Assembly: GCA_903824665.1 (NCBI GenBank)
Contig: CAIJXT010000024.1
Location: 1 to 64,000 of the forward strand
DNA: 64,000 nt
DNA from: an uncultured Bacteroidota bacterium
GTDB lineage: Bacteria; Bacteroidota; Bacteroidia; Chitinophagales; Chitinophagaceae
Direction of reading: 5' to 3'
Shown: positions 1 to 64,000 of the stretch, one piece after another
Layout of the letters: each line of letters starts with the position of its first letter
Numbering within the stretch: the stretch's first letter is position 1
Notes under the pieces: generated by a model
What the model saw: only the letters and a program-made list of their open reading frames with translations
Told to the model about the DNA's origin: nothing
Database searches by the model: none
Program-made: the position numbers and the translations under genes

Positions 1-3000
1 ACTGCAGGGGTTGTCAGCGGTGTGATCGCTATCGTTGCACTGCCTGCCATGTCTTTCACACAGCCGCTCGTTACATTCGTAGCCTGCACCGTGTATACGC
101 CTGCTGCTGTGTGCAGACCGAAGTTCAGCGGGAACCCGCTGCCGGCCATATAGCCTGTAACAGATGAGCCGCGGTACAGCACATAGCTTACACCCGGCTG
201 CGAGTTGTCCAGACCTATCGCTACGCCGTTGCCGCCTGCGCAGTAACTGCCGCCACCCGTTACATTGTATACTACCGGTAGTGGCTGCACTGTTACTTCT
301 TTCTTCGCATAGCAGCCGGTTGCTGTCAGTATGTAGCTGATTGTCGTTGTACCCAGTGTTACCGGGGTCGCTAGGCCTGTCGTATTGTCTATCGTTGCTA
401 TCAGCGGATGGCTGCTGATCCATGTACCACCGGCAAGACCATTCGTGTAGGTCACCGTTGAGCCCATGCAGATATGCGGATTGCCGATGATCGCTCCGGG
501 CGTCTGGTTCACCGTCATTGTTGCTGTACGGATACAGCCGGTGCCCAATAGACTATACGTGATCGGTGCCGTGCCTGCGCTGATACCCGTGATGATGCCT
601 GTACTGATACCTGCTGTCGCTACTGCTATCGCACCGCTGAACCACTGACCTGATCCGCTGCTCGTCAGCACGGTTGTAAATCCTTCGCACACCTGCAGTG
701 TACCTGATATAGGTGCAGGAAGTGGGTTCACTGTGATTGTGTGTACATTGAAGCAGCCCGTGCTTACCATGTAGGTAACCACTGTTGTGCCTGCTGTAAT
801 ACCTGTTACTACGCCACCTGCGTCTATAGTAGCTATTGCTGGATTGCTGATGCTCCATGTGCCGCCCGGTACCGGGTTGCTCATGGTCGTCGTCAGCCCT
901 TCACATACTCTCGGATTGCCGCTGATCACCGCCGGTAGCGTGATCACCGTTACGGCCTCTACCGTACGGCAGCCAGAGCCTATTGTATACGTTACAGGTA
1001 CTACACCTGCCATGATGCCACTCACCACACCTGTGATGCTGTGGATCGTGCCATAGATCATTGATGTCGGATTCTGGCTCCACGTACCACCGGCAGGGCT
1101 ACTGTTCAGGTTGGTGGCAAAGCCAGCACATACTGTCAGTGAGCCGCCTATCGGCGCCGGATTATCATTCACCGTCATCGGCCATGTAGCGATACAGCCC
1201 GTTGGCAGCGTGTAAGAGATCACTACTGATCCCGCACTGATGCCCGTTACTATGCCACTCGCATCTATTGTAGCCTTTGTGCCGTCGCTGCTCTGCCAGG
1301 TACCACCGGGCGTAGCATTCGACAGTATCGTGATGTCGCCAACACATACATTCATCGCACCCGTGATCGATGTCGGCAGCGGATTAACTGTGATGTCTTT
1401 TGTTTGTATACAGCTGGTAGGCAGGGTGTAGGTGATCACCGTCATACCCATGCCATTCACACCTGTGGTCAGCGACGAAACACCAGTTACAATACCGGTA
1501 CCTGAGTTTACACTGGCCACAGAGGGGTCTGCGCTGCTCCATGCACCACCGGCAGGGCCGCTCGCCAATACTGTTGTAAGGCCCTCACACACATTCGGGT
1601 TGCCCGTGATCACATCCGGTAGCGGATGCACTGTAAGCACTACCTGTGCGTTACAGCCTGAGCTCAATACATAGCTGACCGTTACGGTACTGTCGTTCAG
1701 TCCGCCGTCTATGCCTGTCGCTATGCCACTGGTTGACCCAATAGTTGCAACAGCAGGATCGCTGCTCGTCCAGGTACCGCCCGATGTGGAATTACCCAAC
1801 GTGGTAGTGAGCCCTTCGCAAACCTGCAAAGAACCGCTAACTCCCGACGGTATCGGATTAACAGTAATGGTGTGTATTGAACGGCAGTTTGTAGACAGTA
1901 CATAGGTAATGTTTGCAGTACCAACACCCACACCGCAAGACGTGGCGGTGGTAGATGTGATTGGCGCAACATTCGCGATACCCGGTGCAGAACTACTCCA
2001 TACACCACCGCCAATTACATTGCTAAGTGTGACACATGAATTCAGGCAAATATTGTCCGGACCAGTAATCGTGTATGGTGCAAGAATGAGATACACACTC
2101 TTTGTTACGAAGCAACCGGTTACAGGATTTGTTGCGATAATATTAACTGTAGGGCCATCAAGTACACCTGTTGCCACACCGGTTAACAGATCGATAGTAA
2201 GAATCGATGTGTTAGAGCTGGTCCAGTGCACGCCAGGTGAGCTTGAATAAGTCGTTGACTGAAAATTACAAAAAGCATCGCTACCCGTTATTGGCGCAGG
2301 AAGCGCGTTCACAGTATAACCAACTGACGTTGCGCAACCAGTAGCTATAAATGTATAAGAGATTGTGGCTACTCCCGGAGCTATTGTTGTTGCGAGGCCA
2401 GTTGCATCAATAGTTGCGACAGCCGGATTTGTACTGGACCATGTACCACCCGTTCCACTAAGCAGATAGGAGCTATTGCCCATGCACAGGTTATTAATCC
2501 CGACTATCGGTGCTGGCAATGGATTAACTGTTATGATACGGGTCCTGATACAACCTGTACCTACTGTGTAGGTGATCGTAGCTGTACCTACTGCCGTGCC
2601 CATGATATCACCAACTGAAGGGTTGGCAATAGACACAGTCGGATCGGCGCTACTCCATGTACCTGAGCCAATATTGGTCAATGTAATTGTTTCGTTAAGA
2701 CATACCGCTCCCGGCCCACTGATCGGTCCAGGTATTGGGTTTACCGTTACTTCGGCTACTCTGTAACAACCAGTTACTGGCAGTGTATAGCTTATTGGAG
2801 CTGTTCCGGACAGAATACCGGTTACAGTTCCTGTTGTTGGAACAACGGAAGCAGTTCCTATTGCACCACTTGTCCACGTGCCGCCCGCCGGGCCGCTTAA
2901 AAGTGTTGTTGATCCATTCACGCAAACTTGCATAGGACCAGTAATCACATCGGGCAACGGATTTACAGTAACATTTGCCGTTTTCAGGCAACCTGTGCCC

Positions 3001-6000
3001 AATGAATAGGTAATCGTGGCAGTTGCTGGTGTAGTTAGACCAGTTATAACGCCATATACACTTCCAGAAGTGCTGACGGTGGCAATAGCTGTATTACTAC
3101 TCGTCCATGTGCCGCCTGCTGTTGGAGTACTCAGCGCTGTTGTTAAGCCCTGACATACCTGCATCACACCGGTAATATCTGCCGGAAGTGCGTAAACAGT
3201 GACAACAGCAGTTACCCGACATTGTGTAACTGGCAGTGAATAGCTCACCAGTGCGGTACCCGCATTATGACCTGTCACTACCCCACTTGTATTGATTGTG
3301 CAGATCAAAGTTGGGTTGATTGCCCAGATGCCACCAGCAGGTGTACTGTTAAGTGTTGTAGTTGATCCTACACACGTAGCCAGAGATCCGGTGATCGCTG
3401 TTGGAAGTGGGTTTACAGTTACTGTCGCAATGCGTATGCAACCAGTACCCAATGTATAAGTCATTGTAACCGTGTTGGCTGGTGCTGCAGGTGACGATAT
3501 ACCATTTACAACGCCATTGCTCGAACCTATCGTGGCAATACCAGTGGCACTGCTAGCCCATGTACCACCTGCTGGCAGGCAATTCAGTGTTGTCGTGCTG
3601 TTCACACATACTGATGCTGTGCCCGTTATCGTGCCAGGCAATGCAAATACCGTTACTACCGTTGTTATACGGCAGCCTGTGCTCAGTGTATACGATACCG
3701 TTGCTGTGCCTGCTATGTTACCCAGTATTTCGCCTGTCGCACCGGTCACCGTTACATTAGGTGATGGGCTCGACCATGTGCCGCCGGCTGTAGTGCTGTT
3801 AAGTGTCGTTGTTTGTCCAACACACATTGTACCAACACCTGTTATGGCTGCCGGCAGCGGGTTGATGGTTGCTACCGTTGTAAGCGAGCACGTGGTGGGC
3901 AGTGTGTATGTCAGTGTTGTCGTACCCGCCAGTACGCCACCCAGTATACCTGAGGTGTTGCCTATAGTGCCGTTGGCTGGCGTGCTGCTCAGCCATGTAC
4001 CTCCTGCAGGGGTGCCGGTCAGTGTCGATGATGAACCTTCGCATACCTGCAGTGAACCGGTAACGCCTGTTGGCAGGCCATTCACCAGTACAACTATTGT
4101 ACGGAAGCAGCCGGTAGGTGTTGTATATGTTACTGTTGAAGTCCCATTTACGGTACCGGTAACAACACCCGTTGCTGGTACTACCGTAGCATTGCCGTTG
4201 CTGCACGTCCACGTTCCACCCACAGGGGTGCTGCTCAGTGTCGTTGTCGCGTTCACGCAAATCGTAGTACCGCCTGTGATGATGCCCGGTAATGCGTTGG
4301 CCGTAACCGTCGTTGTACGCTGGCAGCCGGTAGTTGCGGTATACGTGATTGTTGCGGTGCCGGCTGTTGTACCTGCTGTCCAGGTACCACCGGGGGTTGT
4401 TATCGACGCAGTACCTGTGGCACTGCTCGCCCAGGTGCCGCCGGCTGGTGCGCTCGTCAGTATGGTTGATGAACCTTCACACAATACCAGCGTGCCGCCG
4501 ATGGCTGTTGGCAATGCATTTACCGTCACTATCGCCGTTGTTGTACAACCTGTACCCAACGAGTAAGTAACATTTGCAGTTCCAACCGACGTTCCTGTGA
4601 CTACGCCCAATGGAGAAATCGTGCAACTACCTGTACCTGCAGAAGTAGACCATGTACCACCACCAGGTGTTGCAGTAAGGGTTGTAGTGCTCAGCAAACA
4701 GGCAGACAAAGATCCGCCAATAGTTCCGGGAAGTGCGTTAACAGTTACAACAACGGTAGTAGCACAACCCGCCACAGTGTAGCTGATTGTTGCTGTACCT
4801 GCTGCACTACCGCCTATAAACCCTGGGCTCAGTACTGGAGCTACAGGAATATTTGTACTCAACCATGTTCCTCCGGGAGTTGCACTTGTCAGTGTCGTAT
4901 TTCCCCCAACACAGATACCCAGTGTACCCGTAATGGCTGCAGGTGCAGCATTTACTGTAACAACTTTGCTTGAAAAACATCCTGAAACAGTAGTATAATC
5001 AATAATCGTCGTACCGGCGCTTAATCCGGTTACAACGCCAGTTCCTGAAACGGTTGCCACAACAGTATTAGAACTGGTCCAGCCACCGCCGAATGGAGCA
5101 CTTGTGAGTGTTATAGTATTGCCTGTACAAACAGTTCCAGGCCCTGAAATTACAGAAGGTATTGGATCAACAGTTACAACTACCGCCGTTGTACAACCTG
5201 CCGCTGTTGTATAGGTAATACCAGCGGTTCCCGGTGCTACACCATATACCAGACCTGTTGATGAACCAACAGTTGCTATCGAAAGACTACTACTGCTCCA
5301 GGACCCTCCAGGTGTTGGATTTGCCAGTGCTGTTGTAGCCCCCTGGCACAAAGTAAGCGTTCCGGTTATACTACCTGGATTGGGGTTAACCGTTACAGTG
5401 ATTGTTGTAAGACAACCGCTCGGCAATGTGTAGGTCATATTGCATGTGCCCGCACCTATGCCGGTCACTACTCCCCCACCAGCTGTAATTGTCGCTATCG
5501 TCGGGCATGCACTACTCCATATACCACTTGCTACCGAGTGCGTTAATGTTGTACTACCGCCAACACAAATGGAAGTCACTCCTGTCGGCAGTGCAGGTAC
5601 CGGTGCAACGGTAACAACGGCCGTTGTAAAACAGCCGGCGCTAATGGTATACCTAATCGTACAGGTCCCTCCACCCAAACCACTGACGATCCCGGTAGTG
5701 GAGCCAATGGATGCTATGCCTGGACAGGTAGCACTCCAGGTTCCACCGGGTGTAGGATGTGCGAGCGTGGTTGTAGACCCTGTACAAGTTGTTAATGTAC
5801 CAACAATCGGCCCCGGAGTAGACACAACATTCAAAGTTGCGGTACGGGTACATCCTGCCAATACGTAACTTATAACAGCAGTACCGGCAGATGCGCCAAA
5901 AGCAAGCCCTGAAATAATATTGATCGTCGCTACAGGCAAATTACCTGAGAACCAGAATCCTCCGGCGGGCGAGCTGCTCAATAGTGTTGTTGCCCCCACG

Positions 6001-8474
6001 CATACGCCCAGCGAGCCGGAGATAGGAGCGGGTACAACGTTGACGCTGACTACCATTGTAGAATAACAGGTTCCGATACCGTATGATATAGTTGTTGTCC
6101 CAAGCGTAAGTCCGGACACCACGCCCGTAACGGGATCAACAGACCCAATCAATGGGAAGGAGCTGCTCCACGATCCGCCAGATACCGTATTAGTCAATGT
6201 GATATTAGACCCCTGACAAACTATGTTCGGACCACCAATTGGTGCCGGTGAGGCCACTACTGTTACAACTACTGAAGTCGCGCATGTACCAATAGCGTAA
6301 CTGATGGTGGTTGTACCAATTCCCATACTGGTTACAATACCACTCGATGCATTTACCGTAGCCACCGCAAGGTTAGTACTGGTCCACGCACCACCGGGAG
6401 TAGTACTTGCCAACGTTGTATTTGAACCAATACAAATCAATGTTGTACCAGTTATAGCATTAGGGTTGGGGTTCATTGTTACGGTAGTACTACCGGTAGA
6501 AGAACAGGAACCATTACTCAACGATGTTGTATAGGTTATCGTAGTTGGCACAGTGATACCAACGGGATGCATATATACCGGATTCAACGCAGTACCGGTA
6601 TAGGGAATTGTCAATCCGACGTTATTAAAAAGCCAGGTGTTCGGCGACCAAGTCGGGGCACCGATTGTACCTGTAAGCGATATATCGTCAAGATAAATGT
6701 TATTTCCATTCTGGCTGGTGCCGGAAAATATTATGTAATTGGTTACACCTGTATACATCGCAGGGATCGTACAGGTATACTGAAACCAACCAGAACCGGT
6801 GATAGATGTCCCTGTCAGAGAACCTGTAACAGCGGCACCTCCACGCCTCGGAACAAAACCCAGCGTTGTTGCTCCACCGATAGCAGGTGTAGTGTTCACA
6901 TATACAGTAACACCCTCGGTATTGTAGGCAGCGGTATTGAAAGCGGACACATCTCTGTATACCCAGAAGGATAACGTTGCCGTAGCAACACCTACCATGC
7001 TGAACGATGGAGAATTCATCGAAGCTGTTGTACCCGCAGGCAAACTGCGGCAGTTGAAGTTTGCAACATAGGTGCCAGCTGATGCAGCTCCAATGGTTGG
7101 TGTTGTTGCCATAGTTCCATCAATCTGGTACCAACGGCTGGATGCAGTACCCGCGTAGGACCATTGGCTAACAGGAACGCCCACGGTTGTAGGCACACCA
7201 CTTTCCCAGCTCTGGGGAGGAAAAAGATTATAGGTACTGGCCGCAGTAGCGGTAAGTGTGAGTGATCCATTATCACATACAATAGCCGGAACCGGTAATA
7301 TAGAAATTGGAGGCGGTGCTGGATTGATCGTCACAGGAGTTGTAGCGTAACAACCAGCCGGCAAAGTGTAGGTAAGTGTTGTAGTGCCCGGTGCCAGTGG
7401 TGACAATATACCTGATGACGCCCCTATTGAGGCAGTTGCTGCACTACTGCTGCTCCACGTACCGCCAATAGTAGGATTAGTAAATGTTCCTGTCGCACTT
7501 GCACAAATGGCCGCAGGTCCGGAAATTGCACCGAGCACAGCTGGATTAATAGTCACCACTTTCGTTGCCACACAAGTTGAAGAATAAGTGTAAGCAATTG
7601 TGGTTGTGCCTGCTGACAGTGGAGTTAGTACTCCGGAAGTGCCATTGATTGTTGCCACAGCTGTGTTACTACTGGTCCATGCACCTCCCGCTGTTGAATC
7701 CGTATAAGTTGCAGTTGTACCCATGCACACTACATCCGGTCCTACAATCGCAGCAATATTATCAGAATTGATGTAAACATTACGTACACTTTGGGTTGTG
7801 AATGCCGCACCTGTTGCAGAACTAAATCCAAAATATCCCGCAGTTGTGATAGGGAAATAACCCGTGATATTCGGTGTAGCACTGTAGTTGAAGTAAACTT
7901 TTATGTTGCCGCCACTGTAAGTAAGCTTTACATGGTGCCAGCCACCGTCACTCACAAAGTTCTGATTGTTCATAAATCCGAGCCGGTTCGCAGCAGCACC
8001 TTCAGTGTAAACACCTGTAAAACCTGCCGGGTATCCGTACAGTGAAATCAGCGGATCATTAGGTGCTCCATCGTTGTCATACGTATCCAGCACCAGTACC
8101 AATCCGTTCGGGTTTGTTGGCAAACTCAATCCCCCACCGCCAGAAAAACCCGTCAAGGGGTTTACTAACCAGAAACAGATTCCATCCGCAATCGCATAGG
8201 AAGCTGCATTGGGTATGATCTGAAAATCGAAATCAACCGTGAATGCGCCACATCCAGTGACGTTTTGTGGTGTTGTATACCATACACGTCCTGCCTGCCC
8301 GGTGGCCGGAGCGGTCAACTGGACATATGGTCCGGGAGCAGTTGCCGTTCCGCCCAAAGACCATCCTGCCGGCACTACCGGTGGTGTGCCGGTAGCCAGA
8401 GACAATGAAATCTGAGCATTAAGTTTCGGCAAACCAAAAAGGAGAACGAGGGCTGCTAATAAATATTTCTTCAT
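1..8474 (-). CDS. Giant secreted repeat protein with N-terminal L-type-lectin-like domain (C-terminus beyond left edge)
   Basis: An unbroken frame of 2,824 codons starts at 8474 and leaves the window at base 1. It begins with a signal peptide (MKKYLLAALVLLFGLPKLNA, then QISL). Residues about 25-235 look like an L-type (legume-like) bacterial lectin domain, with VDFDFQI, ADGICFWLVN and LVLVLDTYDND segments. Two BIG2-like type A modules follow (about 237-388). Next comes a non-repeat beta-rich insert (about 388-640, SFSMVGVATATLSFWVYRD) that resembles MAM or cleaved-adhesin jelly rolls. Then come roughly 28 type A modules (spacing near 220 bp) and one type B module at the left edge (VTGGGSYCAGG). 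By analogy with the two other giants, more B and D modules and a T9SS tail should lie to the left. The likely role is a surface or secreted carbohydrate-binding adhesin. That is inference; the start and frame are solid. Confidence 0.9.
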   Translation of the reverse strand, partial: MKKYLLAALVLLFGLPKLNAQISLSLATGTPPVVPAGWSLGGTATAPGPYVQLTAPATGQAGRVWYTTPQNVTGCGAFTVDFDFQIIPNAASYAIADGICFWLVNPLTGFSGGGGLSLPTNPNGLVLVLDTYDNDGAPNDPLISLYGYPAGFTGVYTEGAAANRLGFMNNQNFVSDGGWHHVKLTYSGGNIKVYFNYSATPNITGYFPITTAGYFGFSSATGAAFTTQSVRNVYINSDNIAAIVGPDVVCMGTTATYTDSTAGGAWTSSNTAVATINGTSGVLTPLSAGTTTIAYTYSSTCVATKVVTINPAVLGAISGPAAICASATGTFTNPTIGGTWSSSSAATASIGASSGILSPLAPGTTTLTYTLPAGCYATTPVTINPAPPPISILPVPAIVCDNGSLTLTATAASTYNLFPPQSWESGVPTTVGVPVSQWSYAGTASSRWYQIDGTMATTPTIGAASAGTYVANFNCRSLPAGTTASMNSPSFSMVGVATATLSFWVYRDVSAFNTAAYNTEGVTVYVNTTPAIGGATTLGFVPRRGGAAVTGSLTGTSITGSGWFQYTCTIPAMYTGVTNYIIFSGTSQNGNNIYLDDISLTGTIGAPTWSPNTWLFNNVGLTIPYTGTALNPVYMHPVGITVPTTITYTTSLSNGSCSSTGSTTVTMNPNPNAITGTTLICIGSNTTLASTTPGGAWTSTNLAVATVNASSGIVTSMGIGTTTISYAIGTCATSVVVTVVASPAPIGGPNIVCQGSNITLTNTVSGGSWSSSFPLIGSVDPVTGVVSGLTLGTTTISYGIGTCYSTMVVSVNVVPAPISGSLGVCVGATTLLSSSPAGGFWFSGNLPVATINIISGLAFGASAGTAVISYVLAGCTRTATLNVVSTPGPIVGTLTTCTGSTTTLAHPTPGGTWSATCPGIASIGSTTGIVSGLGGGTCTIRYTISAGCFTTAVVTVAPVPALPTGVTSICVGGSTTLTHSVASGIWSSACPTIATITAGGGVVTGIGAGTCNMTYTLPSGCLTTITVTVNPNPGSITGTLTLCQGATTALANPTPGGSWSSSSLSIATVGSSTGLVYGVAPGTAGITYTTAAGCTTAVVVTVDPIPSVISGPGTVCTGNTITLTSAPFGGGWTSSNTVVATVSGTGVVTGLSAGTTIIDYTTVSGCFSSKVVTVNAAPAAITGTLGICVGGNTTLTSATPGGTWLSTNIPVAPVLSPGFIGGSAAGTATISYTVAGCATTVVVTVNALPGTIGGSLSACLLSTTTLTATPGGGTWSTSAGTGSCTISPLGVVTGTSVGTANVTYSLGTGCTTTAIVTVNALPTAIGGTLVLCEGSSTILTSAPAGGTWASSATGTASITTPGGTWTAGTTAGTATITYTATTGCQRTTTVTANALPGIITGGTTICVNATTTLSSTPVGGTWTCSNGNATVVPATGVVTGTVNGTSTVTYTTPTGCFRTIVVLVNGLPTGVTGSLQVCEGSSSTLTGTPAGGTWLSSTPANGTIGNTSGILGGVLAGTTTLTYTLPTTCSLTTVATINPLPAAITGVGTMCVGQTTTLNSTTAGGTWSSPSPNVTVTGATGEILGNIAGTATVSYTLSTGCRITTVVTVFALPGTITGTASVCVNSTTTLNCLPAGGTWASSATGIATIGSSNGVVNGISSPAAPANTVTMTYTLGTGCIRIATVTVNPLPTAITGSLATCVGSTTTLNSTPAGGIWAINPTLICTINTSGVVTGHNAGTALVSYSLPVTQCRVTAVVTVYALPADITGVMQVCQGLTTALSTPTAGGTWTSSNTAIATVSTSGSVYGVITGLTTPATATITYSLGTGCLKTANVTVNPLPDVITGPMQVCVNGSTTLLSGPAGGTWTSGAIGTASVVPTTGTVTGILSGTAPISYTLPVTGCYRVAEVTVNPIPGPISGPGAVCLNETITLTNIGSGTWSSADPTVSIANPSVGDIMGTAVGTATITYTVGTGCIRTRIITVNPLPAPIVGINNLCMGNSSYLLSGTGGTWSSTNPAVATIDATGLATTIAPGVATISYTFIATGCATSVGYTVNALPAPITGSDAFCNFQSTTYSSSPGVHWTSSNTSILTIDLLTGVATGVLDGPTVNIIATNPVTGCFVTKSVYLILAPYTITGPDNICLNSCVTLSNVIGGGVWSSSAPGIANVAPITSTTATSCGVGVGTANITYVLSTNCRSIHTITVNPIPSGVSGSLQVCEGLTTTLGNSTSGGTWTSSDPAVATIGSTSGIATGIDGGLNDSTVTVSYVLSSGCNAQVVLTVHPLPDVITGNPNVCEGLTTVLASGPAGGAWSSADPSVASVNSGTGIVTGVSSLTTGVNGMGMTVITYTLPTSCIQTKDITVNPLPTSITGAMNVCVGDITILSNATPGGTWQSSDGTKATIDASGIVTGISAGSVVISYTLPTGCIATWPMTVNDNPAPIGGSLTVCAGFATNLNSSPAGGTWSQNPTSMIYGTIHSITGVVSGIMAGVVPVTYTIGSGCRTVEAVTVITLPAVISGNPRVCEGLTTTMSNPVPGGTWSISNPAIATIDAGGVVTGITAGTTVVTYMVSTGCFNVHTITVNPLPAPISGTLQVCEGFTTVLTSSGSGQWFSGAIAVATAGISTGIITGISAGTAPITYSLLGTGCIRTATMTVNQTPGAIIGNPHICMGSTVTYTNGLAGGTWISSHPLIATIDNTTGLATPVTLGTTTISYILTATGCYAKKEVTVQPLPVVYNVTGGGSYCAGGNGVAIGLDNSQPGVSYVLYRGSSVTGYMAGSGFPLNFGLHTAAGVYTVQATNVTSGCVKDMAGSATIAITPLTTPA
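300..6540 (-). repeat. Type A (BIG2-like) module array in left giant gene
   Basis: About 28 tandem modules of roughly 72-75 residues (about 220 bp). Each has the pattern C-x-G ... GGTWSSSN ... VATV ... GLVTG ... AGTTTITYTLP ... GC followed by a VNPLP linker. One cysteine lies near the start and one near the end of each module. The WSSSN/VATV/G-V-G/AGT.ITY pattern matches the bacterial Ig-like BIG2 fold. The copy number is estimated from spacing, not from an alignment. The copies are diverged at DNA level, unlike the central type C copies of the middle giant gene. Confidence 0.75.
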
Positions 8475-8848
8475 TTTTTCAAATATTACAATACAAAATC
8501 AATATATCAATTAATATACAAACCTGTTTTTATTCCTTTCAAAAGTAACAAATAGATGATAGAACTTTATGATTTTCAGTGAAAAAACATCAAAAAAGCT
8601 ATTGTTTTACTCATTGTATCACTGCAAGTTAATTTTATAGTACAATTCATTTTAAATATAAAAATTAGAACACCTATATGGCGTTAAAACAATTGATTTT
8701 GTTAGTGCTTTTCAGACATTTTTGTTTAGCTCAATTGAAATCAAAAACGGTTATTTTGAATGAAGTGGGCTAAAAAAGGACCCGTGAAAACGGTTGTCTT
8801 CACGGGTCCGGAAACTGATAGTGAAATCAGCAAATGCACAATTGGCAC
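8475..8848. other. Intergenic region between left giant gene and hpf
   Basis: An AT-rich stretch of 374 bases. It holds the hpf terminator hairpin (8778-8809). On the minus strand it also has a single -7-like element TACTTTTG (plus-strand 8540-8547), about 65 bases upstream of the giant gene start, with no convincing -33 partner. In other Bacteroidota this side of hpf often carries tRNA genes and tuf; no tRNA-like cloverleaf was seen here. Confidence 0.5.
8778..8809 (-). terminator. Rho-independent terminator of the rpsU-xerC-hpf cluster
   Basis: A perfect 11-bp stem (GGACCCGTGAA / TTCACGGGTCC) with a 10-base loop is followed on the minus strand by TTTTTTA. It lies about 40 bases downstream of the hpf stop codon. 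The T-run is only on the minus-strand side, so it serves hpf and not a plus-strand gene. Confidence 0.85.
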
Positions 8849-9154
8849 CTAGCTATGATCCATTTGCTTTTCCTTTTTACGTTTTACCTGATTTACCAGC
8901 GAATCAAAAGCCAGATCAAATGACTGTTCGAATGTTTTGCTTTGATGTTTTACAAAATAGGAATGCTTGGGCACATACACCTTGATTTCAGCTACTTTGT
9001 CGCGCACCTGATGCGATAGGTTATCAAGTTTCAGGTATACCTCTGCACCGATTATCTTGTCATGAAACGTCTTTAACTTCTCTATTTTGGCATTGACATG
9101 CTCCAATAATTTTGCGTCTGCCTCGAAATGGACCGCCTGAATCTGTACATTCAT
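8849..9154 (-). CDS. hpf: Ribosome hibernation promoting factor, short HPF/RaiA family
   Basis: 101 residues. It begins MNVQIQAVHFEADAKLLEHV, which is the usual HPF/RaiA N-terminus in Bacteroidota, and contains the beta-alpha-beta-beta-beta-alpha core (KIIGAEVYLKLDN, DKVAEIKVYVP, FDLAFDSL). Members bind the 30S decoding channel and help inactivate ribosomes in stationary phase. The length fits the short form, without the C-terminal dimerisation domain of long HPF. An in-frame ATG at 9184 would add ten residues and overlap the xerC stop (ATGA). The 9154 start is preferred because it matches the family N-terminus. It is the last gene of rpsU-xerC-hpf and is followed by a strong terminator. No Shine-Dalgarno sequence is visible. 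Confidence 0.92.
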   Translation of the reverse strand: MNVQIQAVHFEADAKLLEHVNAKIEKLKTFHDKIIGAEVYLKLDNLSHQVRDKVAEIKVYVPKHSYFVKHQSKTFEQSFDLAFDSLVNQVKRKKEKQMDHS

Positions 9155-9180
9155 GATTAGTTGTTTTATGGTTAAAAATA

Positions 9181-10071
9181 TCATCCTCTCGGGTGATTCT
9201 GTCTATGAACTTGTTTTAATTTTTCGATGCTGTTTGATGTATAAACCTGCGTTGCTGCCAGACTGCTATGCCCAAGCAGATCTTTGATAGCCTGAATATT
9301 CGCACCATTGTTGAGAAGGTGGGTGGCGAAAGAATGGCGCAACACATGCGGACTTTTCTTCTTCATGGTTGTAACGCCAGACAAATACCTGGTGACTACC
9401 CTATAAACATAACCAGCATAAAGTGGCTTTCCGTTCTCCAGATTAAGCAAGAATTGACCATCATACTTCTCCAGCTTTCTCTTTTCGTCAATGTATTCTC
9501 GCAATGAATCGAGCATAACGGCGCTCAATGGTAATAACCGCTCCTTGTTTCCCTTACCCAATACACGTAGTTGCTGCAAACCCCACTCTATATCCTGCTC
9601 GCTTAGCTGCAAGAGCTCAGCTCTTCGCATACCGGTAGAATAGAGTAACTCACAAATAAGACGATCTGTAATACCACCAAAACCAGCTCCAAACTGAATC
9701 TCTTCAAGTAAGTTATGAGTTTCAGATTCTTTGAGTGCGGCCGGAAGACGTTCGGGAAGACGTTGGGCATGCAGTTTCCTTACAGGATTGCTATCTGTTA
9801 TTCCGTTTTTGTGTAAAAACCTGTAAAATGCGCTGATACTGGACAACTTTCGATTAAGCGTACGGGCAGTAGCGGCGTCTTCCCTCATGCCAGCCAACCA
9901 ACCCCTGATGTGGAAGTGGGAAACAATCCGTGCATCAGAAATGTCATATTCCTTTTTTAGGTAATCTCTGAAGAGCTCAATATCCCTGTTGTACGCTATA
10001 AGCGTGTGAGGGGAGTATCTTTTCTCAAACCTCAGATGTTGTAAAAAGTCACTTAGCCTTTCGTCAAACAT
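9181..10071 (-). CDS. xerC: Tyrosine site-specific recombinase, XerC/XerD type
   Basis: 296 residues, the normal length for Xer recombinases. The N-terminal SAM-like core-binding domain spans about residues 1-88 (RYSPHTLIAYNRD). The catalytic domain spans about 108-290. The catalytic set is present: Arg149 in STGMRRAEL, Lys173 in LGKGNKER, His242 and Arg245 in PHVLRHSFATHLL, His268 in LLGHSS, and nucleophile Tyr277 in TQVYT. Xer proteins resolve chromosome dimers at dif during division. Its place between rpsU and hpf is a standard Bacteroidota arrangement, so this is a housekeeping Xer protein and not a phage or transposon integrase. Whether it is the XerC or XerD partner cannot be decided from this window. 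A long hairpin ends six bases upstream of the start codon. Confidence 0.93.
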   Translation of the reverse strand: MFDERLSDFLQHLRFEKRYSPHTLIAYNRDIELFRDYLKKEYDISDARIVSHFHIRGWLAGMREDAATARTLNRKLSSISAFYRFLHKNGITDSNPVRKLHAQRLPERLPAALKESETHNLLEEIQFGAGFGGITDRLICELLYSTGMRRAELLQLSEQDIEWGLQQLRVLGKGNKERLLPLSAVMLDSLREYIDEKRKLEKYDGQFLLNLENGKPLYAGYVYRVVTRYLSGVTTMKKKSPHVLRHSFATHLLNNGANIQAIKDLLGHSSLAATQVYTSNSIEKLKQVHRQNHPRG

Positions 10072-10077
10072 AGTAAA

Positions 10078-10113
10078 CCCGAGAATGTAAATTTACAAAT
10101 TTACATTCTCGGG
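10078..10113 (-). terminator. Hairpin between rpsU and xerC (terminator or attenuator)
   Basis: A perfect 15-bp inverted repeat with arms at 10078-10092 and 10099-10113 and a 6-base loop. On the minus strand it is followed by TTTACTATG, where ATG is the xerC start. The U-run is short and the start codon follows directly, so partial termination with read-through from rpsU into xerC-hpf is plausible. It could also act as an mRNA 3'-end stabiliser for rpsU. Confidence 0.7.
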
Positions 10114-10174
10114 TACAAATTTATTTTTGAATAACCCGCTAAAACGATGTTATTTTTTCAACAACTAATGATTA

Positions 10175-10372
10175 CTAGCTATCAAGGTCACCGTTCTCCA
10201 ACTGAAGCTTGTAAACAGCTTTCAGAATTTCTGTACGACGCCTGATTGAAGGCTTAGTGAATGACTGCCTGTCGCGGAGCTGGTTGAGCGTACGTGATTT
10301 CTCGTACTTCTTTTTGTACTTCTTGAGCGCCTTGTCAATGTTTTCGCAATCTTTTGAGTCGATTATAAGCAT
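10175..10372 (-). CDS. rpsU: 30S ribosomal protein bS21
   Basis: 65 residues starting MLIIDSKDCENIDKALKKYK and continuing with the S21 signature (TLNQLRDRQSF, PSIRRR). It is a small basic protein of the 30S platform next to the 3' end of 16S rRNA. The ATG at 10372 is chosen because it gives the family N-terminus, lies six bases after an excellent Shine-Dalgarno sequence and about 25 bases after a consensus promoter. An upstream in-frame ATG at 10447 lies before the promoter and is unlikely. Transcription continues toward xerC and hpf through a strong hairpin. Confidence 0.97.
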   Translation of the reverse strand: MLIIDSKDCENIDKALKKYKKKYEKSRTLNQLRDRQSFTKPSIRRRTEILKAVYKLQLENGDLDS

Positions 10373-10378
10373 ATATAT

Positions 10379-10386
10379 ACCCCCTT
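10379..10386 (-). promoter_or_regulatory. Strong Shine-Dalgarno sequence of rpsU
   Basis: The minus strand reads AAGGGGGT, six bases before the ATG. All eight bases can pair with the anti-SD ACCUCCUU, with one G-U wobble. This stands out because other starts in this window have no such element. In Flavobacterium johnsoniae the anti-SD is masked by ribosomal proteins including bS21, and rpsU mRNA is known to carry an SD for autoregulation. The same logic probably applies here. Confidence 0.85.
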
Positions 10387-10402
10387 TTGATATTTGGGAA
10401 TG

Positions 10403-10433
10403 CAAAGGTAACAAAAATGGCAAGACCAACAAA
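10403..10433 (-). promoter_or_regulatory. Consensus Bacteroidota promoter of rpsU
   Basis: On the minus strand TTTG (plus 10430-10433) is separated by exactly 19 bases from TACCTTTG (plus 10403-10410). This is a full match to the primary sigma-factor consensus TTTG-N19-TANNTTTG of Bacteroidota. Predicted transcription starts near 10397, giving a leader of about 25 bases that includes the Shine-Dalgarno sequence. Confidence 0.88.
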
Positions 10434-10675
10434 TTTTTATTTGGCATGTTTTACACACCTTTTCCGGCCAAGTATATTCAAAGAAAACACAAACGCGCCA
10501 AAAACAAAACCACTGTCATTAAGGATGTAAAAAGACCACAAACGCCTTGCAAAGACCACATTACAAGGAAAAAGTTCATGCAATGAATGGTACAATTTCA
10601 TTAGTGCCACGGGCATTTTAAATCGGACTATACATTATTGGCACAACGCTTTACCTTAGCACTCTAATTATTGCA
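10434..10675. other. Intergenic region between divergent rpsU and the glycosyl-1-phosphate transferase gene
   Basis: With the rpsU leader and promoter this makes a gene-free stretch of 303 bases. The rpsU promoter occupies its left end. Before the plus-strand gene at 10676 there is only a weak -7-like TACCTTAG (10652-10659). Nothing else is recognised; short open frames here have no family features. Confidence 0.4.
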
Positions 10676-11293
10676 ATGTTTCGTACACTTTATACAGGTA
10701 TCATAAAACCGATTGCCGACATTTTTGTTGCGCTGGTGGTGTTTCTCGTTTTGCTGCCGGTCTTCTTACTTGTTGTTTTATTTCTGGCAGCGGCTAATAA
10801 CGGCAAGCCATTTTTCTTTCAGTTAAGACCAGGGAAAAACGGAAAAATATTCCGCGTTATCAAGTTCAAAACAATGAACGACAGAAAAGATCCTGGCGGA
10901 AACCTGCTGCCGGACGCTGACAGGCTGACAGCAATTGGCAAATTTGTGCGTAAGACATCTCTGGATGAGATACCCCAACTGCTTAATGTAATTAAAGGCG
11001 ACATGAGCATAGTAGGCCCCAGACCGTTGCTGGTAGAATACCTGCCGTTGTATAATGAAACTCAAAAAAGAAGGCATGACGTCAAACCAGGCATTACCGG
11101 CTGGGCACAGGTGAACGGACGTAACACAATAAGCTGGAAACAAAAATTCGAATATGATGTGTGGTATGTCGACAACATCAGTTTCGTGCTCGATTTCAGG
11201 ATACTGCTGATGACCGTGCGTAATGTGGTAAAATCGGAAGGAATTAACTCCACTACATCCGCTACGATGGAGAAGTTCACCGGATCGTCATAG
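10676..11293 (+). CDS. Monotopic phosphoglycosyl transferase (undecaprenyl-phosphate sugar-1-phosphate transferase)
   Basis: 205 residues of the bacterial sugar-transferase (PglC/WcaJ C-terminal) family. An N-terminal hydrophobic re-entrant segment (about 13-40) precedes the soluble catalytic core. Signature motifs are FFFQLRPGKNGKIF (46-59), VIKFKTM (61-67) and TSLDEIPQLLNVIKGDMSIVGPRP, which holds the Asp97-Glu98 catalytic dyad, and then VKPGITGWAQVNGRN. These enzymes move a sugar phosphate from a nucleotide sugar to undecaprenyl phosphate and so start capsule, O-antigen or glycoprotein glycan assembly. The short form lacks the four-helix WcaJ N-terminus. No other glycan genes are adjacent, so the donor sugar cannot be named. 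It converges with the rhodanese lipoprotein gene. Confidence 0.92.
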   Translation: MFRTLYTGIIKPIADIFVALVVFLVLLPVFLLVVLFLAAANNGKPFFFQLRPGKNGKIFRVIKFKTMNDRKDPGGNLLPDADRLTAIGKFVRKTSLDEIPQLLNVIKGDMSIVGPRPLLVEYLPLYNETQKRRHDVKPGITGWAQVNGRNTISWKQKFEYDVWYVDNISFVLDFRILLMTVRNVVKSEGINSTTSATMEKFTGSS

Positions 11294-11327
11294 GGGTAAA
11301 AAACAACAGTAGCTTATTTCAGGAGCA

Positions 11328-11744
11328 CTATTGAACAGGCAGCCCCTTAGCCTTCCAGGCCATAATACCACCATCCATATTGAATACCTGCTTGAAACCC
11401 ATCTTTTCCAGCTGCTCTGCAGCGCGGGCACTTCTGCCACCCGAACGGCAGTAGAGATACACAGGCTTTTCTTTGCTTAGCGTGCTCACTTGCTTTTCGA
11501 ATTCTGCTCCCTGAATATCGAAATTCAGTGCATTCGCCAAATGTCCTGTGCTGAATTCGCCCTGAGTACGCACATCTACCAGCTGCACTTCTTTTCCGGC
11601 CTTTACTGCGTCATCGAACTTTTGTGGCTGCAGTAGCTGCACCACCTGATTCTGTGCCTGATCACCTTCACGCTCCTGGCATGAAGCAAAAACCGCCGAA
11701 AACATGATCGCCAAAACAATACCTATATTCTTCATTACGTTCAT
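11328..11744 (-). CDS. Rhodanese-domain lipoprotein
   Basis: 138 residues. The N-terminus is a lipoprotein signal (hydrophobic 7-20, then FASC with Cys22). A single rhodanese domain covers about 35-136, with LVDVRTQGEFSTGHLANALN and the active-site loop CRSGGRS (Cys99), then NMDGGIMAW. The catalytic cysteine is present, so it can be expected to carry persulfide sulfur, here at the cell envelope. It is the last gene of the minus-strand sulfur module; its start lies two bases after the stop of the CoA-disulfide-reductase fusion, which implies co-transcription. An alternative start at 11735 (MKNIG) gives an equally good signal. Confidence 0.9.
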   Translation of the reverse strand: MNVMKNIGIVLAIMFSAVFASCQEREGDQAQNQVVQLLQPQKFDDAVKAGKEVQLVDVRTQGEFSTGHLANALNFDIQGAEFEKQVSTLSKEKPVYLYCRSGGRSARAAEQLEKMGFKQVFNMDGGIMAWKAKGLPVQ

Positions 11745-11746
11745 TT

Positions 11747-13435
11747 TTATTGGTTTACAATTTTGTTTACCTCATCAGTAATCCGTGATTCTTCTTTTAA
11801 CGTTTTCCAAAGCCTGTAACCACCAGAAAGATTGAACACCCGATCAAAACCCGACTGGCGCAATATTCGCTGGGCAAGGTACCCCCTTATTCCCGCCTCA
11901 CAATAAATATACACAGGCATTGCTTTTGACAATTCATCCAATCTCTCCCTTATACTGTCAACAGGTATGTTTATTGCTCCATCAATAGCACCTGCCAGAT
12001 ACTCATCAGCAGACCGAACATCTACCAAAGTATAAGACGCTGCGTTTTGGGGCAACTGATCCCAATAAAAGACATGCAATTTGTCTGCAAGAATATTTTC
12101 CGCCACAAACCCTGCCATATTTACGGGGTCCTTTGCCGATGAAAACGGTGGTGCATAAGCGTGCTCAAAAGCAGCAAGATCATGCACAGTTCCTTTTTGT
12201 TGTATCAACATCGACAGTACATCCAACCTTTTATCCACCCCTTCGTACCCCACAATCTGAGCGCCTAACAAACGTCCGTCGCCGGGAGAAAAGACTGATT
12301 GTATGGTCATATCCCGGGAACCTGGGTAATAACCGGCATGCGCACCACTGTGAGTTGTGGAAACAATATGTGGAATACCTGTGGCAACCAAATGTTTTGA
12401 AGCCATGCCGGTAGCACCGGCAGTCAACTCAAATACCTTGAGAATAGCAGTATTGACAGCACCTTTATAAGTTTCCGAATTACCTCCTGCGATGTTATTT
12501 GCACATATCCGGCCTTGCTTGTTTGCAGGCCCGGCGAGGTAGGTGATCATCTGATTTCCCGTTATTGGATTAGCAAACTCTATTGCGTCACCAACAGCGT
12601 ATACATCGGGATCTGATGTCTGCAAAAATTCATTGACAAAAATACCACGCGCCGGTCCTATTCTAAGCCCGGCATCGGCAGCAAGGCGGGTATCAGGCCG
12701 CACGCCAATTGAAAGAATGACTATATCAGTTGTAATTGCATCTTTGTTCGTGAATTGAACGCTTAGTCCCTTTTCCTGCTTTTCAAACCCTGAAACAGCT
12801 GTATTGAGTAACAAACGAACGCCCTTTGCCCTGAGGTGCTGCTGCACTATTGCGGCCATTGGAATATCTACCGGCGCGAGAACCTGATTACCCATCTCAG
12901 CAATAGTAACCTGAAGACCGGCATGATGCAGATTTTCTGCCATCTCAAGCCCAATAAAACCCGCCCCGATAATTACGGCGCTTTTAACTTGAGAATTGCC
13001 GATGAATGACTTGATGTAATCTGTATCTGCAACATTCCTCAGCGTGAATATGCCTGGTGTGTCAATTCCGGGCAAAGGCGGTTTCACAGGTTCCGCGCCA
13101 GGCGAAAGTACCAGCTTATCATATGCCTCTTCATATGTTACACCGGTACGCAAATTTTTTGCTTTTACTTTCTTACCGGCAATATCTATAGACAAAACCT
13201 CTGTCTGTATTCTGACATCAATATTGAAACGTTTATTAAAGGATGCCGCGGTCTGTACAAACAACTTGTTGCGGTCTTTGATCACATTGCCGATATAATA
13301 TGGAAGTCCGCAATTGGCGTACGAGATAAATTTACCGCGCTCAAAGATCAGGATCTCAGCGTGCTCATCCAGCCGCCGCAATCGCGCAGCGGCACTGGCA
13401 CCTCCCGCCACGGCTCCTACTATCAGATACCTCAT
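11747..13435 (-). CDS. CoA-disulfide reductase / rhodanese fusion (FAD/NAD(P)-dependent, persulfide-related)
   Basis: 562 residues. It starts with the FAD-binding motif YLIVGAVAGGASAAARLRR. The single redox cysteine Cys42 lies in ISYANCGLPYYIG, typical of the CoADR / Nox / Npsr class. A second Rossmann motif (AVIIGAGFIGLEMAENL) binds NAD(P)H. VYAVGDAIE marks the second FAD contact, followed by the dimerisation domain. A rhodanese domain fills about 455-555, with CEAGIRG (Cys512). Relatives reduce CoA disulfide, CoA persulfide or polysulfide. Gene order thioredoxin - this gene - rhodanese lipoprotein supports a role in sulfane-sulfur or persulfide metabolism. The exact substrate cannot be read from sequence. 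Confidence 0.92.
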   Translation of the reverse strand: MRYLIVGAVAGGASAAARLRRLDEHAEILIFERGKFISYANCGLPYYIGNVIKDRNKLFVQTAASFNKRFNIDVRIQTEVLSIDIAGKKVKAKNLRTGVTYEEAYDKLVLSPGAEPVKPPLPGIDTPGIFTLRNVADTDYIKSFIGNSQVKSAVIIGAGFIGLEMAENLHHAGLQVTIAEMGNQVLAPVDIPMAAIVQQHLRAKGVRLLLNTAVSGFEKQEKGLSVQFTNKDAITTDIVILSIGVRPDTRLAADAGLRIGPARGIFVNEFLQTSDPDVYAVGDAIEFANPITGNQMITYLAGPANKQGRICANNIAGGNSETYKGAVNTAILKVFELTAGATGMASKHLVATGIPHIVSTTHSGAHAGYYPGSRDMTIQSVFSPGDGRLLGAQIVGYEGVDKRLDVLSMLIQQKGTVHDLAAFEHAYAPPFSSAKDPVNMAGFVAENILADKLHVFYWDQLPQNAASYTLVDVRSADEYLAGAIDGAINIPVDSIRERLDELSKAMPVYIYCEAGIRGYLAQRILRQSGFDRVFNLSGGYRLWKTLKEESRITDEVNKIVNQ

Positions 13436-13455
13436 CGGTTATTATTGTAAAATGA

Positions 13456-13761
13456 CTACTGTTGATTTGATTCAATAATGCCCTTTAAAAAGGATGCCTG
13501 CAACACTCCAGACTGTCGCCAAACCGGATGCCCATTGCGAAACAAAATAAGTGTTGGCACTCCCGATATGCTGTATTCGCTTGCCAGACCGGGATTCTTG
13601 TCGACATCTATCTTAATAATAGTAGCCTTATCACCCACGGCGTCTTTCAATTGCTTCAGTATTGGTGCCATCATCTTGCAGGGTCCGCACCACTCTGCTG
13701 AAAAATCTACCAGTACAGGTTTGCTATCGCTGATAATCTCTGAAAATGTTTTTGTTGCCAT
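13456..13761 (-). CDS. Thioredoxin
   Basis: 101 residues with the thioredoxin fold and active site WCGPC (Cys25, Cys28) in [16 protein letters not shown], a cis-proline loop SGVPTLILF and no signal peptide. It is slightly shorter than housekeeping TrxA. It sits in the sulfur module, 6 bases after the cysteine-rich membrane protein gene and 20 bases before the CoA-disulfide-reductase gene. It may be a dedicated reductant for protein persulfides or rhodaneses. It need not be the main cellular thioredoxin. Confidence 0.94.
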
Positions 13762-13767
13762 TGTTGT

Positions 13768-14031
13768 CTATTTTACTTCTTCAAACTCAATTACTTCTTC
13801 CTGTGCGGCTGCAATAGTACTTTTACGGGCATTCGGGCGAACCGGTCCACATCCCTGAGTTCCGCAACAACCTGTATCGGTAACTGCCTGATAAAGGAAA
13901 AACAAACTAAATAAGCCTACAGGCCAATCCTTGTTCTGAATCCCAACTACCAGCATCATTACACCAATACCCAATCGAACCATCCGCATCAGGTGCCAGT
14001 TCGTCATTAATTTTTCCTTCCAGTTATTCAT
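13768..14031 (-). CDS. Small membrane protein with CCGxxGCG motif (DUF2892/YgaP-like)
   Basis: 87 residues. Two hydrophobic segments (about 18-32 and 37-50) are followed by a cysteine cluster, DTGCCGTQGCG, and an acidic C-terminus. The layout matches the small YgaP-type membrane proteins (DUF2892 neighbourhood) found beside rhodaneses in Bacteroidota. The three cysteines could hold sulfane sulfur or metal; this is inference. Its start overlaps the upstream rhodanese stop by four bases (ATGA), which points to translational coupling. Confidence 0.8.
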   Translation of the reverse strand: MNNWKEKLMTNWHLMRMVRLGIGVMMLVVGIQNKDWPVGLFSLFFLYQAVTDTGCCGTQGCGPVRPNARKSTIAAAQEEVIEFEEVK

Positions 14032-14342
14032 TTTTCAAGTGTTTTGAGATTTACCCAGCTACCGCCATTGTGTACTTCCTTAAATCCATGAGCCTGCAGC
14101 ATAGATTTCGCCGAACCACTGCGCATACCAGATGCACAACAGGTGATAACAGGCTTGTCTTTTTTCAGTTTTGCCAGCTGCCCGGACAGGCTTGCGAGTG
14201 GTATGTTTGTGGAACCTTTGATATGTCCCGATGCATACTCGCCAGGTGTACGCACATCTATTATCACTCCTCCCCTCTGCATTACTTCAGCAAGATCTGT
14301 TGTTGGTCCGAAACCGAATAATTTTTTGATCTGATCTAACAT
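14028..14342 (-). CDS. Cytoplasmic single-domain rhodanese
   Basis: 104 residues and no signal peptide. Rhodanese signatures are VIIDVRTPGEYASGHIKGS and active loop CASGMRS with Cys69 (preceded by another Cys68), then GGSWVNL. It is a GlpE/PspE-like sulfurtransferase and one of three rhodanese domains in this module, each with a different placement (cytoplasmic, fused to a flavoprotein, lipid-anchored). It overlaps the next gene by four bases. Confidence 0.92.
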   Translation of the reverse strand: MLDQIKKLFGFGPTTDLAEVMQRGGVIIDVRTPGEYASGHIKGSTNIPLASLSGQLAKLKKDKPVITCCASGMRSGSAKSMLQAHGFKEVHNGGSWVNLKTLEK

Positions 14343-14390
14343 ATTCTGTCGTTTTAATTGTTTTGCTTCACTATTTGTATTCCTGCTATT

Positions 14391-14594
14391 TTATTGTTTG
14401 GCGGGCTGCCTGTGGAACATACTGCCAATAAGTGCTCCCATAATGGCACCGTAAATTGTACTGTTTACCGGACTTGATGTGATTGCACAACTGCCGCTCG
14501 CGCACCCCACAAAATACCAGTAACACCAACCTGCACCCGCACCTGCTGCGATGCCTGCCAACTCCCATTTGTACCTACCTATTTTCGACTTCAT
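14391..14594 (-). CDS. DUF6132 family small membrane protein
   Basis: 67 residues with two hydrophobic helices. Between them is the conserved segment GCASGSCAITSSP, then NSTIYGAIMGALIGS, the DUF6132 pattern. Its function is not known. The family often lies beside rhodanese and thioredoxin genes, and the paired cysteines suggest a link to sulfur or redox handling. It is probably the first gene of the long minus-strand operon. A palindrome-like site matching the one upstream of the DUF2892 gene lies 50 bases before its start. Confidence 0.85.
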   Translation of the reverse strand: MKSKIGRYKWELAGIAAGAGAGWCYWYFVGCASGSCAITSSPVNSTIYGAIMGALIGSMFHRQPAKQ

Positions 14595-14644
14595 TTCTTT
14601 TGTTGATTGTTACACAAAGGTCACATGAATCAAGCCTCTTCTTT

Positions 14645-14658
14645 GGAACATTTGTTGG
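14645..14658 (-). promoter_or_regulatory. Operator candidate upstream of DUF6132-rhodanese operon
   Basis: GGAACATTTGTTGG, an imperfect inverted repeat that shares its first 12 bases with the perfect site at 14999-15012. It starts 50 bases upstream of the DUF6132 start codon. The adjacent Crp/Fnr-family regulator is the obvious candidate to bind it. Confidence 0.6.
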
Positions 14659-14735
14659 ATTGGATGGCTCATTTTTCAGAAAAAACTGTTAAATGGCAAC
14701 AGTACAAAATTCGAGCTGTATGGTTGTGAAAACCA

Positions 14736-14942
14736 CTATTTTCCGGTTTTGCAAGTCTTGATGCCAAATGGCAAATACAGCGGGCAAACACCTACTACGG
14801 CTGTAAGTACGAATACACCAGACAAAATCAGCAATACCGTTGCAAGCATGCCGGTGATAACACCTGTGTAGGCAAGCCCTGCAACTACAGCAGCAATAAT
14901 TACTCTGAGTATTCTGTCAACTGAACCCATGTTCTTTTTCAT
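14736..14942 (-). CDS. DUF2892 (YgaP-like) small membrane protein
   Basis: 68 residues. It starts MKKNMGSVDRILRVIIA, has two transmembrane helices (about 11-29 and 33-50) and ends with the family signature TAVVGVCPLYLPFGIKTC. In E. coli YgaP this transmembrane unit is fused to a rhodanese domain; here it is free-standing next to rhodanese genes. It is separated from the DUF6132 gene by about 140 bases and has its own operator-like palindrome 56 bases upstream, so it may be a separate transcript under the same regulator. Confidence 0.9.
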   Translation of the reverse strand: MKKNMGSVDRILRVIIAAVVAGLAYTGVITGMLATVLLILSGVFVLTAVVGVCPLYLPFGIKTCKTGK

Positions 14943-14998
14943 AAAATCTGAATTTTATTAGTGAGCAACAAAGGTCTGAATACAAATAGTTACAATAT

Positions 14999-15012
14999 GG
15001 AACATTTGTTCC
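14999..15012 (-). promoter_or_regulatory. Perfect operator-like palindrome upstream of DUF2892 gene
   Basis: GGAACA-TT-TGTTCC, perfect 6-bp arms with a 2-base centre. It abuts the stop codon of the Crp/Fnr regulator gene and starts 56 bases before the DUF2892 start codon. Twelve bases are identical to the site at 14645. Crp/Fnr dimers bind two-fold symmetric sites of about this size. Confidence 0.65.
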
Positions 15013-15645
15013 CTAACCGCCTGTGAGTTCAATAATATTTCTTCCGAGCCGCAGCATATTTTTCTGCTCCATGGTGCGCAGCAACCTGCTGATAGCCTCC
15101 CGGTGAGTATGCAATTCGTCGGCTATATTCTGGTGGGTAATGTATAACGCACGGGTACCAGCAGCTCGTGCCCGCTCCTGCAGGTAATGCAGCACCTGCT
15201 GATCCATGTTGCTGAATGCAATCAGGTCTATAACGTCGAGCAGCTCAGCAAAACGCTGGCTGTAGGTACTGTTCACATAAGTCTTCCATTCGGGAAACTT
15301 AAACCAGCTGTCTGTCATTGCTGCAGGCACCTGCAGCAATTCGCAATCTTCCTCTGCTATTGCTTTGATGCTGCTCTTTTTGCGGCCCTGGCAACAATTT
15401 ATGGCCATAGCACAGGTTTGCCCGGGATACAAGTGGTAAAGGAAAATCTCCTTCCCTTCGTCGTTTTGTCGTACGATGCGTAGAACACCTTTTGTAACAA
15501 TGGGAATAAACACGATTTCATCTCCGGGCGATATCAGGATCATATCCTTGGGAACAGATTTCCTACGGGCATGTGTGGCCATCTCTTCCAGCAAAGCCGG
15601 ATCCGAAAATACTGTATTCAACATGGGTTGTTTGCCATTTTGCAT
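15013..15645 (-). CDS. Crp/Fnr family transcriptional regulator
   Basis: 210 residues. The N-terminal cyclic-nucleotide-binding-like beta roll spans about 15-130 (ILISPGDEIVFIPIVTKGVLRI, EIFLYHLYPGQTCAM). The C-terminal winged HTH spans about 150-208, with recognition region ITHQNIADELHTHREAISRLLRTME. Cysteines occur in the sensor domain (CAMAINCCQG). No cAMP-binding PRPL(G/A)xxS-type motif is seen, so the signal is probably not cAMP; a redox or sulfur signal through the cysteines is possible. It is encoded just upstream of and parallel to the sulfur module, and two matching palindromes precede genes of that module. A second in-frame Met (residue 8) could be the start. Confidence 0.9.
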   Translation of the reverse strand: MQNGKQPMLNTVFSDPALLEEMATHARRKSVPKDMILISPGDEIVFIPIVTKGVLRIVRQNDEGKEIFLYHLYPGQTCAMAINCCQGRKKSSIKAIAEEDCELLQVPAAMTDSWFKFPEWKTYVNSTYSQRFAELLDVIDLIAFSNMDQQVLHYLQERARAAGTRALYITHQNIADELHTHREAISRLLRTMEQKNMLRLGRNIIELTGG

Positions 15646-15793
15646 GATGCAAGATACGACAATGACCTGTCGCTTAATATGACCGCAATCAACAATAACA
15701 CAGCAGCATACACATTCTCAGGCACCAACACCATCGCTAATATTGCGGGGTTCAAAAAACTCAATCCCCAACAACCTTTTCTACATCCACTGA

Positions 15794-16816
15794 TCAGCTC
15801 AGACCATTGCAAATGTTCTTTGCAATTGCCGGACCCTCGTAAATGAAACCGGTATAGACCTGCACCAGCGACGCACCTGCGTCCAGTTTCTCACGGGCAT
15901 CAGCGGCAGTAAATATCCCACCTGATGCTATTATCGGTATACTGCCATTGCTGTTCTTATGAATGTACCTGATCACATCGGTAGCTCTTTGCCGTAAAGG
16001 CGCACCACTGAGGCCGCCCATACCTATCGCTTCGACATCAGCTTTGGGTGTTGCCAGCCTATCGCGGCTTATGGTTGTATTAGATGACACCAGCCCATCA
16101 AGCCCTGTGGTACGTACAATATCAATGATATCATCGAGCTGGCCGTTGGTGAGATCCGGTGCAATTTTGAGCAGTAATGGTTTCTGTCCACCCTTTTGTT
16201 TGTTGAGCATTTGCAGACGACTCAGCAGCAGTGTGAGCGGCTCTTTGTCTTGCAGGGCACGAAGACCGGGCGTATTGGGGCTACTTACATTCACAACGAA
16301 ATAATCTACCACATCGTACAAAGCGAGGAAGCATTTCTCATAATCATCAACAGCCTGCTCATTAGGGGTATCTTTGTTCTTACCGATATTGCCTCCGATG
16401 ATCACTTTTTCTTTGCGCTTACGCAACCGCTCTACGGCAGCAACAACACCATCATTGTTGAATCCCATCCTATTGATCAGCGCACTGTCTGCAGGCAAGC
16501 GAAACAAGCGTGGTTTGGGATTTCCGGATTGTGGGCGCGGTGTAAGCGTACCAATCTCAATAAAACCGAAACCAAGGCAAGCCAGCGGATCTGTGAATTT
16601 TGCGTCTTTGTCAAAACCTGCAGCCAGACCCACGGGATTGGGGAAGGTGATACCCCATATGGTACGCTGCAAAGAAGGCTTTGATGCCGTAAACACAGAC
16701 CTGACCACAGAACGTATAAATGGCACAGAACACGCATTGGTGAGCCAGCGCATGACCATGTAGTGTACCTTTTCTGCATCTACCCGAAAGAGTATTGCTC
16801 TTATTATTCTATACAT
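15794..16816 (-). CDS. pyrD: Dihydroorotate dehydrogenase (quinone), class 2
   Basis: 340 residues from the ATG at 16816 ([20 protein letters not shown]), the usual membrane-associating N-terminus of class 2 enzymes. An ATG ten codons further upstream is less likely. Motifs: [47 protein letters not shown], the active-site serine region [14 protein letters not shown] (Ser178/179), LLKIAPDL and the FMN phosphate loop [15 protein letters not shown]. It oxidises dihydroorotate to orotate with FMN and passes electrons to quinone, the fourth step of UMP synthesis. The gene stands alone. Confidence 0.97.
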
Positions 16817-16843
16817 TGACAATGTTTGATCTGAAAACCGGTG

Positions 16844-16851
16844 CAAATATA
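16844..16851 (-). promoter_or_regulatory. Possible pyrD -7 element
   Basis: The minus strand reads TATATTTG, a full match to TANNTTTG, about 27 bases upstream of the pyrD start. No TTTG lies at the standard 19-base spacing, so the call rests on the -7 element alone. Confidence 0.4.
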
Positions 16852-16924
16852 CAGTTGCAATTCTGTGTATTTTAACAAAAATAAGGGTCGTATAAATCAG
16901 CTAAACTGTAATTTAGCCAACAAT

Positions 16925-17632
16925 ATGCTATTCAGGGCAATCTTCAGTCTTTCGTTGGTATTCATAAGTGCAGGGTTTGCTTTTTCGCAGATCATACATG
17001 GCGAAGCGCTGGACATGGACAACAAGAAGCCCATAGAAGGGGTGATCATTGAGAATATCTATAACAATGTTACGATCACAACAATTGCTGATGGCAGTTT
17101 TGTGATCTCAGCAGCCTCTGGAGAACTACTGGAATTTAAAAAGCCGGGATTTAAAGTAACAAGGGTCAGAATCCCTCACGGGTACCTCCCATCCTATTTC
17201 CGGATCATCATGGAGCGCGGCATAACGCCACCGTCCGACATATACGCATCAAAAAGTAACCGGTACGACAACAAACAGGACAGCATACGATTCAGGGAAT
17301 TTTTCCAGCATCAACTCGACTTTCCGCGCATGTCTGCGATAGAGAAGATAAAGAGTCCGTTCTCTGCCATGAGCAAGAAGAATAGGATGATCTGGCAGTT
17401 TCAGGAAGACTACAGCAATTTCGAAAAAGAAAAGTATGTCGATTTCACCTTTAACCGCGATTTGGTGAACAAAATGACAGGGCTATCTGGTGACAGCCTC
17501 AACAACTATATGCGCCGTTTCAGACCATCGTATGACCAACTGCGTGGCATGAACGATTATACTTTCTTTACCTACATCAAAACAAGCGTACACCGGTTCA
17601 GGACAAGGGATGTACCAAGAAGCTCACAATAG
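16925..17632 (+). CDS. Secreted protein with carboxypeptidase-regulatory-like domain
   Basis: 235 residues from the ATG at 16925 (MLFRAIFSLSLVFISAGFAF then SQ), a clear Sec signal peptide. Residues about 22-95 look like a CarboxypepD-reg beta sandwich (IIHGEALDMDNKKPIEGVII, TTIADGSFVISA, LEFKKPGFK). The rest (about 100-235) is charged and aromatic with no motif I recognise. Such proteins are common envelope proteins in Bacteroidota; function unknown. It converges with kynU. Confidence 0.85.
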   Translation: MLFRAIFSLSLVFISAGFAFSQIIHGEALDMDNKKPIEGVIIENIYNNVTITTIADGSFVISAASGELLEFKKPGFKVTRVRIPHGYLPSYFRIIMERGITPPSDIYASKSNRYDNKQDSIRFREFFQHQLDFPRMSAIEKIKSPFSAMSKKNRMIWQFQEDYSNFEKEKYVDFTFNRDLVNKMTGLSGDSLNNYMRRFRPSYDQLRGMNDYTFFTYIKTSVHRFRTRDVPRSSQ

Positions 17633-17696
17633 CGGGTGCAGCAGCACGAACCACGTGGAATTCATGTTGGGCACACTAAGCAGGGCAAACGTTTGA

Positions 17697-18959
17697 TCAG
17701 CAACCCAAAAGCACCTCATAAAGGCGATAGCAATCTTCGTAAGTGTTGTAAAGCGGAACAGGTGCAATACGAATAACATTGGGTTCGCGCCAGTCAGCAA
17801 CAATGCCATTCTGAGTCAGCGCGTCGAACACCTCTTTACCCTTTTCGGCAAAAAGCATTGACAACTGACATCCTCTTCTGGAAGGCTCTGAAGGAGTAAT
17901 GATCTCAAAAGGCAAATGTGTGATCTGCTGCAACAAATATTCCATATACCCGGTAAGGTGAATACTTTTTTGCCTTAGATTATCTATGCCGGCCTTTTCA
18001 AAAATATCCAGCGCTGCATTGTGCGCCACCATGTTGAATACCGGTGCATTGCTCATCTGCCAACTGGCAGCGCCGCGCTGCGGCACAAACCCCTTCTGCA
18101 TTTTGAAACGGGTACTTTCTTCGTTACCCCACCACCCTGCCAGACGTGGAACTTTGGGATCGTTGCCATGCCGCTCATGCACAAAAACGCCACCCACGCC
18201 GCCAGGGCCTGAATTGAGGTATTTGTAAGAGCACCAGCAGGCAAAATCAGTGTTCCAGTCGTGCAGGTTCATGGGAATATTACCAACGGCATGTGCCAGA
18301 TCAAATCCGCAATACGCCCCCACACTATGTGCTGCTCTTGTAATCCCTTCCAGATCAAAAAACTGGCCTGTATAGTAATTCACACCACCGATCACCACCA
18401 ATGCAACCGAATCGCCTGCTTCTTTTATGCCGTTAATAATATCAGCATCTTCGATAGTGTGTGCGCCGGCCTGTGGCGTGATCTCAATAATCGCATCTTC
18501 AGGATCATATCCATGCATACGCACCTGCGACTCCACTGCATACTGATCAGAAGGAAAAGCGCCAGCTTCCATTAAAATCTTATACCTTTTGCCAGATGGT
18601 CTGTAAAATGAAATCATGAGCAGGTGAAGATTCACCGTGAGCGCATTCATGGCTACAACTTCTTCTTTATTGGCGCCAACTAGTTTAGCCAACCGCTCGC
18701 TAAAAAAATGATGATAGGAAAACCAGGGATAGCCTGCCCTGAAATGTCCTTCGACACCATGCCGTGCCCAGTCGCGGAGTTCCTTATTCATCAGGTACTC
18801 TACACTTTTGGGCTGTAAACCCAGCGAATTACCGCAGAAATACCGTACATCCTCGCCACGATGCTGTGGAAACAAAAAACGCTCCCGGAATGGAAATAGA
18901 GTGTCTATCTGGTCCTGCGCTTGCGCATATTCAAGGCTGGATTCGTATGCTGCCGGCAT
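17697..18959 (-). CDS. kynU: Kynureninase
   Basis: 420 residues, normal length. PLP enzyme of fold type I. Motifs: YFCGNSLGLQPKSV at the N-terminus, VVAMNALTVNLHLLM, FPSDQYAVESQ, the Asp motif GFDLAHAVGNIP and the PLP lysine Lys246 in CWCSYKYLNSGPG, followed by GGVFVHERH. It cleaves kynurenine or 3-hydroxykynurenine to anthranilate or 3-hydroxyanthranilate plus alanine in tryptophan catabolism or NAD synthesis. No other kynurenine-pathway genes are in the window. A -7-like element TACTTTTG lies at plus 18980-18987. Confidence 0.96.
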   Translation of the reverse strand: MPAAYESSLEYAQAQDQIDTLFPFRERFLFPQHRGEDVRYFCGNSLGLQPKSVEYLMNKELRDWARHGVEGHFRAGYPWFSYHHFFSERLAKLVGANKEEVVAMNALTVNLHLLMISFYRPSGKRYKILMEAGAFPSDQYAVESQVRMHGYDPEDAIIEITPQAGAHTIEDADIINGIKEAGDSVALVVIGGVNYYTGQFFDLEGITRAAHSVGAYCGFDLAHAVGNIPMNLHDWNTDFACWCSYKYLNSGPGGVGGVFVHERHGNDPKVPRLAGWWGNEESTRFKMQKGFVPQRGAASWQMSNAPVFNMVAHNAALDIFEKAGIDNLRQKSIHLTGYMEYLLQQITHLPFEIITPSEPSRRGCQLSMLFAEKGKEVFDALTQNGIVADWREPNVIRIAPVPLYNTYEDCYRLYEVLLGC

Positions 18960-18979
18960 GATATTGATTTTATTAACTG

Positions 18980-18987
18980 CAAAAGTA
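18980..18987 (-). promoter_or_regulatory. Possible kynU -7 element
   Basis: Minus-strand TACTTTTG matches TANNTTTG 20 bases upstream of the kynU start; no clear -33 element. Confidence 0.4.
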
Positions 18988-19039
18988 GCTACAGCACTCG
19001 AAAAAGCTGCATTTATCGTAAAACTAACGTTTCAATTTG

Positions 19040-19047
19040 TAAATTTG
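19040..19047 (+). promoter_or_regulatory. Possible -7 element of the beta-barrel gene
   Basis: TAAATTTG matches TANNTTTG 22 bases before the ATG at 19070; no TTTG at standard distance. Confidence 0.4.
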
Positions 19048-19069
19048 TTAACTAAACACCAAACCAACC

Positions 19070-19621
19070 ATGGGTGCACTAAAGAAAATCGGACTAACTA
19101 CCATATTGCTGACAGCTGCATTGCTCGGCAGTAAGCACGCAGAGGCTCAATGGGACTACCGGCCGCCATTTGCAGCAGGCATCAGGGCCTGCCCCGACGG
19201 TGGAGGTGCTAATCTGCGTTATTTTGCGATAGACAATCTGTCAGCCGAGGTGCAATACAATATTTCGGGTGGCACAAAGGGGGGATCCGGTAAAAGTTCT
19301 ATGATCGGACTACTGGTGCAATTTCATCGCAGCCTCACGTCCAACCTGTCGTTCTTCATTGGTGCAGGAGCCCACTCTGGCACGTGGCAACGCTACAAAG
19401 ACATTAGCAAAACAACCAGTGTATTTGGTTTTGATGCCATAATAGGTGTTGAGTACATATTCCCATCCGTACCTATTGGTATTTCAATAGACGCAAAGCC
19501 GTCTTTCAATTACGTTACAGGCGTGACCTTGTTTCCGAATAACACCTTTGGGCTGGGAGTGAGGTACTACTTTGATATTGCCGCACTGTATGGCACAGAA
19601 AAGGCAGATAAAAGAGAGTAA
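19070..19621 (+). CDS. Outer-membrane beta-barrel protein
   Basis: 183 residues. Signal peptide (MGALKKIGLTTILLTAALLG, cleavage near AEAQ), then alternating amphipathic strands (RYFAIDNLSAEVQYNIS, MIGLLVQFHRSLTSNLSFF, VFGFDAIIGVEYIF, IGISIDAKPSFNY) and a final strand FGLGVRYYFDIAALYG. The size fits a small 8-stranded porin-like barrel. There is no specific functional motif. It is transcribed divergently from kynU. Confidence 0.8.
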   Translation: MGALKKIGLTTILLTAALLGSKHAEAQWDYRPPFAAGIRACPDGGGANLRYFAIDNLSAEVQYNISGGTKGGSGKSSMIGLLVQFHRSLTSNLSFFIGAGAHSGTWQRYKDISKTTSVFGFDAIIGVEYIFPSVPIGISIDAKPSFNYVTGVTLFPNNTFGLGVRYYFDIAALYGTEKADKRE

Positions 19622-19793
19622 TACCGAATAACACATGTTGTTAGCTTAGCTTACTTGTGTCCCGAAATGCAGCCCCCCTATTTCAATAGGTGGTCGTATA
19701 ACTACATTATTACAGACTGATTGAATAGTGTATGTCTGCCAAGCAAATAATATCAATCACCGACATTTTAACACCATTTGCCGATTTATTATC

Positions 19794-19823
19794 TTTTGAG
19801 TAATTCGATGTATCGTAATTTTG
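19794..19823 (+). promoter_or_regulatory. Promoter of lemA operon
   Basis: TTTTG (19794-19798), 17 bases, then TAATTTTG (19816-19823). The -7 element is a full TANNTTTG match. The spacer is two bases shorter than usual. The -7 ends 19 bases before the lemA ATG. Confidence 0.55.
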
Positions 19824-19842
19824 ACCTAAATTCTAAAAAACA

Positions 19843-20424
19843 ATGAAAAAAGGATTATTGATTGCCTTAGGCATTATTTTGATGATCGTATTTATGGGCG
19901 GTTGCAGTTACAACGGAATGAACGGCAGCCAAAAAGAGGCTCAGCAGAAATGGGCCGATGTACAGAGCAGTTATCAGCGTCGATCAGATCTGATTCCAAA
20001 TCTGGTAGCCACTGTAAAGGGTGTTGCTAATTTTGAGACAACGACATTGACACAGGTTATTCAGGCAAGGGCCAGCGCCACATCTATAAAAGTAGATGCG
20101 AAAGATCTGACTCCTGAAAAACTGCAGCAGTTTCAGGCATCGCAGGGACAATTGAGCCAGGCACTGGGCCGGCTGATGGTGGTTTCGGAACAATATCCGC
20201 AACTGAAAGCCAATGAAAGCTTCAGGGATCTGCAAAGCCAGCTGGAAGGCACCGAAAACAGGATCAAAGTGTCTCGCGATGCTTACAACGAATCTGTGAA
20301 GAGCTACAATGTAAAAATCACCAACTTTCCGGCAGTATTGCTTGCTGGCATGTTCCACTTCAAAGAAATGGAAATGTTCAAGGCAGAGGCCGGTGCTGAA
20401 AAAGCACCTGAAGTTAAATTCTAA
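19843..20424 (+). CDS. lemA: LemA family protein
   Basis: 193 residues. N-terminal hydrophobic segment (about 4-20) followed by GCSYNGMN, then the LemA core: QKWADVQSSYQRRSDLIPNLVATVKG, TLTQVIQARASAT, the long helical region and ENRIKVSRDAYNESVKSYN, then the FPAVLLAGMFHF tail motif. LemA proteins are envelope helical-bundle proteins of uncertain role, usually encoded before TPM-domain proteins exactly as here. Cys21 after the hydrophobic stretch might be lipid-modified, but the lipobox is weak. Confidence 0.95.
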   Translation: MKKGLLIALGIILMIVFMGGCSYNGMNGSQKEAQQKWADVQSSYQRRSDLIPNLVATVKGVANFETTTLTQVIQARASATSIKVDAKDLTPEKLQQFQASQGQLSQALGRLMVVSEQYPQLKANESFRDLQSQLEGTENRIKVSRDAYNESVKSYNVKITNFPAVLLAGMFHFKEMEMFKAEAGAEKAPEVKF

Positions 20425-20507
20425 TTGCCAGTAATGAGTATCGCTGTACACAGGTATGGCGATACTTATTCCCGTCTTCTTTTACCTTTTTTACCTCACA
20501 CAACATC

Positions 20508-20966
20508 ATGTTCCCTCTGCTGCCAAAGAAACAGTTTCTGGATAAAGACGCCCAACTAAAAGTCGTAGCGTGTATAGCAGAGGCTGAAAACAGAACCACC
20601 GGCGAAATACGTGTGTTCATGGAACCACACTGCAAATTTGTGGATCCGCTAGACCGGGCTAAAGAAATTTTTAAGGAACTGGCTATGGAAAAAACCGTCG
20701 CCCGCAATGCAGTAATCATCTACATTGCATTTGCCGACCGGCAGTTTGCCTTGTTTGGAGATGCGGCGATATATGAAAAGGCAGGAGGGCCAGAATTCTG
20801 GAAACAAGCAGCGGCTACGCTGTCGCTACACATGAGGCAACATGAATATACCGAAGGCTTGTGCAATTGCATTAGGGTTTTGGGCGATGCCCTTGCCACC
20901 CATTTTCCGCCCGACCCTTCGATACAGAAAAATGAATTGCCCGACGAAATAGTATTTGGAAAATGA
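20508..20966 (+). CDS. TPM-domain protein without membrane anchor
   Basis: 152 residues. The TPM_phosphatase (Psb32/YgcG) core begins at AQLKVVACIAEAENRTTGEIRVFMEP and continues with NAVIIYIAFADRQFALFGDAAIYE and the EGLCNCIRVLGDAL end helix. No signal peptide or transmembrane segment is visible. It is the middle gene of a lemA-TPM-TPM operon and overlaps the next start by four bases (ATGA). Confidence 0.9.
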   Translation: MFPLLPKKQFLDKDAQLKVVACIAEAENRTTGEIRVFMEPHCKFVDPLDRAKEIFKELAMEKTVARNAVIIYIAFADRQFALFGDAAIYEKAGGPEFWKQAAATLSLHMRQHEYTEGLCNCIRVLGDALATHFPPDPSIQKNELPDEIVFGK

Positions 20967-21781
20967 GCTACAACATGATTAACAGAAGCCGGTTGAGTAC
21001 ATGGTTATTGTCACTACTGTTTTTGCTAACGGGTGTAGTCGCTTTTGCAGACGATAAGACATACCCCGACAAGCCCAACCCGGCAAGACTGGTCAATGAT
21101 TTCGCCGCTATGCTTTCGCCCGGAGAAGAAGAGCGCCTGGAACACAAACTGGAAGATTTTGCCCGAACCACCTCTACTCAGATCACAATAGTAACCATGC
21201 GCAACCTTGGTGGCCATGAGGTTGCTGACTATACCATACAGGTGTTCAACCGGTGGGGCATCGGCCAATCGGGTAAGAACAATGGGGTTCTGGTGCTCGT
21301 TTCGCTTGAAGACCGCAAAGCATGGATCACAACAGGCAAAGGGCTGGAAGGGGTGTTAACCGATGCTAAGACTTCACGCATTTTCAGAAATGAACTCAGA
21401 CCTGCTTTCAAGGCAGGTGATTATTATACAGGCCTTGACCAGACGGCCGAGGCAATCATTGCTGTTACTAAGGACGAATATACCGCAGATAAGCGCGGCG
21501 ATAGCGGACGGATACCTGGTGCTGCGATCATCATTCTGATCATTTTCATTGCGTTTATCATAAAGATGATAGGACGTGGTGGCGGTGGTGGCGGTGGTTA
21601 CATGAGTCGGCGGGGTATGGGTGATATTGCCACGGGCTTTTTGCTGGGCAACCTGCTTGGAGGTGGCCATCGCGGCGGCAGTGACTGGGGCGGCGGAGGT
21701 GGCGGTGACTGGGGTGGTGGCGGTTTCGGAGGCTTTGGTGGTGGTAGCAGTGGCGGTGGTGGTGCCGGCGGCAGCTGGTAG
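20963..21781 (+). CDS. YgcG-like TPM-domain membrane protein with glycine-rich tail
   Basis: 272 residues. Signal or first transmembrane helix (about 12-30), TPM domain about 40-175 (LVNDFAAMLSPGEEERLEHKL, STQITIVTMRNLGG, NNGVLVLVSLEDRKAWITTG), a second transmembrane helix (about 183-203, AAIIILIIFIAFIIKMIG) and a long Gly/Ser/Trp-rich tail (204-272). This is the standard YgcG layout, with the TPM domain outside the membrane. It is translationally coupled to the upstream TPM gene; LemA and TPM proteins likely act together in the envelope. Confidence 0.93.
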   Translation: MSYNMINRSRLSTWLLSLLFLLTGVVAFADDKTYPDKPNPARLVNDFAAMLSPGEEERLEHKLEDFARTTSTQITIVTMRNLGGHEVADYTIQVFNRWGIGQSGKNNGVLVLVSLEDRKAWITTGKGLEGVLTDAKTSRIFRNELRPAFKAGDYYTGLDQTAEAIIAVTKDEYTADKRGDSGRIPGAAIIILIIFIAFIIKMIGRGGGGGGGYMSRRGMGDIATGFLLGNLLGGGHRGGSDWGGGGGGDWGGGGFGGFGGGSSGGGGAGGSW

Positions 21782-21900
21782 TTCCTGGTCATTTGCTCCT
21801 TTTAATGAACCTTACCTGAATTGCCAATCATCCAAAACAGGACCACTTGGCGATCCCAGCCAAGGCTATAAAACAGTAAATGTGCTTATTGAAAAGAATA

Positions 21901-22383
21901 TTAAGGGAGCGCTACATTGAATGTACCATTCATGACAATGACGGTATCAGCAGTGAAGCGAAATGTTCCTGCCAGCACTCCGCCTGTATCGGTAAGCACA
22001 GTAAACAAGCCTGATGTGGCGAAATGCCGCTGGTTGCCTGAATAATAAGTGGCGGTATTGTATGGCGGATTGATACTGTAATTGCCTTTTCCTGTATACC
22101 CTGAAATATTAAAGGTTATTGTGCTGGCGCTATCGTTTTTGATACGTGTGGCGCTGATCATAAGATTATATGTGCCGGTATCGTTGCCAGAACTTCGTAC
22201 TTTGTAGCTATATGCAGAATCTGTGAGCCACTCTCTCCCGTCTATCAACGCGGTCATCAGTAACATAGAATCTATACTGTTGTCCTGTTGCGCACTCTTA
22301 ACCGTATCCGGACCTTTTGTTTTCTTACACGCCCCAATACCCAAAACAAAAAACGATAAGGCAATTAATAGCAGCCTGTTCAT
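21901..22383 (-). CDS. Lipoprotein, DUF6252-like
   Basis: 160 residues. Lipoprotein signal MNRLLLIALSFFVLGIGAC (Cys19). The mature part is a beta-rich domain (LIDGREWLTDSAYSYKVR, FNISGYTGKGNYSI, LAGTFRFTADTVIVMNGTFNV) resembling DUF6252 lipoproteins. It is the second of two tandem minus-strand lipoprotein genes, 62 bases after the first. Both end in a similar strand (GTFNVALP / GKYTVNTP), which suggests paralogy. Function unknown. Confidence 0.8.
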   Translation of the reverse strand: MNRLLLIALSFFVLGIGACKKTKGPDTVKSAQQDNSIDSMLLMTALIDGREWLTDSAYSYKVRSSGNDTGTYNLMISATRIKNDSASTITFNISGYTGKGNYSINPPYNTATYYSGNQRHFATSGLFTVLTDTGGVLAGTFRFTADTVIVMNGTFNVALP

Positions 22384-22445
22384 AGCAGAGGAAGTTAGAC
22401 CTATTTAACGCAAAAAAAACGCGTTTCGTATCCCATTTAGCAGTA

Positions 22446-22910
22446 TTAGGGGGTATTGACTGTATACTTACCGTTGGTGACTGCTACACCATCATCTGTG
22501 TTGAATGAAAAATAACCTGTAACGAGTGTAGATGTCACATTCGTAACCGAAACTATGCCGCCAAGTGCCCGACCTGTAGCTATACCGTGATAGTAAATAG
22601 CCCCTGCCTGTCCCTGTACGATGGAGTAGGTACCGGTGACCCCCTTATAGTTGGCAATGTAAAGCACAATTTTGTCATATGGGTGAACCCTGTCTGAAGA
22701 ATAGCCAGTGATAACCAATGTCGTAGACGTATCAGTAATCTGCGTATCGATGGTGGCAGGCTGAACGGCTGCAGCCACAAATTTGAAAGTACCCACATCA
22801 GCTGTCATGGTGGGGTTTGTGGTGGTAACATAGGGTCTGTTTTTTATGCAGCCTACAAACACCAGACAACAGGCAGCCATAACTAACACAGAAAAGACAA
22901 CTTTCTTCAT
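22446..22910 (-). CDS. Lipoprotein, paralogue-like partner of the downstream lipoprotein
   Basis: 154 residues. Lipoprotein signal with cysteine in VFVGC (Cys21). Beta-rich mature domain (TLVITGYSSDR, GVTGTYSIVQGQAGAIYY, VTGYFSFNTDDGVAVTNGKYTV). It probably forms an operon with the downstream lipoprotein and shares its fold. Function unknown. Confidence 0.8.
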   Translation of the reverse strand: MKKVVFSVLVMAACCLVFVGCIKNRPYVTTTNPTMTADVGTFKFVAAAVQPATIDTQITDTSTTLVITGYSSDRVHPYDKIVLYIANYKGVTGTYSIVQGQAGAIYYHGIATGRALGGIVSVTNVTSTLVTGYFSFNTDDGVAVTNGKYTVNTP

Positions 22911-23048
22911 ACTCGGTAATTTCCGCTAAGATAACTCAAAATATTTTTAAAAATCAACACCGGCAGAAGTTGACGGTATTGATGGCGGTTTAGGGTATCG
23001 GTAGGCTTGTAATAACAAATCTCTATGAGGGCATCAGATTAAATTTAA

Positions 23049-23087
23049 TTAAACGTTTGTTTAGTTTTAAACAGTTGTTTAATTTCG
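23049..23087 (+). promoter_or_regulatory. Doubled TetR operator overlapping the efflux-operon promoter
   Basis: Two 16-bp palindromes, TTAAACG-TT-TGTTTAG (23049-23064) and TTAAACA-GT-TGTTTAA (23067-23082), sit 18 bases apart centre to centre. They cover a promoter with TTTG (23056-23059), 20 bases, then TAATTTCG (23080-23087, one mismatch to TANNTTTG). The TetR gene starts 24 bases downstream. This is the classical layout for autorepression of tetR and the downstream efflux genes. Confidence 0.75.
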
Positions 23088-23105
23088 TGCCTGAATTGGT
23101 TCAAT

Positions 23106-23741
23106 ATGGAATTCAACGAAAAACAGATTTCGATTATCAATACAGCGGAGCGGCTGTTTTCCATAAACGGATTTGACGGCACCTCGGTAAGAGACATAGC
23201 CCATGAGGCAGGAATAAATGTAGCCATGATTTCTTACTACTTCGGGTCGAAGGAAAAGCTCATGGAAGCTGTTTTTGAGCAAAAAACGTCCAAAATGCGG
23301 CTAAAAGTGGAAAACATGCTGCAGGAGGAAAAACTGACCAACCATGAAAAGGTAAATATCCTCATTGAAGACTATGTTGATCGATTCCTGAGCCAGCCTC
23401 AGTTTCATAAGGTTATGCTGCTGGAACAGCTCAGCGACAAACCAGGAGGAATAGCTGGTATGATCGATGAACTGAAGAAACGAAATCTGGCCCTGATTAA
23501 AAAACTGATACAGGAGGGGCAGAAAAGCGGAGAATTTAAAAAGAATATTGACATCGCGCTGATGATGGCTACAATGGTGGGTACTGTGAGCCAGATGATT
23601 ATATCCCGGAGATTTTACCGCGAAGTGAACAATATGGAGCACCTGCCGGAAGAAGAATTTACCAATTACATACGCAAAAAACTTTGCGCTCATTTAAAGA
23701 ACCTGTTCAAATCAACACTTACAAATGAAGAAAAGAAATAA
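23106..23741 (+). CDS. TetR family transcriptional repressor of efflux operon
   Basis: 211 residues. N-terminal HTH (about 7-55: ISIINTAERLFSINGFDGT, VRDIAHEAGINVAMISYYFGSKEKLMEAVF) and an all-helical C-terminal ligand-binding and dimer domain of TetR_C type. It is the first gene of the tetR-tolC-hlyD-emrB operon and overlaps the TolC gene by 17 bases. A doubled palindrome just upstream is the probable operator. The ligand is likely a toxic compound exported by the pump; identity unknown. Confidence 0.93.
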   Translation: MEFNEKQISIINTAERLFSINGFDGTSVRDIAHEAGINVAMISYYFGSKEKLMEAVFEQKTSKMRLKVENMLQEEKLTNHEKVNILIEDYVDRFLSQPQFHKVMLLEQLSDKPGGIAGMIDELKKRNLALIKKLIQEGQKSGEFKKNIDIALMMATMVGTVSQMIISRRFYREVNNMEHLPEEEFTNYIRKKLCAHLKNLFKSTLTNEEKK

Positions 23742-25065
23742 TCCTTACCACTATGCCGTGGTCTGTTGCGCAATGGTGATATCGTCTGGTGCCTTGCGTG
23801 CACAGGCACCAATGAAGCTACCACTGAATGAAGCAATATCAATGAGTCTTCAAAACAGCGGGCAGATGAAAATTGCCAATGAAAAGGTAAACGAAGCCCA
23901 CGCCAATTATCATGAAGCAACCAATAACAGACTGCCCGATATCAAAGTTTCGGGTGCATACCTGAGGCTGAATGCTCCAAACTTGGACCTGAAGATTAAA
24001 ACCGGGAACACCACTCAGGAAGCTGGGCAATCTACCAATGCAGCCCCAAAGGTGGAACAAGCAGCATATGGATTGGTAAATGCCAGTTTGCCCCTATTTT
24101 CCGGCCTGAGAATCAAAAACGGAATTACCGCCGCAGCACAAATGGAAAAAGCAGCGCGTTTTGATGCCGAAAAGGATCGCGAAGAAATAGTGCGTAGCAC
24201 CATCGTCGCATACAGCAACCTGTTTAAAGCACAGAGATCAGTAGCGCTGGTGCGGGAAAATCTTGTGCGGGAAGAAAAACGTGTCACCGACTTCCGTAAT
24301 TTAGAAAAGAATGGGTTGCTGCCGAGAAACGAACTGTTAAAAGCACAACTGCAACAATCAAATATCGAACTGGCACTGCTGGAAGCAGAAAGTAACCAGA
24401 AAATGGCCAGCATCAACCTTGCGCTGGCATTGGGACTGCCGGAAGGCACATTAATAATGCCCGACTCAAACGGAATGGACTACCCTGCTGATGCCGGCAC
24501 CATAGACCAGTGGGAATCGCTGGCACTCGAAAACCGTAAAGACAGGGCGGCATTGGCAGCACGCACCAATGCGGCAACGGCATCGCTGAAAGCAACCAAG
24601 GGTGAATATTATCCCGGCATAGCCCTTACCGGAGGCTATATTGCTGCCGATGTCCCCAATCTGCTGACACTTACCAATGCCCTGAATGTGGGCATTGGGC
24701 TCCAATACAACATCGGCTCACTTTGGAAGACCGGCGCAAAAGCAGATGCAGTAAAAGCCCGTCTACACCAACTGCAGGCATCCGAAGGTATTCTGGCAGA
24801 CCGCGTGCGGCTGGAAATAAATAATGCCTATCAGCAATACCTGCTGAGTATCAAAAAGATAAGTGTGTTTGCCAAGTCTGTAGAGCAGGCGACAGAAAAC
24901 TACCGGATCACCAAAAACAAATACGACAACAACCTGGTAACTACAACAGAACTTCTGGATGCGGATGTGGCCCAGTTACAGGCAACATTGAACTATACAT
25001 TCTCAAAAACCGACGCGATGGTAGCTTACAAAAACCTGCAACTCACCGCCGGAATCATGAAGTAA
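23725..25065 (+). CDS. TolC-like outer-membrane efflux protein
   Basis: 446 residues. Signal peptide (cleavage near ALRAQ), then the two-fold repeated OEP helices (AISMSLQNSGQMKIANEKVNEAHANYHEA; later LEINNAYQQYLLSIKKISVFAKSVEQATENYRITKNKYDN) and the typical end VTTTELLDADVAQLQATLNYTFSKTDAMVAYKNLQLTAG. It forms the outer-membrane channel of a tripartite pump with the following HlyD and DHA2 proteins. Confidence 0.94.
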   Translation: MKKRNNPYHYAVVCCAMVISSGALRAQAPMKLPLNEAISMSLQNSGQMKIANEKVNEAHANYHEATNNRLPDIKVSGAYLRLNAPNLDLKIKTGNTTQEAGQSTNAAPKVEQAAYGLVNASLPLFSGLRIKNGITAAAQMEKAARFDAEKDREEIVRSTIVAYSNLFKAQRSVALVRENLVREEKRVTDFRNLEKNGLLPRNELLKAQLQQSNIELALLEAESNQKMASINLALALGLPEGTLIMPDSNGMDYPADAGTIDQWESLALENRKDRAALAARTNAATASLKATKGEYYPGIALTGGYIAADVPNLLTLTNALNVGIGLQYNIGSLWKTGAKADAVKARLHQLQASEGILADRVRLEINNAYQQYLLSIKKISVFAKSVEQATENYRITKNKYDNNLVTTTELLDADVAQLQATLNYTFSKTDAMVAYKNLQLTAGIMK

Positions 25066-25122
25066 AGGATTGCAAAACCACAACAATACACAACATCTTA
25101 AACTGACAATAATAAAAAAATC

Positions 25123-26223
25123 ATGAGCAATAAACAGCACACTGAGCAGGCTGCGCCTAAGAAAACCAACAATCGTTTCATGATCGTACTTATCGTACTC
25201 GTGGTAGGCGGTGGTGGTTTCGGTATCAGCAAATACCTGCATGCCCAACACCATGAAGAAACAGAAGACGCACAAATTGATGCCAACATCAGTCCTGTCA
25301 TACCCCGTACGTCGGGCTACGTCACTGATATACGTGTAAAAGACAACCAGCCCGTGAAAAAGGGAGACACACTTGTGATACTGGACAACAGGAGCCAACT
25401 GATACAGGTAGCACAGATGGAAGCAGCATTGGCCAACGCTGAAAGCAGTCTTTCTGTGGCAAATGCTTCAACGAATGCATCCAGGGCCAATATCCAGAGT
25501 GTAGAAGCAAATGTAACTACTGCTGACGCGCAGATAGAGGCAGCGAAAATAACCCTTCGCCGGGCAAGTCAGGACTTTGAGCGATATGCGAACCTGATCA
25601 AAGATCACTCAATAACCCAGCAACAGTATGAGCAGGCAGAAGCAGCAAAACTCACCGCAGAACGGCAGCTGCAGGTACTGACCAACCAAAGAAATGCAGC
25701 TATACGGCAGACCAGCACGGCAACCTCGCAGAGCAATGCTACGGCACAACAGGTAAATGTTGCGAATGCCACTATTCAGCAAAGAAAAGCCGACCTTGAA
25801 AACGCAAAACTCAATCTGTCTTACACAGTGGTTACCGCTCCGGAAGATGGTGTAACATCAAAAATAAACGTGCAGTTGGGACAGCTGGTACAGCCAGGAC
25901 AATCCCTGTTCAGTATAGTGCACGCCCACCAGCCATGGGTTGTCGCCAACTTCAAAGAAACGCAAATTGCGAAGATGCATCCCGGACAACTGGTAACTAT
26001 TCAGGTAGACGCCGTTCCCGGCCATGAGTTTCAGGGTAAGGTTGCTTCATTTGCTCCGGCTACCGGCTCCCGTTTTGCGCTGCTGCCTCCAGACAATGCC
26101 TCTGGCAACTTCGTGAAAGTAGTGCAGCGCCTGCCTGTAAAAATCGAACTGGACGGAAACGACCCGAAAACCAAAGAACTGCGCCCGGGCATGAATGTTG
26201 ATGTGGACGTACACGTGAATTAG
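25123..26223 (+). CDS. HlyD/EmrA family membrane fusion protein
   Basis: 366 residues. Cytoplasmic N-terminus, one transmembrane helix (about 20-38), beta-barrel/lipoyl part (PVIPRTSGYVTDIRVKDNQPVKKGDTLVILD), a coiled-coil hairpin (about 85-215, rich in Ala/Gln/Asn) and the second lipoyl half LSYTVVTAPEDGVTSKINVQLGQLV, then FKETQIAKMHPGQLV and ELRPGMNVDVDVHV. EmrA-type adaptors link the DHA2 pump to the TolC channel. Confidence 0.94.
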   Translation: MSNKQHTEQAAPKKTNNRFMIVLIVLVVGGGGFGISKYLHAQHHEETEDAQIDANISPVIPRTSGYVTDIRVKDNQPVKKGDTLVILDNRSQLIQVAQMEAALANAESSLSVANASTNASRANIQSVEANVTTADAQIEAAKITLRRASQDFERYANLIKDHSITQQQYEQAEAAKLTAERQLQVLTNQRNAAIRQTSTATSQSNATAQQVNVANATIQQRKADLENAKLNLSYTVVTAPEDGVTSKINVQLGQLVQPGQSLFSIVHAHQPWVVANFKETQIAKMHPGQLVTIQVDAVPGHEFQGKVASFAPATGSRFALLPPDNASGNFVKVVQRLPVKIELDGNDPKTKELRPGMNVDVDVHVN

Positions 26224-26339
26224 CGTATTTCGAAACCGGCACCAGTCGTGTAGCGGGCAAGTAAACTGCCTGCTGAGCCACAGCAATCTCATCGTACCGT
26301 AAACCTTTTAATGACAATTACCGACTTAGAATACTCGTA

Positions 26340-27920
26340 ATGGTACAACAGGAATCACTTGTAGAATACGGCCCGCGCAGGGTAATCATCACCATAACTG
26401 CTATCTTTTGCGCTTTGCTGGAGATTGTAGACACAACCATTGTGAATGTGGCGCTGAATGACATGAAGGGCAATCTGGGCGCTACACTCAATGAAATAGC
26501 CTGGGTGATTACCGCCTATGCTATTGGCAATGTTATCATTGTTCCGATGACGAGCTGGCTTTCAGCACAATTCGGCAGGCGCAACTATTTTGCTGCATCA
26601 ATCATCATATTCACGGTCTGCTCGTTTCTGTGCGGCAATGCCGATAATATCTGGGAACTGGTGTTCTTCAGGTTTGTACAGGGCCTCGGTGGCGGTGCGT
26701 TGCTGGTAACTTCCCAAACGATTATCACTGAAAGCTATCCTCCCGAAAAACGCAGCATGGCCCAGGCTATATATGGTCTTGGTGTAATCATAGGTCCTAC
26801 ACTGGGACCGCCATTGGGCGGCTATATTGTTGAGCACTATTCGTGGCCATACATCTTCTACATCAACATCCCGATTGGCATCATTGCCACATTGCTTACC
26901 ATACAATATGTACGCAGCCCGAAGTACGCCGAAAAGAAAGCGACGAAAGACATTGACTGGGCTGGCATTGGGTTACTGGCACTTGCCGTAGGATCCCTTC
27001 AATTCGTGCTGGAGCGTGGCCAGGAAGAAGACTGGTTCAGCAGCAACACCATTACTACGCTTGCTGTAACAGCTGTTTTCGGAATCTTCTTTTTTGTCTG
27101 GCGCGAGCTTACTGCCAAAAACCCCATTGTAGACCTTAGAGTCCTGAAAAACGGTAATCTGCGGGTGGGTACCATCCTTTCATTTATACTTGGTTTTGGC
27201 CTGTATGGGTCCACATTTATTATACCCCTGTACACGCAGAGCAGCCTGGGCTGGACCGCTCAGCAGTCGGGTGCGTTGATGATACCAGCAGCGCTTACCA
27301 CGGCATTTATGATGCCACTTATAGGCAAAATGCTTCAAAAAGGTGCGCGTCAGTCGTATCTGGTTGCATTGGGTATGCTCATATTTTTCATCTACAGCTT
27401 TTGGGGATATAAGATCCTTACACCCGACACCCGTGAATCGGCATTCTTTTGGATGCTCATTATGCGGGGCATTGGCATGGGCATGCTGTTCATTCCTATT
27501 ACAGCGCTCTCTCTTTCCACGCTCAAGGGCCAGGAAATAGGTCAGGGTGCCTCATTCACTGGCATGATGCGCCAATTGGGTGGGTCTTTCGGCATCGCAC
27601 TGATCACTACATTTATGGCGAGCCAGAATGTGGTACACAGAAGTGCTTTAGTGACGCATATGGCCAGCGATAACCCGGCCGTGCAACAACGTGTGCAGAG
27701 GTTGCAGCAAACCTTCATTGCAAAAGGCATGGCACCCGATGTAGCGCTGGCAAGTGCTTACAAAGCGCTGGACTATGGTGTGATGAAGCAGGCAGCTGTC
27801 TTGTCATACATGGACGTGTTCCTGTACATAGGATTGATGTTTCTGTTCTGCATACCGTTTGTGCTGCTGGTAAAGGAGAAAAAGAATGTCAAGGTGGATC
27901 TTTCGGAAGCGATGCACTAA
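26340..27920 (+). CDS. DHA2-family (EmrB-like) drug:proton antiporter
   Basis: 526 residues, the size of 14-helix DHA2 transporters. Motifs: LEIVDTTIVNVALNDMKGNL in helix 1 (motif D1), SAQFGRRNYFAAS (motif A), RFVQGLGGGALLV (motif B) and GLGVIIGPTLGPPLGGYIVEHYSWPYIFYINIP (motif C and after). It is the inner-membrane pump of the EmrAB-TolC-like system. The 116-base gap after the HlyD gene contains no recognisable terminator. Substrate unknown. Confidence 0.95.
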   Translation: MVQQESLVEYGPRRVIITITAIFCALLEIVDTTIVNVALNDMKGNLGATLNEIAWVITAYAIGNVIIVPMTSWLSAQFGRRNYFAASIIIFTVCSFLCGNADNIWELVFFRFVQGLGGGALLVTSQTIITESYPPEKRSMAQAIYGLGVIIGPTLGPPLGGYIVEHYSWPYIFYINIPIGIIATLLTIQYVRSPKYAEKKATKDIDWAGIGLLALAVGSLQFVLERGQEEDWFSSNTITTLAVTAVFGIFFFVWRELTAKNPIVDLRVLKNGNLRVGTILSFILGFGLYGSTFIIPLYTQSSLGWTAQQSGALMIPAALTTAFMMPLIGKMLQKGARQSYLVALGMLIFFIYSFWGYKILTPDTRESAFFWMLIMRGIGMGMLFIPITALSLSTLKGQEIGQGASFTGMMRQLGGSFGIALITTFMASQNVVHRSALVTHMASDNPAVQQRVQRLQQTFIAKGMAPDVALASAYKALDYGVMKQAAVLSYMDVFLYIGLMFLFCIPFVLLVKEKKNVKVDLSEAMH

Positions 27921-27984
27921 TTCAATTTAATTACTGAAACTTTAATTTTATTTACTAAAAAATCAATTTTATTGATTTTATTGG

Positions 27985-27992
27985 TACTTTTG
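27985..27992 (+). promoter_or_regulatory. Possible -7 element of DUF2089 operon
   Basis: TACTTTTG matches TANNTTTG and lies only 9 bases before the ATG at 28002. If used, the mRNA would have a leader of about four bases. No standard -33 element is seen, so this is weak. Confidence 0.3.
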
Positions 27993-28001
27993 TGTAACAA
28001 T

Positions 28002-28295
28002 ATGCAGAAAAACCTGCCACATACCTGTCCCAGTTGCGCATCGCTGTTAAGCGTAAAAAGCCTCATCTGTGATAAATGCCAAACCGAGGTAACTGGAAAT
28101 TACAGCCTTCCACTGCTTGCCAGCCTTAGCCAACAGGAGCAGGATTTTGTAGTGGCATTTGTAAAGAGCAGCGGCAGCCTTAAGATAATGGCACAACAAC
28201 TGGGACTGAGCTACCCTACTGTGCGCAACCTGCTGGATGACCTGATCTCCAAGATATCGGCTAATGAACACACGCTTAAATCTGGGAAATCATGA
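28002..28295 (+). CDS. DUF2089-like zinc-ribbon / HTH protein
   Basis: 97 residues from the ATG at 28002 (an ATG at 27972 would lie within the promoter region). A CPSC ... CDKC zinc ribbon (about 8-30) is followed by a helix-turn-helix (SQQEQDFVVAFVKSSGSLKIMAQQLGLSYPTVRNLLDDLI). DUF2089 proteins are small putative DNA-binding regulators. It overlaps the next gene by four bases (ATGA) and probably controls this operon. Confidence 0.88.
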   Translation: MQKNLPHTCPSCASLLSVKSLICDKCQTEVTGNYSLPLLASLSQQEQDFVVAFVKSSGSLKIMAQQLGLSYPTVRNLLDDLISKISANEHTLKSGKS

Positions 28296-28858
28296 ATACC
28301 TGGCTCTTTAACCCATTCCGATATATTGCCGGCAGCAAAGCCCTGCTGATCGGTCTGTCGGCCATGATGATCTCTGCCGTCATCGGGTATTTCAGCATGT
28401 CGCATTTCGATGGGGCAATCGATTTTCACGTAGGCAAAGCGACACCGTTTCACATATACCTGACCGAGCAAATAATCGATTGGTTATGTGTGACTACTGC
28501 GATGTTTCTATCGGCGAAAATATGGTCGGCTTCGGAGATCAGACTAATTGATGTGGCCGGAACAATGGCACTCGCCAGGTGGCCGAGTATATTGGCGGCT
28601 ACTATTGGATTTGGTATCCGCATTAACGATTCGACATCGCCCGAAAAATTGCTTGCCTCGCTCACACCCCTTACCATAATATCCGCGCTGCTATCAGCAG
28701 TGTGTATGATCTGGATGATAGCGCTGATGTACAACGCATTTGTGGTGTCATGCAATATGAAAGGGACCAGGGGCGTTCTTGCCTTTATTGGTAGCCTTAT
28801 TGCTGCGGAGCTATTGTCGAAGTTCATTCTTATACTTGCTTACAAACATCTAATCTGA
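28292..28858 (+). CDS. Polytopic membrane protein (YIP1-like)
   Basis: 188 residues with about five hydrophobic helices (about 18-33, 56-74, 82-105, 121-143, 160-183) and no catalytic motif. The layout is YIP1-like. It is translationally coupled to the DUF2089 regulator and is followed after 7 bases by the hydrolase gene. Role unknown. Confidence 0.8.
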   Translation: MNTWLFNPFRYIAGSKALLIGLSAMMISAVIGYFSMSHFDGAIDFHVGKATPFHIYLTEQIIDWLCVTTAMFLSAKIWSASEIRLIDVAGTMALARWPSILAATIGFGIRINDSTSPEKLLASLTPLTIISALLSAVCMIWMIALMYNAFVVSCNMKGTRGVLAFIGSLIAAELLSKFILILAYKHLI

Positions 28859-28865
28859 TAAAAAA

Positions 28866-30131
28866 ATGAAAAAGTTCCTGATTTTGTTAATGGTGCTGGT
28901 GGCAGCCACAACCCACCTGTTTGCGCAGTCGCGCACGGATATGGACCAGACTGTCAACCGGTTTCAGACACTGTACAACAATGACCAGACGGCTGATATC
29001 CATGCCATGTTCTCTGACCGGATAAAAACGTTGCTACCGGCAGATAAAAACAAGGAGGCAATGACGCAACTCAACCAACAAGCCGGCAAACTGACTTCTT
29101 ACAGCTTTGCCAAGCAGGAACAGGGGCTGAGCTGGTACAAAGCAAACTTTGAAAAGGCCACTCTCTTTCTGATTGTGTCGCTGGACAAAGACAAAAAAAT
29201 GGAGGCATTCCGTTTTCTACCATACAAAGACGAAACTGCCGCGTCAGGTGCAAAATCGAACATCAGCTACAAGTCTGCCGGCGGCGAACTGTATGGTACC
29301 GTTTTGTTGCCCGAGGGCGATAAAGCAGTCCCTGTTGTGCTGATCATAGCAGGCTCGGGGCCTACAGACCGTAACGGCAATCAGGACGCTGTAAAAACGA
29401 ACAACTTCAGCATGCTGGCCGACTCGCTGCGTAAAGCCGGCATAGCCTCTGTACGGTACGACAAAAGGGGCGTAGGCGAAAGTGCCTCTGCGCTTAAAGA
29501 CGAAAGCAAGCTGCTGTTTGATGACATGGTAAATGACGCCTGCGGCTTTGTCAAAATGCTCAAGGCTGACAAACGTTTTTCGGCTATATACATTCTCGGG
29601 CACAGCGAAGGATCGCTTGTAGGAATGATTGCCGCTACCAGAGAACCAGTTGCTGGCTACATCTCCGTATCGGGCCTGGCAGAAAGGGCAGATAAGATCA
29701 TCGTTCGCCAGATAGCCGCCCAATCGGAAGGGCTGTCACTGAAAGCGGCATTCATGCTGGATAGCCTGACCAAGGGACAGGTAATACACGATGCAGACCC
29801 TTCACTGTCGTCGCTGTTCCGGCCATCGGTACAGCCTTACATCAAGTCGTGGTTGAAATACGAGCCGAAAGAGGTGATCAAAAAGCTGACGATTCCTGTG
29901 CTGCTGCTGCAGGGCACTACCGACATACAAGTGCCTACCGACGAAGCCGAAAAACTGAAAGAAGCCTACCCCGATGCCACGCTGCGCATCATAAAGGGTA
30001 TGAACCACGTATTGAAGCAAGCACCTGAAAACCGCGAACAAAACATGGCTACTTACAACAGCCCTACATTACCGCTAAGCGCCGGGCTTTCACCAGCAAT
30101 TGTGACCTTTGTAAAAAGTACAACGAAATAA
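28866..30131 (+). CDS. Secreted alpha/beta hydrolase with N-terminal DUF3887-like domain
   Basis: 421 residues. Signal peptide (cleavage near LFAQ). Residues about 25-120 form a DUF3887-like domain (QTVNRFQTLYNNDQTADIHAMFS ... ATLFLIVSLDKDKKMEAFRFLPY). Residues about 130-418 are an alpha/beta hydrolase with oxyanion region IIAGSGPTDRNGN, nucleophile elbow LGHSEGS (Ser247), acid LQGTTDIQVP and catalytic His in KGMNHVLK. Substrate unknown. It is the third gene of the DUF2089 operon, followed by a terminator. Confidence 0.9.
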   Translation: MKKFLILLMVLVAATTHLFAQSRTDMDQTVNRFQTLYNNDQTADIHAMFSDRIKTLLPADKNKEAMTQLNQQAGKLTSYSFAKQEQGLSWYKANFEKATLFLIVSLDKDKKMEAFRFLPYKDETAASGAKSNISYKSAGGELYGTVLLPEGDKAVPVVLIIAGSGPTDRNGNQDAVKTNNFSMLADSLRKAGIASVRYDKRGVGESASALKDESKLLFDDMVNDACGFVKMLKADKRFSAIYILGHSEGSLVGMIAATREPVAGYISVSGLAERADKIIVRQIAAQSEGLSLKAAFMLDSLTKGQVIHDADPSLSSLFRPSVQPYIKSWLKYEPKEVIKKLTIPVLLLQGTTDIQVPTDEAEKLKEAYPDATLRIIKGMNHVLKQAPENREQNMATYNSPTLPLSAGLSPAIVTFVKSTTK

Positions 30132-30155
30132 AATGCTCCTGATTTGCAAAAAGGC

Positions 30156-30183
30156 AACCCGCATTAGCGGGTTCTTTTTTTCT
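30156..30183 (+). terminator. Bidirectional terminator between hydrolase and pafA-like genes
   Basis: AACCCGC-ATTA-GCGGGTT followed by CTTTTTTTTCT on the plus strand and by GCCTTTTTGC on the minus strand. It lies 24 bases after the hydrolase stop. The stop codon of the convergent phosphatase gene (30164-30166) is in the loop, and the right arm and T-run encode its last residues. Confidence 0.85.
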
Positions 30184-31819
30184 CCGTATGCAGCAAACCA
30201 TTGACAGGCTTGCCGATACACCCGTTAGGCATCTGTATATTTAGCAGATCAGCAAGCGTAGGGGCAATATCTGTCATGTGCACAACCTCACTGGTGCTGC
30301 CTTTGGGTATGTGCCAGCCATACCACAGCAGTGGTATGTGCGCATCGTAGGGATTCCAGGTGCCGTGGGTGGTGCCCGTTTTGCGACCTTCGTTGCCAAA
30401 CCAACCCGGGTTGAGTACAATCTGAATAGAGCCACTCCGGGTTTTGTGGTATCCGTTTACAATCATAGTGTGCAAAGGCTCGGGAACCGGAGTTCTGAAC
30501 ATCTGCTCCATATCTACCACATACGCTACCTCGGGCATAGCAGACAGCCATGCCATTATTGAAGCCCTAACTGTTGCGCGGTCGGCAGTTGCTTTAGACA
30601 TACGTTCTTCATCGAGACATACCTGATAATTCTCGGTGAAAGTGATCAACGAATCAACTCCGAAAGCCTCTTTGACAGAATTATTAAGGTCGTCAAAGGT
30701 GCTGCCATGCTCTACACCAGCCGGTACATGTTTATCTGTTAGGAACCTTGGATTATGGGCCCCTCCATGATCGGCAGTCAGGAACAAAACATAACCCTTT
30801 CTACCAAACTTACGGTCGAGGTACTTCATGAGTTCTGCTATGTCCTTATCCAGCCTCAGGTAGGTATCTTCTATCTCCATGGAATTGGGAGCGAATCTGT
30901 GGCCTACATAGTCTGTGGACGAAAGGCTGAGCGTAAGAAAGTCTGTTTCTTTTCCTTTACCCAACTGCTCCCCTTCTATACATGCCTTAGCCATCATGAT
31001 GCTATAGGTATTGCCTGCGGGTATTGTTTTGATAATGCCATTTCTGGCAGCGCCGCGCACGGTATCGAATGTGTGCGGAAACACGGGTGCCTGTTCCCAT
31101 TTGAAAGGGCCTTCATAGGCATTGGAGTCGGAGGTGCTCTGGGCGTAGGTACCGGCATCATAAAGCAGGTGCCAGCCCTGGCTGATGAAGCTGTCGGCCA
31201 CTTTGCGTTTGTTGAAGGACTTGAGCCAATCGGGATTGGGGTTGCTGTAATAAGTACTGCTGGCAAAGTCGCCGGTTTTGTCGTTGTACCAATACGCTGC
31301 GTTGGCGAGGTGACCAGCGGGCAGAATACTGCTCCGGTCTTTGAGCGCCACGCCATATACCCGGGATCTGAAGTTGGTGGCAAGGCGTAGCTCGTCGGTG
31401 ATGGTGGTGGTGAGTAGATTGGCTGGGCTCATTGACGCCTTACCTTCCGCATCGCCCGTAGACCGCACCGAGGTATCGTCGACACAATAGTGCACCTTCC
31501 CGTCGGACAGATCAACCCATTCGTTGCCGGCGATACCGTGCAGTGCAGGTACAGAGCCGGTGTAAATACAGGCATGCCCCGGAGCGGTAAAGGTGGGCAG
31601 GTAGTTGATCATGGTATTGCGGCAATCGTACCCATCGTGCAATAATCGCTTGAAGCCACCACTGCCATAGCGGTCGTAATAGCGGTAGAGGTAGTCCCAG
31701 CGCATCTGATCAACCACTACACCAATAACGATTTTAGGGCGTTCCACCGGCCCTTTACGCATATCGCAAGAGGACAACAGACTTATTAACAAAACAATAA
31801 ATAACAGGGAAACCTTCAT
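30164..31819 (-). CDS. pafA: PafA-like alkaline phosphatase lipoprotein
   Basis: 551 residues from the ATG at 31819 (MKVSLLFIVLLISLLSSC; lipoprotein Cys18). Alkaline-phosphatase superfamily: metal site VVVDQMRWDYLYRY (Asp37), nucleophile region NYLPTFTAPGHACIYTG (Thr78 expected as nucleophile), substrate-site RSSILPAGHLANAAYWYNDKTGDFASSTYY, LSSTDYVGHRFAP (Asp/His ligands) and LTADHGGAHNPRF (Asp-His ligands). This is the calcium- or zinc-requiring phosphate-monoester hydrolase widespread in Bacteroidota that frees phosphate from organic phosphates outside the inner membrane. It ends inside a shared terminator. Confidence 0.93.
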   Translation of the reverse strand: MKVSLLFIVLLISLLSSCDMRKGPVERPKIVIGVVVDQMRWDYLYRYYDRYGSGGFKRLLHDGYDCRNTMINYLPTFTAPGHACIYTGSVPALHGIAGNEWVDLSDGKVHYCVDDTSVRSTGDAEGKASMSPANLLTTTITDELRLATNFRSRVYGVALKDRSSILPAGHLANAAYWYNDKTGDFASSTYYSNPNPDWLKSFNKRKVADSFISQGWHLLYDAGTYAQSTSDSNAYEGPFKWEQAPVFPHTFDTVRGAARNGIIKTIPAGNTYSIMMAKACIEGEQLGKGKETDFLTLSLSSTDYVGHRFAPNSMEIEDTYLRLDKDIAELMKYLDRKFGRKGYVLFLTADHGGAHNPRFLTDKHVPAGVEHGSTFDDLNNSVKEAFGVDSLITFTENYQVCLDEERMSKATADRATVRASIMAWLSAMPEVAYVVDMEQMFRTPVPEPLHTMIVNGYHKTRSGSIQIVLNPGWFGNEGRKTGTTHGTWNPYDAHIPLLWYGWHIPKGSTSEVVHMTDIAPTLADLLNIQMPNGCIGKPVNGLLHTEKKRTR

Positions 31820-32003
31820 AAAATGGTAGTTTAGACGTAATCCTATGTTAAATCGGGATATCGCAGTGCAAAAATGCGAAATACCAGATGAACAGCCCAT
31901 GATATTTTTATTATTTTTGCACCCGGAGTCAAAAATACCGCTTTCGCTAACCCGTAGTGTTGTTTTTCCAATTATCAAGTTATCTACCAAACAATATATA
32001 CAC

Positions 32004-33254
32004 ATGGATTTATTTGCAAAATTTGAGAACAGGCTTGGACCGATAGGCGACTATGCAGAAAAAGCACCGGGATATTTCGCATTCCCTAAGCTGGAAGGTG
32101 AGATAGGAAACCGTATGAAATTTCAGGCTAAGGAAAAGATCATCTGGAGCCTGAACAACTATCTGGGACTTGCCAACCATCCGGAAGTGCGCAAGGCTGA
32201 TGCAGAAGCCGCTGCCAAGTATGGTCTTGCATCTCCCATGGGTGCGCGTATGATGAGTGGTAACTCTGACCTGCACCTGCAACTGGAAAAGGAACTGGCC
32301 GCATTCGTAGGTAAGGAAGACGCAATGCTGTTCAACTTCGGATATCAGGGTATGGTATCTACTATTGACACACTTTGTGGCCGTCATGATGTGGTGGTTT
32401 ATGATGCTGAATCTCATGCATGTATTATAGATGGTCTTCGACTGATACCAAGTCACCGTTATGTGTACAAGCACAATGATATTGCTGACTGCGACAAGCA
32501 GCTGGCCCGCGCTACCGAAATGGTAAAGAAGACCGGCGGTGGCATACTTGTGATCACCGAAGGTGTATTTGGTATGAGCGGCAACCAGGGCAAGATCAAA
32601 GAACTGGCAGTGCTGAAAGAAAAGTATCAGTTCCGCCTGTTTGTAGATGATGCACATGGCTTTGGCACAATGGGTAAAACTGGAGCCGGTATAGGCGATG
32701 AGCAGGATTGCATGGACGATATTGATATCTACTTCTCTACGTTTGCAAAGTCTATGGCGAGCATAGGTGGCTTCCTGGCTGCTGACAAAAAGATACTTAC
32801 CTTCCTGCGTTATAACATGCGCTCGCAGATCTATGCCAAATCGCTGCCGATGGCATTTGTGGCCGGCAACCTGAAACGTCTGGATTTGCTGCGCACCAAG
32901 CCTGAACTGCGTGAAAAGCTGTGGCACAATGTGCGCAGACTGCAGGACGGCTTCCGCGAAAGAGGCTTTGATCTTGGCACATCCAACACACCCGTAACTC
33001 CTGTATTCATGAAGGGTGGTTTGTACGATGCTGTTCAGCTTACTTTCGACCTGCGCGAAAACTATGACATCTTCTGCTCTGTGGTAGTATACCCTGTAAT
33101 ACCTAAGGGCCAGATAGAGTTGAGGATCATACCAACGGCTGCACATACTGATCAGGATATTGATGAGACATTGGCTGCTTTCTCTGCCATACGCGAAAAG
33201 CTGGAGAACAAACTATACCCTCAGGAGATGCCTCAGGTGGGAGTTCCAGCGTAA
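32004..33254 (+). CDS. Alpha-oxoamine synthase (serine palmitoyltransferase-like PLP enzyme)
   Basis: 416 residues from the ATG at 32004 (MDLFAKFENRLGPIGDYAEK); upstream in-frame codons are not conserved-looking. Fold-type I PLP enzyme: SLNNYLGLANHPEV, GARMMSGNSDLHLQLEKELAAFVG, His138 in ESHACIIDG, DDAHGFGTMGKTGAG (Asp216, His218) and PLP lysine Lys249 in FSTFAKSMASIGGF. These match the KBL/BioF/HemA/SPT family. The AKSMASIGGF loop and the phylum make serine palmitoyltransferase (first step of sphingolipid synthesis) the leading guess. KBL or BioF activity cannot be excluded. A terminator follows at 33294. Confidence 0.85.
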   Translation: MDLFAKFENRLGPIGDYAEKAPGYFAFPKLEGEIGNRMKFQAKEKIIWSLNNYLGLANHPEVRKADAEAAAKYGLASPMGARMMSGNSDLHLQLEKELAAFVGKEDAMLFNFGYQGMVSTIDTLCGRHDVVVYDAESHACIIDGLRLIPSHRYVYKHNDIADCDKQLARATEMVKKTGGGILVITEGVFGMSGNQGKIKELAVLKEKYQFRLFVDDAHGFGTMGKTGAGIGDEQDCMDDIDIYFSTFAKSMASIGGFLAADKKILTFLRYNMRSQIYAKSLPMAFVAGNLKRLDLLRTKPELREKLWHNVRRLQDGFRERGFDLGTSNTPVTPVFMKGGLYDAVQLTFDLRENYDIFCSVVVYPVIPKGQIELRIIPTAAHTDQDIDETLAAFSAIREKLENKLYPQEMPQVGVPA

Positions 33255-33293
33255 TGCGGCGGAATACAACAAACAACTTTCAAATAATACCAG

Positions 33294-33326
33294 AAGAGCG
33301 TAACGAAAGTTGCGCTCTTTCTTTTT
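33294..33326 (+). terminator. Terminator of the alpha-oxoamine synthase gene
   Basis: Hairpin AAGAGCG ... CGCTCTT with inner AAC/GTT pairs and a GAAA loop, followed by TCTTTTT, 40 bases after the stop codon. Confidence 0.85.
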
Positions 33327-33483
33327 GCCCCTGACCCAAACGCCACGCAGTACCGGGGAATCAAAAAGACAATATCAAAAACCCACCTATTTTCAGTAAC
33401 ATTACGCTATGTTTCCGCCCCTGTCATCCACTTGTTGCTGAGCAAGTGCCCTACCTTCTAATCAGACGAAAAACAAACACCAG

Positions 33484-36045
33484 ATGATGAGACTAGCGAT
33501 TGTATTGATCTTACTGTTTTCGGGCTTACTGCAGGCTCAGGCACAACCCTATCCGGTGATACACAGTTACCGGCCCAGGATCTATGTCGACTCTACCCGC
33601 TTCAACTGGCTGCGCACCAATATACTTGTACCCGGCGATTGCCAAACGAGCTACAATGAATTTAACTACCGCTACATTAACTGGTGGATCAATGATCCGC
33701 AACTGTATCTGACCGGCTCAGACTCTACCCTCTGGACATGGAACTGGAACTCGCAATATGCCAAAGACGAAGCCGTGTTTGCCATATTCATGTACAAGCT
33801 CAACCAGGACCCGCTGGCGCTGAAGCGTTGCCGATTTATTGCACGCAAGGTTATTGACACGCTGAACACAGTAAACTACTCGTCGATGGCATTTTTTGAT
33901 GAAGAAGGGTTCATCAGAAAATTCTGTGACGTAAGTAGTCTGCTGATAGACTGGGTATATACAGATCTACCCAATGCGCAGCTGCAACAGCTGGTTCGTG
34001 CCCACTATGCGATGAACCGTGAGTTTATGAACACATTCATACTATCGGCGTCAGGTACGTACTATGTGGCAAGCCACAATACCTGGAACTGTGTGTTTGC
34101 CAACCAGAATGCACTGGCGCTATACAATGCCCCCGGCCTGACAACGCTACAAAACGATACCGTGAACCAGTGGTATGATACCGTGTACAACAAATGGGTA
34201 AACCACTTCCTGCCCATTTATGGCTACTACCGCAATGATGATGGCGGCTGGAACTGGGGGGGTGCCTACACCATGTGGTCGCTTGTAGACCAGTACCAGT
34301 TCTTTGACAATATGCTTATCGGTACCGGTAAGGACTTTTATACGGAGCTGCCCTGGGTGAAAAACAGCATTAATCAGTACTGGTACATGATGCAGCCCAA
34401 TGACTGGTGCATACATCTGGGTGACGGGCAAACGTTTCTGGGTGGCGACCGTGCTATATACCGGCATGCAGCGCTATACGGAGACCCGCGCAGCACATGG
34501 CTGGCACAACGCTATTCAACACCGCAGTACTACTTCTCCACACCATTTCTGTTCTCCAAGGTGCTGTATAAAGACTTTACCATAGGTCCGGTTACCAAGC
34601 CCAACCTGCCTACGGACTGGTTGTCTGACAAAAACGGATTGTCGGTAAGCAGGTCTTCGTGGGATACCTCTGCAACAATGGTCACGTTTTTCAATTCGCC
34701 ATCTAAGCGATCGGCGCATGAACATAGGGACAACAATTCATTTACCGTATTCAAGAACAAGCCTTTGCTGCTGGATGCAGGGTACTATGACACCTATGGC
34801 GGCTCGCATTACTACAACTACTACTCCCGCACCATAGCGCACAATACTGTTTGTGTTTTTGACACAGCCGAAGACTTCTTCAACTGGACTGCACCTGCAT
34901 CTAACGACGGCGGGCAGATAGAATCGTTCACGCTGCGGGACTATCCCGATATTTTCCTGCCACAGAACCAGCGGGGGCAGTGGATAAAGTATGCTGCCGG
35001 CAACGGATACCAATACAATGTGGCCGATGCACAATTGTCTTACGACACAGCTAAACTCGACTTTTTCAGGCGGCGTATGCTGTTTGTGAAGCCGGGAAGG
35101 GTTATCGTACTTGACCATCTCCATCTGCTGCATACCGGCACCCGCCAGCGGGATGCCAAGTGGATAGCCCATTTTGACAAGCAGCCTGCTATCAGTGGCA
35201 GTATGACAGGCGCTGCTGTACCGGGCAACATCATGACGTATAACGGCAAGGACTACACGGCAGTGAACGGCAAGGGCAGTGTGGCCGTAAGAACGCTGCT
35301 GCCGGCCAACTCATCGACTACCCTGATTGGTGGTAATGGCTACCAATACTGGGTTGATGGTGTAAACTACCCTCCACTGACGGTGCCGGACAGCACTAAA
35401 TTTACCCCGGGCAAATGGCGGATAGAGGTAACGCCTACCACCGTGACCGACTCGCTGGTGTATCTGCACACCATCAGTACAGGCGACTCTATCAATGTTG
35501 CTGTGGCAGGTGGCATTGCCTATAACAATGTATTCTCCATAGGCACGGACTGGACCGACACCCTGTTCTTCTTCGCGGCGGACGCGGATACCGGCAAGGT
35601 GTATCACCGGTTTGACAATGTACCGGGCGGGCGTACTGTGGGCATTTTTGCGGCAGACCTTCAAGCTGGCAGCTATCTGCTGAAAGTAGATGGCGCAACG
35701 GTAGCGACTGTGGCCACCGATACCGGCGGCATACTACAAACCAGCACACCACTGGCACCGGGAACGCACACCGTAGAGCTAGTGAAACCAACGACTGTAG
35801 TACGAGATCAAACCAACAGTGATGAATCGATAACAGTGTTTCCCAACCCTACCCGATCTGAGCTGAATATTGTGACCAGTACTCATGCACCGGTGGCGAT
35901 ACGCATTTTCGGACCGGGAGGCAATACGCTGCTGCATGCCGACAGAGCAACTGCGATAGATGTATCGGCATTGCCGTTTGGGATATACTATGTGCAGGTG
36001 CTGCAAAACGGCAAGGTGTATACTGCAACTTTTATCAAGGAATAG
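33484..36045 (+). CDS. Heparinase II/III-like protein with T9SS sorting domain
   Basis: 853 residues. Signal peptide (cleavage near LLQAQAQ). Residues about 30-380 form an alpha/alpha-toroid-like helical part rich in Trp/Tyr. Residues about 390-700 match the heparinase II/III beta-sandwich part (SVSRSSWD, KRSAHEHRDNNSFTVFKNKP, LLDAGYYDTYGGSHYYNYYSRTIAHNTV), with the His-rich region expected in uronic-acid polysaccharide lyases. About 775-853 is a T9SS type A sorting domain (VFPNPTRSELNIV ... LPFGIYYVQVLQNGKVYTATFIKE). It is a probable secreted or surface lyase acting on acidic glycans; the substrate is unknown and no SusCD pair is nearby. Confidence 0.88.
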   Translation: MMRLAIVLILLFSGLLQAQAQPYPVIHSYRPRIYVDSTRFNWLRTNILVPGDCQTSYNEFNYRYINWWINDPQLYLTGSDSTLWTWNWNSQYAKDEAVFAIFMYKLNQDPLALKRCRFIARKVIDTLNTVNYSSMAFFDEEGFIRKFCDVSSLLIDWVYTDLPNAQLQQLVRAHYAMNREFMNTFILSASGTYYVASHNTWNCVFANQNALALYNAPGLTTLQNDTVNQWYDTVYNKWVNHFLPIYGYYRNDDGGWNWGGAYTMWSLVDQYQFFDNMLIGTGKDFYTELPWVKNSINQYWYMMQPNDWCIHLGDGQTFLGGDRAIYRHAALYGDPRSTWLAQRYSTPQYYFSTPFLFSKVLYKDFTIGPVTKPNLPTDWLSDKNGLSVSRSSWDTSATMVTFFNSPSKRSAHEHRDNNSFTVFKNKPLLLDAGYYDTYGGSHYYNYYSRTIAHNTVCVFDTAEDFFNWTAPASNDGGQIESFTLRDYPDIFLPQNQRGQWIKYAAGNGYQYNVADAQLSYDTAKLDFFRRRMLFVKPGRVIVLDHLHLLHTGTRQRDAKWIAHFDKQPAISGSMTGAAVPGNIMTYNGKDYTAVNGKGSVAVRTLLPANSSTTLIGGNGYQYWVDGVNYPPLTVPDSTKFTPGKWRIEVTPTTVTDSLVYLHTISTGDSINVAVAGGIAYNNVFSIGTDWTDTLFFFAADADTGKVYHRFDNVPGGRTVGIFAADLQAGSYLLKVDGATVATVATDTGGILQTSTPLAPGTHTVELVKPTTVVRDQTNSDESITVFPNPTRSELNIVTSTHAPVAIRIFGPGGNTLLHADRATAIDVSALPFGIYYVQVLQNGKVYTATFIKE

Positions 36046-36125
36046 TGCCTACTCAACAAACATTGATCGCGATGACGAAATGACCGGTGAGTGTGCCTGC
36101 CCATTGCCTGTTTGGTAGTATCTGT

Positions 36126-37748
36126 TTAGTACCGCAGGTACCTGCTGCGGGTTTTGTATATCCAGATACCGGAGTTGCTGAATACGGGCTCGAGGTAGCG
36201 ACCTGGGGGCGGGAATGGCCTGCCCGCTGACCTGATGTACAGATAGTCGGCATGTACGGTGTCCGGAAGTGGTTCCCAGCCTGATGTGACTGATGAATCG
36301 GCGAGGAGTTTTGCGGTGAGCACGGCATTCTCTGCAAACCGGGGTGTGACACTGTAATGGGCGGCTATGACGCTGGCTTTGGTATACTTGGCGATGCGCT
36401 GCGAGGCAGGCAGATCGGCGAGTACTACGGCGCCGGGCGCAATGTTGCTCTTCATCCAACTGAGGGCTTCCATCTCCTGATCAGTAGTATAAAAGATAGC
36501 GGTCTTCACATCGCCGGTGCGATCTTTGGAGAAGTACATGAGTATGGACACATTGCCTGCCACTACGGCAACTGCCAGCCCTGCAATTACTATTTTCCTG
36601 ACGACTGCGTTTTGGAATAGTACATCTAACCTGACTGTACAGGCGGCCAATGTGAGTGGTGCCAGGAGGTATACCCCGATCTGCGGACTCCAGCCCAGCG
36701 CCGGGATATACTTGCCCAGATGAATGAACACAAACGTTACAGCAAACCACAGGAAAACAAACTTACCCGTATTGCCGGGAGGATACTTACGCGCCTGCAA
36801 TAACCGCACAATGGCGAGCACACCCACGATACCATATGCCATATAGTGCCACAGCGGCGCTGGCAGCGCACCGGCATTGTGCCCCTGCAATGACCAGTAC
36901 TTAAACACAGGATGGTACTTGAACAGCCATACATTGTATAAGAATACCGGCACGATCATAAACAGGGGTAACATACGCACCAGCAGTTGTCCGAACTGGA
37001 ATCTGAGGCTGCCATTGGTCACCAACACATACAATGGAAAAATGATAACCGGCGGTATGATGTCGTAAGGGCGTACGAGGCCTATGAGTGTAAAAAACAG
37101 GCCCGAGAGTATGTAATCACGGGTTTTGCCCTGCTGCTCGCCACGCAGGAAGAACGCATAGGCGATGAGGATAAGCCCATGAGGAAATGAAAAATGCGGG
37201 TTGGTGATGATCTGCTGAAATGGCAGCATGCCGTAACGCATATCTATAATACCTGCCTGTGTGGTATCGAAGCCGATGAGGTGCAGCCCGCTGAGTAAGG
37301 CAAACACAAAGCCGAAACCGCCGGTGAGAAAAAATGCGGCAAATGCGGCGAGGCGCCGTCGTTGCGTACCCAGCACCATCTGCACCAGCATGTAAAACCC
37401 GATGGCGAGCAATACGGTACCCATGAAACGCCAAAGAATGTAAATGGAATTCTCTGTTTTTCCGGTGACGCGCTGTATGAAGCCGACGAGCCAGTACTCA
37501 AGATTGACAAAAACCGGCTCATGCGGCATGGCCGTGAGCTTGTTCTTCAGGATAAAGGCACCGTCGCGGGCCTGGCTGATGAACGAGAAGTACATGTTCT
37601 GGTCGGGGCTATAGGTAAGCTGACCGGAAAATGTATATCCGGGAGGGGTGTTGCGATGGGCACATATATATGGAATGCAGCTCTCTGCAAAGGCAAAAAG
37701 GGCGATAAGCAGAAAGAGAATTTTGTTGTTGCGGGATGTGCGCTGCAT
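36126..37748 (-). CDS. Polytopic membrane protein, GT-C glycosyltransferase-like
   Basis: 540 residues. Around ten or more transmembrane helices over about 8-430 and a soluble C-terminal part (about 435-540). The first large loop carries YSPDQNMYFSFISQARDGAFILKNKLT, an acidic and aromatic stretch of the kind seen in the first periplasmic loop of GT-C enzymes, where catalytic Asp residues lie. It is thus a candidate lipid-linked-sugar glycosyltransferase. The family call is inference from topology. It converges with the heparinase-like gene (80-base gap). Confidence 0.75.
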   Translation of the reverse strand: MQRTSRNNKILFLLIALFAFAESCIPYICAHRNTPPGYTFSGQLTYSPDQNMYFSFISQARDGAFILKNKLTAMPHEPVFVNLEYWLVGFIQRVTGKTENSIYILWRFMGTVLLAIGFYMLVQMVLGTQRRRLAAFAAFFLTGGFGFVFALLSGLHLIGFDTTQAGIIDMRYGMLPFQQIITNPHFSFPHGLILIAYAFFLRGEQQGKTRDYILSGLFFTLIGLVRPYDIIPPVIIFPLYVLVTNGSLRFQFGQLLVRMLPLFMIVPVFLYNVWLFKYHPVFKYWSLQGHNAGALPAPLWHYMAYGIVGVLAIVRLLQARKYPPGNTGKFVFLWFAVTFVFIHLGKYIPALGWSPQIGVYLLAPLTLAACTVRLDVLFQNAVVRKIVIAGLAVAVVAGNVSILMYFSKDRTGDVKTAIFYTTDQEMEALSWMKSNIAPGAVVLADLPASQRIAKYTKASVIAAHYSVTPRFAENAVLTAKLLADSSVTSGWEPLPDTVHADYLYIRSAGRPFPPPGRYLEPVFSNSGIWIYKTRSRYLRY

Positions 37749-37838
37749 GCAAGGGTAAAATTATTCCAATTATGCTGTAAAAAAAATGGGGGGTGGGAAT
37801 TGGGGCGTACAGTAGTGGCCATTTGTGTTTTTTGGGCA

Positions 37839-38312
37839 GGGTGCGCAATTTTTTCTTGAAAAACATAAGTGATTGGTTTTGAAGGTTTTAGGTTTTTATT
37901 TTTGCGCACTTTTTGCCCACTTTTGCGCAGGGTGCGGGTGATTTGTGGGTGCTGCGGGGAGGTGTGGCACACTGGAAAAGTGTGCCACACCTGTGGGTAC
38001 TTGCCGGTGGTTTGTTGTGTTTTTGCGCAGGGTGCGCAATTTTTTCTTGAAAAACATAAGTTATTGGTTTTGAAGGTTTTAGGTTTTTATTTTTGCGCAC
38101 TTTTTGCCCACTTTTGCGCAGGGTGCAGGTGATTTGTGGGTGCTGCGGGGAGGTGTGGCACACTGGAAAAGTGTGCCACACCTGTTGGTACTTGCCGGTG
38201 GTTTGTTGTGTTTTTGCGCAGGGTGCGCAATTTTTTCTTGAAAAACATAAGTGATTGGTTTTGAAGGTTTTAGGTTTTCATTTTTGCGCACTTTTTGCCC
38301 ACTTTTGCGCAG
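37839..38312. repeat. 191-bp tandem repeat, about 2.5 copies
   Basis: Copies at 37839-38029, 38030-38220 and a partial copy at 38221-38312. All begin GGGTGCGCAATTTTTT and differ at only a few positions. Each full copy holds a perfect 13-bp inverted repeat (AGGTGTGGCACAC, 7-base loop TGGAAAA, GTGTGCCACACCT) at 37960-37992 and 38151-38183, plus several TGCGCA palindromes. The function is unknown. Confidence 0.9.
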
Positions 38313-38321
38313 ATGGGGATT

Positions 38322-38345
38322 GGGAATCCGGGTTTGGGAATTGGG
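38322..38345 (+). other. Canonical G-quadruplex motif
   Basis: Four GGG runs separated by loops of 5, 3 and 4 bases (AATCC, TTT, AATT), with a fifth GGGG run at 38315-38318. A looser second set of GGGG runs lies at 38384-38427 (loops 7, 7, 13). It is directly next to the end of the 191-bp tandem repeat. Confidence 0.6.
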
Positions 38346-38533
38346 AATGTAGTTTTAGGGGATAGGAGTACGGATGGGTAACCGGGGTGGAATTGGGGGT
38401 GGATTTGGGGTTATTAGGAATGTGGGGATTAATGTGGCATTTGCTGCCAGGGAGATTGCCACAAAAACTGAGCCAAATGTGCGGGATTAAAGGGAAAGAT
38501 ATGCACATTTTTAGCGGGCATGCTGCTACATGG

Positions 38534-38725
38534 CTATTGCCTGAATTTGCGCCCGGCCGAATAGACAATGGCGTACACAATTGTAATCAGGGTAAACACG
38601 ATAATGGTATTGATGATACGAGTGCCAATGCCATCTGATGGGGGATCTGAATCAATGTAGTACAGCGCAATTGTAGCTACAATTGCGGATGCAACCAATA
38701 TCAATACGCTCTTTTTTGTAAACAT
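38534..38725 (-). CDS. Small hypothetical membrane protein
   Basis: 63 residues from the ATG at 38725 (MFTKKSVLILVASAIVATIA). Two hydrophobic helices (about 6-21 and 35-53) are separated by an acidic loop (DSDPPSDG), with a basic C-terminus (GRKFRQ). No family recognised. An upstream in-frame ATG at 38770 would add 15 residues. Confidence 0.55.
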   Translation of the reverse strand: MFTKKSVLILVASAIVATIALYYIDSDPPSDGIGTRIINTIIVFTLITIVYAIVYSAGRKFRQ

Positions 38726-38925
38726 GCTATATTTAACGCGATTGAGGTATATCTTATTGTGGATGTTCAATGGCTGTGAAGGGCGGGCTAAGAGAACGAA
38801 TAATCACATTCACTACGTTTACAACGCTGGTCATTTTGTGTAATTTAGATGATATGTACGCCCTTCAAAGCGACTTACTCTTTTCCATACACCAGTACCT
38901 TTGAACCCTTTTTACACCTGCGGCA

Positions 38926-39306
38926 TTAGTACTGCATTTTCATTATCCTACCTGCGGCACCTACATGTTTATGAGAAAAAAGGGTAATCGCACCACCCAC
39001 TAAGAAGCAACCGCCACCTACAAAAAACAATGTCGTTGATGAAGGATTTGCCTTTGTACCTGGCGCGGGAGTTGTATTACTTAAAGCAGCAATCCCAATC
39101 AATGCTAGTCCGACAAACTGAACAGTTACTCCCGCATAATGTAGTCTATTGAACATTATCAGTTCCTTTCCTGCAGACTGTACATTCGTCCCTATTGTAT
39201 TTAGTTGGGCTCTCAATCTTACTATATCCTGTTCCTGAGATACTGTTGTTTGCGCTGTAACACAGCAAGAGAAAATCAGCAGCAGGCATGTAATAATAGT
39301 TTTCAT
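38926..39306 (-). CDS. Hypothetical exported protein with two membrane helices
   Basis: 126 residues. Signal peptide (MKTIITCLLLIFSCCVTAQ, cleavage near TAQ), a short helical stretch (QEQDIVRLRAQLNTIGTNVQSAGKEL) and two hydrophobic helices (about 58-75 and 92-109) joined by a Pro/Thr-rich loop. No family recognised. Confidence 0.65.
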   Translation of the reverse strand: MKTIITCLLLIFSCCVTAQTTVSQEQDIVRLRAQLNTIGTNVQSAGKELIMFNRLHYAGVTVQFVGLALIGIAALSNTTPAPGTKANPSSTTLFFVGGGCFLVGGAITLFSHKHVGAAGRIMKMQY

Positions 39307-39525
39307 TTAGTGCTAGTTAAGTAAGTGAACAAAGGTGCGAAAGTGGAAATCAAATTGCATTTTTCATGAATAAAAATATTAAAATATCGGTACAATACTA
39401 TCTCCACAATACAAACGAACAACCGCCGCAGGCACACTTACACACTTTAACTACAATTTAATATCTGCCATTTTTACTTTGGTAGGTAATTTGATGGGGT
39501 ATATAGGTAATAAAAACAAGGTGTT

Positions 39526-40218
39526 ATGCTGGGATATTATCTGCTCACGGGTGTGCTGTTTCTGATAGGAATGGCAGTGAGCTCGAAACTGAAAAGTAAG
39601 TTTAAAGAATATGGCGCTATACCGCTATCGGCGGGAATGAGTGGCAAGGAGGTGGCGGAGCGTATGCTGCGCGAAAACGGCATCTATGATGTGCGGGTAA
39701 TGTCGGCAGATGGGTTTCTGTCGGACCACTACAATCCGGGCGACAAGACGGTGAACCTGAGTCCGGATGTATATGCGGGCCGGAGCATATCGGCAGCGGC
39801 AGTGGCGGCTCACGAATGCGGCCACGCTGTACAACACGCAAAGGCCTATAGTATGCTGCAACTGCGCAGTATGCTGGTGCCGGTGGTGCAACTGAGCACT
39901 ACGCTGGGCCAGTGGGTGATCATCATAGGTCTGGGTGCCATGGGCTTTGGCGGTGGTAACCAAACGATATTGCTGATAGGTATAGTGCTGTTTGCATTGT
40001 CTACGATCTTCTCGCTGATAACGCTGCCTGTAGAGTATGACGCGAGCGCACGGGCGCTGAAATGGATGGAAAGCACTAATCTGACAACGCGCTACGAACA
40101 TGACAAAGCTGCAGACGCGCTGCAGTGGGCTGCAAGGACGTATGTGGTGGCTGCGCTGGCATCGGTGGCACAACTGGTGTATTTTATTTCGGTGTATCTG
40201 GGGAGGAGTCGGGATTAA
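39526..40218 (+). CDS. YugP-like membrane zinc metallopeptidase
   Basis: 230 residues. N-terminal transmembrane helix (about 3-19). Substrate-side motif GMSGKEVAERMLRENGIYDV, DHYNPGDKTVNLSPDVYAGRSISAAAVAAHECGHAVQHA with the zinc motif HECGH (96-100), two further hydrophobic helices (about 125-165) and the third-ligand region VEYDASARALKWM. This is the conserved neutral zinc metallopeptidase (YugP) family, complete. Substrate unknown. Confidence 0.93.
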   Translation: MLGYYLLTGVLFLIGMAVSSKLKSKFKEYGAIPLSAGMSGKEVAERMLRENGIYDVRVMSADGFLSDHYNPGDKTVNLSPDVYAGRSISAAAVAAHECGHAVQHAKAYSMLQLRSMLVPVVQLSTTLGQWVIIIGLGAMGFGGGNQTILLIGIVLFALSTIFSLITLPVEYDASARALKWMESTNLTTRYEHDKAADALQWAARTYVVAALASVAQLVYFISVYLGRSRD

Positions 40219-40687
40219 TGGCGGGGCTATGCGCAATGACCCTCTGCTGTGTTCCGGTGTTGCGCAAGATTTTTCGCGGCGCGGCGGCACACAAGGGGCT
40301 ATGCGCCTGCTCAAAATGACAAAACATTTTTTGCCACCCACTATTGCACTTTTAGCCTTCCTATTGGCAGACCAGGTGCTCATTCGAGCAGGTAAAACGG
40401 GCGTTTTTTCTCGAATGAGTGCTTTGATCGGGTCGAGGGGTTTACCACCCCAGCTGTAAAAAATGGCTGCGCCTTTTTTACAGCATCCTCCCGCTGAAGG
40501 GCGGGACAGGCTCTCCTTTGCAAGGAGGGGAGTTTTTCCTTCTCGAATGAGCGGTTTGATCGGGTCGAGGGGTTTACCACCCCAGCATAAAAAAAGACTT
40601 CGCTTTTTTTATGCATCCCCTCCTTTGCAAGGAGGGGAGTTTTTTCTCGAATGAGCGCTTTGCTTTTTGGGGGTTGAGGGGGTACTA
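40219..40687. other. Convergent intergenic region filled by repeated elements
   Basis: 469 bases between the 3' ends of the Zn peptidase and the ureohydrolase genes. The right two thirds are the repeat described at 40403-40695. The left third (40219-40400) has no recognisable feature. Confidence 0.6.
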
Positions 40688-40695
40688 CTACCCTA
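40403..40695. repeat. Dispersed-type intergenic repeat with conserved hairpins
   Basis: The core CTCGAATGAG ... TTTGATCGGGTCGAGGGG (then TTTACCACCCCAGC) occurs at 40410-40454 and 40542-40586, and a degenerate third start at 40645. After each core is an A-run/T-run hairpin: GCTGTAAAAAA/TTTTTTACAGC (40453-40484) and GCATAAAAAAA/TTTTTTTATGC (40585-40614). A CTCC-TTTGCAA-GGAG hairpin ends each unit (40513-40527; 40618-40635). The pattern resembles short palindromic intergenic elements found in many copies in related genomes. Confidence 0.75.
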
Positions 40696-41731
40696 CCATG
40701 AAGTTGCAGAGCTTGTAGAGCACACGGGCGCCGGTGATGGCATCGATACCGTCGCCGGAATGGTTGCCGCTGGAGACTTCGTTGAGGTCGAAACCGATGA
40801 GCTGCCTGCCAGAGGCTTTGAGCTGGCGGAAGAGGTAGAATACCTGCTCTGCCTCGAAACCACCGGGAACGGGTGTACCTGTGTTGGGACACAGCTTGGG
40901 GTCGAGCCCGTCTATATCGAAACTGATGTATACCTTTTGCGGCAGTGCTGCAATAATGTCGTTGCAAATGGCTTTCCAGGTATCGCCCTCGTATTCGCGG
41001 GTTTTGATGTCGCGGTCGAAGAAGGTGACCACACGGCCATTGCTCTCATTTATGATATCGAGCTCCTCATCGCAATAGTCGCGAATGCCCACCTGCACCA
41101 GCTTGCTGACCTGCGGAATGGTATGGAGCACATTGTACATGATAGACGCATGCGAATAGGTGAAGCCCTCGTAAGCATCGCGGAGGTCGGCATGGGCATC
41201 GATCTGCAGCACACCAAAATCGGGGTGTACCTCTGACAATGCCTTGATGAAGCCAAGTGGTGTGCTGTGGTCGCCACCTATGAGGCCTACCATCTTTCCT
41301 TTCTTCAGCAGGCTGGAGGTGAGATCGTGCACCCAATCGAGGAGCATTTTGCCACCATTGTTGATCTCCACCAGTTTTTCGCTGAGCTGGGCATTGTCGG
41401 ACACATCGCCACCCTCTACCATGTGCGATATAATGAGCTCTACGCACTGGCGCAGGTAGTCGCTCTTGGTACGGATGTTTTTGTCTACAGGCAACATGTG
41501 AAAGCCTTTCTTCCAGCCGTCCTTCACATCGGGATCATAGAGATCTACCTGCATAGCAGCATTGAACACATTCTCGGGGCCACGGGCGGTACCGGTGCGG
41601 TAAGAAACGGTAACCTCCCAAGGTACAGGCAGGAGAATAAGCTGTGACTGCTCTTCGCTAAAGGGCAGGCCAAATATGTTGTTGGACTTTAAGCCCACTG
41701 AATTAGGATCGAACTCCGGAGTGTGTGACAT
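40688..41731 (-). CDS. Ureohydrolase, agmatinase/arginase/formiminoglutamase family
   Basis: 347 residues. All Mn-binding motifs are present: GGDHS (152-156), DAHADLRD (178-185) and SFDIDGLDP (270-278); the usual FDLNEVS lies near the C-terminus. The family hydrolyses guanidino or formimino groups (agmatine, arginine, formiminoglutamate). The substrate cannot be fixed from motifs, although agmatinase is the common annotation for this length and GGDHS form. The start (MSHTPEFDPNSVGL) lies only 18 bases after the terminator of the giant gene. Confidence 0.9.
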   Translation of the reverse strand: MSHTPEFDPNSVGLKSNNIFGLPFSEEQSQLILLPVPWEVTVSYRTGTARGPENVFNAAMQVDLYDPDVKDGWKKGFHMLPVDKNIRTKSDYLRQCVELIISHMVEGGDVSDNAQLSEKLVEINNGGKMLLDWVHDLTSSLLKKGKMVGLIGGDHSTPLGFIKALSEVHPDFGVLQIDAHADLRDAYEGFTYSHASIMYNVLHTIPQVSKLVQVGIRDYCDEELDIINESNGRVVTFFDRDIKTREYEGDTWKAICNDIIAALPQKVYISFDIDGLDPKLCPNTGTPVPGGFEAEQVFYLFRQLKASGRQLIGFDLNEVSSGNHSGDGIDAITGARVLYKLCNFMVG

Positions 41732-41749
41732 GGTGCAAAGGTAAAAGAA

Positions 41750-41778
41750 AAAGCAGGGAGCTTTTGACTCCCTGCTTT
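41750..41778 (-). terminator. Terminator of the middle giant gene
   Basis: Perfect 11-bp stem AAAGCAGGGAG / CTCCCTGCTTT with a 7-base loop, followed on the minus strand by TTCTTTTAC. It lies 23 bases after the giant gene stop and ends 18 bases before the ureohydrolase start. Confidence 0.85.
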
Positions 41779-41801
41779 AAAAAATTGGAATAGTATTTTA
41801 A

Positions 41802-44800
41802 TTACTGCTGCAATACCAGGTGGAATGTTTTGCTTGCCGAAGCAGCACGTACATTAACGATATAGATACCGTTTGCAAGTGCACCATCGAGCTGTATGCG
41901 CTCGTTGATTGCCTTGCCTGCAACAGCAGCAGTACCACGGTATACTACCTGACCCAGCATGTCTGTGATCTCGATAGCTACCTCTTTATCGTCCATACCA
42001 GCCAGTGTGCCTTTTATTACAAATGCGCCCTTGGTTGGGTTTGGCATAAGCGTGATATCGAACGAAGATGTACCCACGTTTACAACACCAACATTGCTTA
42101 CCGCAACGCCTACTGTCTGCGAGGTTGCAAATTCACCGCAAGGTGTATTGTTGACCACACGAACGGTAACAGAATCGCCATCGATATACTCATTGTAAGT
42201 GAAGGTAGCGTTGGTAGCGCCTACCACGATACCACCATTGAGGTACCACTGGTAGGTAGGCATGTAGCTGTGCGTAAGGCCTGCAGTAAGTGTGAGCGAC
42301 TGTCCTTTGGCAATGCTCAGACCCGGATTGGCTGTGATGTTCACCACAGGTACTTCAGGAATGATCACCTTCATGGTATCGTTCTCGCCGGTAACAACAG
42401 TAGCCAGACGGCACCTGAAGTTGCTGGTCATGCTCACGGCAATCACATCGCCGCTAACAGGAGTGTATGTGAATACAGGACCTGAAGCAGTAACCACGCC
42501 ATTCTTCAACCAAGAGAACAATGGAGCGTCGCCGCCAAATACGCTCTCTGCAGTGAAGGTAACCGCTGTGCCTTCGCACAGTGTATCGCCGGAAGAAAGA
42601 TTAGCTACAACAGCAGGCAATCTGTTTTCGAGCACGGTAACCGTAGCAGCATCTGAAGCAGTGAGCGGATCGGCACAAGCTGCACTGCTTGCCAATACCA
42701 CTGTAACCACATCTCCGTTTGCAGGTGTGTACATATAGGTATCGCCAGTAGTTGCCACCACTGTACCGTTCACCTTCCACTGGTAGCCCGGTGTTGTGCC
42801 CGCGTTAGCAGCCACTGTAGTGAACATAACCGGATTGCCTGCACAAACTGTATCGTTGGATGCGGTAAGCATTACAGATGGGATAACAGCTGCATTGATA
42901 CCCACTACTGCAGTGCCTGTCATAGCACGTGTGCAGCCGGTAAGCGCGTCTGTAGCCAATACTGTGTATGTACCAGCAACTGTCTGTGAGCCGAAGCTGA
43001 GCGGGCCACCTGTGCCGGTAGCAGTAGCAAGCGCCGTGCTGCCCATGTACAAGCGATAGTTGACACCCGAAGCTGAATTAACAAGACCAACCGCAACACC
43101 TGTACCACCAGCGCAGTAATTGCCGCCACCGGCTACAGTCTGCAAACCGGGCAGTGCATTTACCACAACGGTAGCGCTACCTGTCATACCCTTCCAGCAG
43201 GCAGTAGTGGCGTTGGTAGCACGCACTGTGTAGGTGCCTGCCGCGGTGAAAGTACCGAAGTTGATAACACCGCCACCGGCAACCGCAGAACCTACTGCAG
43301 AAGAGCCATTGTAGAGGCGATAGTTGACACCAGCCTGCGATGCTGCAAGGCCAATGCTAACACCAGTGCCACCTGCGCAATAAGCACCACCACCGGTGAT
43401 AGTCTGGTTGGCAGGGAGGTTGTTGATGCTGATAGTAGCGCTGCCACTCATAGCCACACCACAAGTAGTAACAGTATTCAGCGCTGTAACGGTATAAGTA
43501 CCTGCAGCGGTCTGGGTACCGAAGTCGATAGAACCACCGGTACCATTAACTGCTGAACCTACCATTGTAGCACCATTGTACAAGGTGTACTGAACACCGA
43601 TTGCAGAACCGGCAAGGCCGATGCTGTGTCCTGTGCCACCCTCGCAGTACTGACCACCACCTGTAACGGCATAAACCGTAGGCAGCGGATTCTCTGCCAC
43701 AACAGCGGTGCCGAACATATGGTTGCGACAGCCTGTAACGGCATCTGTAGCCCTTACTGTGTAAGAACCAGCAGGCAGTACGCCAAAGCTGATGCTGCTA
43801 CCCGTACCTGCAACAGGACTGCCCTGTATAGCTGATCCTTTGTAGAGCTGATAATTGATACCAGCCTGTGTAGTGGTCATGGTGATCTCTACACCTGCCG
43901 CGTCGGCACAGTAGCTGCCACCAGAAGAAACCATGTTGGGCAAAGGCAATGTGTGAATAGCGATTGACGGGCTGCCAGTCATTGTAGCTGTGCAACCAGT
44001 AACTGTATTGGTACCCACCACAACATAAGCACCTGCCAGAGTCTGAGCACCGAAGTTGATGCTGCCGCCAGAGCCAGCGATTGCTGCGCCGAGGGCTGTA
44101 GTACTATTGTACAAGCGGTAAGAAACGCCTGTCTGTGAACCACCCAGATTGAGTATCACTCCGGCACCGCCTACGCAGTAACCCGAAGCACTGCTGGTAA
44201 GCGCGAAGGTGTTGGGCAAACCATTGATAGCCACAGAAGCGGCGCCAGACATATTGGCTGTGCAGCCAGTGGTGATATCAGTAGCCTTGATTGTGTAGCT
44301 ACCAGCATTGGTATGCAGTCCGAAGCTGATGTCGGAACCTGTACCTTCTACCGGAGCACCGATAGCTGCTGAAGCACTCATGAGCTGATAAGAAACGCCA
44401 GTCTGAGAACCCATGAGTCCGATATTAACACCGGTACCACCGGCACAGTAACTGCCGCCACCTGAAATGGTATAAACCACTGGCAAGTTGTTGATAACAA
44501 CGGTAGCCGCGCCAGCCATGCTGCGTGTGCAGGTAGTGGTTGCATTGGTAGCGATAACGGTGTAGTCGCCAGCGGCGATCTGATTGCCGAAGCTGAGCGT
44601 ACCACCAGTACCTGCAACAGGACTGCCAACAGGCAGTGTGCCACGATACAAGCGGTAGTTGACACCGATCTGAGAACCAGACAATGTTACACCAACACCT
44701 GTACCACCAGCGCAGTAACTACCGCCACCGGTAACATCGTATTGGTTTGGCTGCGGATGTACAGATATTGTAGCAGTACCAGTCATGTTGCTGCTGCAAC

Positions 44801-47800
44801 CAGTAGCATCGAAAGAAGCTGTAACAGAATAAGTGCCTGCAAGATTGCTACCGAAGTTCAACGGAGATCCGTTGCCTAATATTGGGCTGGTCATCTCTGT
44901 AGTTCCTCTGTACAGTCTGTAGCTAACACCGATCTGTGAACCGCTGAGGCCGATAACAGCACCTGCACCATCGGAGCAGTAACCACCGCCGCCAGTCATA
45001 CTGAACACAAAAGGCAATGCATTGGTAGTTATAACCGAAGTACCTGCCATACCTGTGGTACATGAATTGATATTATCTGTAGCTGAAACTGTGTAGACAC
45101 CTGCTGTCTGCAGACCGAAGTCGAGTATAGATCCGGTACCTGCTACTGCGCTGCCCACCAAAGTTGAGCCATTGTACAAGCGATAAGTAACGCCTGCCTG
45201 AGAGCCATTCAAAGTAACATGCACTCCGGTACCACCTACGCAGTAGCTGGCACCTGTAGATACGTTATAAACAGTTGGTAAAGCATGTGTTCCTACGGTT
45301 GCACTTCCGGCCATTGCTGCAGTACATCCCGTAGCAGTATTGACTGCCATAGCGGTGTAGCTGCCGGCGCCGGTTGTGAAGCCGAAGTCGAGCGTACTGC
45401 CGGTGCCTGCCATATCGCTGCCAGACTGTACTGTACCATTGTAGAGGCGATAAGTAATGCCCGACTGTGAGCCACTCAGTGTAATGTTCACACCAGTACC
45501 ACCTGTGCAGTAGTTACCACCACCACCTACTGTGTATGTAAGCGGCAAAGCATTAACAACCACGGTAGCATCGCTGATCATAGCGCTGGTGCAACCCGTA
45601 GCAGCATTGACACCCACCACATTGTATGTGCCTGCAGCAGTCTGGAAGCCGAATGACAACACATCGTCTGTGCCTGCCACCGGAGCGCCTACCGCAACGG
45701 AACCGTTGTACAACTGGTAGTTGACACCAGCCTCAGAACCGCTCATTGCAACATCAACACCTGCGCCACCGGCACAGTATGCACCACCACCTACAACAGT
45801 TTGTGCTGCAGGCAATGGATTGTTGATAACTGTAACGTCGTTGACCATAGCGGCTGAACAGCCTGTAATATTATTGACCGCTGATACGGAGTAAATACCA
45901 GCTCCTGTGAAGAGGCCCATATCTACCGCACCACCAGTGCCACTGAATGAAGTGCCAACAGGCACCGCACCATTATACAAAGTATAGGTAACATTGATCT
46001 CAGAACTGCCGAGACCGATATGAACACCAGAACCACCTGCGCAGAATCCGCCACCACCGGTAACAGACTGAGCAACCGGCAGCGGATTAATCACCACGGC
46101 TGCAGTACCGCTCATAGACGCAGTACATGAAGTAGATGCATCGGTAGCCTTAACAATATAAGTACCAGCCATAGTCTGATCGCCGAAGCTGAGTGCAAAC
46201 CCGGTACCTGCCACAACAGCACCTACAGGCATTGTACCGATGTACAACTGATAGTTGACACCTGTAACAGAACCACCCAGGCCAACATTAACGCCCGTGC
46301 CACCGTCGCAGAACGAACCGCCACCGGTAACAGAGAATGCTGTAGGCACAGCAGTAGTACTTACTACCGCGCTGCCTGTCATATCGATGGTGCAGGAAGT
46401 AGTGCTATTGACTGCTTTAACTGTGTAGGTACCATTATCGAACTGAGGACCAAATGAAACTGCAAAACCAGTACCCGTTACGACGCTGCCTGTGGCAACA
46501 CCGTTTTTATAGAGTTGGTAAATGATTCCGGTGTTAGAGCCGGAAAGGTCGACACTGGCACCAGCACCACCGGCACAATACGTACCGCCGCCAGTGACAT
46601 TGTAAACAACCGGCAATGGATTAACTACAATTGTAGCGCTGCCAGACATCGCAGCAGCACAACTTGTGGTTGCATTTGCAGCCTGTACTGTGTACAAACC
46701 TGCGGTAGCCTGCAGACCGAAGCTGATAGCTGCGCCTGTACCAGCAACGCTGATACCGGTAGCAACACCGTCGTTGTACAGGGCGTAGTTAATACCTGAT
46801 TCAGAACCTGAAAGACCAACCAAAACACCAGCACCTGATGCACAATGTGTGCCACCACCAGTTACCACGAAGGTAACAGGAGCCGCATTGACTGTAACAT
46901 CAACACTGCCGTTCATTGTGCTCTGGCAAGAAGTAGCATCATTCACTGCACGGATTGTGTAGGTACCAGCGACGTTCGGACCGAAGTCGAGCGTAGCGCC
47001 TGTACCTGCAATTGGTGTACCAACTGGTGTAGATCCGCTATACAGCGTATAAGTAACACCTGTTTGAGAACTGCTCAGCGCGATGCCGGCACCCGCTGTG
47101 CCTGCGCAATATGCACCACCACCTGTGATGTTGAACACAGTTGGGTTTGGATTGACACTGACTGTAACGGTTCCACTCATGCTATTGCTGCATGTTGTGG
47201 AAGTATTAACTGCTGATACGCTGTACACACCCGGAGTGGTCATCAGACCAAAATCGAGTGGTGAATTGGTACCGGTAACCGGAGTACCAACAGCAATAGA
47301 ACCTCTGTAAAGCCTGTAAGCCACGCCAGATGCCGACCAGCTAAGGCCAACATTGACACCAGTACCGCCCTCGCAGAAGTTGCCACCGCCAGTAACGGTA
47401 TAAGCAGCAGGAGTAGGATTGATAACGATAGTAGCCGTACCGGTCATGTTGCTAACACAACCAGTAGCAGGGTTTGTTGCCTGAACTGTGTACGTGCCAG
47501 CGGCCGTATGAATACCAAGATTCAATGCCGTACCCAGACCTGAGATGGCACTGCCAACCGGTACAGAACCATTGAACAAACGGTAGTCTATGCCGAATGA
47601 TGAACCAGCGATGCCCACCGGCAAACCTGTACCACCAGAACAATAGCTGCCACCACCTGTGACGCTATAAACAACCGGCAGCGGATGAACAACAATCTCA
47701 GGAGTACCTGTCATGATTCTTGAACAACCTGATGTAATGTTTGTTGCTTTTACAGAGTAGAAGCCGGCAACTGTCTGGAGACCGTAGCTGATAAATGTAC

Positions 47801-50800
47801 CAGTACCTGCTACAGGTGCACCCACCGCAGTAGTACCTCTGTAGAGCTGATAGCTGATACCTGTATTAGAACCGTTGAGCGTAACGCTGAAACCGGTGCC
47901 GCCTGCACAGTAGTTACCACCACCTGTCACCAGGTAGTTGATTGGCAACGCATCTACTACCACAGCAGCACTACCCGTCATCGTGTTGATACAACCGGTG
48001 GTGTTGTTGGTAGCCTTAACTGAGTAGGTACCTGCTGATGACTGTGCGCCAAAATCGAGCGAAGAACCAGTACCCGGTAATGTTGATATTATAGAAGCAC
48101 CATTGTATAACTGATAAGTAACGCCAGACTGTGAACCTGAAAGGCCTACTGCAAGACCAGAACCTCCTGCGCAATAGTTGCCACCACCTGTTATAGTGAA
48201 TGCAGTTGGCAGTGTGTATGTACCAACTGATACGCTACCTGTCATATTGCTGGTACAACCAGTGAGTACGTTTGTGGCCGTAGCAGAATAGCTGCCCACG
48301 GTAGTATAAGCACCGAGGTTGATAGCACCACCTGTTCCGGTGATTGCAGAACCAACTGCTGTAGCACCTCTGTATACCTGATAAGTGATGCCTATATTGG
48401 AACTTGAAAGTGTAATGTTAACACCGCCATCGCCAGGGCAGTAGCTGCCACCACCGAGAACTGTGTATGCAGAAGGAACGGCATTTACTATAACCGTTGT
48501 AGATCCTGTCATAGCAGTGGTGCAGCCTGAAGTTGCATTTGTAGCAAGTACAGTGTAAGTACCTGCAGTTGTCTGCGGGCCGAAAGTAATTGCTGAGCCT
48601 GTACCGCTGACCATGCTGCCAACAGCACCTGCACCGATGTACAATCTGTAGTTAACGCCAGACTGTGAACCGCTGAGGCCTATCACGTTTCCGGTGCTGC
48701 CTGCACAATGATTACCACCGCCAGTTACCGCAAATGCAGAAGGAGGTGTATTTACTATAACTGTTGCAGAGCCGGTCATATCGGAGATACAGCCAGTGAA
48801 CATATTGGTAGCTCTTACCGTGTAGGTAGCAGGAACAAATATCTCTCCGAAATCAACACCCGCGCCTGAACCTGGCATCACAGAACCTACCGGAGAACCG
48901 CCAACCATAAGCTGGTAGTTGATGCCGGTTTCAGAACCGAGGATACCGATATGTGCGCCTGCACTGCCAGAGCAATAACCGCCACCGCCGTATACTGCAA
49001 ATATTGCAGGAAGCGCGTTAACAATAACGGTCTTCGTAGTGCTCATGGCTTTTGTACAACCAGTAGTTGTATTTGTAGCCAGTACAGAATAAGTACCTGC
49101 TACTGTCTGCAATCCGAAAGAAATTGATGCACCAGTACCTGCTACCGGGCTACCTACAGAAGTTGCACCTCTGTATAGCTGGTAGTTGATACCTGTCTGC
49201 GAGCCAGCTACACCCATAGTAACTCCAGTGCCACCTGAGCAATAGCTACCACCACCGTTCATAGCGAAAGCGGTAGGCAGAGCATTCACAATAACTGTTG
49301 CACTACCTGTCATTGGATGCGTGCAAAGTGTAGCGCTGTTTGTAGCAAGTACTGTGTAGGTAGCTGCTGTGAACTGCTGTCCGAAACTTATAGCAACGCC
49401 TGTACCAAATACCGGGCTACCAATAGCAGTAGCACCATCGTATAACTGGTAAGTAATACCTATATTAGAATTGCTGAGTCCTACAGCAACGCCGCTGCCA
49501 CCCGCGCAATAGCTGCCACCACCGGTCACATTGTATGCTGTTGGTGCAGGGTTGACGATAACAGTTGCTGTACCCGTCATGCCGTTTACACAACCAGTGC
49601 CAGTATTAGTAGCCCGAACGCTGTAAGTACCAGCGGCGGTCTGCAAGCCAAATGTGAGTGCACCACTAACACCTGCAACAGGGCTTCCTGTAGCAGTGGT
49701 GCCGTTGTACAATTGGTAGCTGATCGTGCTGTTCTCTGAAGTGTTCAGACCAACAGTCACACCTGAACCGTTTTCGCAGTATGTACCACCGCCTGTAACA
49801 ATCTGCGCCACAGGAAGCGGGTTGATCACGATGGTTGCGGAACCGGTCATTGCACGTGTACAGCTAGTGATGCTGTTAGTTGCAAGAACTGAGTAAGTGC
49901 CTGCTGCCGTGTAGGTGCCGAATGTGATCGGTACACCAGTGCCGGCAACCGGACCACCTACGAGCGTGCTACCGTTGTACAACTGATAATTGATACCTGT
50001 GTTGGTAAATGCCATTCCAACGGTAACTCCAGTACCACCGGCACAGTATGCACCGCCACCAGTAACCGCGAACTGAGTAGGCAATGGATCTATAACAACT
50101 ACTGTGCTGCCAAACATGCCGCTATAACATGCTGTAACGGTATTGGTAGCACCTACGGTGTAAGATCCTGAAACAGTCTGCAGTCCGAAAGAGATAGCCG
50201 AACCGGTACCGGCAACAGGCGAACCTGTAGCCGTAGTACCATTATACAACTGATAGCTGATACCGAGGCTGGAGCTTGCAAGTCCTATATCCACACCGGT
50301 ACCACCAGCGCAGTAATGACCACCACCTGTTACTACATAAATAGTAGGCAACGGATTTACAACGATGGTAGCTGCACCTGTCATGGCACGTGTACATGTT
50401 GATGTTGCGTCTGTAGCAAGCACTGTATAAGATCCGGCTGTTGCCTGGATACCAAATGATATTGCCGAACCGGTGCCTGCAACAGGAGTACCGATAACGG
50501 AAACGCCGTTGTATAACTGGTAACTGATACCCACCTCAGAGCCATCGAGGCCAACAGGTAAGCCTGCACCGCCCTGACAGTAGCTACCACTGCCCGTAAC
50601 ATTATGTAACGGTGGCAGCGGGTTTACTGTAACGGCTACACTTCCGCTCATATTGTTGGTGCATGAAGTAGTGCCATTTGTTGCAAACACGGTGTATGTA
50701 CCTGCTGAAGTTTGATTGCCGAAGCTGATGGCTGATCCTGTACCTGCCACTGGGCTACCCGTTGGGGTAGAGCCATTGTACAACTGGTAATTGATTCCTG

Positions 50801-53800
50801 TTGCAGAGAATGACAAACCTATCGGAACGCCTGATCCGCCAGCGCAGTACTGACCACCACCTGTTACAGCATAAACTGTAGGCAGTGCATTAACAACTAT
50901 TGAAGCAGTACCGTTCATATCGCCCACACAGGCTGTAACGGTATTAGTACCCAATACAGAATAGGTGCCTGCGGCAGTCTGAGTGCCAAAACTCAGAATA
51001 GAACCAGTACCAGCTAGTGGTGCACCCACTGGAGTGCTGCCATTGTATAACTGATAGTGAATACCAGTATTGGAGTTAGAAAGTAATATCGCGAAACCTG
51101 AACCACCTGCACAATAGGTGCCACCACCAGATACAGTATATGGTGTAGGTGCCGGCAGAATATTTACAGCTGCAAAAGAACTCATTGCACCGGTACAACC
51201 AGTAATGGTGTTTGTAGCCAGTACAGTGTAAATACCGGAAACGTTCTGTGATCCAAAGGTTATAACACCTGGCAAACCACTAACCGGACTGCCCGTAGCA
51301 GAAGAACCATTGTATAACTGGTATGTAGTGTTAAGTTCAGAATTGGATAAACCAACAGAAATAGCTCCGGTACCAGGGCAGGTTGTACCACCACCGGTAA
51401 CAGTGTAGGCGGTAGGTGCAGGATTCACGTTAATAGTAGCGCTACCAGCCATGTTGCTTGTACAACCCAGAGTTGCATTCGTTGCCACAACGGTATAAGT
51501 ACCTGCAACAGTAATGAGACCAAAGTCGAGTGCTGATGTAGAACCAGGAACCGGACTTCCAACAGCGGTTGCACCACGATACAACTGGTAATTCACACCC
51601 AGAACAGACCAATCGAGACCAATGTGTGTGCCAACAGATCCCTGACAGATTGTGCCGCCACCAGTTACATTATAAACAATCGGGTTAGGTGCTACAAATA
51701 TCACTGCGGAGCCAGTCATGGTGCGCTGACACGATGTGCCGGGTTCAGCAACAATGGTATAAGTACCATCGGTAGAATGTGTACCAAAACTCAGTGCACT
51801 ACCTGTGCCTACAACTGGTGCTCCTACAGGAGTAACACCGTTGTACAATTGGTAATTAACGCCGGCATCGGATCCATTAAGACCAATTGCAAAGCTGGTG
51901 CCACTACCAACGCATGTGCTGCCGCCACCGGTCATTGTGTACACTGCAGGTAAAACGCCCAATGTTACTGTAGCGCTACCTTGTGTACCCCAGCAACCCG
52001 CAGCAGTCTGTGCACGGAAGTAATAAGTACCGGAAGAAGAAATCAATTGTGAAGAAGATGGAGTAGCGACAGACGTACCACCGGAAGTAGTACCCTGGAA
52101 ATAGATGGTACCGCCAGAACCACCTGTTGCTGTGAGCACGGTACTGGTACAGTAAGCACCGCCACCTGAAACCGTAACCGCACCTGCATTAGGATTGATG
52201 ACTACAGATACACTTCCTTCTGTACCCCAACAGCCCAGAGCTGTCTGTGCACGGAAATAATATGTACCCGATGTAGTTATAGATTGCGAAGTAGACGGTG
52301 TAGCGGTAGAAGTGCCACCGGATGTAGTACCCTGGAAATATATAGTACCACCAGAACCACCGCTTGCAGTGATCGTGGTGCTGTTGCAGAATGTACCGCC
52401 ACCAGATGCAGTTACTGCACCGGCATTAGGATTGATCGTTACCGATACACTTCCTTCAGGACCCCAGCAACCTGCTGCAGTTTGTGCACGGAAATAGTAA
52501 GTACCTGACGCAGACACAACCTGAGAAGAAGACAGTGTAGCAGTAGATGTACCGCCTGATGTGGTACCCTGGAAGTAAATAGAACCACCTGATCCACCAC
52601 TGGCAGTAATCGTAGCATTGTTACAGAACGTACCGCCACCAGATGCAGTAACCGCACCTGCGTTTGGATTAATCGTCACAGATACACTTCCTTGTGTACC
52701 CCAGCAGCCAGCGGCTGTCTGCGCACGGAAGTAATAGGTACCGGAAGATGTTATGAACTCTGATAAAGAAGGAGCTACTGTAGATGTACCACCCGATGTA
52801 GTACCCTGGAAATAGATGGTACCACCAGAACCGCCAGTTGCGGTCACCAGCGTACTGTTGCAGAAAGTGCCGCCACCGGATACCGTAACTGCACCTGCAT
52901 TCGGATTAATTACTACTGTCACGCTACCCTCTGTGCCCCAGCACCCTGCGGCCGTTTGAGCACGGAAGTAATATGTACCGGAAGATGTAACCACTTCGGA
53001 AGATGAGATAGTAGCTGTAGATGTACCGCCTGAAGTAGTACCCTGGAAATAAATGGTTCCGCCAGAACCGCCGCTTGCAGTGATCGTAGCGCTGTTACAG
53101 AATGTACCGCCACCAGATGCGGTAACTGCACCTGCATTAGGATTGATCGTAACAGCTACACTTCCTTCTGTACCCCAGCAGCCCGCAGCTGTCTGTGCAC
53201 GGAAGTAATAGGTGCCGGAAGATGTTATGAACTCTGATAATGAAGGAGCTACTGTAGATGTTCCACCCGATGTAGTACCCTGGAAATAAATGGTACCACC
53301 AGAACCGCCAGTTGCGGTAACCAGCGTACTGTTGCAGAAAGTACCGCCACCGGACACCGTAACTGCACCTGCATTCGGATTAATTACTACAGTCACGCTA
53401 CCCTCTGTACCCCAGCAGCCTGCGGCCGTTTGAGCACGGAAGTAATAAGTACCGGAAGATGTAACCACCTCGGAAGAGGAAATAGTAGCTGTAGATGTAC
53501 CGCCTGAAGTAGTACCCTGGAAATAAATGGTACCGCCTGAACCGCCGCTTGCAGTGATCGTAGCGCTGTTACAGAATGTACCGCCACCTGATGCTGTTAC
53601 CGCACCTGCGTTCGGGTTAATCGTAACAGCTACACTTCCTTCTGTACCCCAGCAGCCTGCAGCTGTGCGTGCACGGAAGTAATAGGTGCCCGATGATGTT
53701 ATGTTCTCAGAAACAGAAGGAGTTGCTGTGGACGTGCCACCAGAAGTAGTACCCTGGAAGAAGATCGTACCACCTGATCCACCACTTGCTGTGATCGTAG

Positions 53801-56800
53801 TGTTATTACAGAACGTACCAGCACCAGAGGCGGTTACCGCACCCGCGTTGGGATTGATTGTTACCGTTACACTACCCTCTGTACCCCAACAGCCTGCGGC
53901 TGTACGGGCACGGAAATAATATGTACCAGAAGATGTGATGACTTCCGATGTAGACGGAGTTGCGGTAGATGTGCCACCAGAAGTAGTACCCTGGAAGAAG
54001 ATAGTACCACCGGAGCCACCGCTTGCAGTAATAGTAGTGTTGTTACAGAATGTACCGGCGCCAGCTGCGGTTACTGCACCTGCGTTCGGATTTATCGTTA
54101 CAGATACGCTGCCCTCTGCACCCCAGCAGCCCAGGGCAGTCTGTGCACGGAAGTAATAGGTACCTGAAGATGTTATGTTCTCAGAAATAGATGGCGTTGC
54201 GACAGATGTACCTCCGGATGTAGTACCCTGGAAGTAGATCGTACCACCAGATCCACCGCTTGCGGTGATGGTAGTATTGTTACAGAATGTACCGCCGCCA
54301 GAAGCAGTGACTGCGCCGGCATTGGGATTGATGGTGACAGCAACACTACCCTGAGTACCCCAGCAACCCAAAGCAGTCTGAGCGCGGAAAAAATAGGTAC
54401 CGGAAGTTGTTATGTTCTCAGAAACAGATGGTGTTGCAATAGATGTACCGCCGGAAGTAGTACCCTGGAAGTAAATAGTACCGCCTGATCCGCCGGTAGC
54501 CGTGATCGTAGTATTATTACAGAATGTACCAGCGCCAGATACTGTTACAGCACCTGCATTGGGGTTGATGGTTACACTGACACTACCCTGAGGACCCCAG
54601 CAACCTGCTGCAGATTGTGAACGGAAATAATACGTACCTGAAGCAGTGATATTTTCTGATGTGGATGGGGTTGCGGTAGAAGTGCCTCCAGACGTAGTAC
54701 CCTGGAAGTATATCGTACCACCAGTACCGTCGGCAGCTGTGATCAATGTGCTGTTACAGAATGTACCGCCACCTGATACCGTAACAGCAGCAGGATTAGG
54801 ATTGATCGTAACAATAGCGCTTCCCTGTGTTCCCCAACAGCCCAGTGCTGTGCGTGCACGGAAATAGTATGTTCCGGAAGCTGTAACGTTCTCCGAAGTA
54901 GAGGCTACAGCAGTAGAGGTGCCACCTGACGTAGTACCCTGGTAGAAGATTGTACCACCTGAACCACCAGTTGCAGTAAGTGTGGTGTTGTCGCAAAATG
55001 CGCCTGCACCTGAAACTGTTACTGCACCGGCATTGGGGTTAATGGTAACTGTAACACTTCCCTCTGCACCCCAGCATCCCAGTGCTGTTTGTGCGCGGAA
55101 ATAATACGTGCCGGATGATGTGATGTTCTCAGATGTAGATGGTGTAGTTGTAGATGTTCCACCAGATGTTGTTCCCTGAAAATATATCGTACCGCCGATT
55201 CCGCCGCTGGCTGTGATAGTGGTATTGTTGCAGAATGTGCCACCACCTGAAACAGTCACCGCGGCAGGGTTAGGATTGATAGTAACTGCAGCACTACCCT
55301 GTGTACCCCAGCAACCGAGCGCTGTTTGTGCACGGAAATAATAAGTACCCGTCGTTGTGATGACTTCAGAAGAAGATGTTACAGCTGTAGAGGTTCCACC
55401 GGAAGTTGTGCCCTGATAAAATATGGTGCCACCTGAGCCACCGCTTGCTGTGATGGTAGCAGTGTTACAGAATGTGCCACCTCCAGCTACCGTTACGGCA
55501 CCTGCATTAGGATTGATGGTTACAGTAACACTTCCTTCTGTGCCCCAGCAACCGAGAGCGGTCTGTGCACGGAAGTAGTAAGTACCTGATGAGGTAATAT
55601 TCTGAGAGGTAGATGGTGTAGCTGTAGAAGTTCCGCCGGAAGTTGTACCCTGGAAATAAATTGTGCCACCAGCGCCGCCACTTGCCGTGATGGTGGTGTT
55701 GTTACAAAAGCTACCACCACCGGATACGGTAACTGCTGCCGGATTTGGATTGATTGTAACTGCTACACTACCCTCTGTACCCCAGCAACCAGCGGCTGTC
55801 TGTGCACGGAAGTAATAGGTGCCTGATGTTGTAACTACTTCGGAAGAAGATATTGTAGCTGTAGATGTGCCGCCTGATGTAGTACCCTGGAAGTATATGG
55901 TACCACCGGTACCACCACTTGCCGTGATCGTTGCACTGTTACAGAATGTACCGCCGCCGGATGCTGTTACTGCACCGGCATTAGGATTGATAGTTACTGT
56001 AACACTTCCCTCGGTACCCCAGCAACCTGCGGCTGTCTGTGCACGGAAATAATAAGTGCCTGATGACGTAACTACTTCGGATGAAGATATAGTAGCTGTT
56101 GATGTGCCACCTGATGTAGTACCCTGGAAATAGATCGTACCACCGGTACCACCACTTGCCGTGATCGTTGTACTGTTACAGAATGTTCCACCGCCTGATG
56201 CTGTTACTGCACCGGGATTAGGATTGATAGACACAGTAACACTACCCTGTGTGCCCCAGCAGCCCGCAGCTGTCTGTGCACGGAAGAAATAGGTACCTGA
56301 CGAGGTAACTACTTCGGATGATGATATAGTAGCTGTTGATGTGCCGCCTGAAGTTGTACCCTGGAAATATATGGTTCCACCGGTACCACCACTCGCAGTG
56401 ATAGTTGCGCTGTTACAGAACGTACCGCCGCCTGATGCTGTTACTGCACCGGCGTTTGGATTGATGGTTACAGTAACACTACCCTCTGTGCCCCAGCAAC
56501 CAGCGGCTGTCTGTGCACGGAAGTAATAAGTGCCTGATGAAGTAACTACTTCTGAAGAAGATATTGTAGCGGTAGAGGTGCCGCCTGATGTAGTACCCTG
56601 AAAGTATATAGTGCCACCGGTACCACCACTTGCCGTGATGGTTGCACTGTTACAGAATGTACCGCCGCCTGATGCTGTTACTGCACCGGCATTAGGATTG
56701 ATGGTAACCGTAACACTTCCCTCGGTACCCCAGCAACCTGCGGCTGTCTGTGCACGGAAGTAATAAGTACCTGATGAAGTAACTACTTCGGAAGAAGATA

Positions 56801-59800
56801 TGGTAGCGGTAGACGTACCGCCTGATGTTGTACCCTGGAAGTATATAGTACCACCGGTACCACCGCTGGCAGTGATCGTTGCACTGTTACAGAATGTACC
56901 GCCGCCTGATGCAGTTACAGCACCGGCATTAGGATTGATAGTTACAGTAACACTACCCTCGGTACCCCAGCAACCAGCGGCTGTCTGTGCACGGAAGTAA
57001 TATGTACCTGATGAAGTAACTACTTCGGAAGAAGATATAGTAGCGGTAGACGTGCCACCTGATGTAGTACCCTGGAAGTATATTGTACCACCGGTTCCAC
57101 CACTGGCAGTGATGGTTGCACTGTTACAGAATGTACCGCCACCTGATGCTGTTACTGCACCGGCGTTTGGATTGATGGTAACGGTAACACTACCCGCGGT
57201 GCCCCAGCAACCAGCGGCTGTCTGTGCACGGAAGTAATAAGTGCCTGAAGAAGTAACGACTTCGGAAGAAGATATTGTAGCGGTAGATGTACCCCCTGAT
57301 GTTGTACCCTGGAAGTAAATGGTACCACCGGCGCCACCACTTGCTGTGATCGTTGCACTGTTACAGAATGTGCCACCACCTGACGCAGTTACTGCCGCAG
57401 GGTTAGGATTGATTGAAACAGTTACGCTGCCCTCGGCACCCCAGCAACCGCCTGCGTTCTGAGCACGGAAGTAATAAGTGCCGGACGAAGTAACCACTTC
57501 GGAAGATGAAATCGTAGCAGTAGATGTGCCACCTGATGTGGTACCCTGGAAGTAGATAGTGCCACCAGTACCGCCACTGGCTGTGATAGTAGCGCTGTTG
57601 CAGAAAGTACCACCGCCCGCAGCTGTTACTGCTCCGGGGTTGCTGGTAATTGTTACGTTTACACTACCCTCTGTACCCCAGCAACCTGCTGCGGTCTGTG
57701 CACGGAAGTAATAAGTGCCTGAAGTAGTAACTACTTCGGAAGATGATATAGTAGCAGTAGACGTGCCACCTGATGTAGTACCCTGGAAGTAAATGGTACC
57801 ACCGGCACCACCACTCGCAGTGATGGTTGCACTGTTACAGAATGTACCGCCGCCTGATGCAGTTACTGCCGCAGGGTTAGGATTGATTGAAACAGTTACG
57901 CTGCCCTCGGTACCCCAGCAACCGCCTGCATTCTGTGCGCGGAAGTAATATGTCCCGGATGAAGTAACCACCTCTGAAGATGATATGGTGGTAGTAGACG
58001 TGCCGCCAGATGTGGTACCCTGGAAGTAGATAGTACCACCGGTACCGCCACTGGCTGTGATAGTAGCGCTGTTACAGAACGTGCCACCGCCGGCAGCCGT
58101 TACGGCACCCGGATTGCTGCTGATCGTTACGTTGGCACTACCCTCAGTACCCCAGCAGCCCGCGGCTGTCTGAGCACGGAAGAAATAGGTGCCTGATGTT
58201 GCAATTAATTCAGATGTAGAAGGTGTTGCTATAGATGTGCCGCCAGATGTAGTACCCTGGAAGTATATGGTACCGCCGGTACCGCCGCTTGCTGTAATGG
58301 TGGTACTGGCGCAAAAAGACCCACCACCTGAAACGGTTACTGCACCAGCAGCCGGATTGATAGTTACTGTTACACTACCCTCTGGCCCCCAACAACCTGC
58401 CGCTGTTTGTGCACGGAAGTAATAAGTACCAGATGTAGAAACAAGCTGTGAGGAAGACGGTGTAGCTGTAGAAGTGCCACCAGATGTGGTGCCCTGAAAG
58501 TAAATGGTACCACCTGCTCCGCCACTGGCTGTAATAGTGGTACTACCACAGAATGTACCGCCGCCTGAGGCTGTTACCGCACCAGCATTGGGATTTATGG
58601 TTACGCTGGCACTGCCCTCAGTACCCCAGCAACCGGCTGCAGATTTCGATCTGAAATAATAAGTACCGGTGGATGATACGACCTGAGGGCTACCGCCCGA
58701 AGCTTCGTCGGTACCACCGGAGGTAGTACCTTGATAAAAAATAGTGCCACCTGTTCCACCTGTCGCCGTGAGTGTAGCAGTACCACATGATGTACCACCA
58801 CCAGAAACTGTTACTGCAGTCGGAATTGGGTTGATGGTCACAGTGATGCCCTCAGCGGTACCCCAACAACCTACAGATGTACGAGCACGGAAATAGTATG
58901 TACCGGAAACTGAAACTACCTGAGTAGTAGATGGTGTGGTAATAGATGTACTGGCACCATTGGTACCATGGTAATATATAGTGCCGCCTGTACCGCCGGT
59001 AGCAGTCAATGTTGCAGAACCACAAACAGGTGTCGCTGTTGAGGTAACAGTAACATCAGATGGTGTAGGGTTGATTGACGTTACTACAATGCTGGCTTCT
59101 GTACCCCAACAGCCCAGCGCTGTACGGGCTCTGAAATAATACGTGCCTAAAGCTGGCACTGTGATGGCAGGAGGAAGCGCAGTAGCAGTAGATGTACCGC
59201 CTGAAACAGTACCCTGAAAATATATAGTCGCACCGCTGGCACCGCCAGCAGAAATCTGGGATCCACCACATGTTGCAGAGTTCTGGCTAAGTGATATAGC
59301 TGGAGGTAACGGAGCCACTGACAGGCTGGCAAAGTTGGTACTTGCTGTGATGTTATTCCAGGTACCCGAAACGGCTGTACGCCTTACCTGGCCTGCTGCA
59401 GCGCCTGCTGTATTTGGCTTTACAGACAAACCAGAAATTACTATTGAATTCAGGTTGGTAAGGTTATCCAGTGTCAACGTTCTGGTGATAACAAGTGTAC
59501 CACCGCTCCACGAAGCCGACGCTGCTATACCGGTACCGGTTACTGATATTGTCGGAACCGGACCAGCTGTATTAAACGCCCAGCCACTGGGCGCGCTAAG
59601 CGTTAATGATCCATCACTGGTGAAGTCTGCAACAGCACCTTCTGCAATAGTGATATCGCCCAGTGTTGTAAACGCCTCGTTGACACCGCCAACAGCTTTA
59701 TCGGCACAAATGTTTGAACCACCAGAACCAAGCGTAATGGTGATGGTTGCATAAGAGCTGACTGTTGCCAACAGAATGAGGAGTGTCATTGCAAAAGCTT

Positions 59801-59873
59801 TACCGATACGTGAAAACACGATTGACGGTTGCGACAAGGCCTTTGACAAATGGAAAAATGTAGATTTTTTCAT
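41802..59873 (-). CDS. Giant T9SS-secreted modular repeat protein (about 6,023 residues)
   Basis: One uninterrupted 18-kb frame. The start is ATG 59873 (MKKSTFFHLSKALSQ) or 59882, three codons earlier. A long signal peptide runs to about residue 43 (MTLLILLATVSSYA, then TITIT). Residues about 45-185 form a non-repeat beta-rich N-domain. Next come 31 type C modules of 79 residues (FC ... YFQGTTSGG ... GTYYFRAQTAAGCWG), resembling the Ig_7 CHU_C-associated fold. Then 34 type B modules of about 89 residues (TGGGSYCAGGTGV ... YQLYNG ... SFG.Q..AGTYTV ... C). Then three type D Ig/PKD-like modules and a T9SS type A sorting domain (LMPNPTKGAFVIKG ... LANGIYIVNVRAASASKTFHLVLQQ). Secretion by T9SS is firm. 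An adhesin, gliding or matrix role is inferred from architecture alone. Internal repeats are so similar that assembly collapse is possible. Confidence 0.95.
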   Translation of the reverse strand: MKKSTFFHLSKALSQPSIVFSRIGKAFAMTLLILLATVSSYATITITLGSGGSNICADKAVGGVNEAFTTLGDITIAEGAVADFTSDGSLTLSAPSGWAFNTAGPVPTISVTGTGIAASASWSGGTLVITRTLTLDNLTNLNSIVISGLSVKPNTAGAAAGQVRRTAVSGTWNNITASTNFASLSVAPLPPAISLSQNSATCGGSQISAGGASGATIYFQGTVSGGTSTATALPPAITVPALGTYYFRARTALGCWGTEASIVVTSINPTPSDVTVTSTATPVCGSATLTATGGTGGTIYYHGTNGASTSITTPSTTQVVSVSGTYYFRARTSVGCWGTAEGITVTINPIPTAVTVSGGGTSCGTATLTATGGTGGTIFYQGTTSGGTDEASGGSPQVVSSTGTYYFRSKSAAGCWGTEGSASVTINPNAGAVTASGGGTFCGSTTITASGGAGGTIYFQGTTSGGTSTATPSSSQLVSTSGTYYFRAQTAAGCWGPEGSVTVTINPAAGAVTVSGGGSFCASTTITASGGTGGTIYFQGTTSGGTSIATPSTSELIATSGTYFFRAQTAAGCWGTEGSANVTISSNPGAVTAAGGGTFCNSATITASGGTGGTIYFQGTTSGGTSTTTISSSEVVTSSGTYYFRAQNAGGCWGTEGSVTVSINPNPAAVTASGGGTFCNSATITASGGAGGTIYFQGTTSGGTSTATISSSEVVTTSGTYYFRAQTAAGCWGTEGSVNVTITSNPGAVTAAGGGTFCNSATITASGGTGGTIYFQGTTSGGTSTATISSSEVVTSSGTYYFRAQNAGGCWGAEGSVTVSINPNPAAVTASGGGTFCNSATITASGGAGGTIYFQGTTSGGTSTATISSSEVVTSSGTYYFRAQTAAGCWGTAGSVTVTINPNAGAVTASGGGTFCNSATITASGGTGGTIYFQGTTSGGTSTATISSSEVVTSSGTYYFRAQTAAGCWGTEGSVTVTINPNAGAVTASGGGTFCNSATITASGGTGGTIYFQGTTSGGTSTATISSSEVVTSSGTYYFRAQTAAGCWGTEGSVTVTINPNAGAVTASGGGTFCNSATITASGGTGGTIYFQGTTSGGTSTATISSSEVVTSSGTYYFRAQTAAGCWGTEGSVTVTINPNAGAVTASGGGTFCNSATITASGGTGGTIYFQGTTSGGTSTATISSSEVVTSSGTYFFRAQTAAGCWGTQGSVTVSINPNPGAVTASGGGTFCNSTTITASGGTGGTIYFQGTTSGGTSTATISSSEVVTSSGTYYFRAQTAAGCWGTEGSVTVTINPNAGAVTASGGGTFCNSATITASGGTGGTIYFQGTTSGGTSTATISSSEVVTTSGTYYFRAQTAAGCWGTEGSVAVTINPNPAAVTVSGGGSFCNNTTITASGGAGGTIYFQGTTSGGTSTATPSTSQNITSSGTYYFRAQTALGCWGTEGSVTVTINPNAGAVTVAGGGTFCNTATITASGGSGGTIFYQGTTSGGTSTAVTSSSEVITTTGTYYFRAQTALGCWGTQGSAAVTINPNPAAVTVSGGGTFCNNTTITASGGIGGTIYFQGTTSGGTSTTTPSTSENITSSGTYYFRAQTALGCWGAEGSVTVTINPNAGAVTVSGAGAFCDNTTLTATGGSGGTIFYQGTTSGGTSTAVASTSENVTASGTYYFRARTALGCWGTQGSAIVTINPNPAAVTVSGGGTFCNSTLITAADGTGGTIYFQGTTSGGTSTATPSTSENITASGTYYFRSQSAAGCWGPQGSVSVTINPNAGAVTVSGAGTFCNNTTITATGGSGGTIYFQGTTSGGTSIATPSVSENITTSGTYFFRAQTALGCWGTQGSVAVTINPNAGAVTASGGGTFCNNTTITASGGSGGTIYFQGTTSGGTSVATPSISENITSSGTYYFRAQTALGCWGAEGSVSVTINPNAGAVTAAGAGTFCNNTTITASGGSGGTIFFQGTTSGGTSTATPSTSEVITSSGTYYFRARTAAGCWGTEGSVTVTINPNAGAVTASGAGTFCNNTTITASGGSGGTIFFQGTTSGGTSTATPSVSENITSSGTYYFRARTAAGCWGTEGSVAVTINPNAGAVTASGGGTFCNSATITASGGSGGTIYFQGTTSGGTSTATISSSEVVTSSGTYYFRAQTAAGCWGTEGSVTVVINPNAGAVTVSGGGTFCNSTLVTATGGSGGTIYFQGTTSGGTSTVAPSLSEFITSSGTYYFRAQTAAGCWGTEGSVAVTINPNAGAVTASGGGTFCNSATITASGGSGGTIYFQGTTSGGTSTATISSSEVVTSSGTYYFRAQTAAGCWGTEGSVTVVINPNAGAVTVSGGGTFCNSTLVTATGGSGGTIYFQGTTSGGTSTVAPSLSEFITSSGTYYFRAQTAAGCWGTQGSVSVTINPNAGAVTASGGGTFCNNATITASGGSGGSIYFQGTTSGGTSTATLSSSQVVSASGTYYFRAQTAAGCWGPEGSVSVTINPNAGAVTASGGGTFCNSTTITASGGSGGTIYFQGTTSGGTSTATPSTSQSITTSGTYYFRAQTALGCWGTEGSVSVVINPNAGAVTVSGGGAYCTSTVLTATGGSGGTIYFQGTTSGGTSVATPSSSQLISSSGTYYFRAQTAAGCWGTQGSATVTLGVLPAVYTMTGGGSTCVGSGTSFAIGLNGSDAGVNYQLYNGVTPVGAPVVGTGSALSFGTHSTDGTYTIVAEPGTSCQRTMTGSAVIFVAPNPIVYNVTGGGTICQGSVGTHIGLDWSVLGVNYQLYRGATAVGSPVPGSTSALDFGLITVAGTYTVVATNATLGCTSNMAGSATINVNPAPTAYTVTGGGTTCPGTGAISVGLSNSELNTTYQLYNGSSATGSPVSGLPGVITFGSQNVSGIYTVLATNTITGCTGAMSSFAAVNILPAPTPYTVSGGGTYCAGGSGFAILLSNSNTGIHYQLYNGSTPVGAPLAGTGSILSFGTQTAAGTYSVLGTNTVTACVGDMNGTASIVVNALPTVYAVTGGGQYCAGGSGVPIGLSFSATGINYQLYNGSTPTGSPVAGTGSAISFGNQTSAGTYTVFATNGTTSCTNNMSGSVAVTVNPLPPLHNVTGSGSYCQGGAGLPVGLDGSEVGISYQLYNGVSVIGTPVAGTGSAISFGIQATAGSYTVLATDATSTCTRAMTGAATIVVNPLPTIYVVTGGGHYCAGGTGVDIGLASSSLGISYQLYNGTTATGSPVAGTGSAISFGLQTVSGSYTVGATNTVTACYSGMFGSTVVVIDPLPTQFAVTGGGAYCAGGTGVTVGMAFTNTGINYQLYNGSTLVGGPVAGTGVPITFGTYTAAGTYSVLATNSITSCTRAMTGSATIVINPLPVAQIVTGGGTYCENGSGVTVGLNTSENSTISYQLYNGTTATGSPVAGVSGALTFGLQTAAGTYSVRATNTGTGCVNGMTGTATVIVNPAPTAYNVTGGGSYCAGGSGVAVGLSNSNIGITYQLYDGATAIGSPVFGTGVAISFGQQFTAATYTVLATNSATLCTHPMTGSATVIVNALPTAFAMNGGGSYCSGGTGVTMGVAGSQTGINYQLYRGATSVGSPVAGTGASISFGLQTVAGTYSVLATNTTTGCTKAMSTTKTVIVNALPAIFAVYGGGGYCSGSAGAHIGILGSETGINYQLMVGGSPVGSVMPGSGAGVDFGEIFVPATYTVRATNMFTGCISDMTGSATVIVNTPPSAFAVTGGGNHCAGSTGNVIGLSGSQSGVNYRLYIGAGAVGSMVSGTGSAITFGPQTTAGTYTVLATNATSGCTTAMTGSTTVIVNAVPSAYTVLGGGSYCPGDGGVNITLSSSNIGITYQVYRGATAVGSAITGTGGAINLGAYTTVGSYSATATNVLTGCTSNMTGSVSVGTYTLPTAFTITGGGNYCAGGSGLAVGLSGSQSGVTYQLYNGASIISTLPGTGSSLDFGAQSSAGTYSVKATNNTTGCINTMTGSAAVVVDALPINYLVTGGGNYCAGGTGFSVTLNGSNTGISYQLYRGTTAVGAPVAGTGTFISYGLQTVAGFYSVKATNITSGCSRIMTGTPEIVVHPLPVVYSVTGGGSYCSGGTGLPVGIAGSSFGIDYRLFNGSVPVGSAISGLGTALNLGIHTAAGTYTVQATNPATGCVSNMTGTATIVINPTPAAYTVTGGGNFCEGGTGVNVGLSWSASGVAYRLYRGSIAVGTPVTGTNSPLDFGLMTTPGVYSVSAVNTSTTCSNSMSGTVTVSVNPNPTVFNITGGGAYCAGTAGAGIALSSSQTGVTYTLYSGSTPVGTPIAGTGATLDFGPNVAGTYTIRAVNDATSCQSTMNGSVDVTVNAAPVTFVVTGGGTHCASGAGVLVGLSGSESGINYALYNDGVATGISVAGTGAAISFGLQATAGLYTVQAANATTSCAAAMSGSATIVVNPLPVVYNVTGGGTYCAGGAGASVDLSGSNTGIIYQLYKNGVATGSVVTGTGFAVSFGPQFDNGTYTVKAVNSTTSCTIDMTGSAVVSTTAVPTAFSVTGGGSFCDGGTGVNVGLGGSVTGVNYQLYIGTMPVGAVVAGTGFALSFGDQTMAGTYIVKATDASTSCTASMSGTAAVVINPLPVAQSVTGGGGFCAGGSGVHIGLGSSEINVTYTLYNGAVPVGTSFSGTGGAVDMGLFTGAGIYSVSAVNNITGCSAAMVNDVTVINNPLPAAQTVVGGGAYCAGGAGVDVAMSGSEAGVNYQLYNGSVAVGAPVAGTDDVLSFGFQTAAGTYNVVGVNAATGCTSAMISDATVVVNALPLTYTVGGGGNYCTGGTGVNITLSGSQSGITYRLYNGTVQSGSDMAGTGSTLDFGFTTGAGSYTAMAVNTATGCTAAMAGSATVGTHALPTVYNVSTGASYCVGGTGVHVTLNGSQAGVTYRLYNGSTLVGSAVAGTGSILDFGLQTAGVYTVSATDNINSCTTGMAGTSVITTNALPFVFSMTGGGGYCSDGAGAVIGLSGSQIGVSYRLYRGTTEMTSPILGNGSPLNFGSNLAGTYSVTASFDATGCSSNMTGTATISVHPQPNQYDVTGGGSYCAGGTGVGVTLSGSQIGVNYRLYRGTLPVGSPVAGTGGTLSFGNQIAAGDYTVIATNATTTCTRSMAGAATVVINNLPVVYTISGGGSYCAGGTGVNIGLMGSQTGVSYQLMSASAAIGAPVEGTGSDISFGLHTNAGSYTIKATDITTGCTANMSGAASVAINGLPNTFALTSSASGYCVGGAGVILNLGGSQTGVSYRLYNSTTALGAAIAGSGGSINFGAQTLAGAYVVVGTNTVTGCTATMTGSPSIAIHTLPLPNMVSSGGSYCADAAGVEITMTTTQAGINYQLYKGSAIQGSPVAGTGSSISFGVLPAGSYTVRATDAVTGCRNHMFGTAVVAENPLPTVYAVTGGGQYCEGGTGHSIGLAGSAIGVQYTLYNGATMVGSAVNGTGGSIDFGTQTAAGTYTVTALNTVTTCGVAMSGSATISINNLPANQTITGGGAYCAGGTGVSIGLAASQAGVNYRLYNGSSAVGSAVAGGGVINFGTFTAAGTYTVRATNATTACWKGMTGSATVVVNALPGLQTVAGGGNYCAGGTGVAVGLVNSASGVNYRLYMGSTALATATGTGGPLSFGSQTVAGTYTVLATDALTGCTRAMTGTAVVGINAAVIPSVMLTASNDTVCAGNPVMFTTVAANAGTTPGYQWKVNGTVVATTGDTYMYTPANGDVVTVVLASSAACADPLTASDAATVTVLENRLPAVVANLSSGDTLCEGTAVTFTAESVFGGDAPLFSWLKNGVVTASGPVFTYTPVSGDVIAVSMTSNFRCRLATVVTGENDTMKVIIPEVPVVNITANPGLSIAKGQSLTLTAGLTHSYMPTYQWYLNGGIVVGATNATFTYNEYIDGDSVTVRVVNNTPCGEFATSQTVGVAVSNVGVVNVGTSSFDITLMPNPTKGAFVIKGTLAGMDDKEVAIEITDMLGQVVYRGTAAVAGKAINERIQLDGALANGIYIVNVRAASASKTFHLVLQQ
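42890..51965 (-). repeat. Type B module array (34 copies, about 267 bp)
   Basis: 34 modules were counted from the GGG.(Y)C starts. The core pattern is LP..Y.VTGGG.YC.GG.GV.IGL.GS..GV.YQLY.G....G.PV.GTGS.ISFG.Q..AGTYTV.ATN...C...M.GSA.V.VNP. Two cysteines per module. Copies are diverged, with very few identical neighbours, unlike the type C array. Type B modules also occur once in the right giant and at the left edge of the left giant. Confidence 0.9.
51966..59325 (-). repeat. Type C module array (31 copies, 237 bp)
   Basis: 31 modules with a strict 237-bp (79-codon) period over most of the array. Cysteines sit at module positions 16 and 68 and a conserved GCWG follows YYFRAQTA. The three N-terminal modules are diverged. 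Modules 10-12 are identical in protein sequence. Two-module (474-bp) blocks are duplicated at 52687-53634 and at about 57184-58131. Confidence 0.92.
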
Positions 59874-60296
59874 ACTGAACATTTTAGTTTAAACGCTTTA
59901 CAACAATACGCCCTTTCTCGCCTGCGTTGCCACATGCGAGATTTATATTGCATATTACCCGTAAAATCTGGTATAAAAGTAGATAAAATACGGGAAAAGT
60001 TAACATTTTGCTTTGTAAACCGAATGTTAACCGAAAATTATTATTAATTAAATGGAATCTTTTTTTACACCAACACTTTGACTCGAAGGAGCAAAGTGTA
60101 CTTTTGCTCAAACACTTGCAAACAGTTTATATTTATAGTCATGATATTATTTGCTTTACAACATTTCACATACCTAAACAAAACAAATAATACCTAGTAG
60201 AAATATTTATTTTATACTGATTTTCTGATTATTACATCATATAAAAATCAAATAGGGCACCCAACAATGGGTGCCCTATTCAGGTAAAAATGCAGA
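59874..60296. other. Intergenic region between right and middle giant genes
   Basis: AT-rich, about 423 bases. It contains the terminator of the right giant gene (60251-60280) and a perfect 9-bp inverted repeat, GTTAACATT (59999-60007) / AATGTTAAC (60023-60031), about 126 bases upstream of the middle giant start. No TTTG-N19-TANNTTTG promoter was found on the minus strand, although TACTTTTA (one mismatch to the -7) occurs near plus 59971. Confidence 0.5.
60251..60280 (-). terminator. Terminator of the right giant gene
   Basis: Perfect 12-bp stem AATAGGGCACCC / GGGTGCCCTATT with a 6-base loop, followed on the minus strand by TGATTTTTAT. It lies 16 bases after the stop codon. Confidence 0.88.
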
Positions 60297-63200
60297 CTAT
60301 TGTGATATAACAAAACGGAAAGTTCTGCGTTCGTCACCAGCTGATATATTCAGCATATACATTCCGTTGGCAACAGAACCAACCAAATTTACATTTTCGT
60401 TGATGTGTCCATTCGTTGTCTGTACCATATTACGATATACGACTTGTCCGAGAATATTGGTCACTTCAACCAATACCGGCTGATCGGATAGGCTGCCTGT
60501 TTCTCCCGAAATTACAAAAGAACCGTTATTAGGGTTTGGCAGCAGCCTGATGGCATTGGCATTGTTTGCGGTGGCTACAATCCCGGTAGCGGGTGTAACC
60601 TTCATAATAACTGTATTCCGGGTAATAAGTCCGCAGGGACTTGTACCATATACAATACACGATACTGAATCTCCATCGGAAAGCGTGCTGGTGGTGTATG
60701 CCGAAGATGTTGCACCGGTGACAAAAGTGCTGTTGATCATCCACTGGTAGCGTGGAGATGGTCCGGCATTTGTCACAAAGGTGGAAAAGTCGACCTGCTG
60801 CCCCTGCGCAACCACAGTACCCTGCTGGGCAATGATGCTGACTGCAGGCACATATTTGGTATCAACCTTCATTGTGATCATGTTGCTCTGCACATCATTT
60901 ACCAGCGGACATTCGTAATCGCTGTTCAAACGGCAAACCACTGTCTGACCGTTGGCCGGTATGAAACTATATGCGGGGCCCGAAACACCTGGCACTATTG
61001 AGCCACCAACTATCCAGGTATACACCGGAGCCGAACCGCCATTTGTTGCAGATGCAAAGAAAGCGGCTGTACTACCCTCACACACGGTATCATTCGGTGC
61101 AACAACTATGCTAACAGCAGGTGTAAGTTTAGTGATCACAGTCATTGCCTTCATATCTGAAACAGTGGCGGGAGATGCGCATGCAGCACTGCTGGTCATT
61201 GATGCCATTACCACATCACCATCAGCGGGCACATAGGCATAACTTGTAGCTGCTCCCACATTCGTTCCATTAACACTCCAGACATATGCGGGCGTTGTAC
61301 CGCCATTGGTGCCGATTGCTGTGTACGTAACCATAGTTCCTGCACATACCCTTGTACCCATATCAGTAGTCATCGCCAAGCCTGGAGTAACCAGATCGTT
61401 GACCACCACAACCGCACTTCCCGTCATGTCGCTAACACAACCCTGAGTGCTTGTTGCCGAAACAACGTAAGTACCAGGATTTGTCTGCAATCCAAAGTCG
61501 AGCGGATCGCCGGTTCCGGCAACTAACAAAGTTGTAGTGCCATTTGTGAGCTCGTAACTAATACCAACCTGAGACGCATCAAGGCCTATTGCGACCCCAG
61601 TACCACCGGAACAATAGTTGCCGCCGCCGGTCACAGCATGTACAACCGGTAATGCGTTAACATTGATGGTACGTGTTTTGCTGCAACCTGTAGACAGCGC
61701 ATAAGTGATTTGTACACTGCCGCTGCTTATACCACTTACCACACCCGAAGGACTGATCGTAGCAATAGCATCATTGCTACCGGTCCAAGACCCACCGGCG
61801 GTGGCACTGCCGAGCGATATTGTTGAGCCTTCACATACAGCGCCAGCACCGGTTATGTTGCCAGGCATCTGATCTACTACTACGGACGTGGTATTTCTGC
61901 AGCCTGATGGGAGTGTATAGGTAATTGTAGCTGAGCCTGGCATGCCACCTGTAAATGTGCCTGTGCCCGCACCAATCGGAGCAACAGAAATGTTGTTACT
62001 TGTCCAAACACCACCTGTCACTGCATTGGTAAGTGTTGTTGAAGAACCCGAGCACACGCTTGTTGTACCGCCAATAGGTGCAACCGGATTGTGTACGAGT
62101 ATCGACCTTGACCGCTGGCAGCCATTGGGCAATGCATAGGTGATCAGCGCTGTGCCGGGAGTATTACCGGTTAGCAAACCTGTTGCTGCATCGACAGATG
62201 CGATGAGACTATTGTCGACTGTCCAGGTGCCGCCTGGCTGTACATTGGTGAGTATTGTGCTTGTACCGGGGCATATAGATGCTGCACCCAACAACAAGCC
62301 GGGCAATGCATTGATGGTCACTACTGCAGTGCGTTTGCAATTGTTGCCTATGGTATAAGAGATAGTGGTTGTACCTGCAGCCACTCCGGTTACCCAGCCT
62401 GAGGCATTGACCATAGCAGCCATTGATGCAGCCGACCATGTACCACCGGGCGTTGCACTTTCAAGGAGGGTGTTCTTGCCTGCACAAACTTCGAGTGTGC
62501 CTGTAATTGGCTCAGGAAGCGGGTTTATGACAGCAGTAGCAATGCGGTTGCACCCTGAAGGTAATGTATATGTTATCTGACTGGATCCCTGACTCATCCC
62601 GGTCATGAGACCCGTTGCCGAAACTGCTGCCACCGAAACATTACTGCTAGCCCACGTTCCACCGGGGAGCGCATTACTGAGTGCAGAAAGTGTACCCTGA
62701 CAGATATTGAGGTTGCCGGAAATAAGACCCGGCAGCGGGTTAACCACAAACACTACTGTCTTGTAGCAACCTGTAGGCAATGAATAAGAAATGACAGCAT
62801 TACCTGCTGAATTTGCTGACACAGTACCTGTCGCGTCTGCTGCTGCAACAGCATCGTTTGATGACGCCCAAACACCACCCGGAGTTGTATTGGAGAGGAT
62901 AGAAGACTCCAGTGCACACAAAGTAGTTGTTCCGGTTATGTTGGCGGGCAAAGGATTTACGACAACAGACGCGACTGAACGACAAGATGTGGGCAATACA
63001 TAAGAGATCACCGCTGTTCCGGCCAGTGATCCAGAGACAACACCTGCAGCGCTAACAGGCGCTATAGCAGGCAGATTGCTGCTCCACGTGCCACCCGGCG
63101 TGCCGTTTGACAATGTTGTAAAACTACCCTGACAAACATTCAAAGCACCAGTGATAGGCCCCGGAAGCGGATTGATAGTAACTGTTGCTGTACGTGAGCA

Positions 63201-64000
63201 TGTAGTGGGCAATGTGTAGGTCACAAGCGTTGTGCCCTGAGCAATTCCACCCACCAGGCCTGTATTTACATCAATTGTACCTATTGCAGTATTTGCTGCC
63301 GTCCAGGTACCGCCAATGCTCGAGTTGGAGAGCACAGACGTAGATCCTATACATACGCTGCGGGAACCAGTTATAGCGGCAGGCAACGGATTGGTTGTAA
63401 AAATCTCAATCGTACGGCAACCCTCTGGCAAAGTATAAGTGATGGCCGAGGTGCCGGCAGCAACAGCGGTGACTTCCCCTGCCGCATTGATAATTGCCAC
63501 CGATAAATTATCCGCAACCCAGGTACCATTAGTAGGAACACTGGATAGCGTTGTAGTGAATCCCGGACACGCCTGCAAGGCACCTGTAAACGCATCTGGT
63601 GTTGGGTTTACAGTCACAGCTCTTCTGCGAATGCATCCCGTAGCCGGATTGGTATATACTATATTCGTGCTACCGGCATCTATGCCCTCAACAACTCCTG
63701 TAGGCGATACATCAGCGATAGTAACATCTTCTGAACTCCACACGCCACCCATTGTAGCACTGCTAAAAGTGGTTGTCAGCCCTTCACAAACAGTAGCTGT
63801 ACCTGTAATAACAGATGGAAGTGGATTTACCGTTACCTCGCGGGTAGTGATACATGATGTAGGTAATGTGTAGGTTACCAGTGTGGTACCTGCACTTACA
63901 CCCATAACCAATCCAGCACCGCTGATCGTTGCTACAGATGCATTATCCGTGTTCCAGGTACCGCCCGGGTCGGCATTCTCCAGCAGTGTAGTGTTACCGG
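60297..64000 (-). CDS. Giant T9SS-secreted repeat protein, C-terminal part (N-terminus beyond right edge)
   Basis: 1,234 codons are visible and the frame is open through base 64000, so the apparent starts inside the window are not the true start. From the edge: one partial and ten complete type A (BIG2-like) modules of about 72 residues (CQG..T.LSN..PGGTW.SSN..VA.V...G..TG...GT..ITYTLP.GC). Then one type B module (VTGGGNYCSGGTGV), three type D Ig/PKD-like modules and a T9SS type A sorting domain (LLPNPNNGSFVISGE ... VANGMYMLNISAGDERRTFRFVISQ). The C-terminal cassette B-D-D-D-tail parallels the middle giant. It ends before a strong terminator and lies directly upstream of the middle giant gene on the same strand. 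Confidence 0.93.
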   Translation of the reverse strand, partial: GNTTLLENADPGGTWNTDNASVATISGAGLVMGVSAGTTLVTYTLPTSCITTREVTVNPLPSVITGTATVCEGLTTTFSSATMGGVWSSEDVTIADVSPTGVVEGIDAGSTNIVYTNPATGCIRRRAVTVNPTPDAFTGALQACPGFTTTLSSVPTNGTWVADNLSVAIINAAGEVTAVAAGTSAITYTLPEGCRTIEIFTTNPLPAAITGSRSVCIGSTSVLSNSSIGGTWTAANTAIGTIDVNTGLVGGIAQGTTLVTYTLPTTCSRTATVTINPLPGPITGALNVCQGSFTTLSNGTPGGTWSSNLPAIAPVSAAGVVSGSLAGTAVISYVLPTSCRSVASVVVNPLPANITGTTTLCALESSILSNTTPGGVWASSNDAVAAADATGTVSANSAGNAVISYSLPTGCYKTVVFVVNPLPGLISGNLNICQGTLSALSNALPGGTWASSNVSVAAVSATGLMTGMSQGSSQITYTLPSGCNRIATAVINPLPEPITGTLEVCAGKNTLLESATPGGTWSAASMAAMVNASGWVTGVAAGTTTISYTIGNNCKRTAVVTINALPGLLLGAASICPGTSTILTNVQPGGTWTVDNSLIASVDAATGLLTGNTPGTALITYALPNGCQRSRSILVHNPVAPIGGTTSVCSGSSTTLTNAVTGGVWTSNNISVAPIGAGTGTFTGGMPGSATITYTLPSGCRNTTSVVVDQMPGNITGAGAVCEGSTISLGSATAGGSWTGSNDAIATISPSGVVSGISSGSVQITYALSTGCSKTRTINVNALPVVHAVTGGGNYCSGGTGVAIGLDASQVGISYELTNGTTTLLVAGTGDPLDFGLQTNPGTYVVSATSTQGCVSDMTGSAVVVVNDLVTPGLAMTTDMGTRVCAGTMVTYTAIGTNGGTTPAYVWSVNGTNVGAATSYAYVPADGDVVMASMTSSAACASPATVSDMKAMTVITKLTPAVSIVVAPNDTVCEGSTAAFFASATNGGSAPVYTWIVGGSIVPGVSGPAYSFIPANGQTVVCRLNSDYECPLVNDVQSNMITMKVDTKYVPAVSIIAQQGTVVAQGQQVDFSTFVTNAGPSPRYQWMINSTFVTGATSSAYTTSTLSDGDSVSCIVYGTSPCGLITRNTVIMKVTPATGIVATANNANAIRLLPNPNNGSFVISGETGSLSDQPVLVEVTNILGQVVYRNMVQTTNGHINENVNLVGSVANGMYMLNISAGDERRTFRFVISQ

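Follow-up and report, generated by a model that had tools for sequence, protein, structure and literature searches.

A giant Ig_7 bead protein of an uncultured Chitinophagaceae bacterium with a putative stalk of constant length and a putatively exchangeable outer segment

The window, which is the whole 64,000-nucleotide stretch of DNA analysed here, belongs to contig CAIJXT010000024.1 in the genome assembly (GCA_903824665.1; 4.73 Mb, 35 contigs) of an uncultured member of the Chitinophagaceae. A single uninterrupted frame on its minus strand (41802-59882) codes for 6026 amino acids from the first ATG, with 6026 codons before the stop and zero internal stops. An earlier note on this DNA had described one uninterrupted 18-kb gene of about 6,000 residues, as is indeed found; it had ended the gene at 59873, which is the second in-frame ATG, and the frame itself reaches 59882. 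Translation from 59873 would yield 6023 residues, and this ATG is the likelier start, since the ortholog in the related genome G002 likewise opens with MK ahead of its signal peptide. The gene and the adjoining syntenic marker are laid out as follows.

41802..59882, minus strand: whole gene, 6026 aa, or 6023 aa from the ATG at 59873; stop-free inside
59751..59873, minus strand: signal-peptide-like start (aa 4-44), recognised by eye; the start of the G002 ortholog is similar
59298..59750, minus strand: N-terminal domain (about aa 45-195), unmatched in the PDB and without a Pfam hit over the cut-off
51963..59297, minus strand: C array, 31 Ig_7 modules of 79 aa with two cysteines each (anchors, Pfam, predicted structure)
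42900..51962, minus strand: B array, 34 Ig_7 modules of 88-90 aa with two cysteines each (anchors, Pfam, predicted structure, alignment of the last 33 with five other species)
42093..42899, minus strand: three Ig/PKD-like modules (Ig_3, Ig_7 and PKD_3 matches)
41805..42092, minus strand: T9SS type-A C-terminal sorting domain (Por_Secre_tail, TIGR04183)
40688..41731, minus strand: arginase-family gene, the syntenic marker adjoining the giant gene in relatives (locus comparison)

Upstream on the same strand, a frame of 2354 aa (60297-63998, onward to contig position 67361) encodes Big_2 modules and a T9SS tail of its own, and this gene is kept beside the giant gene in G002 as well. Another giant of 2824 aa, which combines an N-terminal legume-lectin-like domain with Big_2-type modules, runs off the window (3-8474, minus strand).

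The C array is marked by 31 GCWG anchors, spaced 79 residues apart in 29 of the 30 intervals and 81 residues apart once, and the B array, which starts directly after module C31, by 34 anchors at a spacing of 88-90 residues. The periodicity of the protein is far beyond chance, with self-identity of up to 0.90 at a lag of 79 residues, 0.94 at 158 and 0.50 at 89, compared to 0.13-0.21 at the best other lags. Scanned with the profiles of both module types at a floor of 15 bits, the protein reads as 31 C modules followed by 34 B modules; a less stringent earlier scan added two weak hits of less than 20 bits, one of B type within the C array and one of C type past B34. At the C-terminus, Por_Secre_tail scores 33.2 bits (cut-off 27) and TIGR04183 scores 34.5 bits (cut-off 23). 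The architecture read in the earlier note, with 31 modules of 79 residues, 34 modules of 89 residues, three Ig/PKD-like modules and a T9SS tail, is borne out by the anchors and the Pfam and NCBIfam matches, and the arrays do not mix, as it had stated, the two sub-20-bit hits of the looser scan being the exceptions.

The arrays had further been taken as different, and an HMM search and structure prediction of the modules had been proposed as checks; here the two prove to be of one family. Both exceed the cut-off (27.3 bits) of Pfam Ig_7 (PF19081, Ig-like domain CHU_C associated), with 109.6 bits for aa 900-1500 of the C array and 102.1 bits for aa 2600-3500, a query which is mostly B and includes about 40 residues of C31, and C and B as unrelated families are thereby ruled out. 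Both cysteines and the G and Y of the GTY motif are invariant across the C and B rows, and each bead probably contains one disulfide. AlphaFold2 predicts all-beta bead pairs for both types (pLDDT 97.4 for B and 92.3 for C; the fifth C-pair model is poor, with pLDDT 64), and the two share their best solved match. Identity between C and B modules averages 37% in protein, with a maximum of 53%, while neighbouring modules are 82% identical in C, where identity reaches 100%, and 52% identical in B. Because the direct comparison of the C and B profiles is weak (hhalign E 0.0013, probability 18%), the kinship of the arrays rests on the Ig_7 match, the common cysteines and the fold. The window arrays thus belong to the Ig_7 family, and are set apart by being sorted into two uniform blocks, one for each of two subtypes; the arrays of a two-array protein may, as here, be related to each other. 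No description of a two-array Ig_7 protein was found in the accessible portions of the open-licence literature searched, nor was anything on Ig_7 found in the accessible part of PMC9210967.

Within the genus, all 35 genomes, the own genome included, contain a match to the C-terminal 365 residues, and the neighbouring arginase is present in 34 of the 35, in six of these by weak partial hits only. Besides the own genome, 27 have a strong arginase match, and the locus was examined in 18 of these. A long-stalk gene occupies the same place and orientation beside the arginase in five species of the same genus, namely G002, G007, G013 (where the contig is cut on the N-terminal side of the gene), G009 and G029. 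A short arginase-linked form with six B modules is found in G033, G012, G020, G004 and G001, with one two-B and one six-B copy in G012, and its B modules have no clear positional match to those of the window protein. No C or B module gene was seen at seven of the 18 arginase loci, and in five of these seven the contig stops no more than 9 kb from the arginase. G024, which has a frame of 11,548 aa, was left out, 32,000 of the 40,000 bases taken from it reading N. Across the phylum B-type modules are thinly spread, with 19 of the 296 sampled genomes, the own genome included, passing E 1e-10.

The part that precedes the B array differs among these orthologs. When a third profile (D) made from the 92-aa modules of G029 is added, the outer segments read as C31 in the window protein, C D4, a gap and D C D4 in G002, D8 in G007, C3 D8 in G013, D11 in G009 and D33 in G029. 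By eye, three C modules missed by the profile can be seen to precede the D block in G007, and they can be aligned with their G013 counterparts; the six species display five builds, G007 and G013 being alike. An additional giant in G017 (L107, contig 86), with six D modules and at least 19 B modules before the contig ends, lies beside the arginase on the opposite strand and would reflect either an inverted locus or another paralog. GEVED heads occur in G007, G009 and G029, the last of which also has a Gly-rich head, with beta-helix-like stretches recognised by eye. Contig 10 of G029 (L100-L101) encodes a frame of 11,279 aa without unknown residues, comprising a Gly-rich and GEVED head, a beta-helix-like region, 33 D modules, 62 B modules and a similar tail. 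The earlier note knew of no family with such a two-array build, yet the build recurs in the orthologs as a D array followed by a B array.

The N-terminal domain of the window protein (aa 45-195), without a Pfam match over the cut-off or a PDB match, is shared with G002 (44% across about 188 aa). Searched with aa 1-200, 32 of the 35 genus genomes give a match and none of 25 others does, and in 12 genomes the domain also opens a frame of 4,142-4,231 aa. No adhesive Pfam domain was recognised in the stretches scanned, including aa 1-280. The window stalk is closer to those of G007 and G013 (60%) than to that of G002 (58%), and the stalk tree groups it with the former two (support 84/88). The histories of head and stalk may therefore disagree, and head exchange between species is only suggestive, because the support in the stalk tree is just 84/88. 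The tree of the arginases does not decide the matter.

By comparison with this outer part, the segment made up of the tail and the last 33 B modules spans 3,293-3,297 residues in all six species (window, G002, G007, G013, G009 and G029), and all 15 species pairs align over 3,289-3,294 columns. In the alignment of the six, 21 of the 3,304 columns contain any gap, with three at the outer edge and the others occurring singly, and there is no internal indel of more than one residue, at identities of 53-60% between species and 94% for the close pair G007/G013. Centred-similarity matching places 34 of 34 window B modules on one offset against G007, G013 and G009, and 33 of 33 against G002, with register scores of 2.97-4.17 against order-shuffled maxima of 1.24-1.63. 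Single B modules are often ambiguous, 16-24 of the 34 modules being reciprocal best matches on the main diagonal and many lying off it by plain identity; the register, as judged from these alignments, belongs to the array as a whole. The B array of G029 comprises 62 modules, 27 more than that of G007, and 23 of the 34 window modules fall on one register with it. Between G007 and G029, offset 0 holds for four outer modules and offset 27 for the other 31, and the extra block of G029 is therefore near the outer side.

B arrays are found in other proteins too. Two paralogs in the own genome, on contigs C13 (L024-L025) and C3 (L027), have 25 B modules each, which are colinear over 2,582 aligned residues at 68% identity and are not in the register of the window protein; their heads are mostly different (Gly-rich and GEVED versus P-domain), with 322 residues next to the stalk common to both. 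In a second protein type, where the same type of N-terminal domain is joined directly to B modules, three species have 27, 22 and 17 of these, and the 27-B and 22-B proteins differ by a block of five, despite identities of 78% over the first six modules and 93% over the last six. B arrays can thus change in number. The window-type stalk is unchanged in number in these species except for the G029 block, and it may be inferred that selection holds the stalk at one length.

It is proposed, with a probability of about 0.72, that the window protein is a T9SS-exported fibrillar adhesin of the cell surface with a constant stalk and an exchangeable outer segment; we infer adhesion, with a surface, a polysaccharide or other cells as candidate ligands. 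The T9SS translocon SprA is encoded in the host genome (2454.7 bits; cut-off 200). The C-terminal domain of type-A cargo takes the chain through the T9SS, and the C-terminal end is left at the surface. The B array would accordingly stand near the cell as an inner stalk acting as a ruler, while the C array and the small N-terminal domain would form the outer, exposed part. New contact surfaces would arise by replacement or amplification of the outer segment at a fixed locus, and in the window species one bead, C, would have been amplified to at least 31 copies. In another bacterium, 49 Ig-like DUF11 domains have been reported for a filament about 180 nm long (PMC13319060), which amounts to about 3.7 nm per bead, and by this analogy the extended window chain would be about 250 nm. 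The two physically distinct stalk segments of a very long fibre suggested in the earlier note gain support, as B is a conserved unit in six species and the part preceding it varies, but the arrays are not two different families.

Both arrays could alternatively be passive spacers which drift in number and type, the stalk length being kept merely as diverged B modules no longer recombine. The divergence of the B modules (52% protein identity between adjacent ones, 53% mean DNA identity between those of equal length) would suppress unequal crossing-over, no ligand site was seen, and the C array, with its more alike copies, is the part that changed. The equally B-type array of the second protein type nevertheless varies from 27 to 22 to 17 modules, even between proteins with closely similar ends, and G029 has 27 B modules more than G007. 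Furthermore, the single-residue conservation of module lengths exceeds what a loss of recombination requires, and this alternative, although a serious one, is considered unlikely.

Among known systems, the large mobile adhesin SprB of Flavobacterium johnsoniae resembles the window protein as a large surface adhesin exported by the T9SS (PMC12635249, PMC11205867), and SprA is present in the host genome also. SprB is, however, described as a type-B substrate anchored by SprF (PMC12635249), whereas the window protein has a type-A tail. Neither TIGR04131 nor CHU_C has a match in the C-terminal 467 aa of the window protein at E 1 (Pfam) or 0.1 (NCBIfam), while elsewhere in the host genome there are 26 matches to these models, 24 of them over the cut-off.

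The grappling hook protein GhpA of Aureispira sp. (PDB 9flp, 9flu, 9fls and others) is, like the window protein, a T9SS protein of Ig-like beads, with 5,898 residues. It is the first solved-structure match of both the B and the C bead pairs, whose predicted models share with it the bead fold and the pairwise arrangement. By profile it is matched in sequence by B (E 2e-30), by the D modules of an ortholog (E 1e-130) and by a control Ig_7 array on contig C25 of the same genome (E 4e-50). It is not matched by the C profile, by the single sequence of aa 3961-6026 (19 B modules and the tail) or by the heads of the window protein and G029. The control array occurs in a joined frame of 6940 aa (L021-L023, 5140-25959), after about 4,200 residues of a 55-aa period (FG-GAP-like by eye) and before an end which is T9SS-like by eye. 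A sequence relation to GhpA specific to the window protein is not borne out, given the match of this control array and the lack of one for the C profile, and the relation points to a shared class of T9SS bead strings, and is not evidence of hooks. GhpA itself forms a heptameric filament with hooks.

The window protein could, on the GhpA model, form a multimeric filament in which chains lie side by side over their full length, bead levels pack on their neighbours and a head or hook is placed at the far end. With the profile matches marking a broad class, the C profile, the inner single-sequence query and the heads failing to match GhpA, and no match to the VipB sheath in the host genome (although a divergent Bacteroidota T6SS could escape detection), such a filament appears improbable.

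Fibrillar adhesins and periscope proteins (PMC8286594, PMC8201768) combine a stalk of bead repeats with a C-terminal anchor, as is the case here, and Por_Secre_tail is listed among the anchors of fibrillar-adhesin-like proteins. The window protein differs from them in having no recognised adhesive domain, in C copies too dissimilar in DNA for the proposed change of length and in an inner stalk of constant length in six species. In a periscope protein, near-identical repeats would let the length of the outer segment vary from strain to strain, and the C modules, at up to 100% protein identity and a mean of 82% between neighbours, resemble periscope stalks in this regard (PMC8201768). Length change is linked to high DNA identity in that paper, however, and exact DNA repeats of 60 bases or more are absent from the window gene, where the six alike C pairs listed differ at 20-34% of their synonymous sites. 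This makes a periscope protein quite improbable.

Modules C10-C12 are identical in protein and differ at 26-34% of synonymous sites (0.26 for C10-C11). Modules C25-26 and C27-28 show a synonymous difference (pS) of 0.20-0.22, that of C25-C27 (0.20) being the least among the pairs listed, and the least among 32 neighbour pairs taken in another phase is 0.28; some C duplications look like those of two-module units. Across the 378 pairs of C04-C31, median pS is 0.63 and median dN/dS is 0.074, with 21 pairs of saturated dS set aside. Between G007 and G013, the stalk has a pS of 0.45 and dN/dS of 0.048, and the three C modules a pS of 0.66 and dN/dS of 0.029. These values suggest that the C array has grown at several times, none very recent in the assembled sequence, and that each bead is strongly constrained. 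The dN/dS within C is on the order of the G007-G013 values, and the uniformity of the array thus needs only duplications of moderate age and ordinary strong constraint. Special selection for codon diversity was rejected, since the 43 conserved C positions have a codon heterozygosity of 0.46, less than the 0.60 expected from B codon usage. The tree of the C modules, with six of its 42 inner branches starred, has too few columns to trace whether those of the window protein originated wholly in its own lineage. In the array on contig C25, which consists of 76-aa Ig_7 units, nine neighbour pairs are at least 90% identical in protein, with a mean pS of 0.46. The 31 C modules represent a minimum, as identical copies could have been collapsed in the assembly. 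According to an earlier proposal (PMC4660218, PMC8201768), adjacent beads have to be dissimilar if misfolding is to be avoided, and the C array breaks this rule without very recent DNA duplication.

That two genes or several strains were merged into one frame during assembly, as the arrays may break assemblies here (the genome is in 35 contigs, and array sequence starts at base 58 of two of them, C10 and C31), is highly improbable given the single open frame over 18 kb, the lack of long exact repeats and the module-type change, which recurs at the start of 33-35 B modules in orthologs from four other assemblies and ahead of 62 B modules in one from a fifth.

For the proposed adhesin of constant stalk and exchangeable outer segment, the surprise would lie in one fixed and one free segment, rather than in the presence of two arrays. 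Giant repeat proteins are often thought of as length-elastic, and here two regimes stand side by side in one protein: 33 distinct beads, of near residue-exact length in six species, and outer beads which are near-identical in protein and diverged in DNA. The window protein is in this respect a natural test of what sets stalk length. One answer, put forward as a long shot, is that several chains packed side by side, bead by bead, lock the 33-bead B stalk in register and prevent any gain or loss of a bead, while outer cassettes (the C array, the D array and the beta-helix-like and GEVED heads) are swapped between species at one chromosomal site. If true, such laterally assembled stalks would constitute a general platform of the Bacteroidota, of which the hooks of GhpA are one use.
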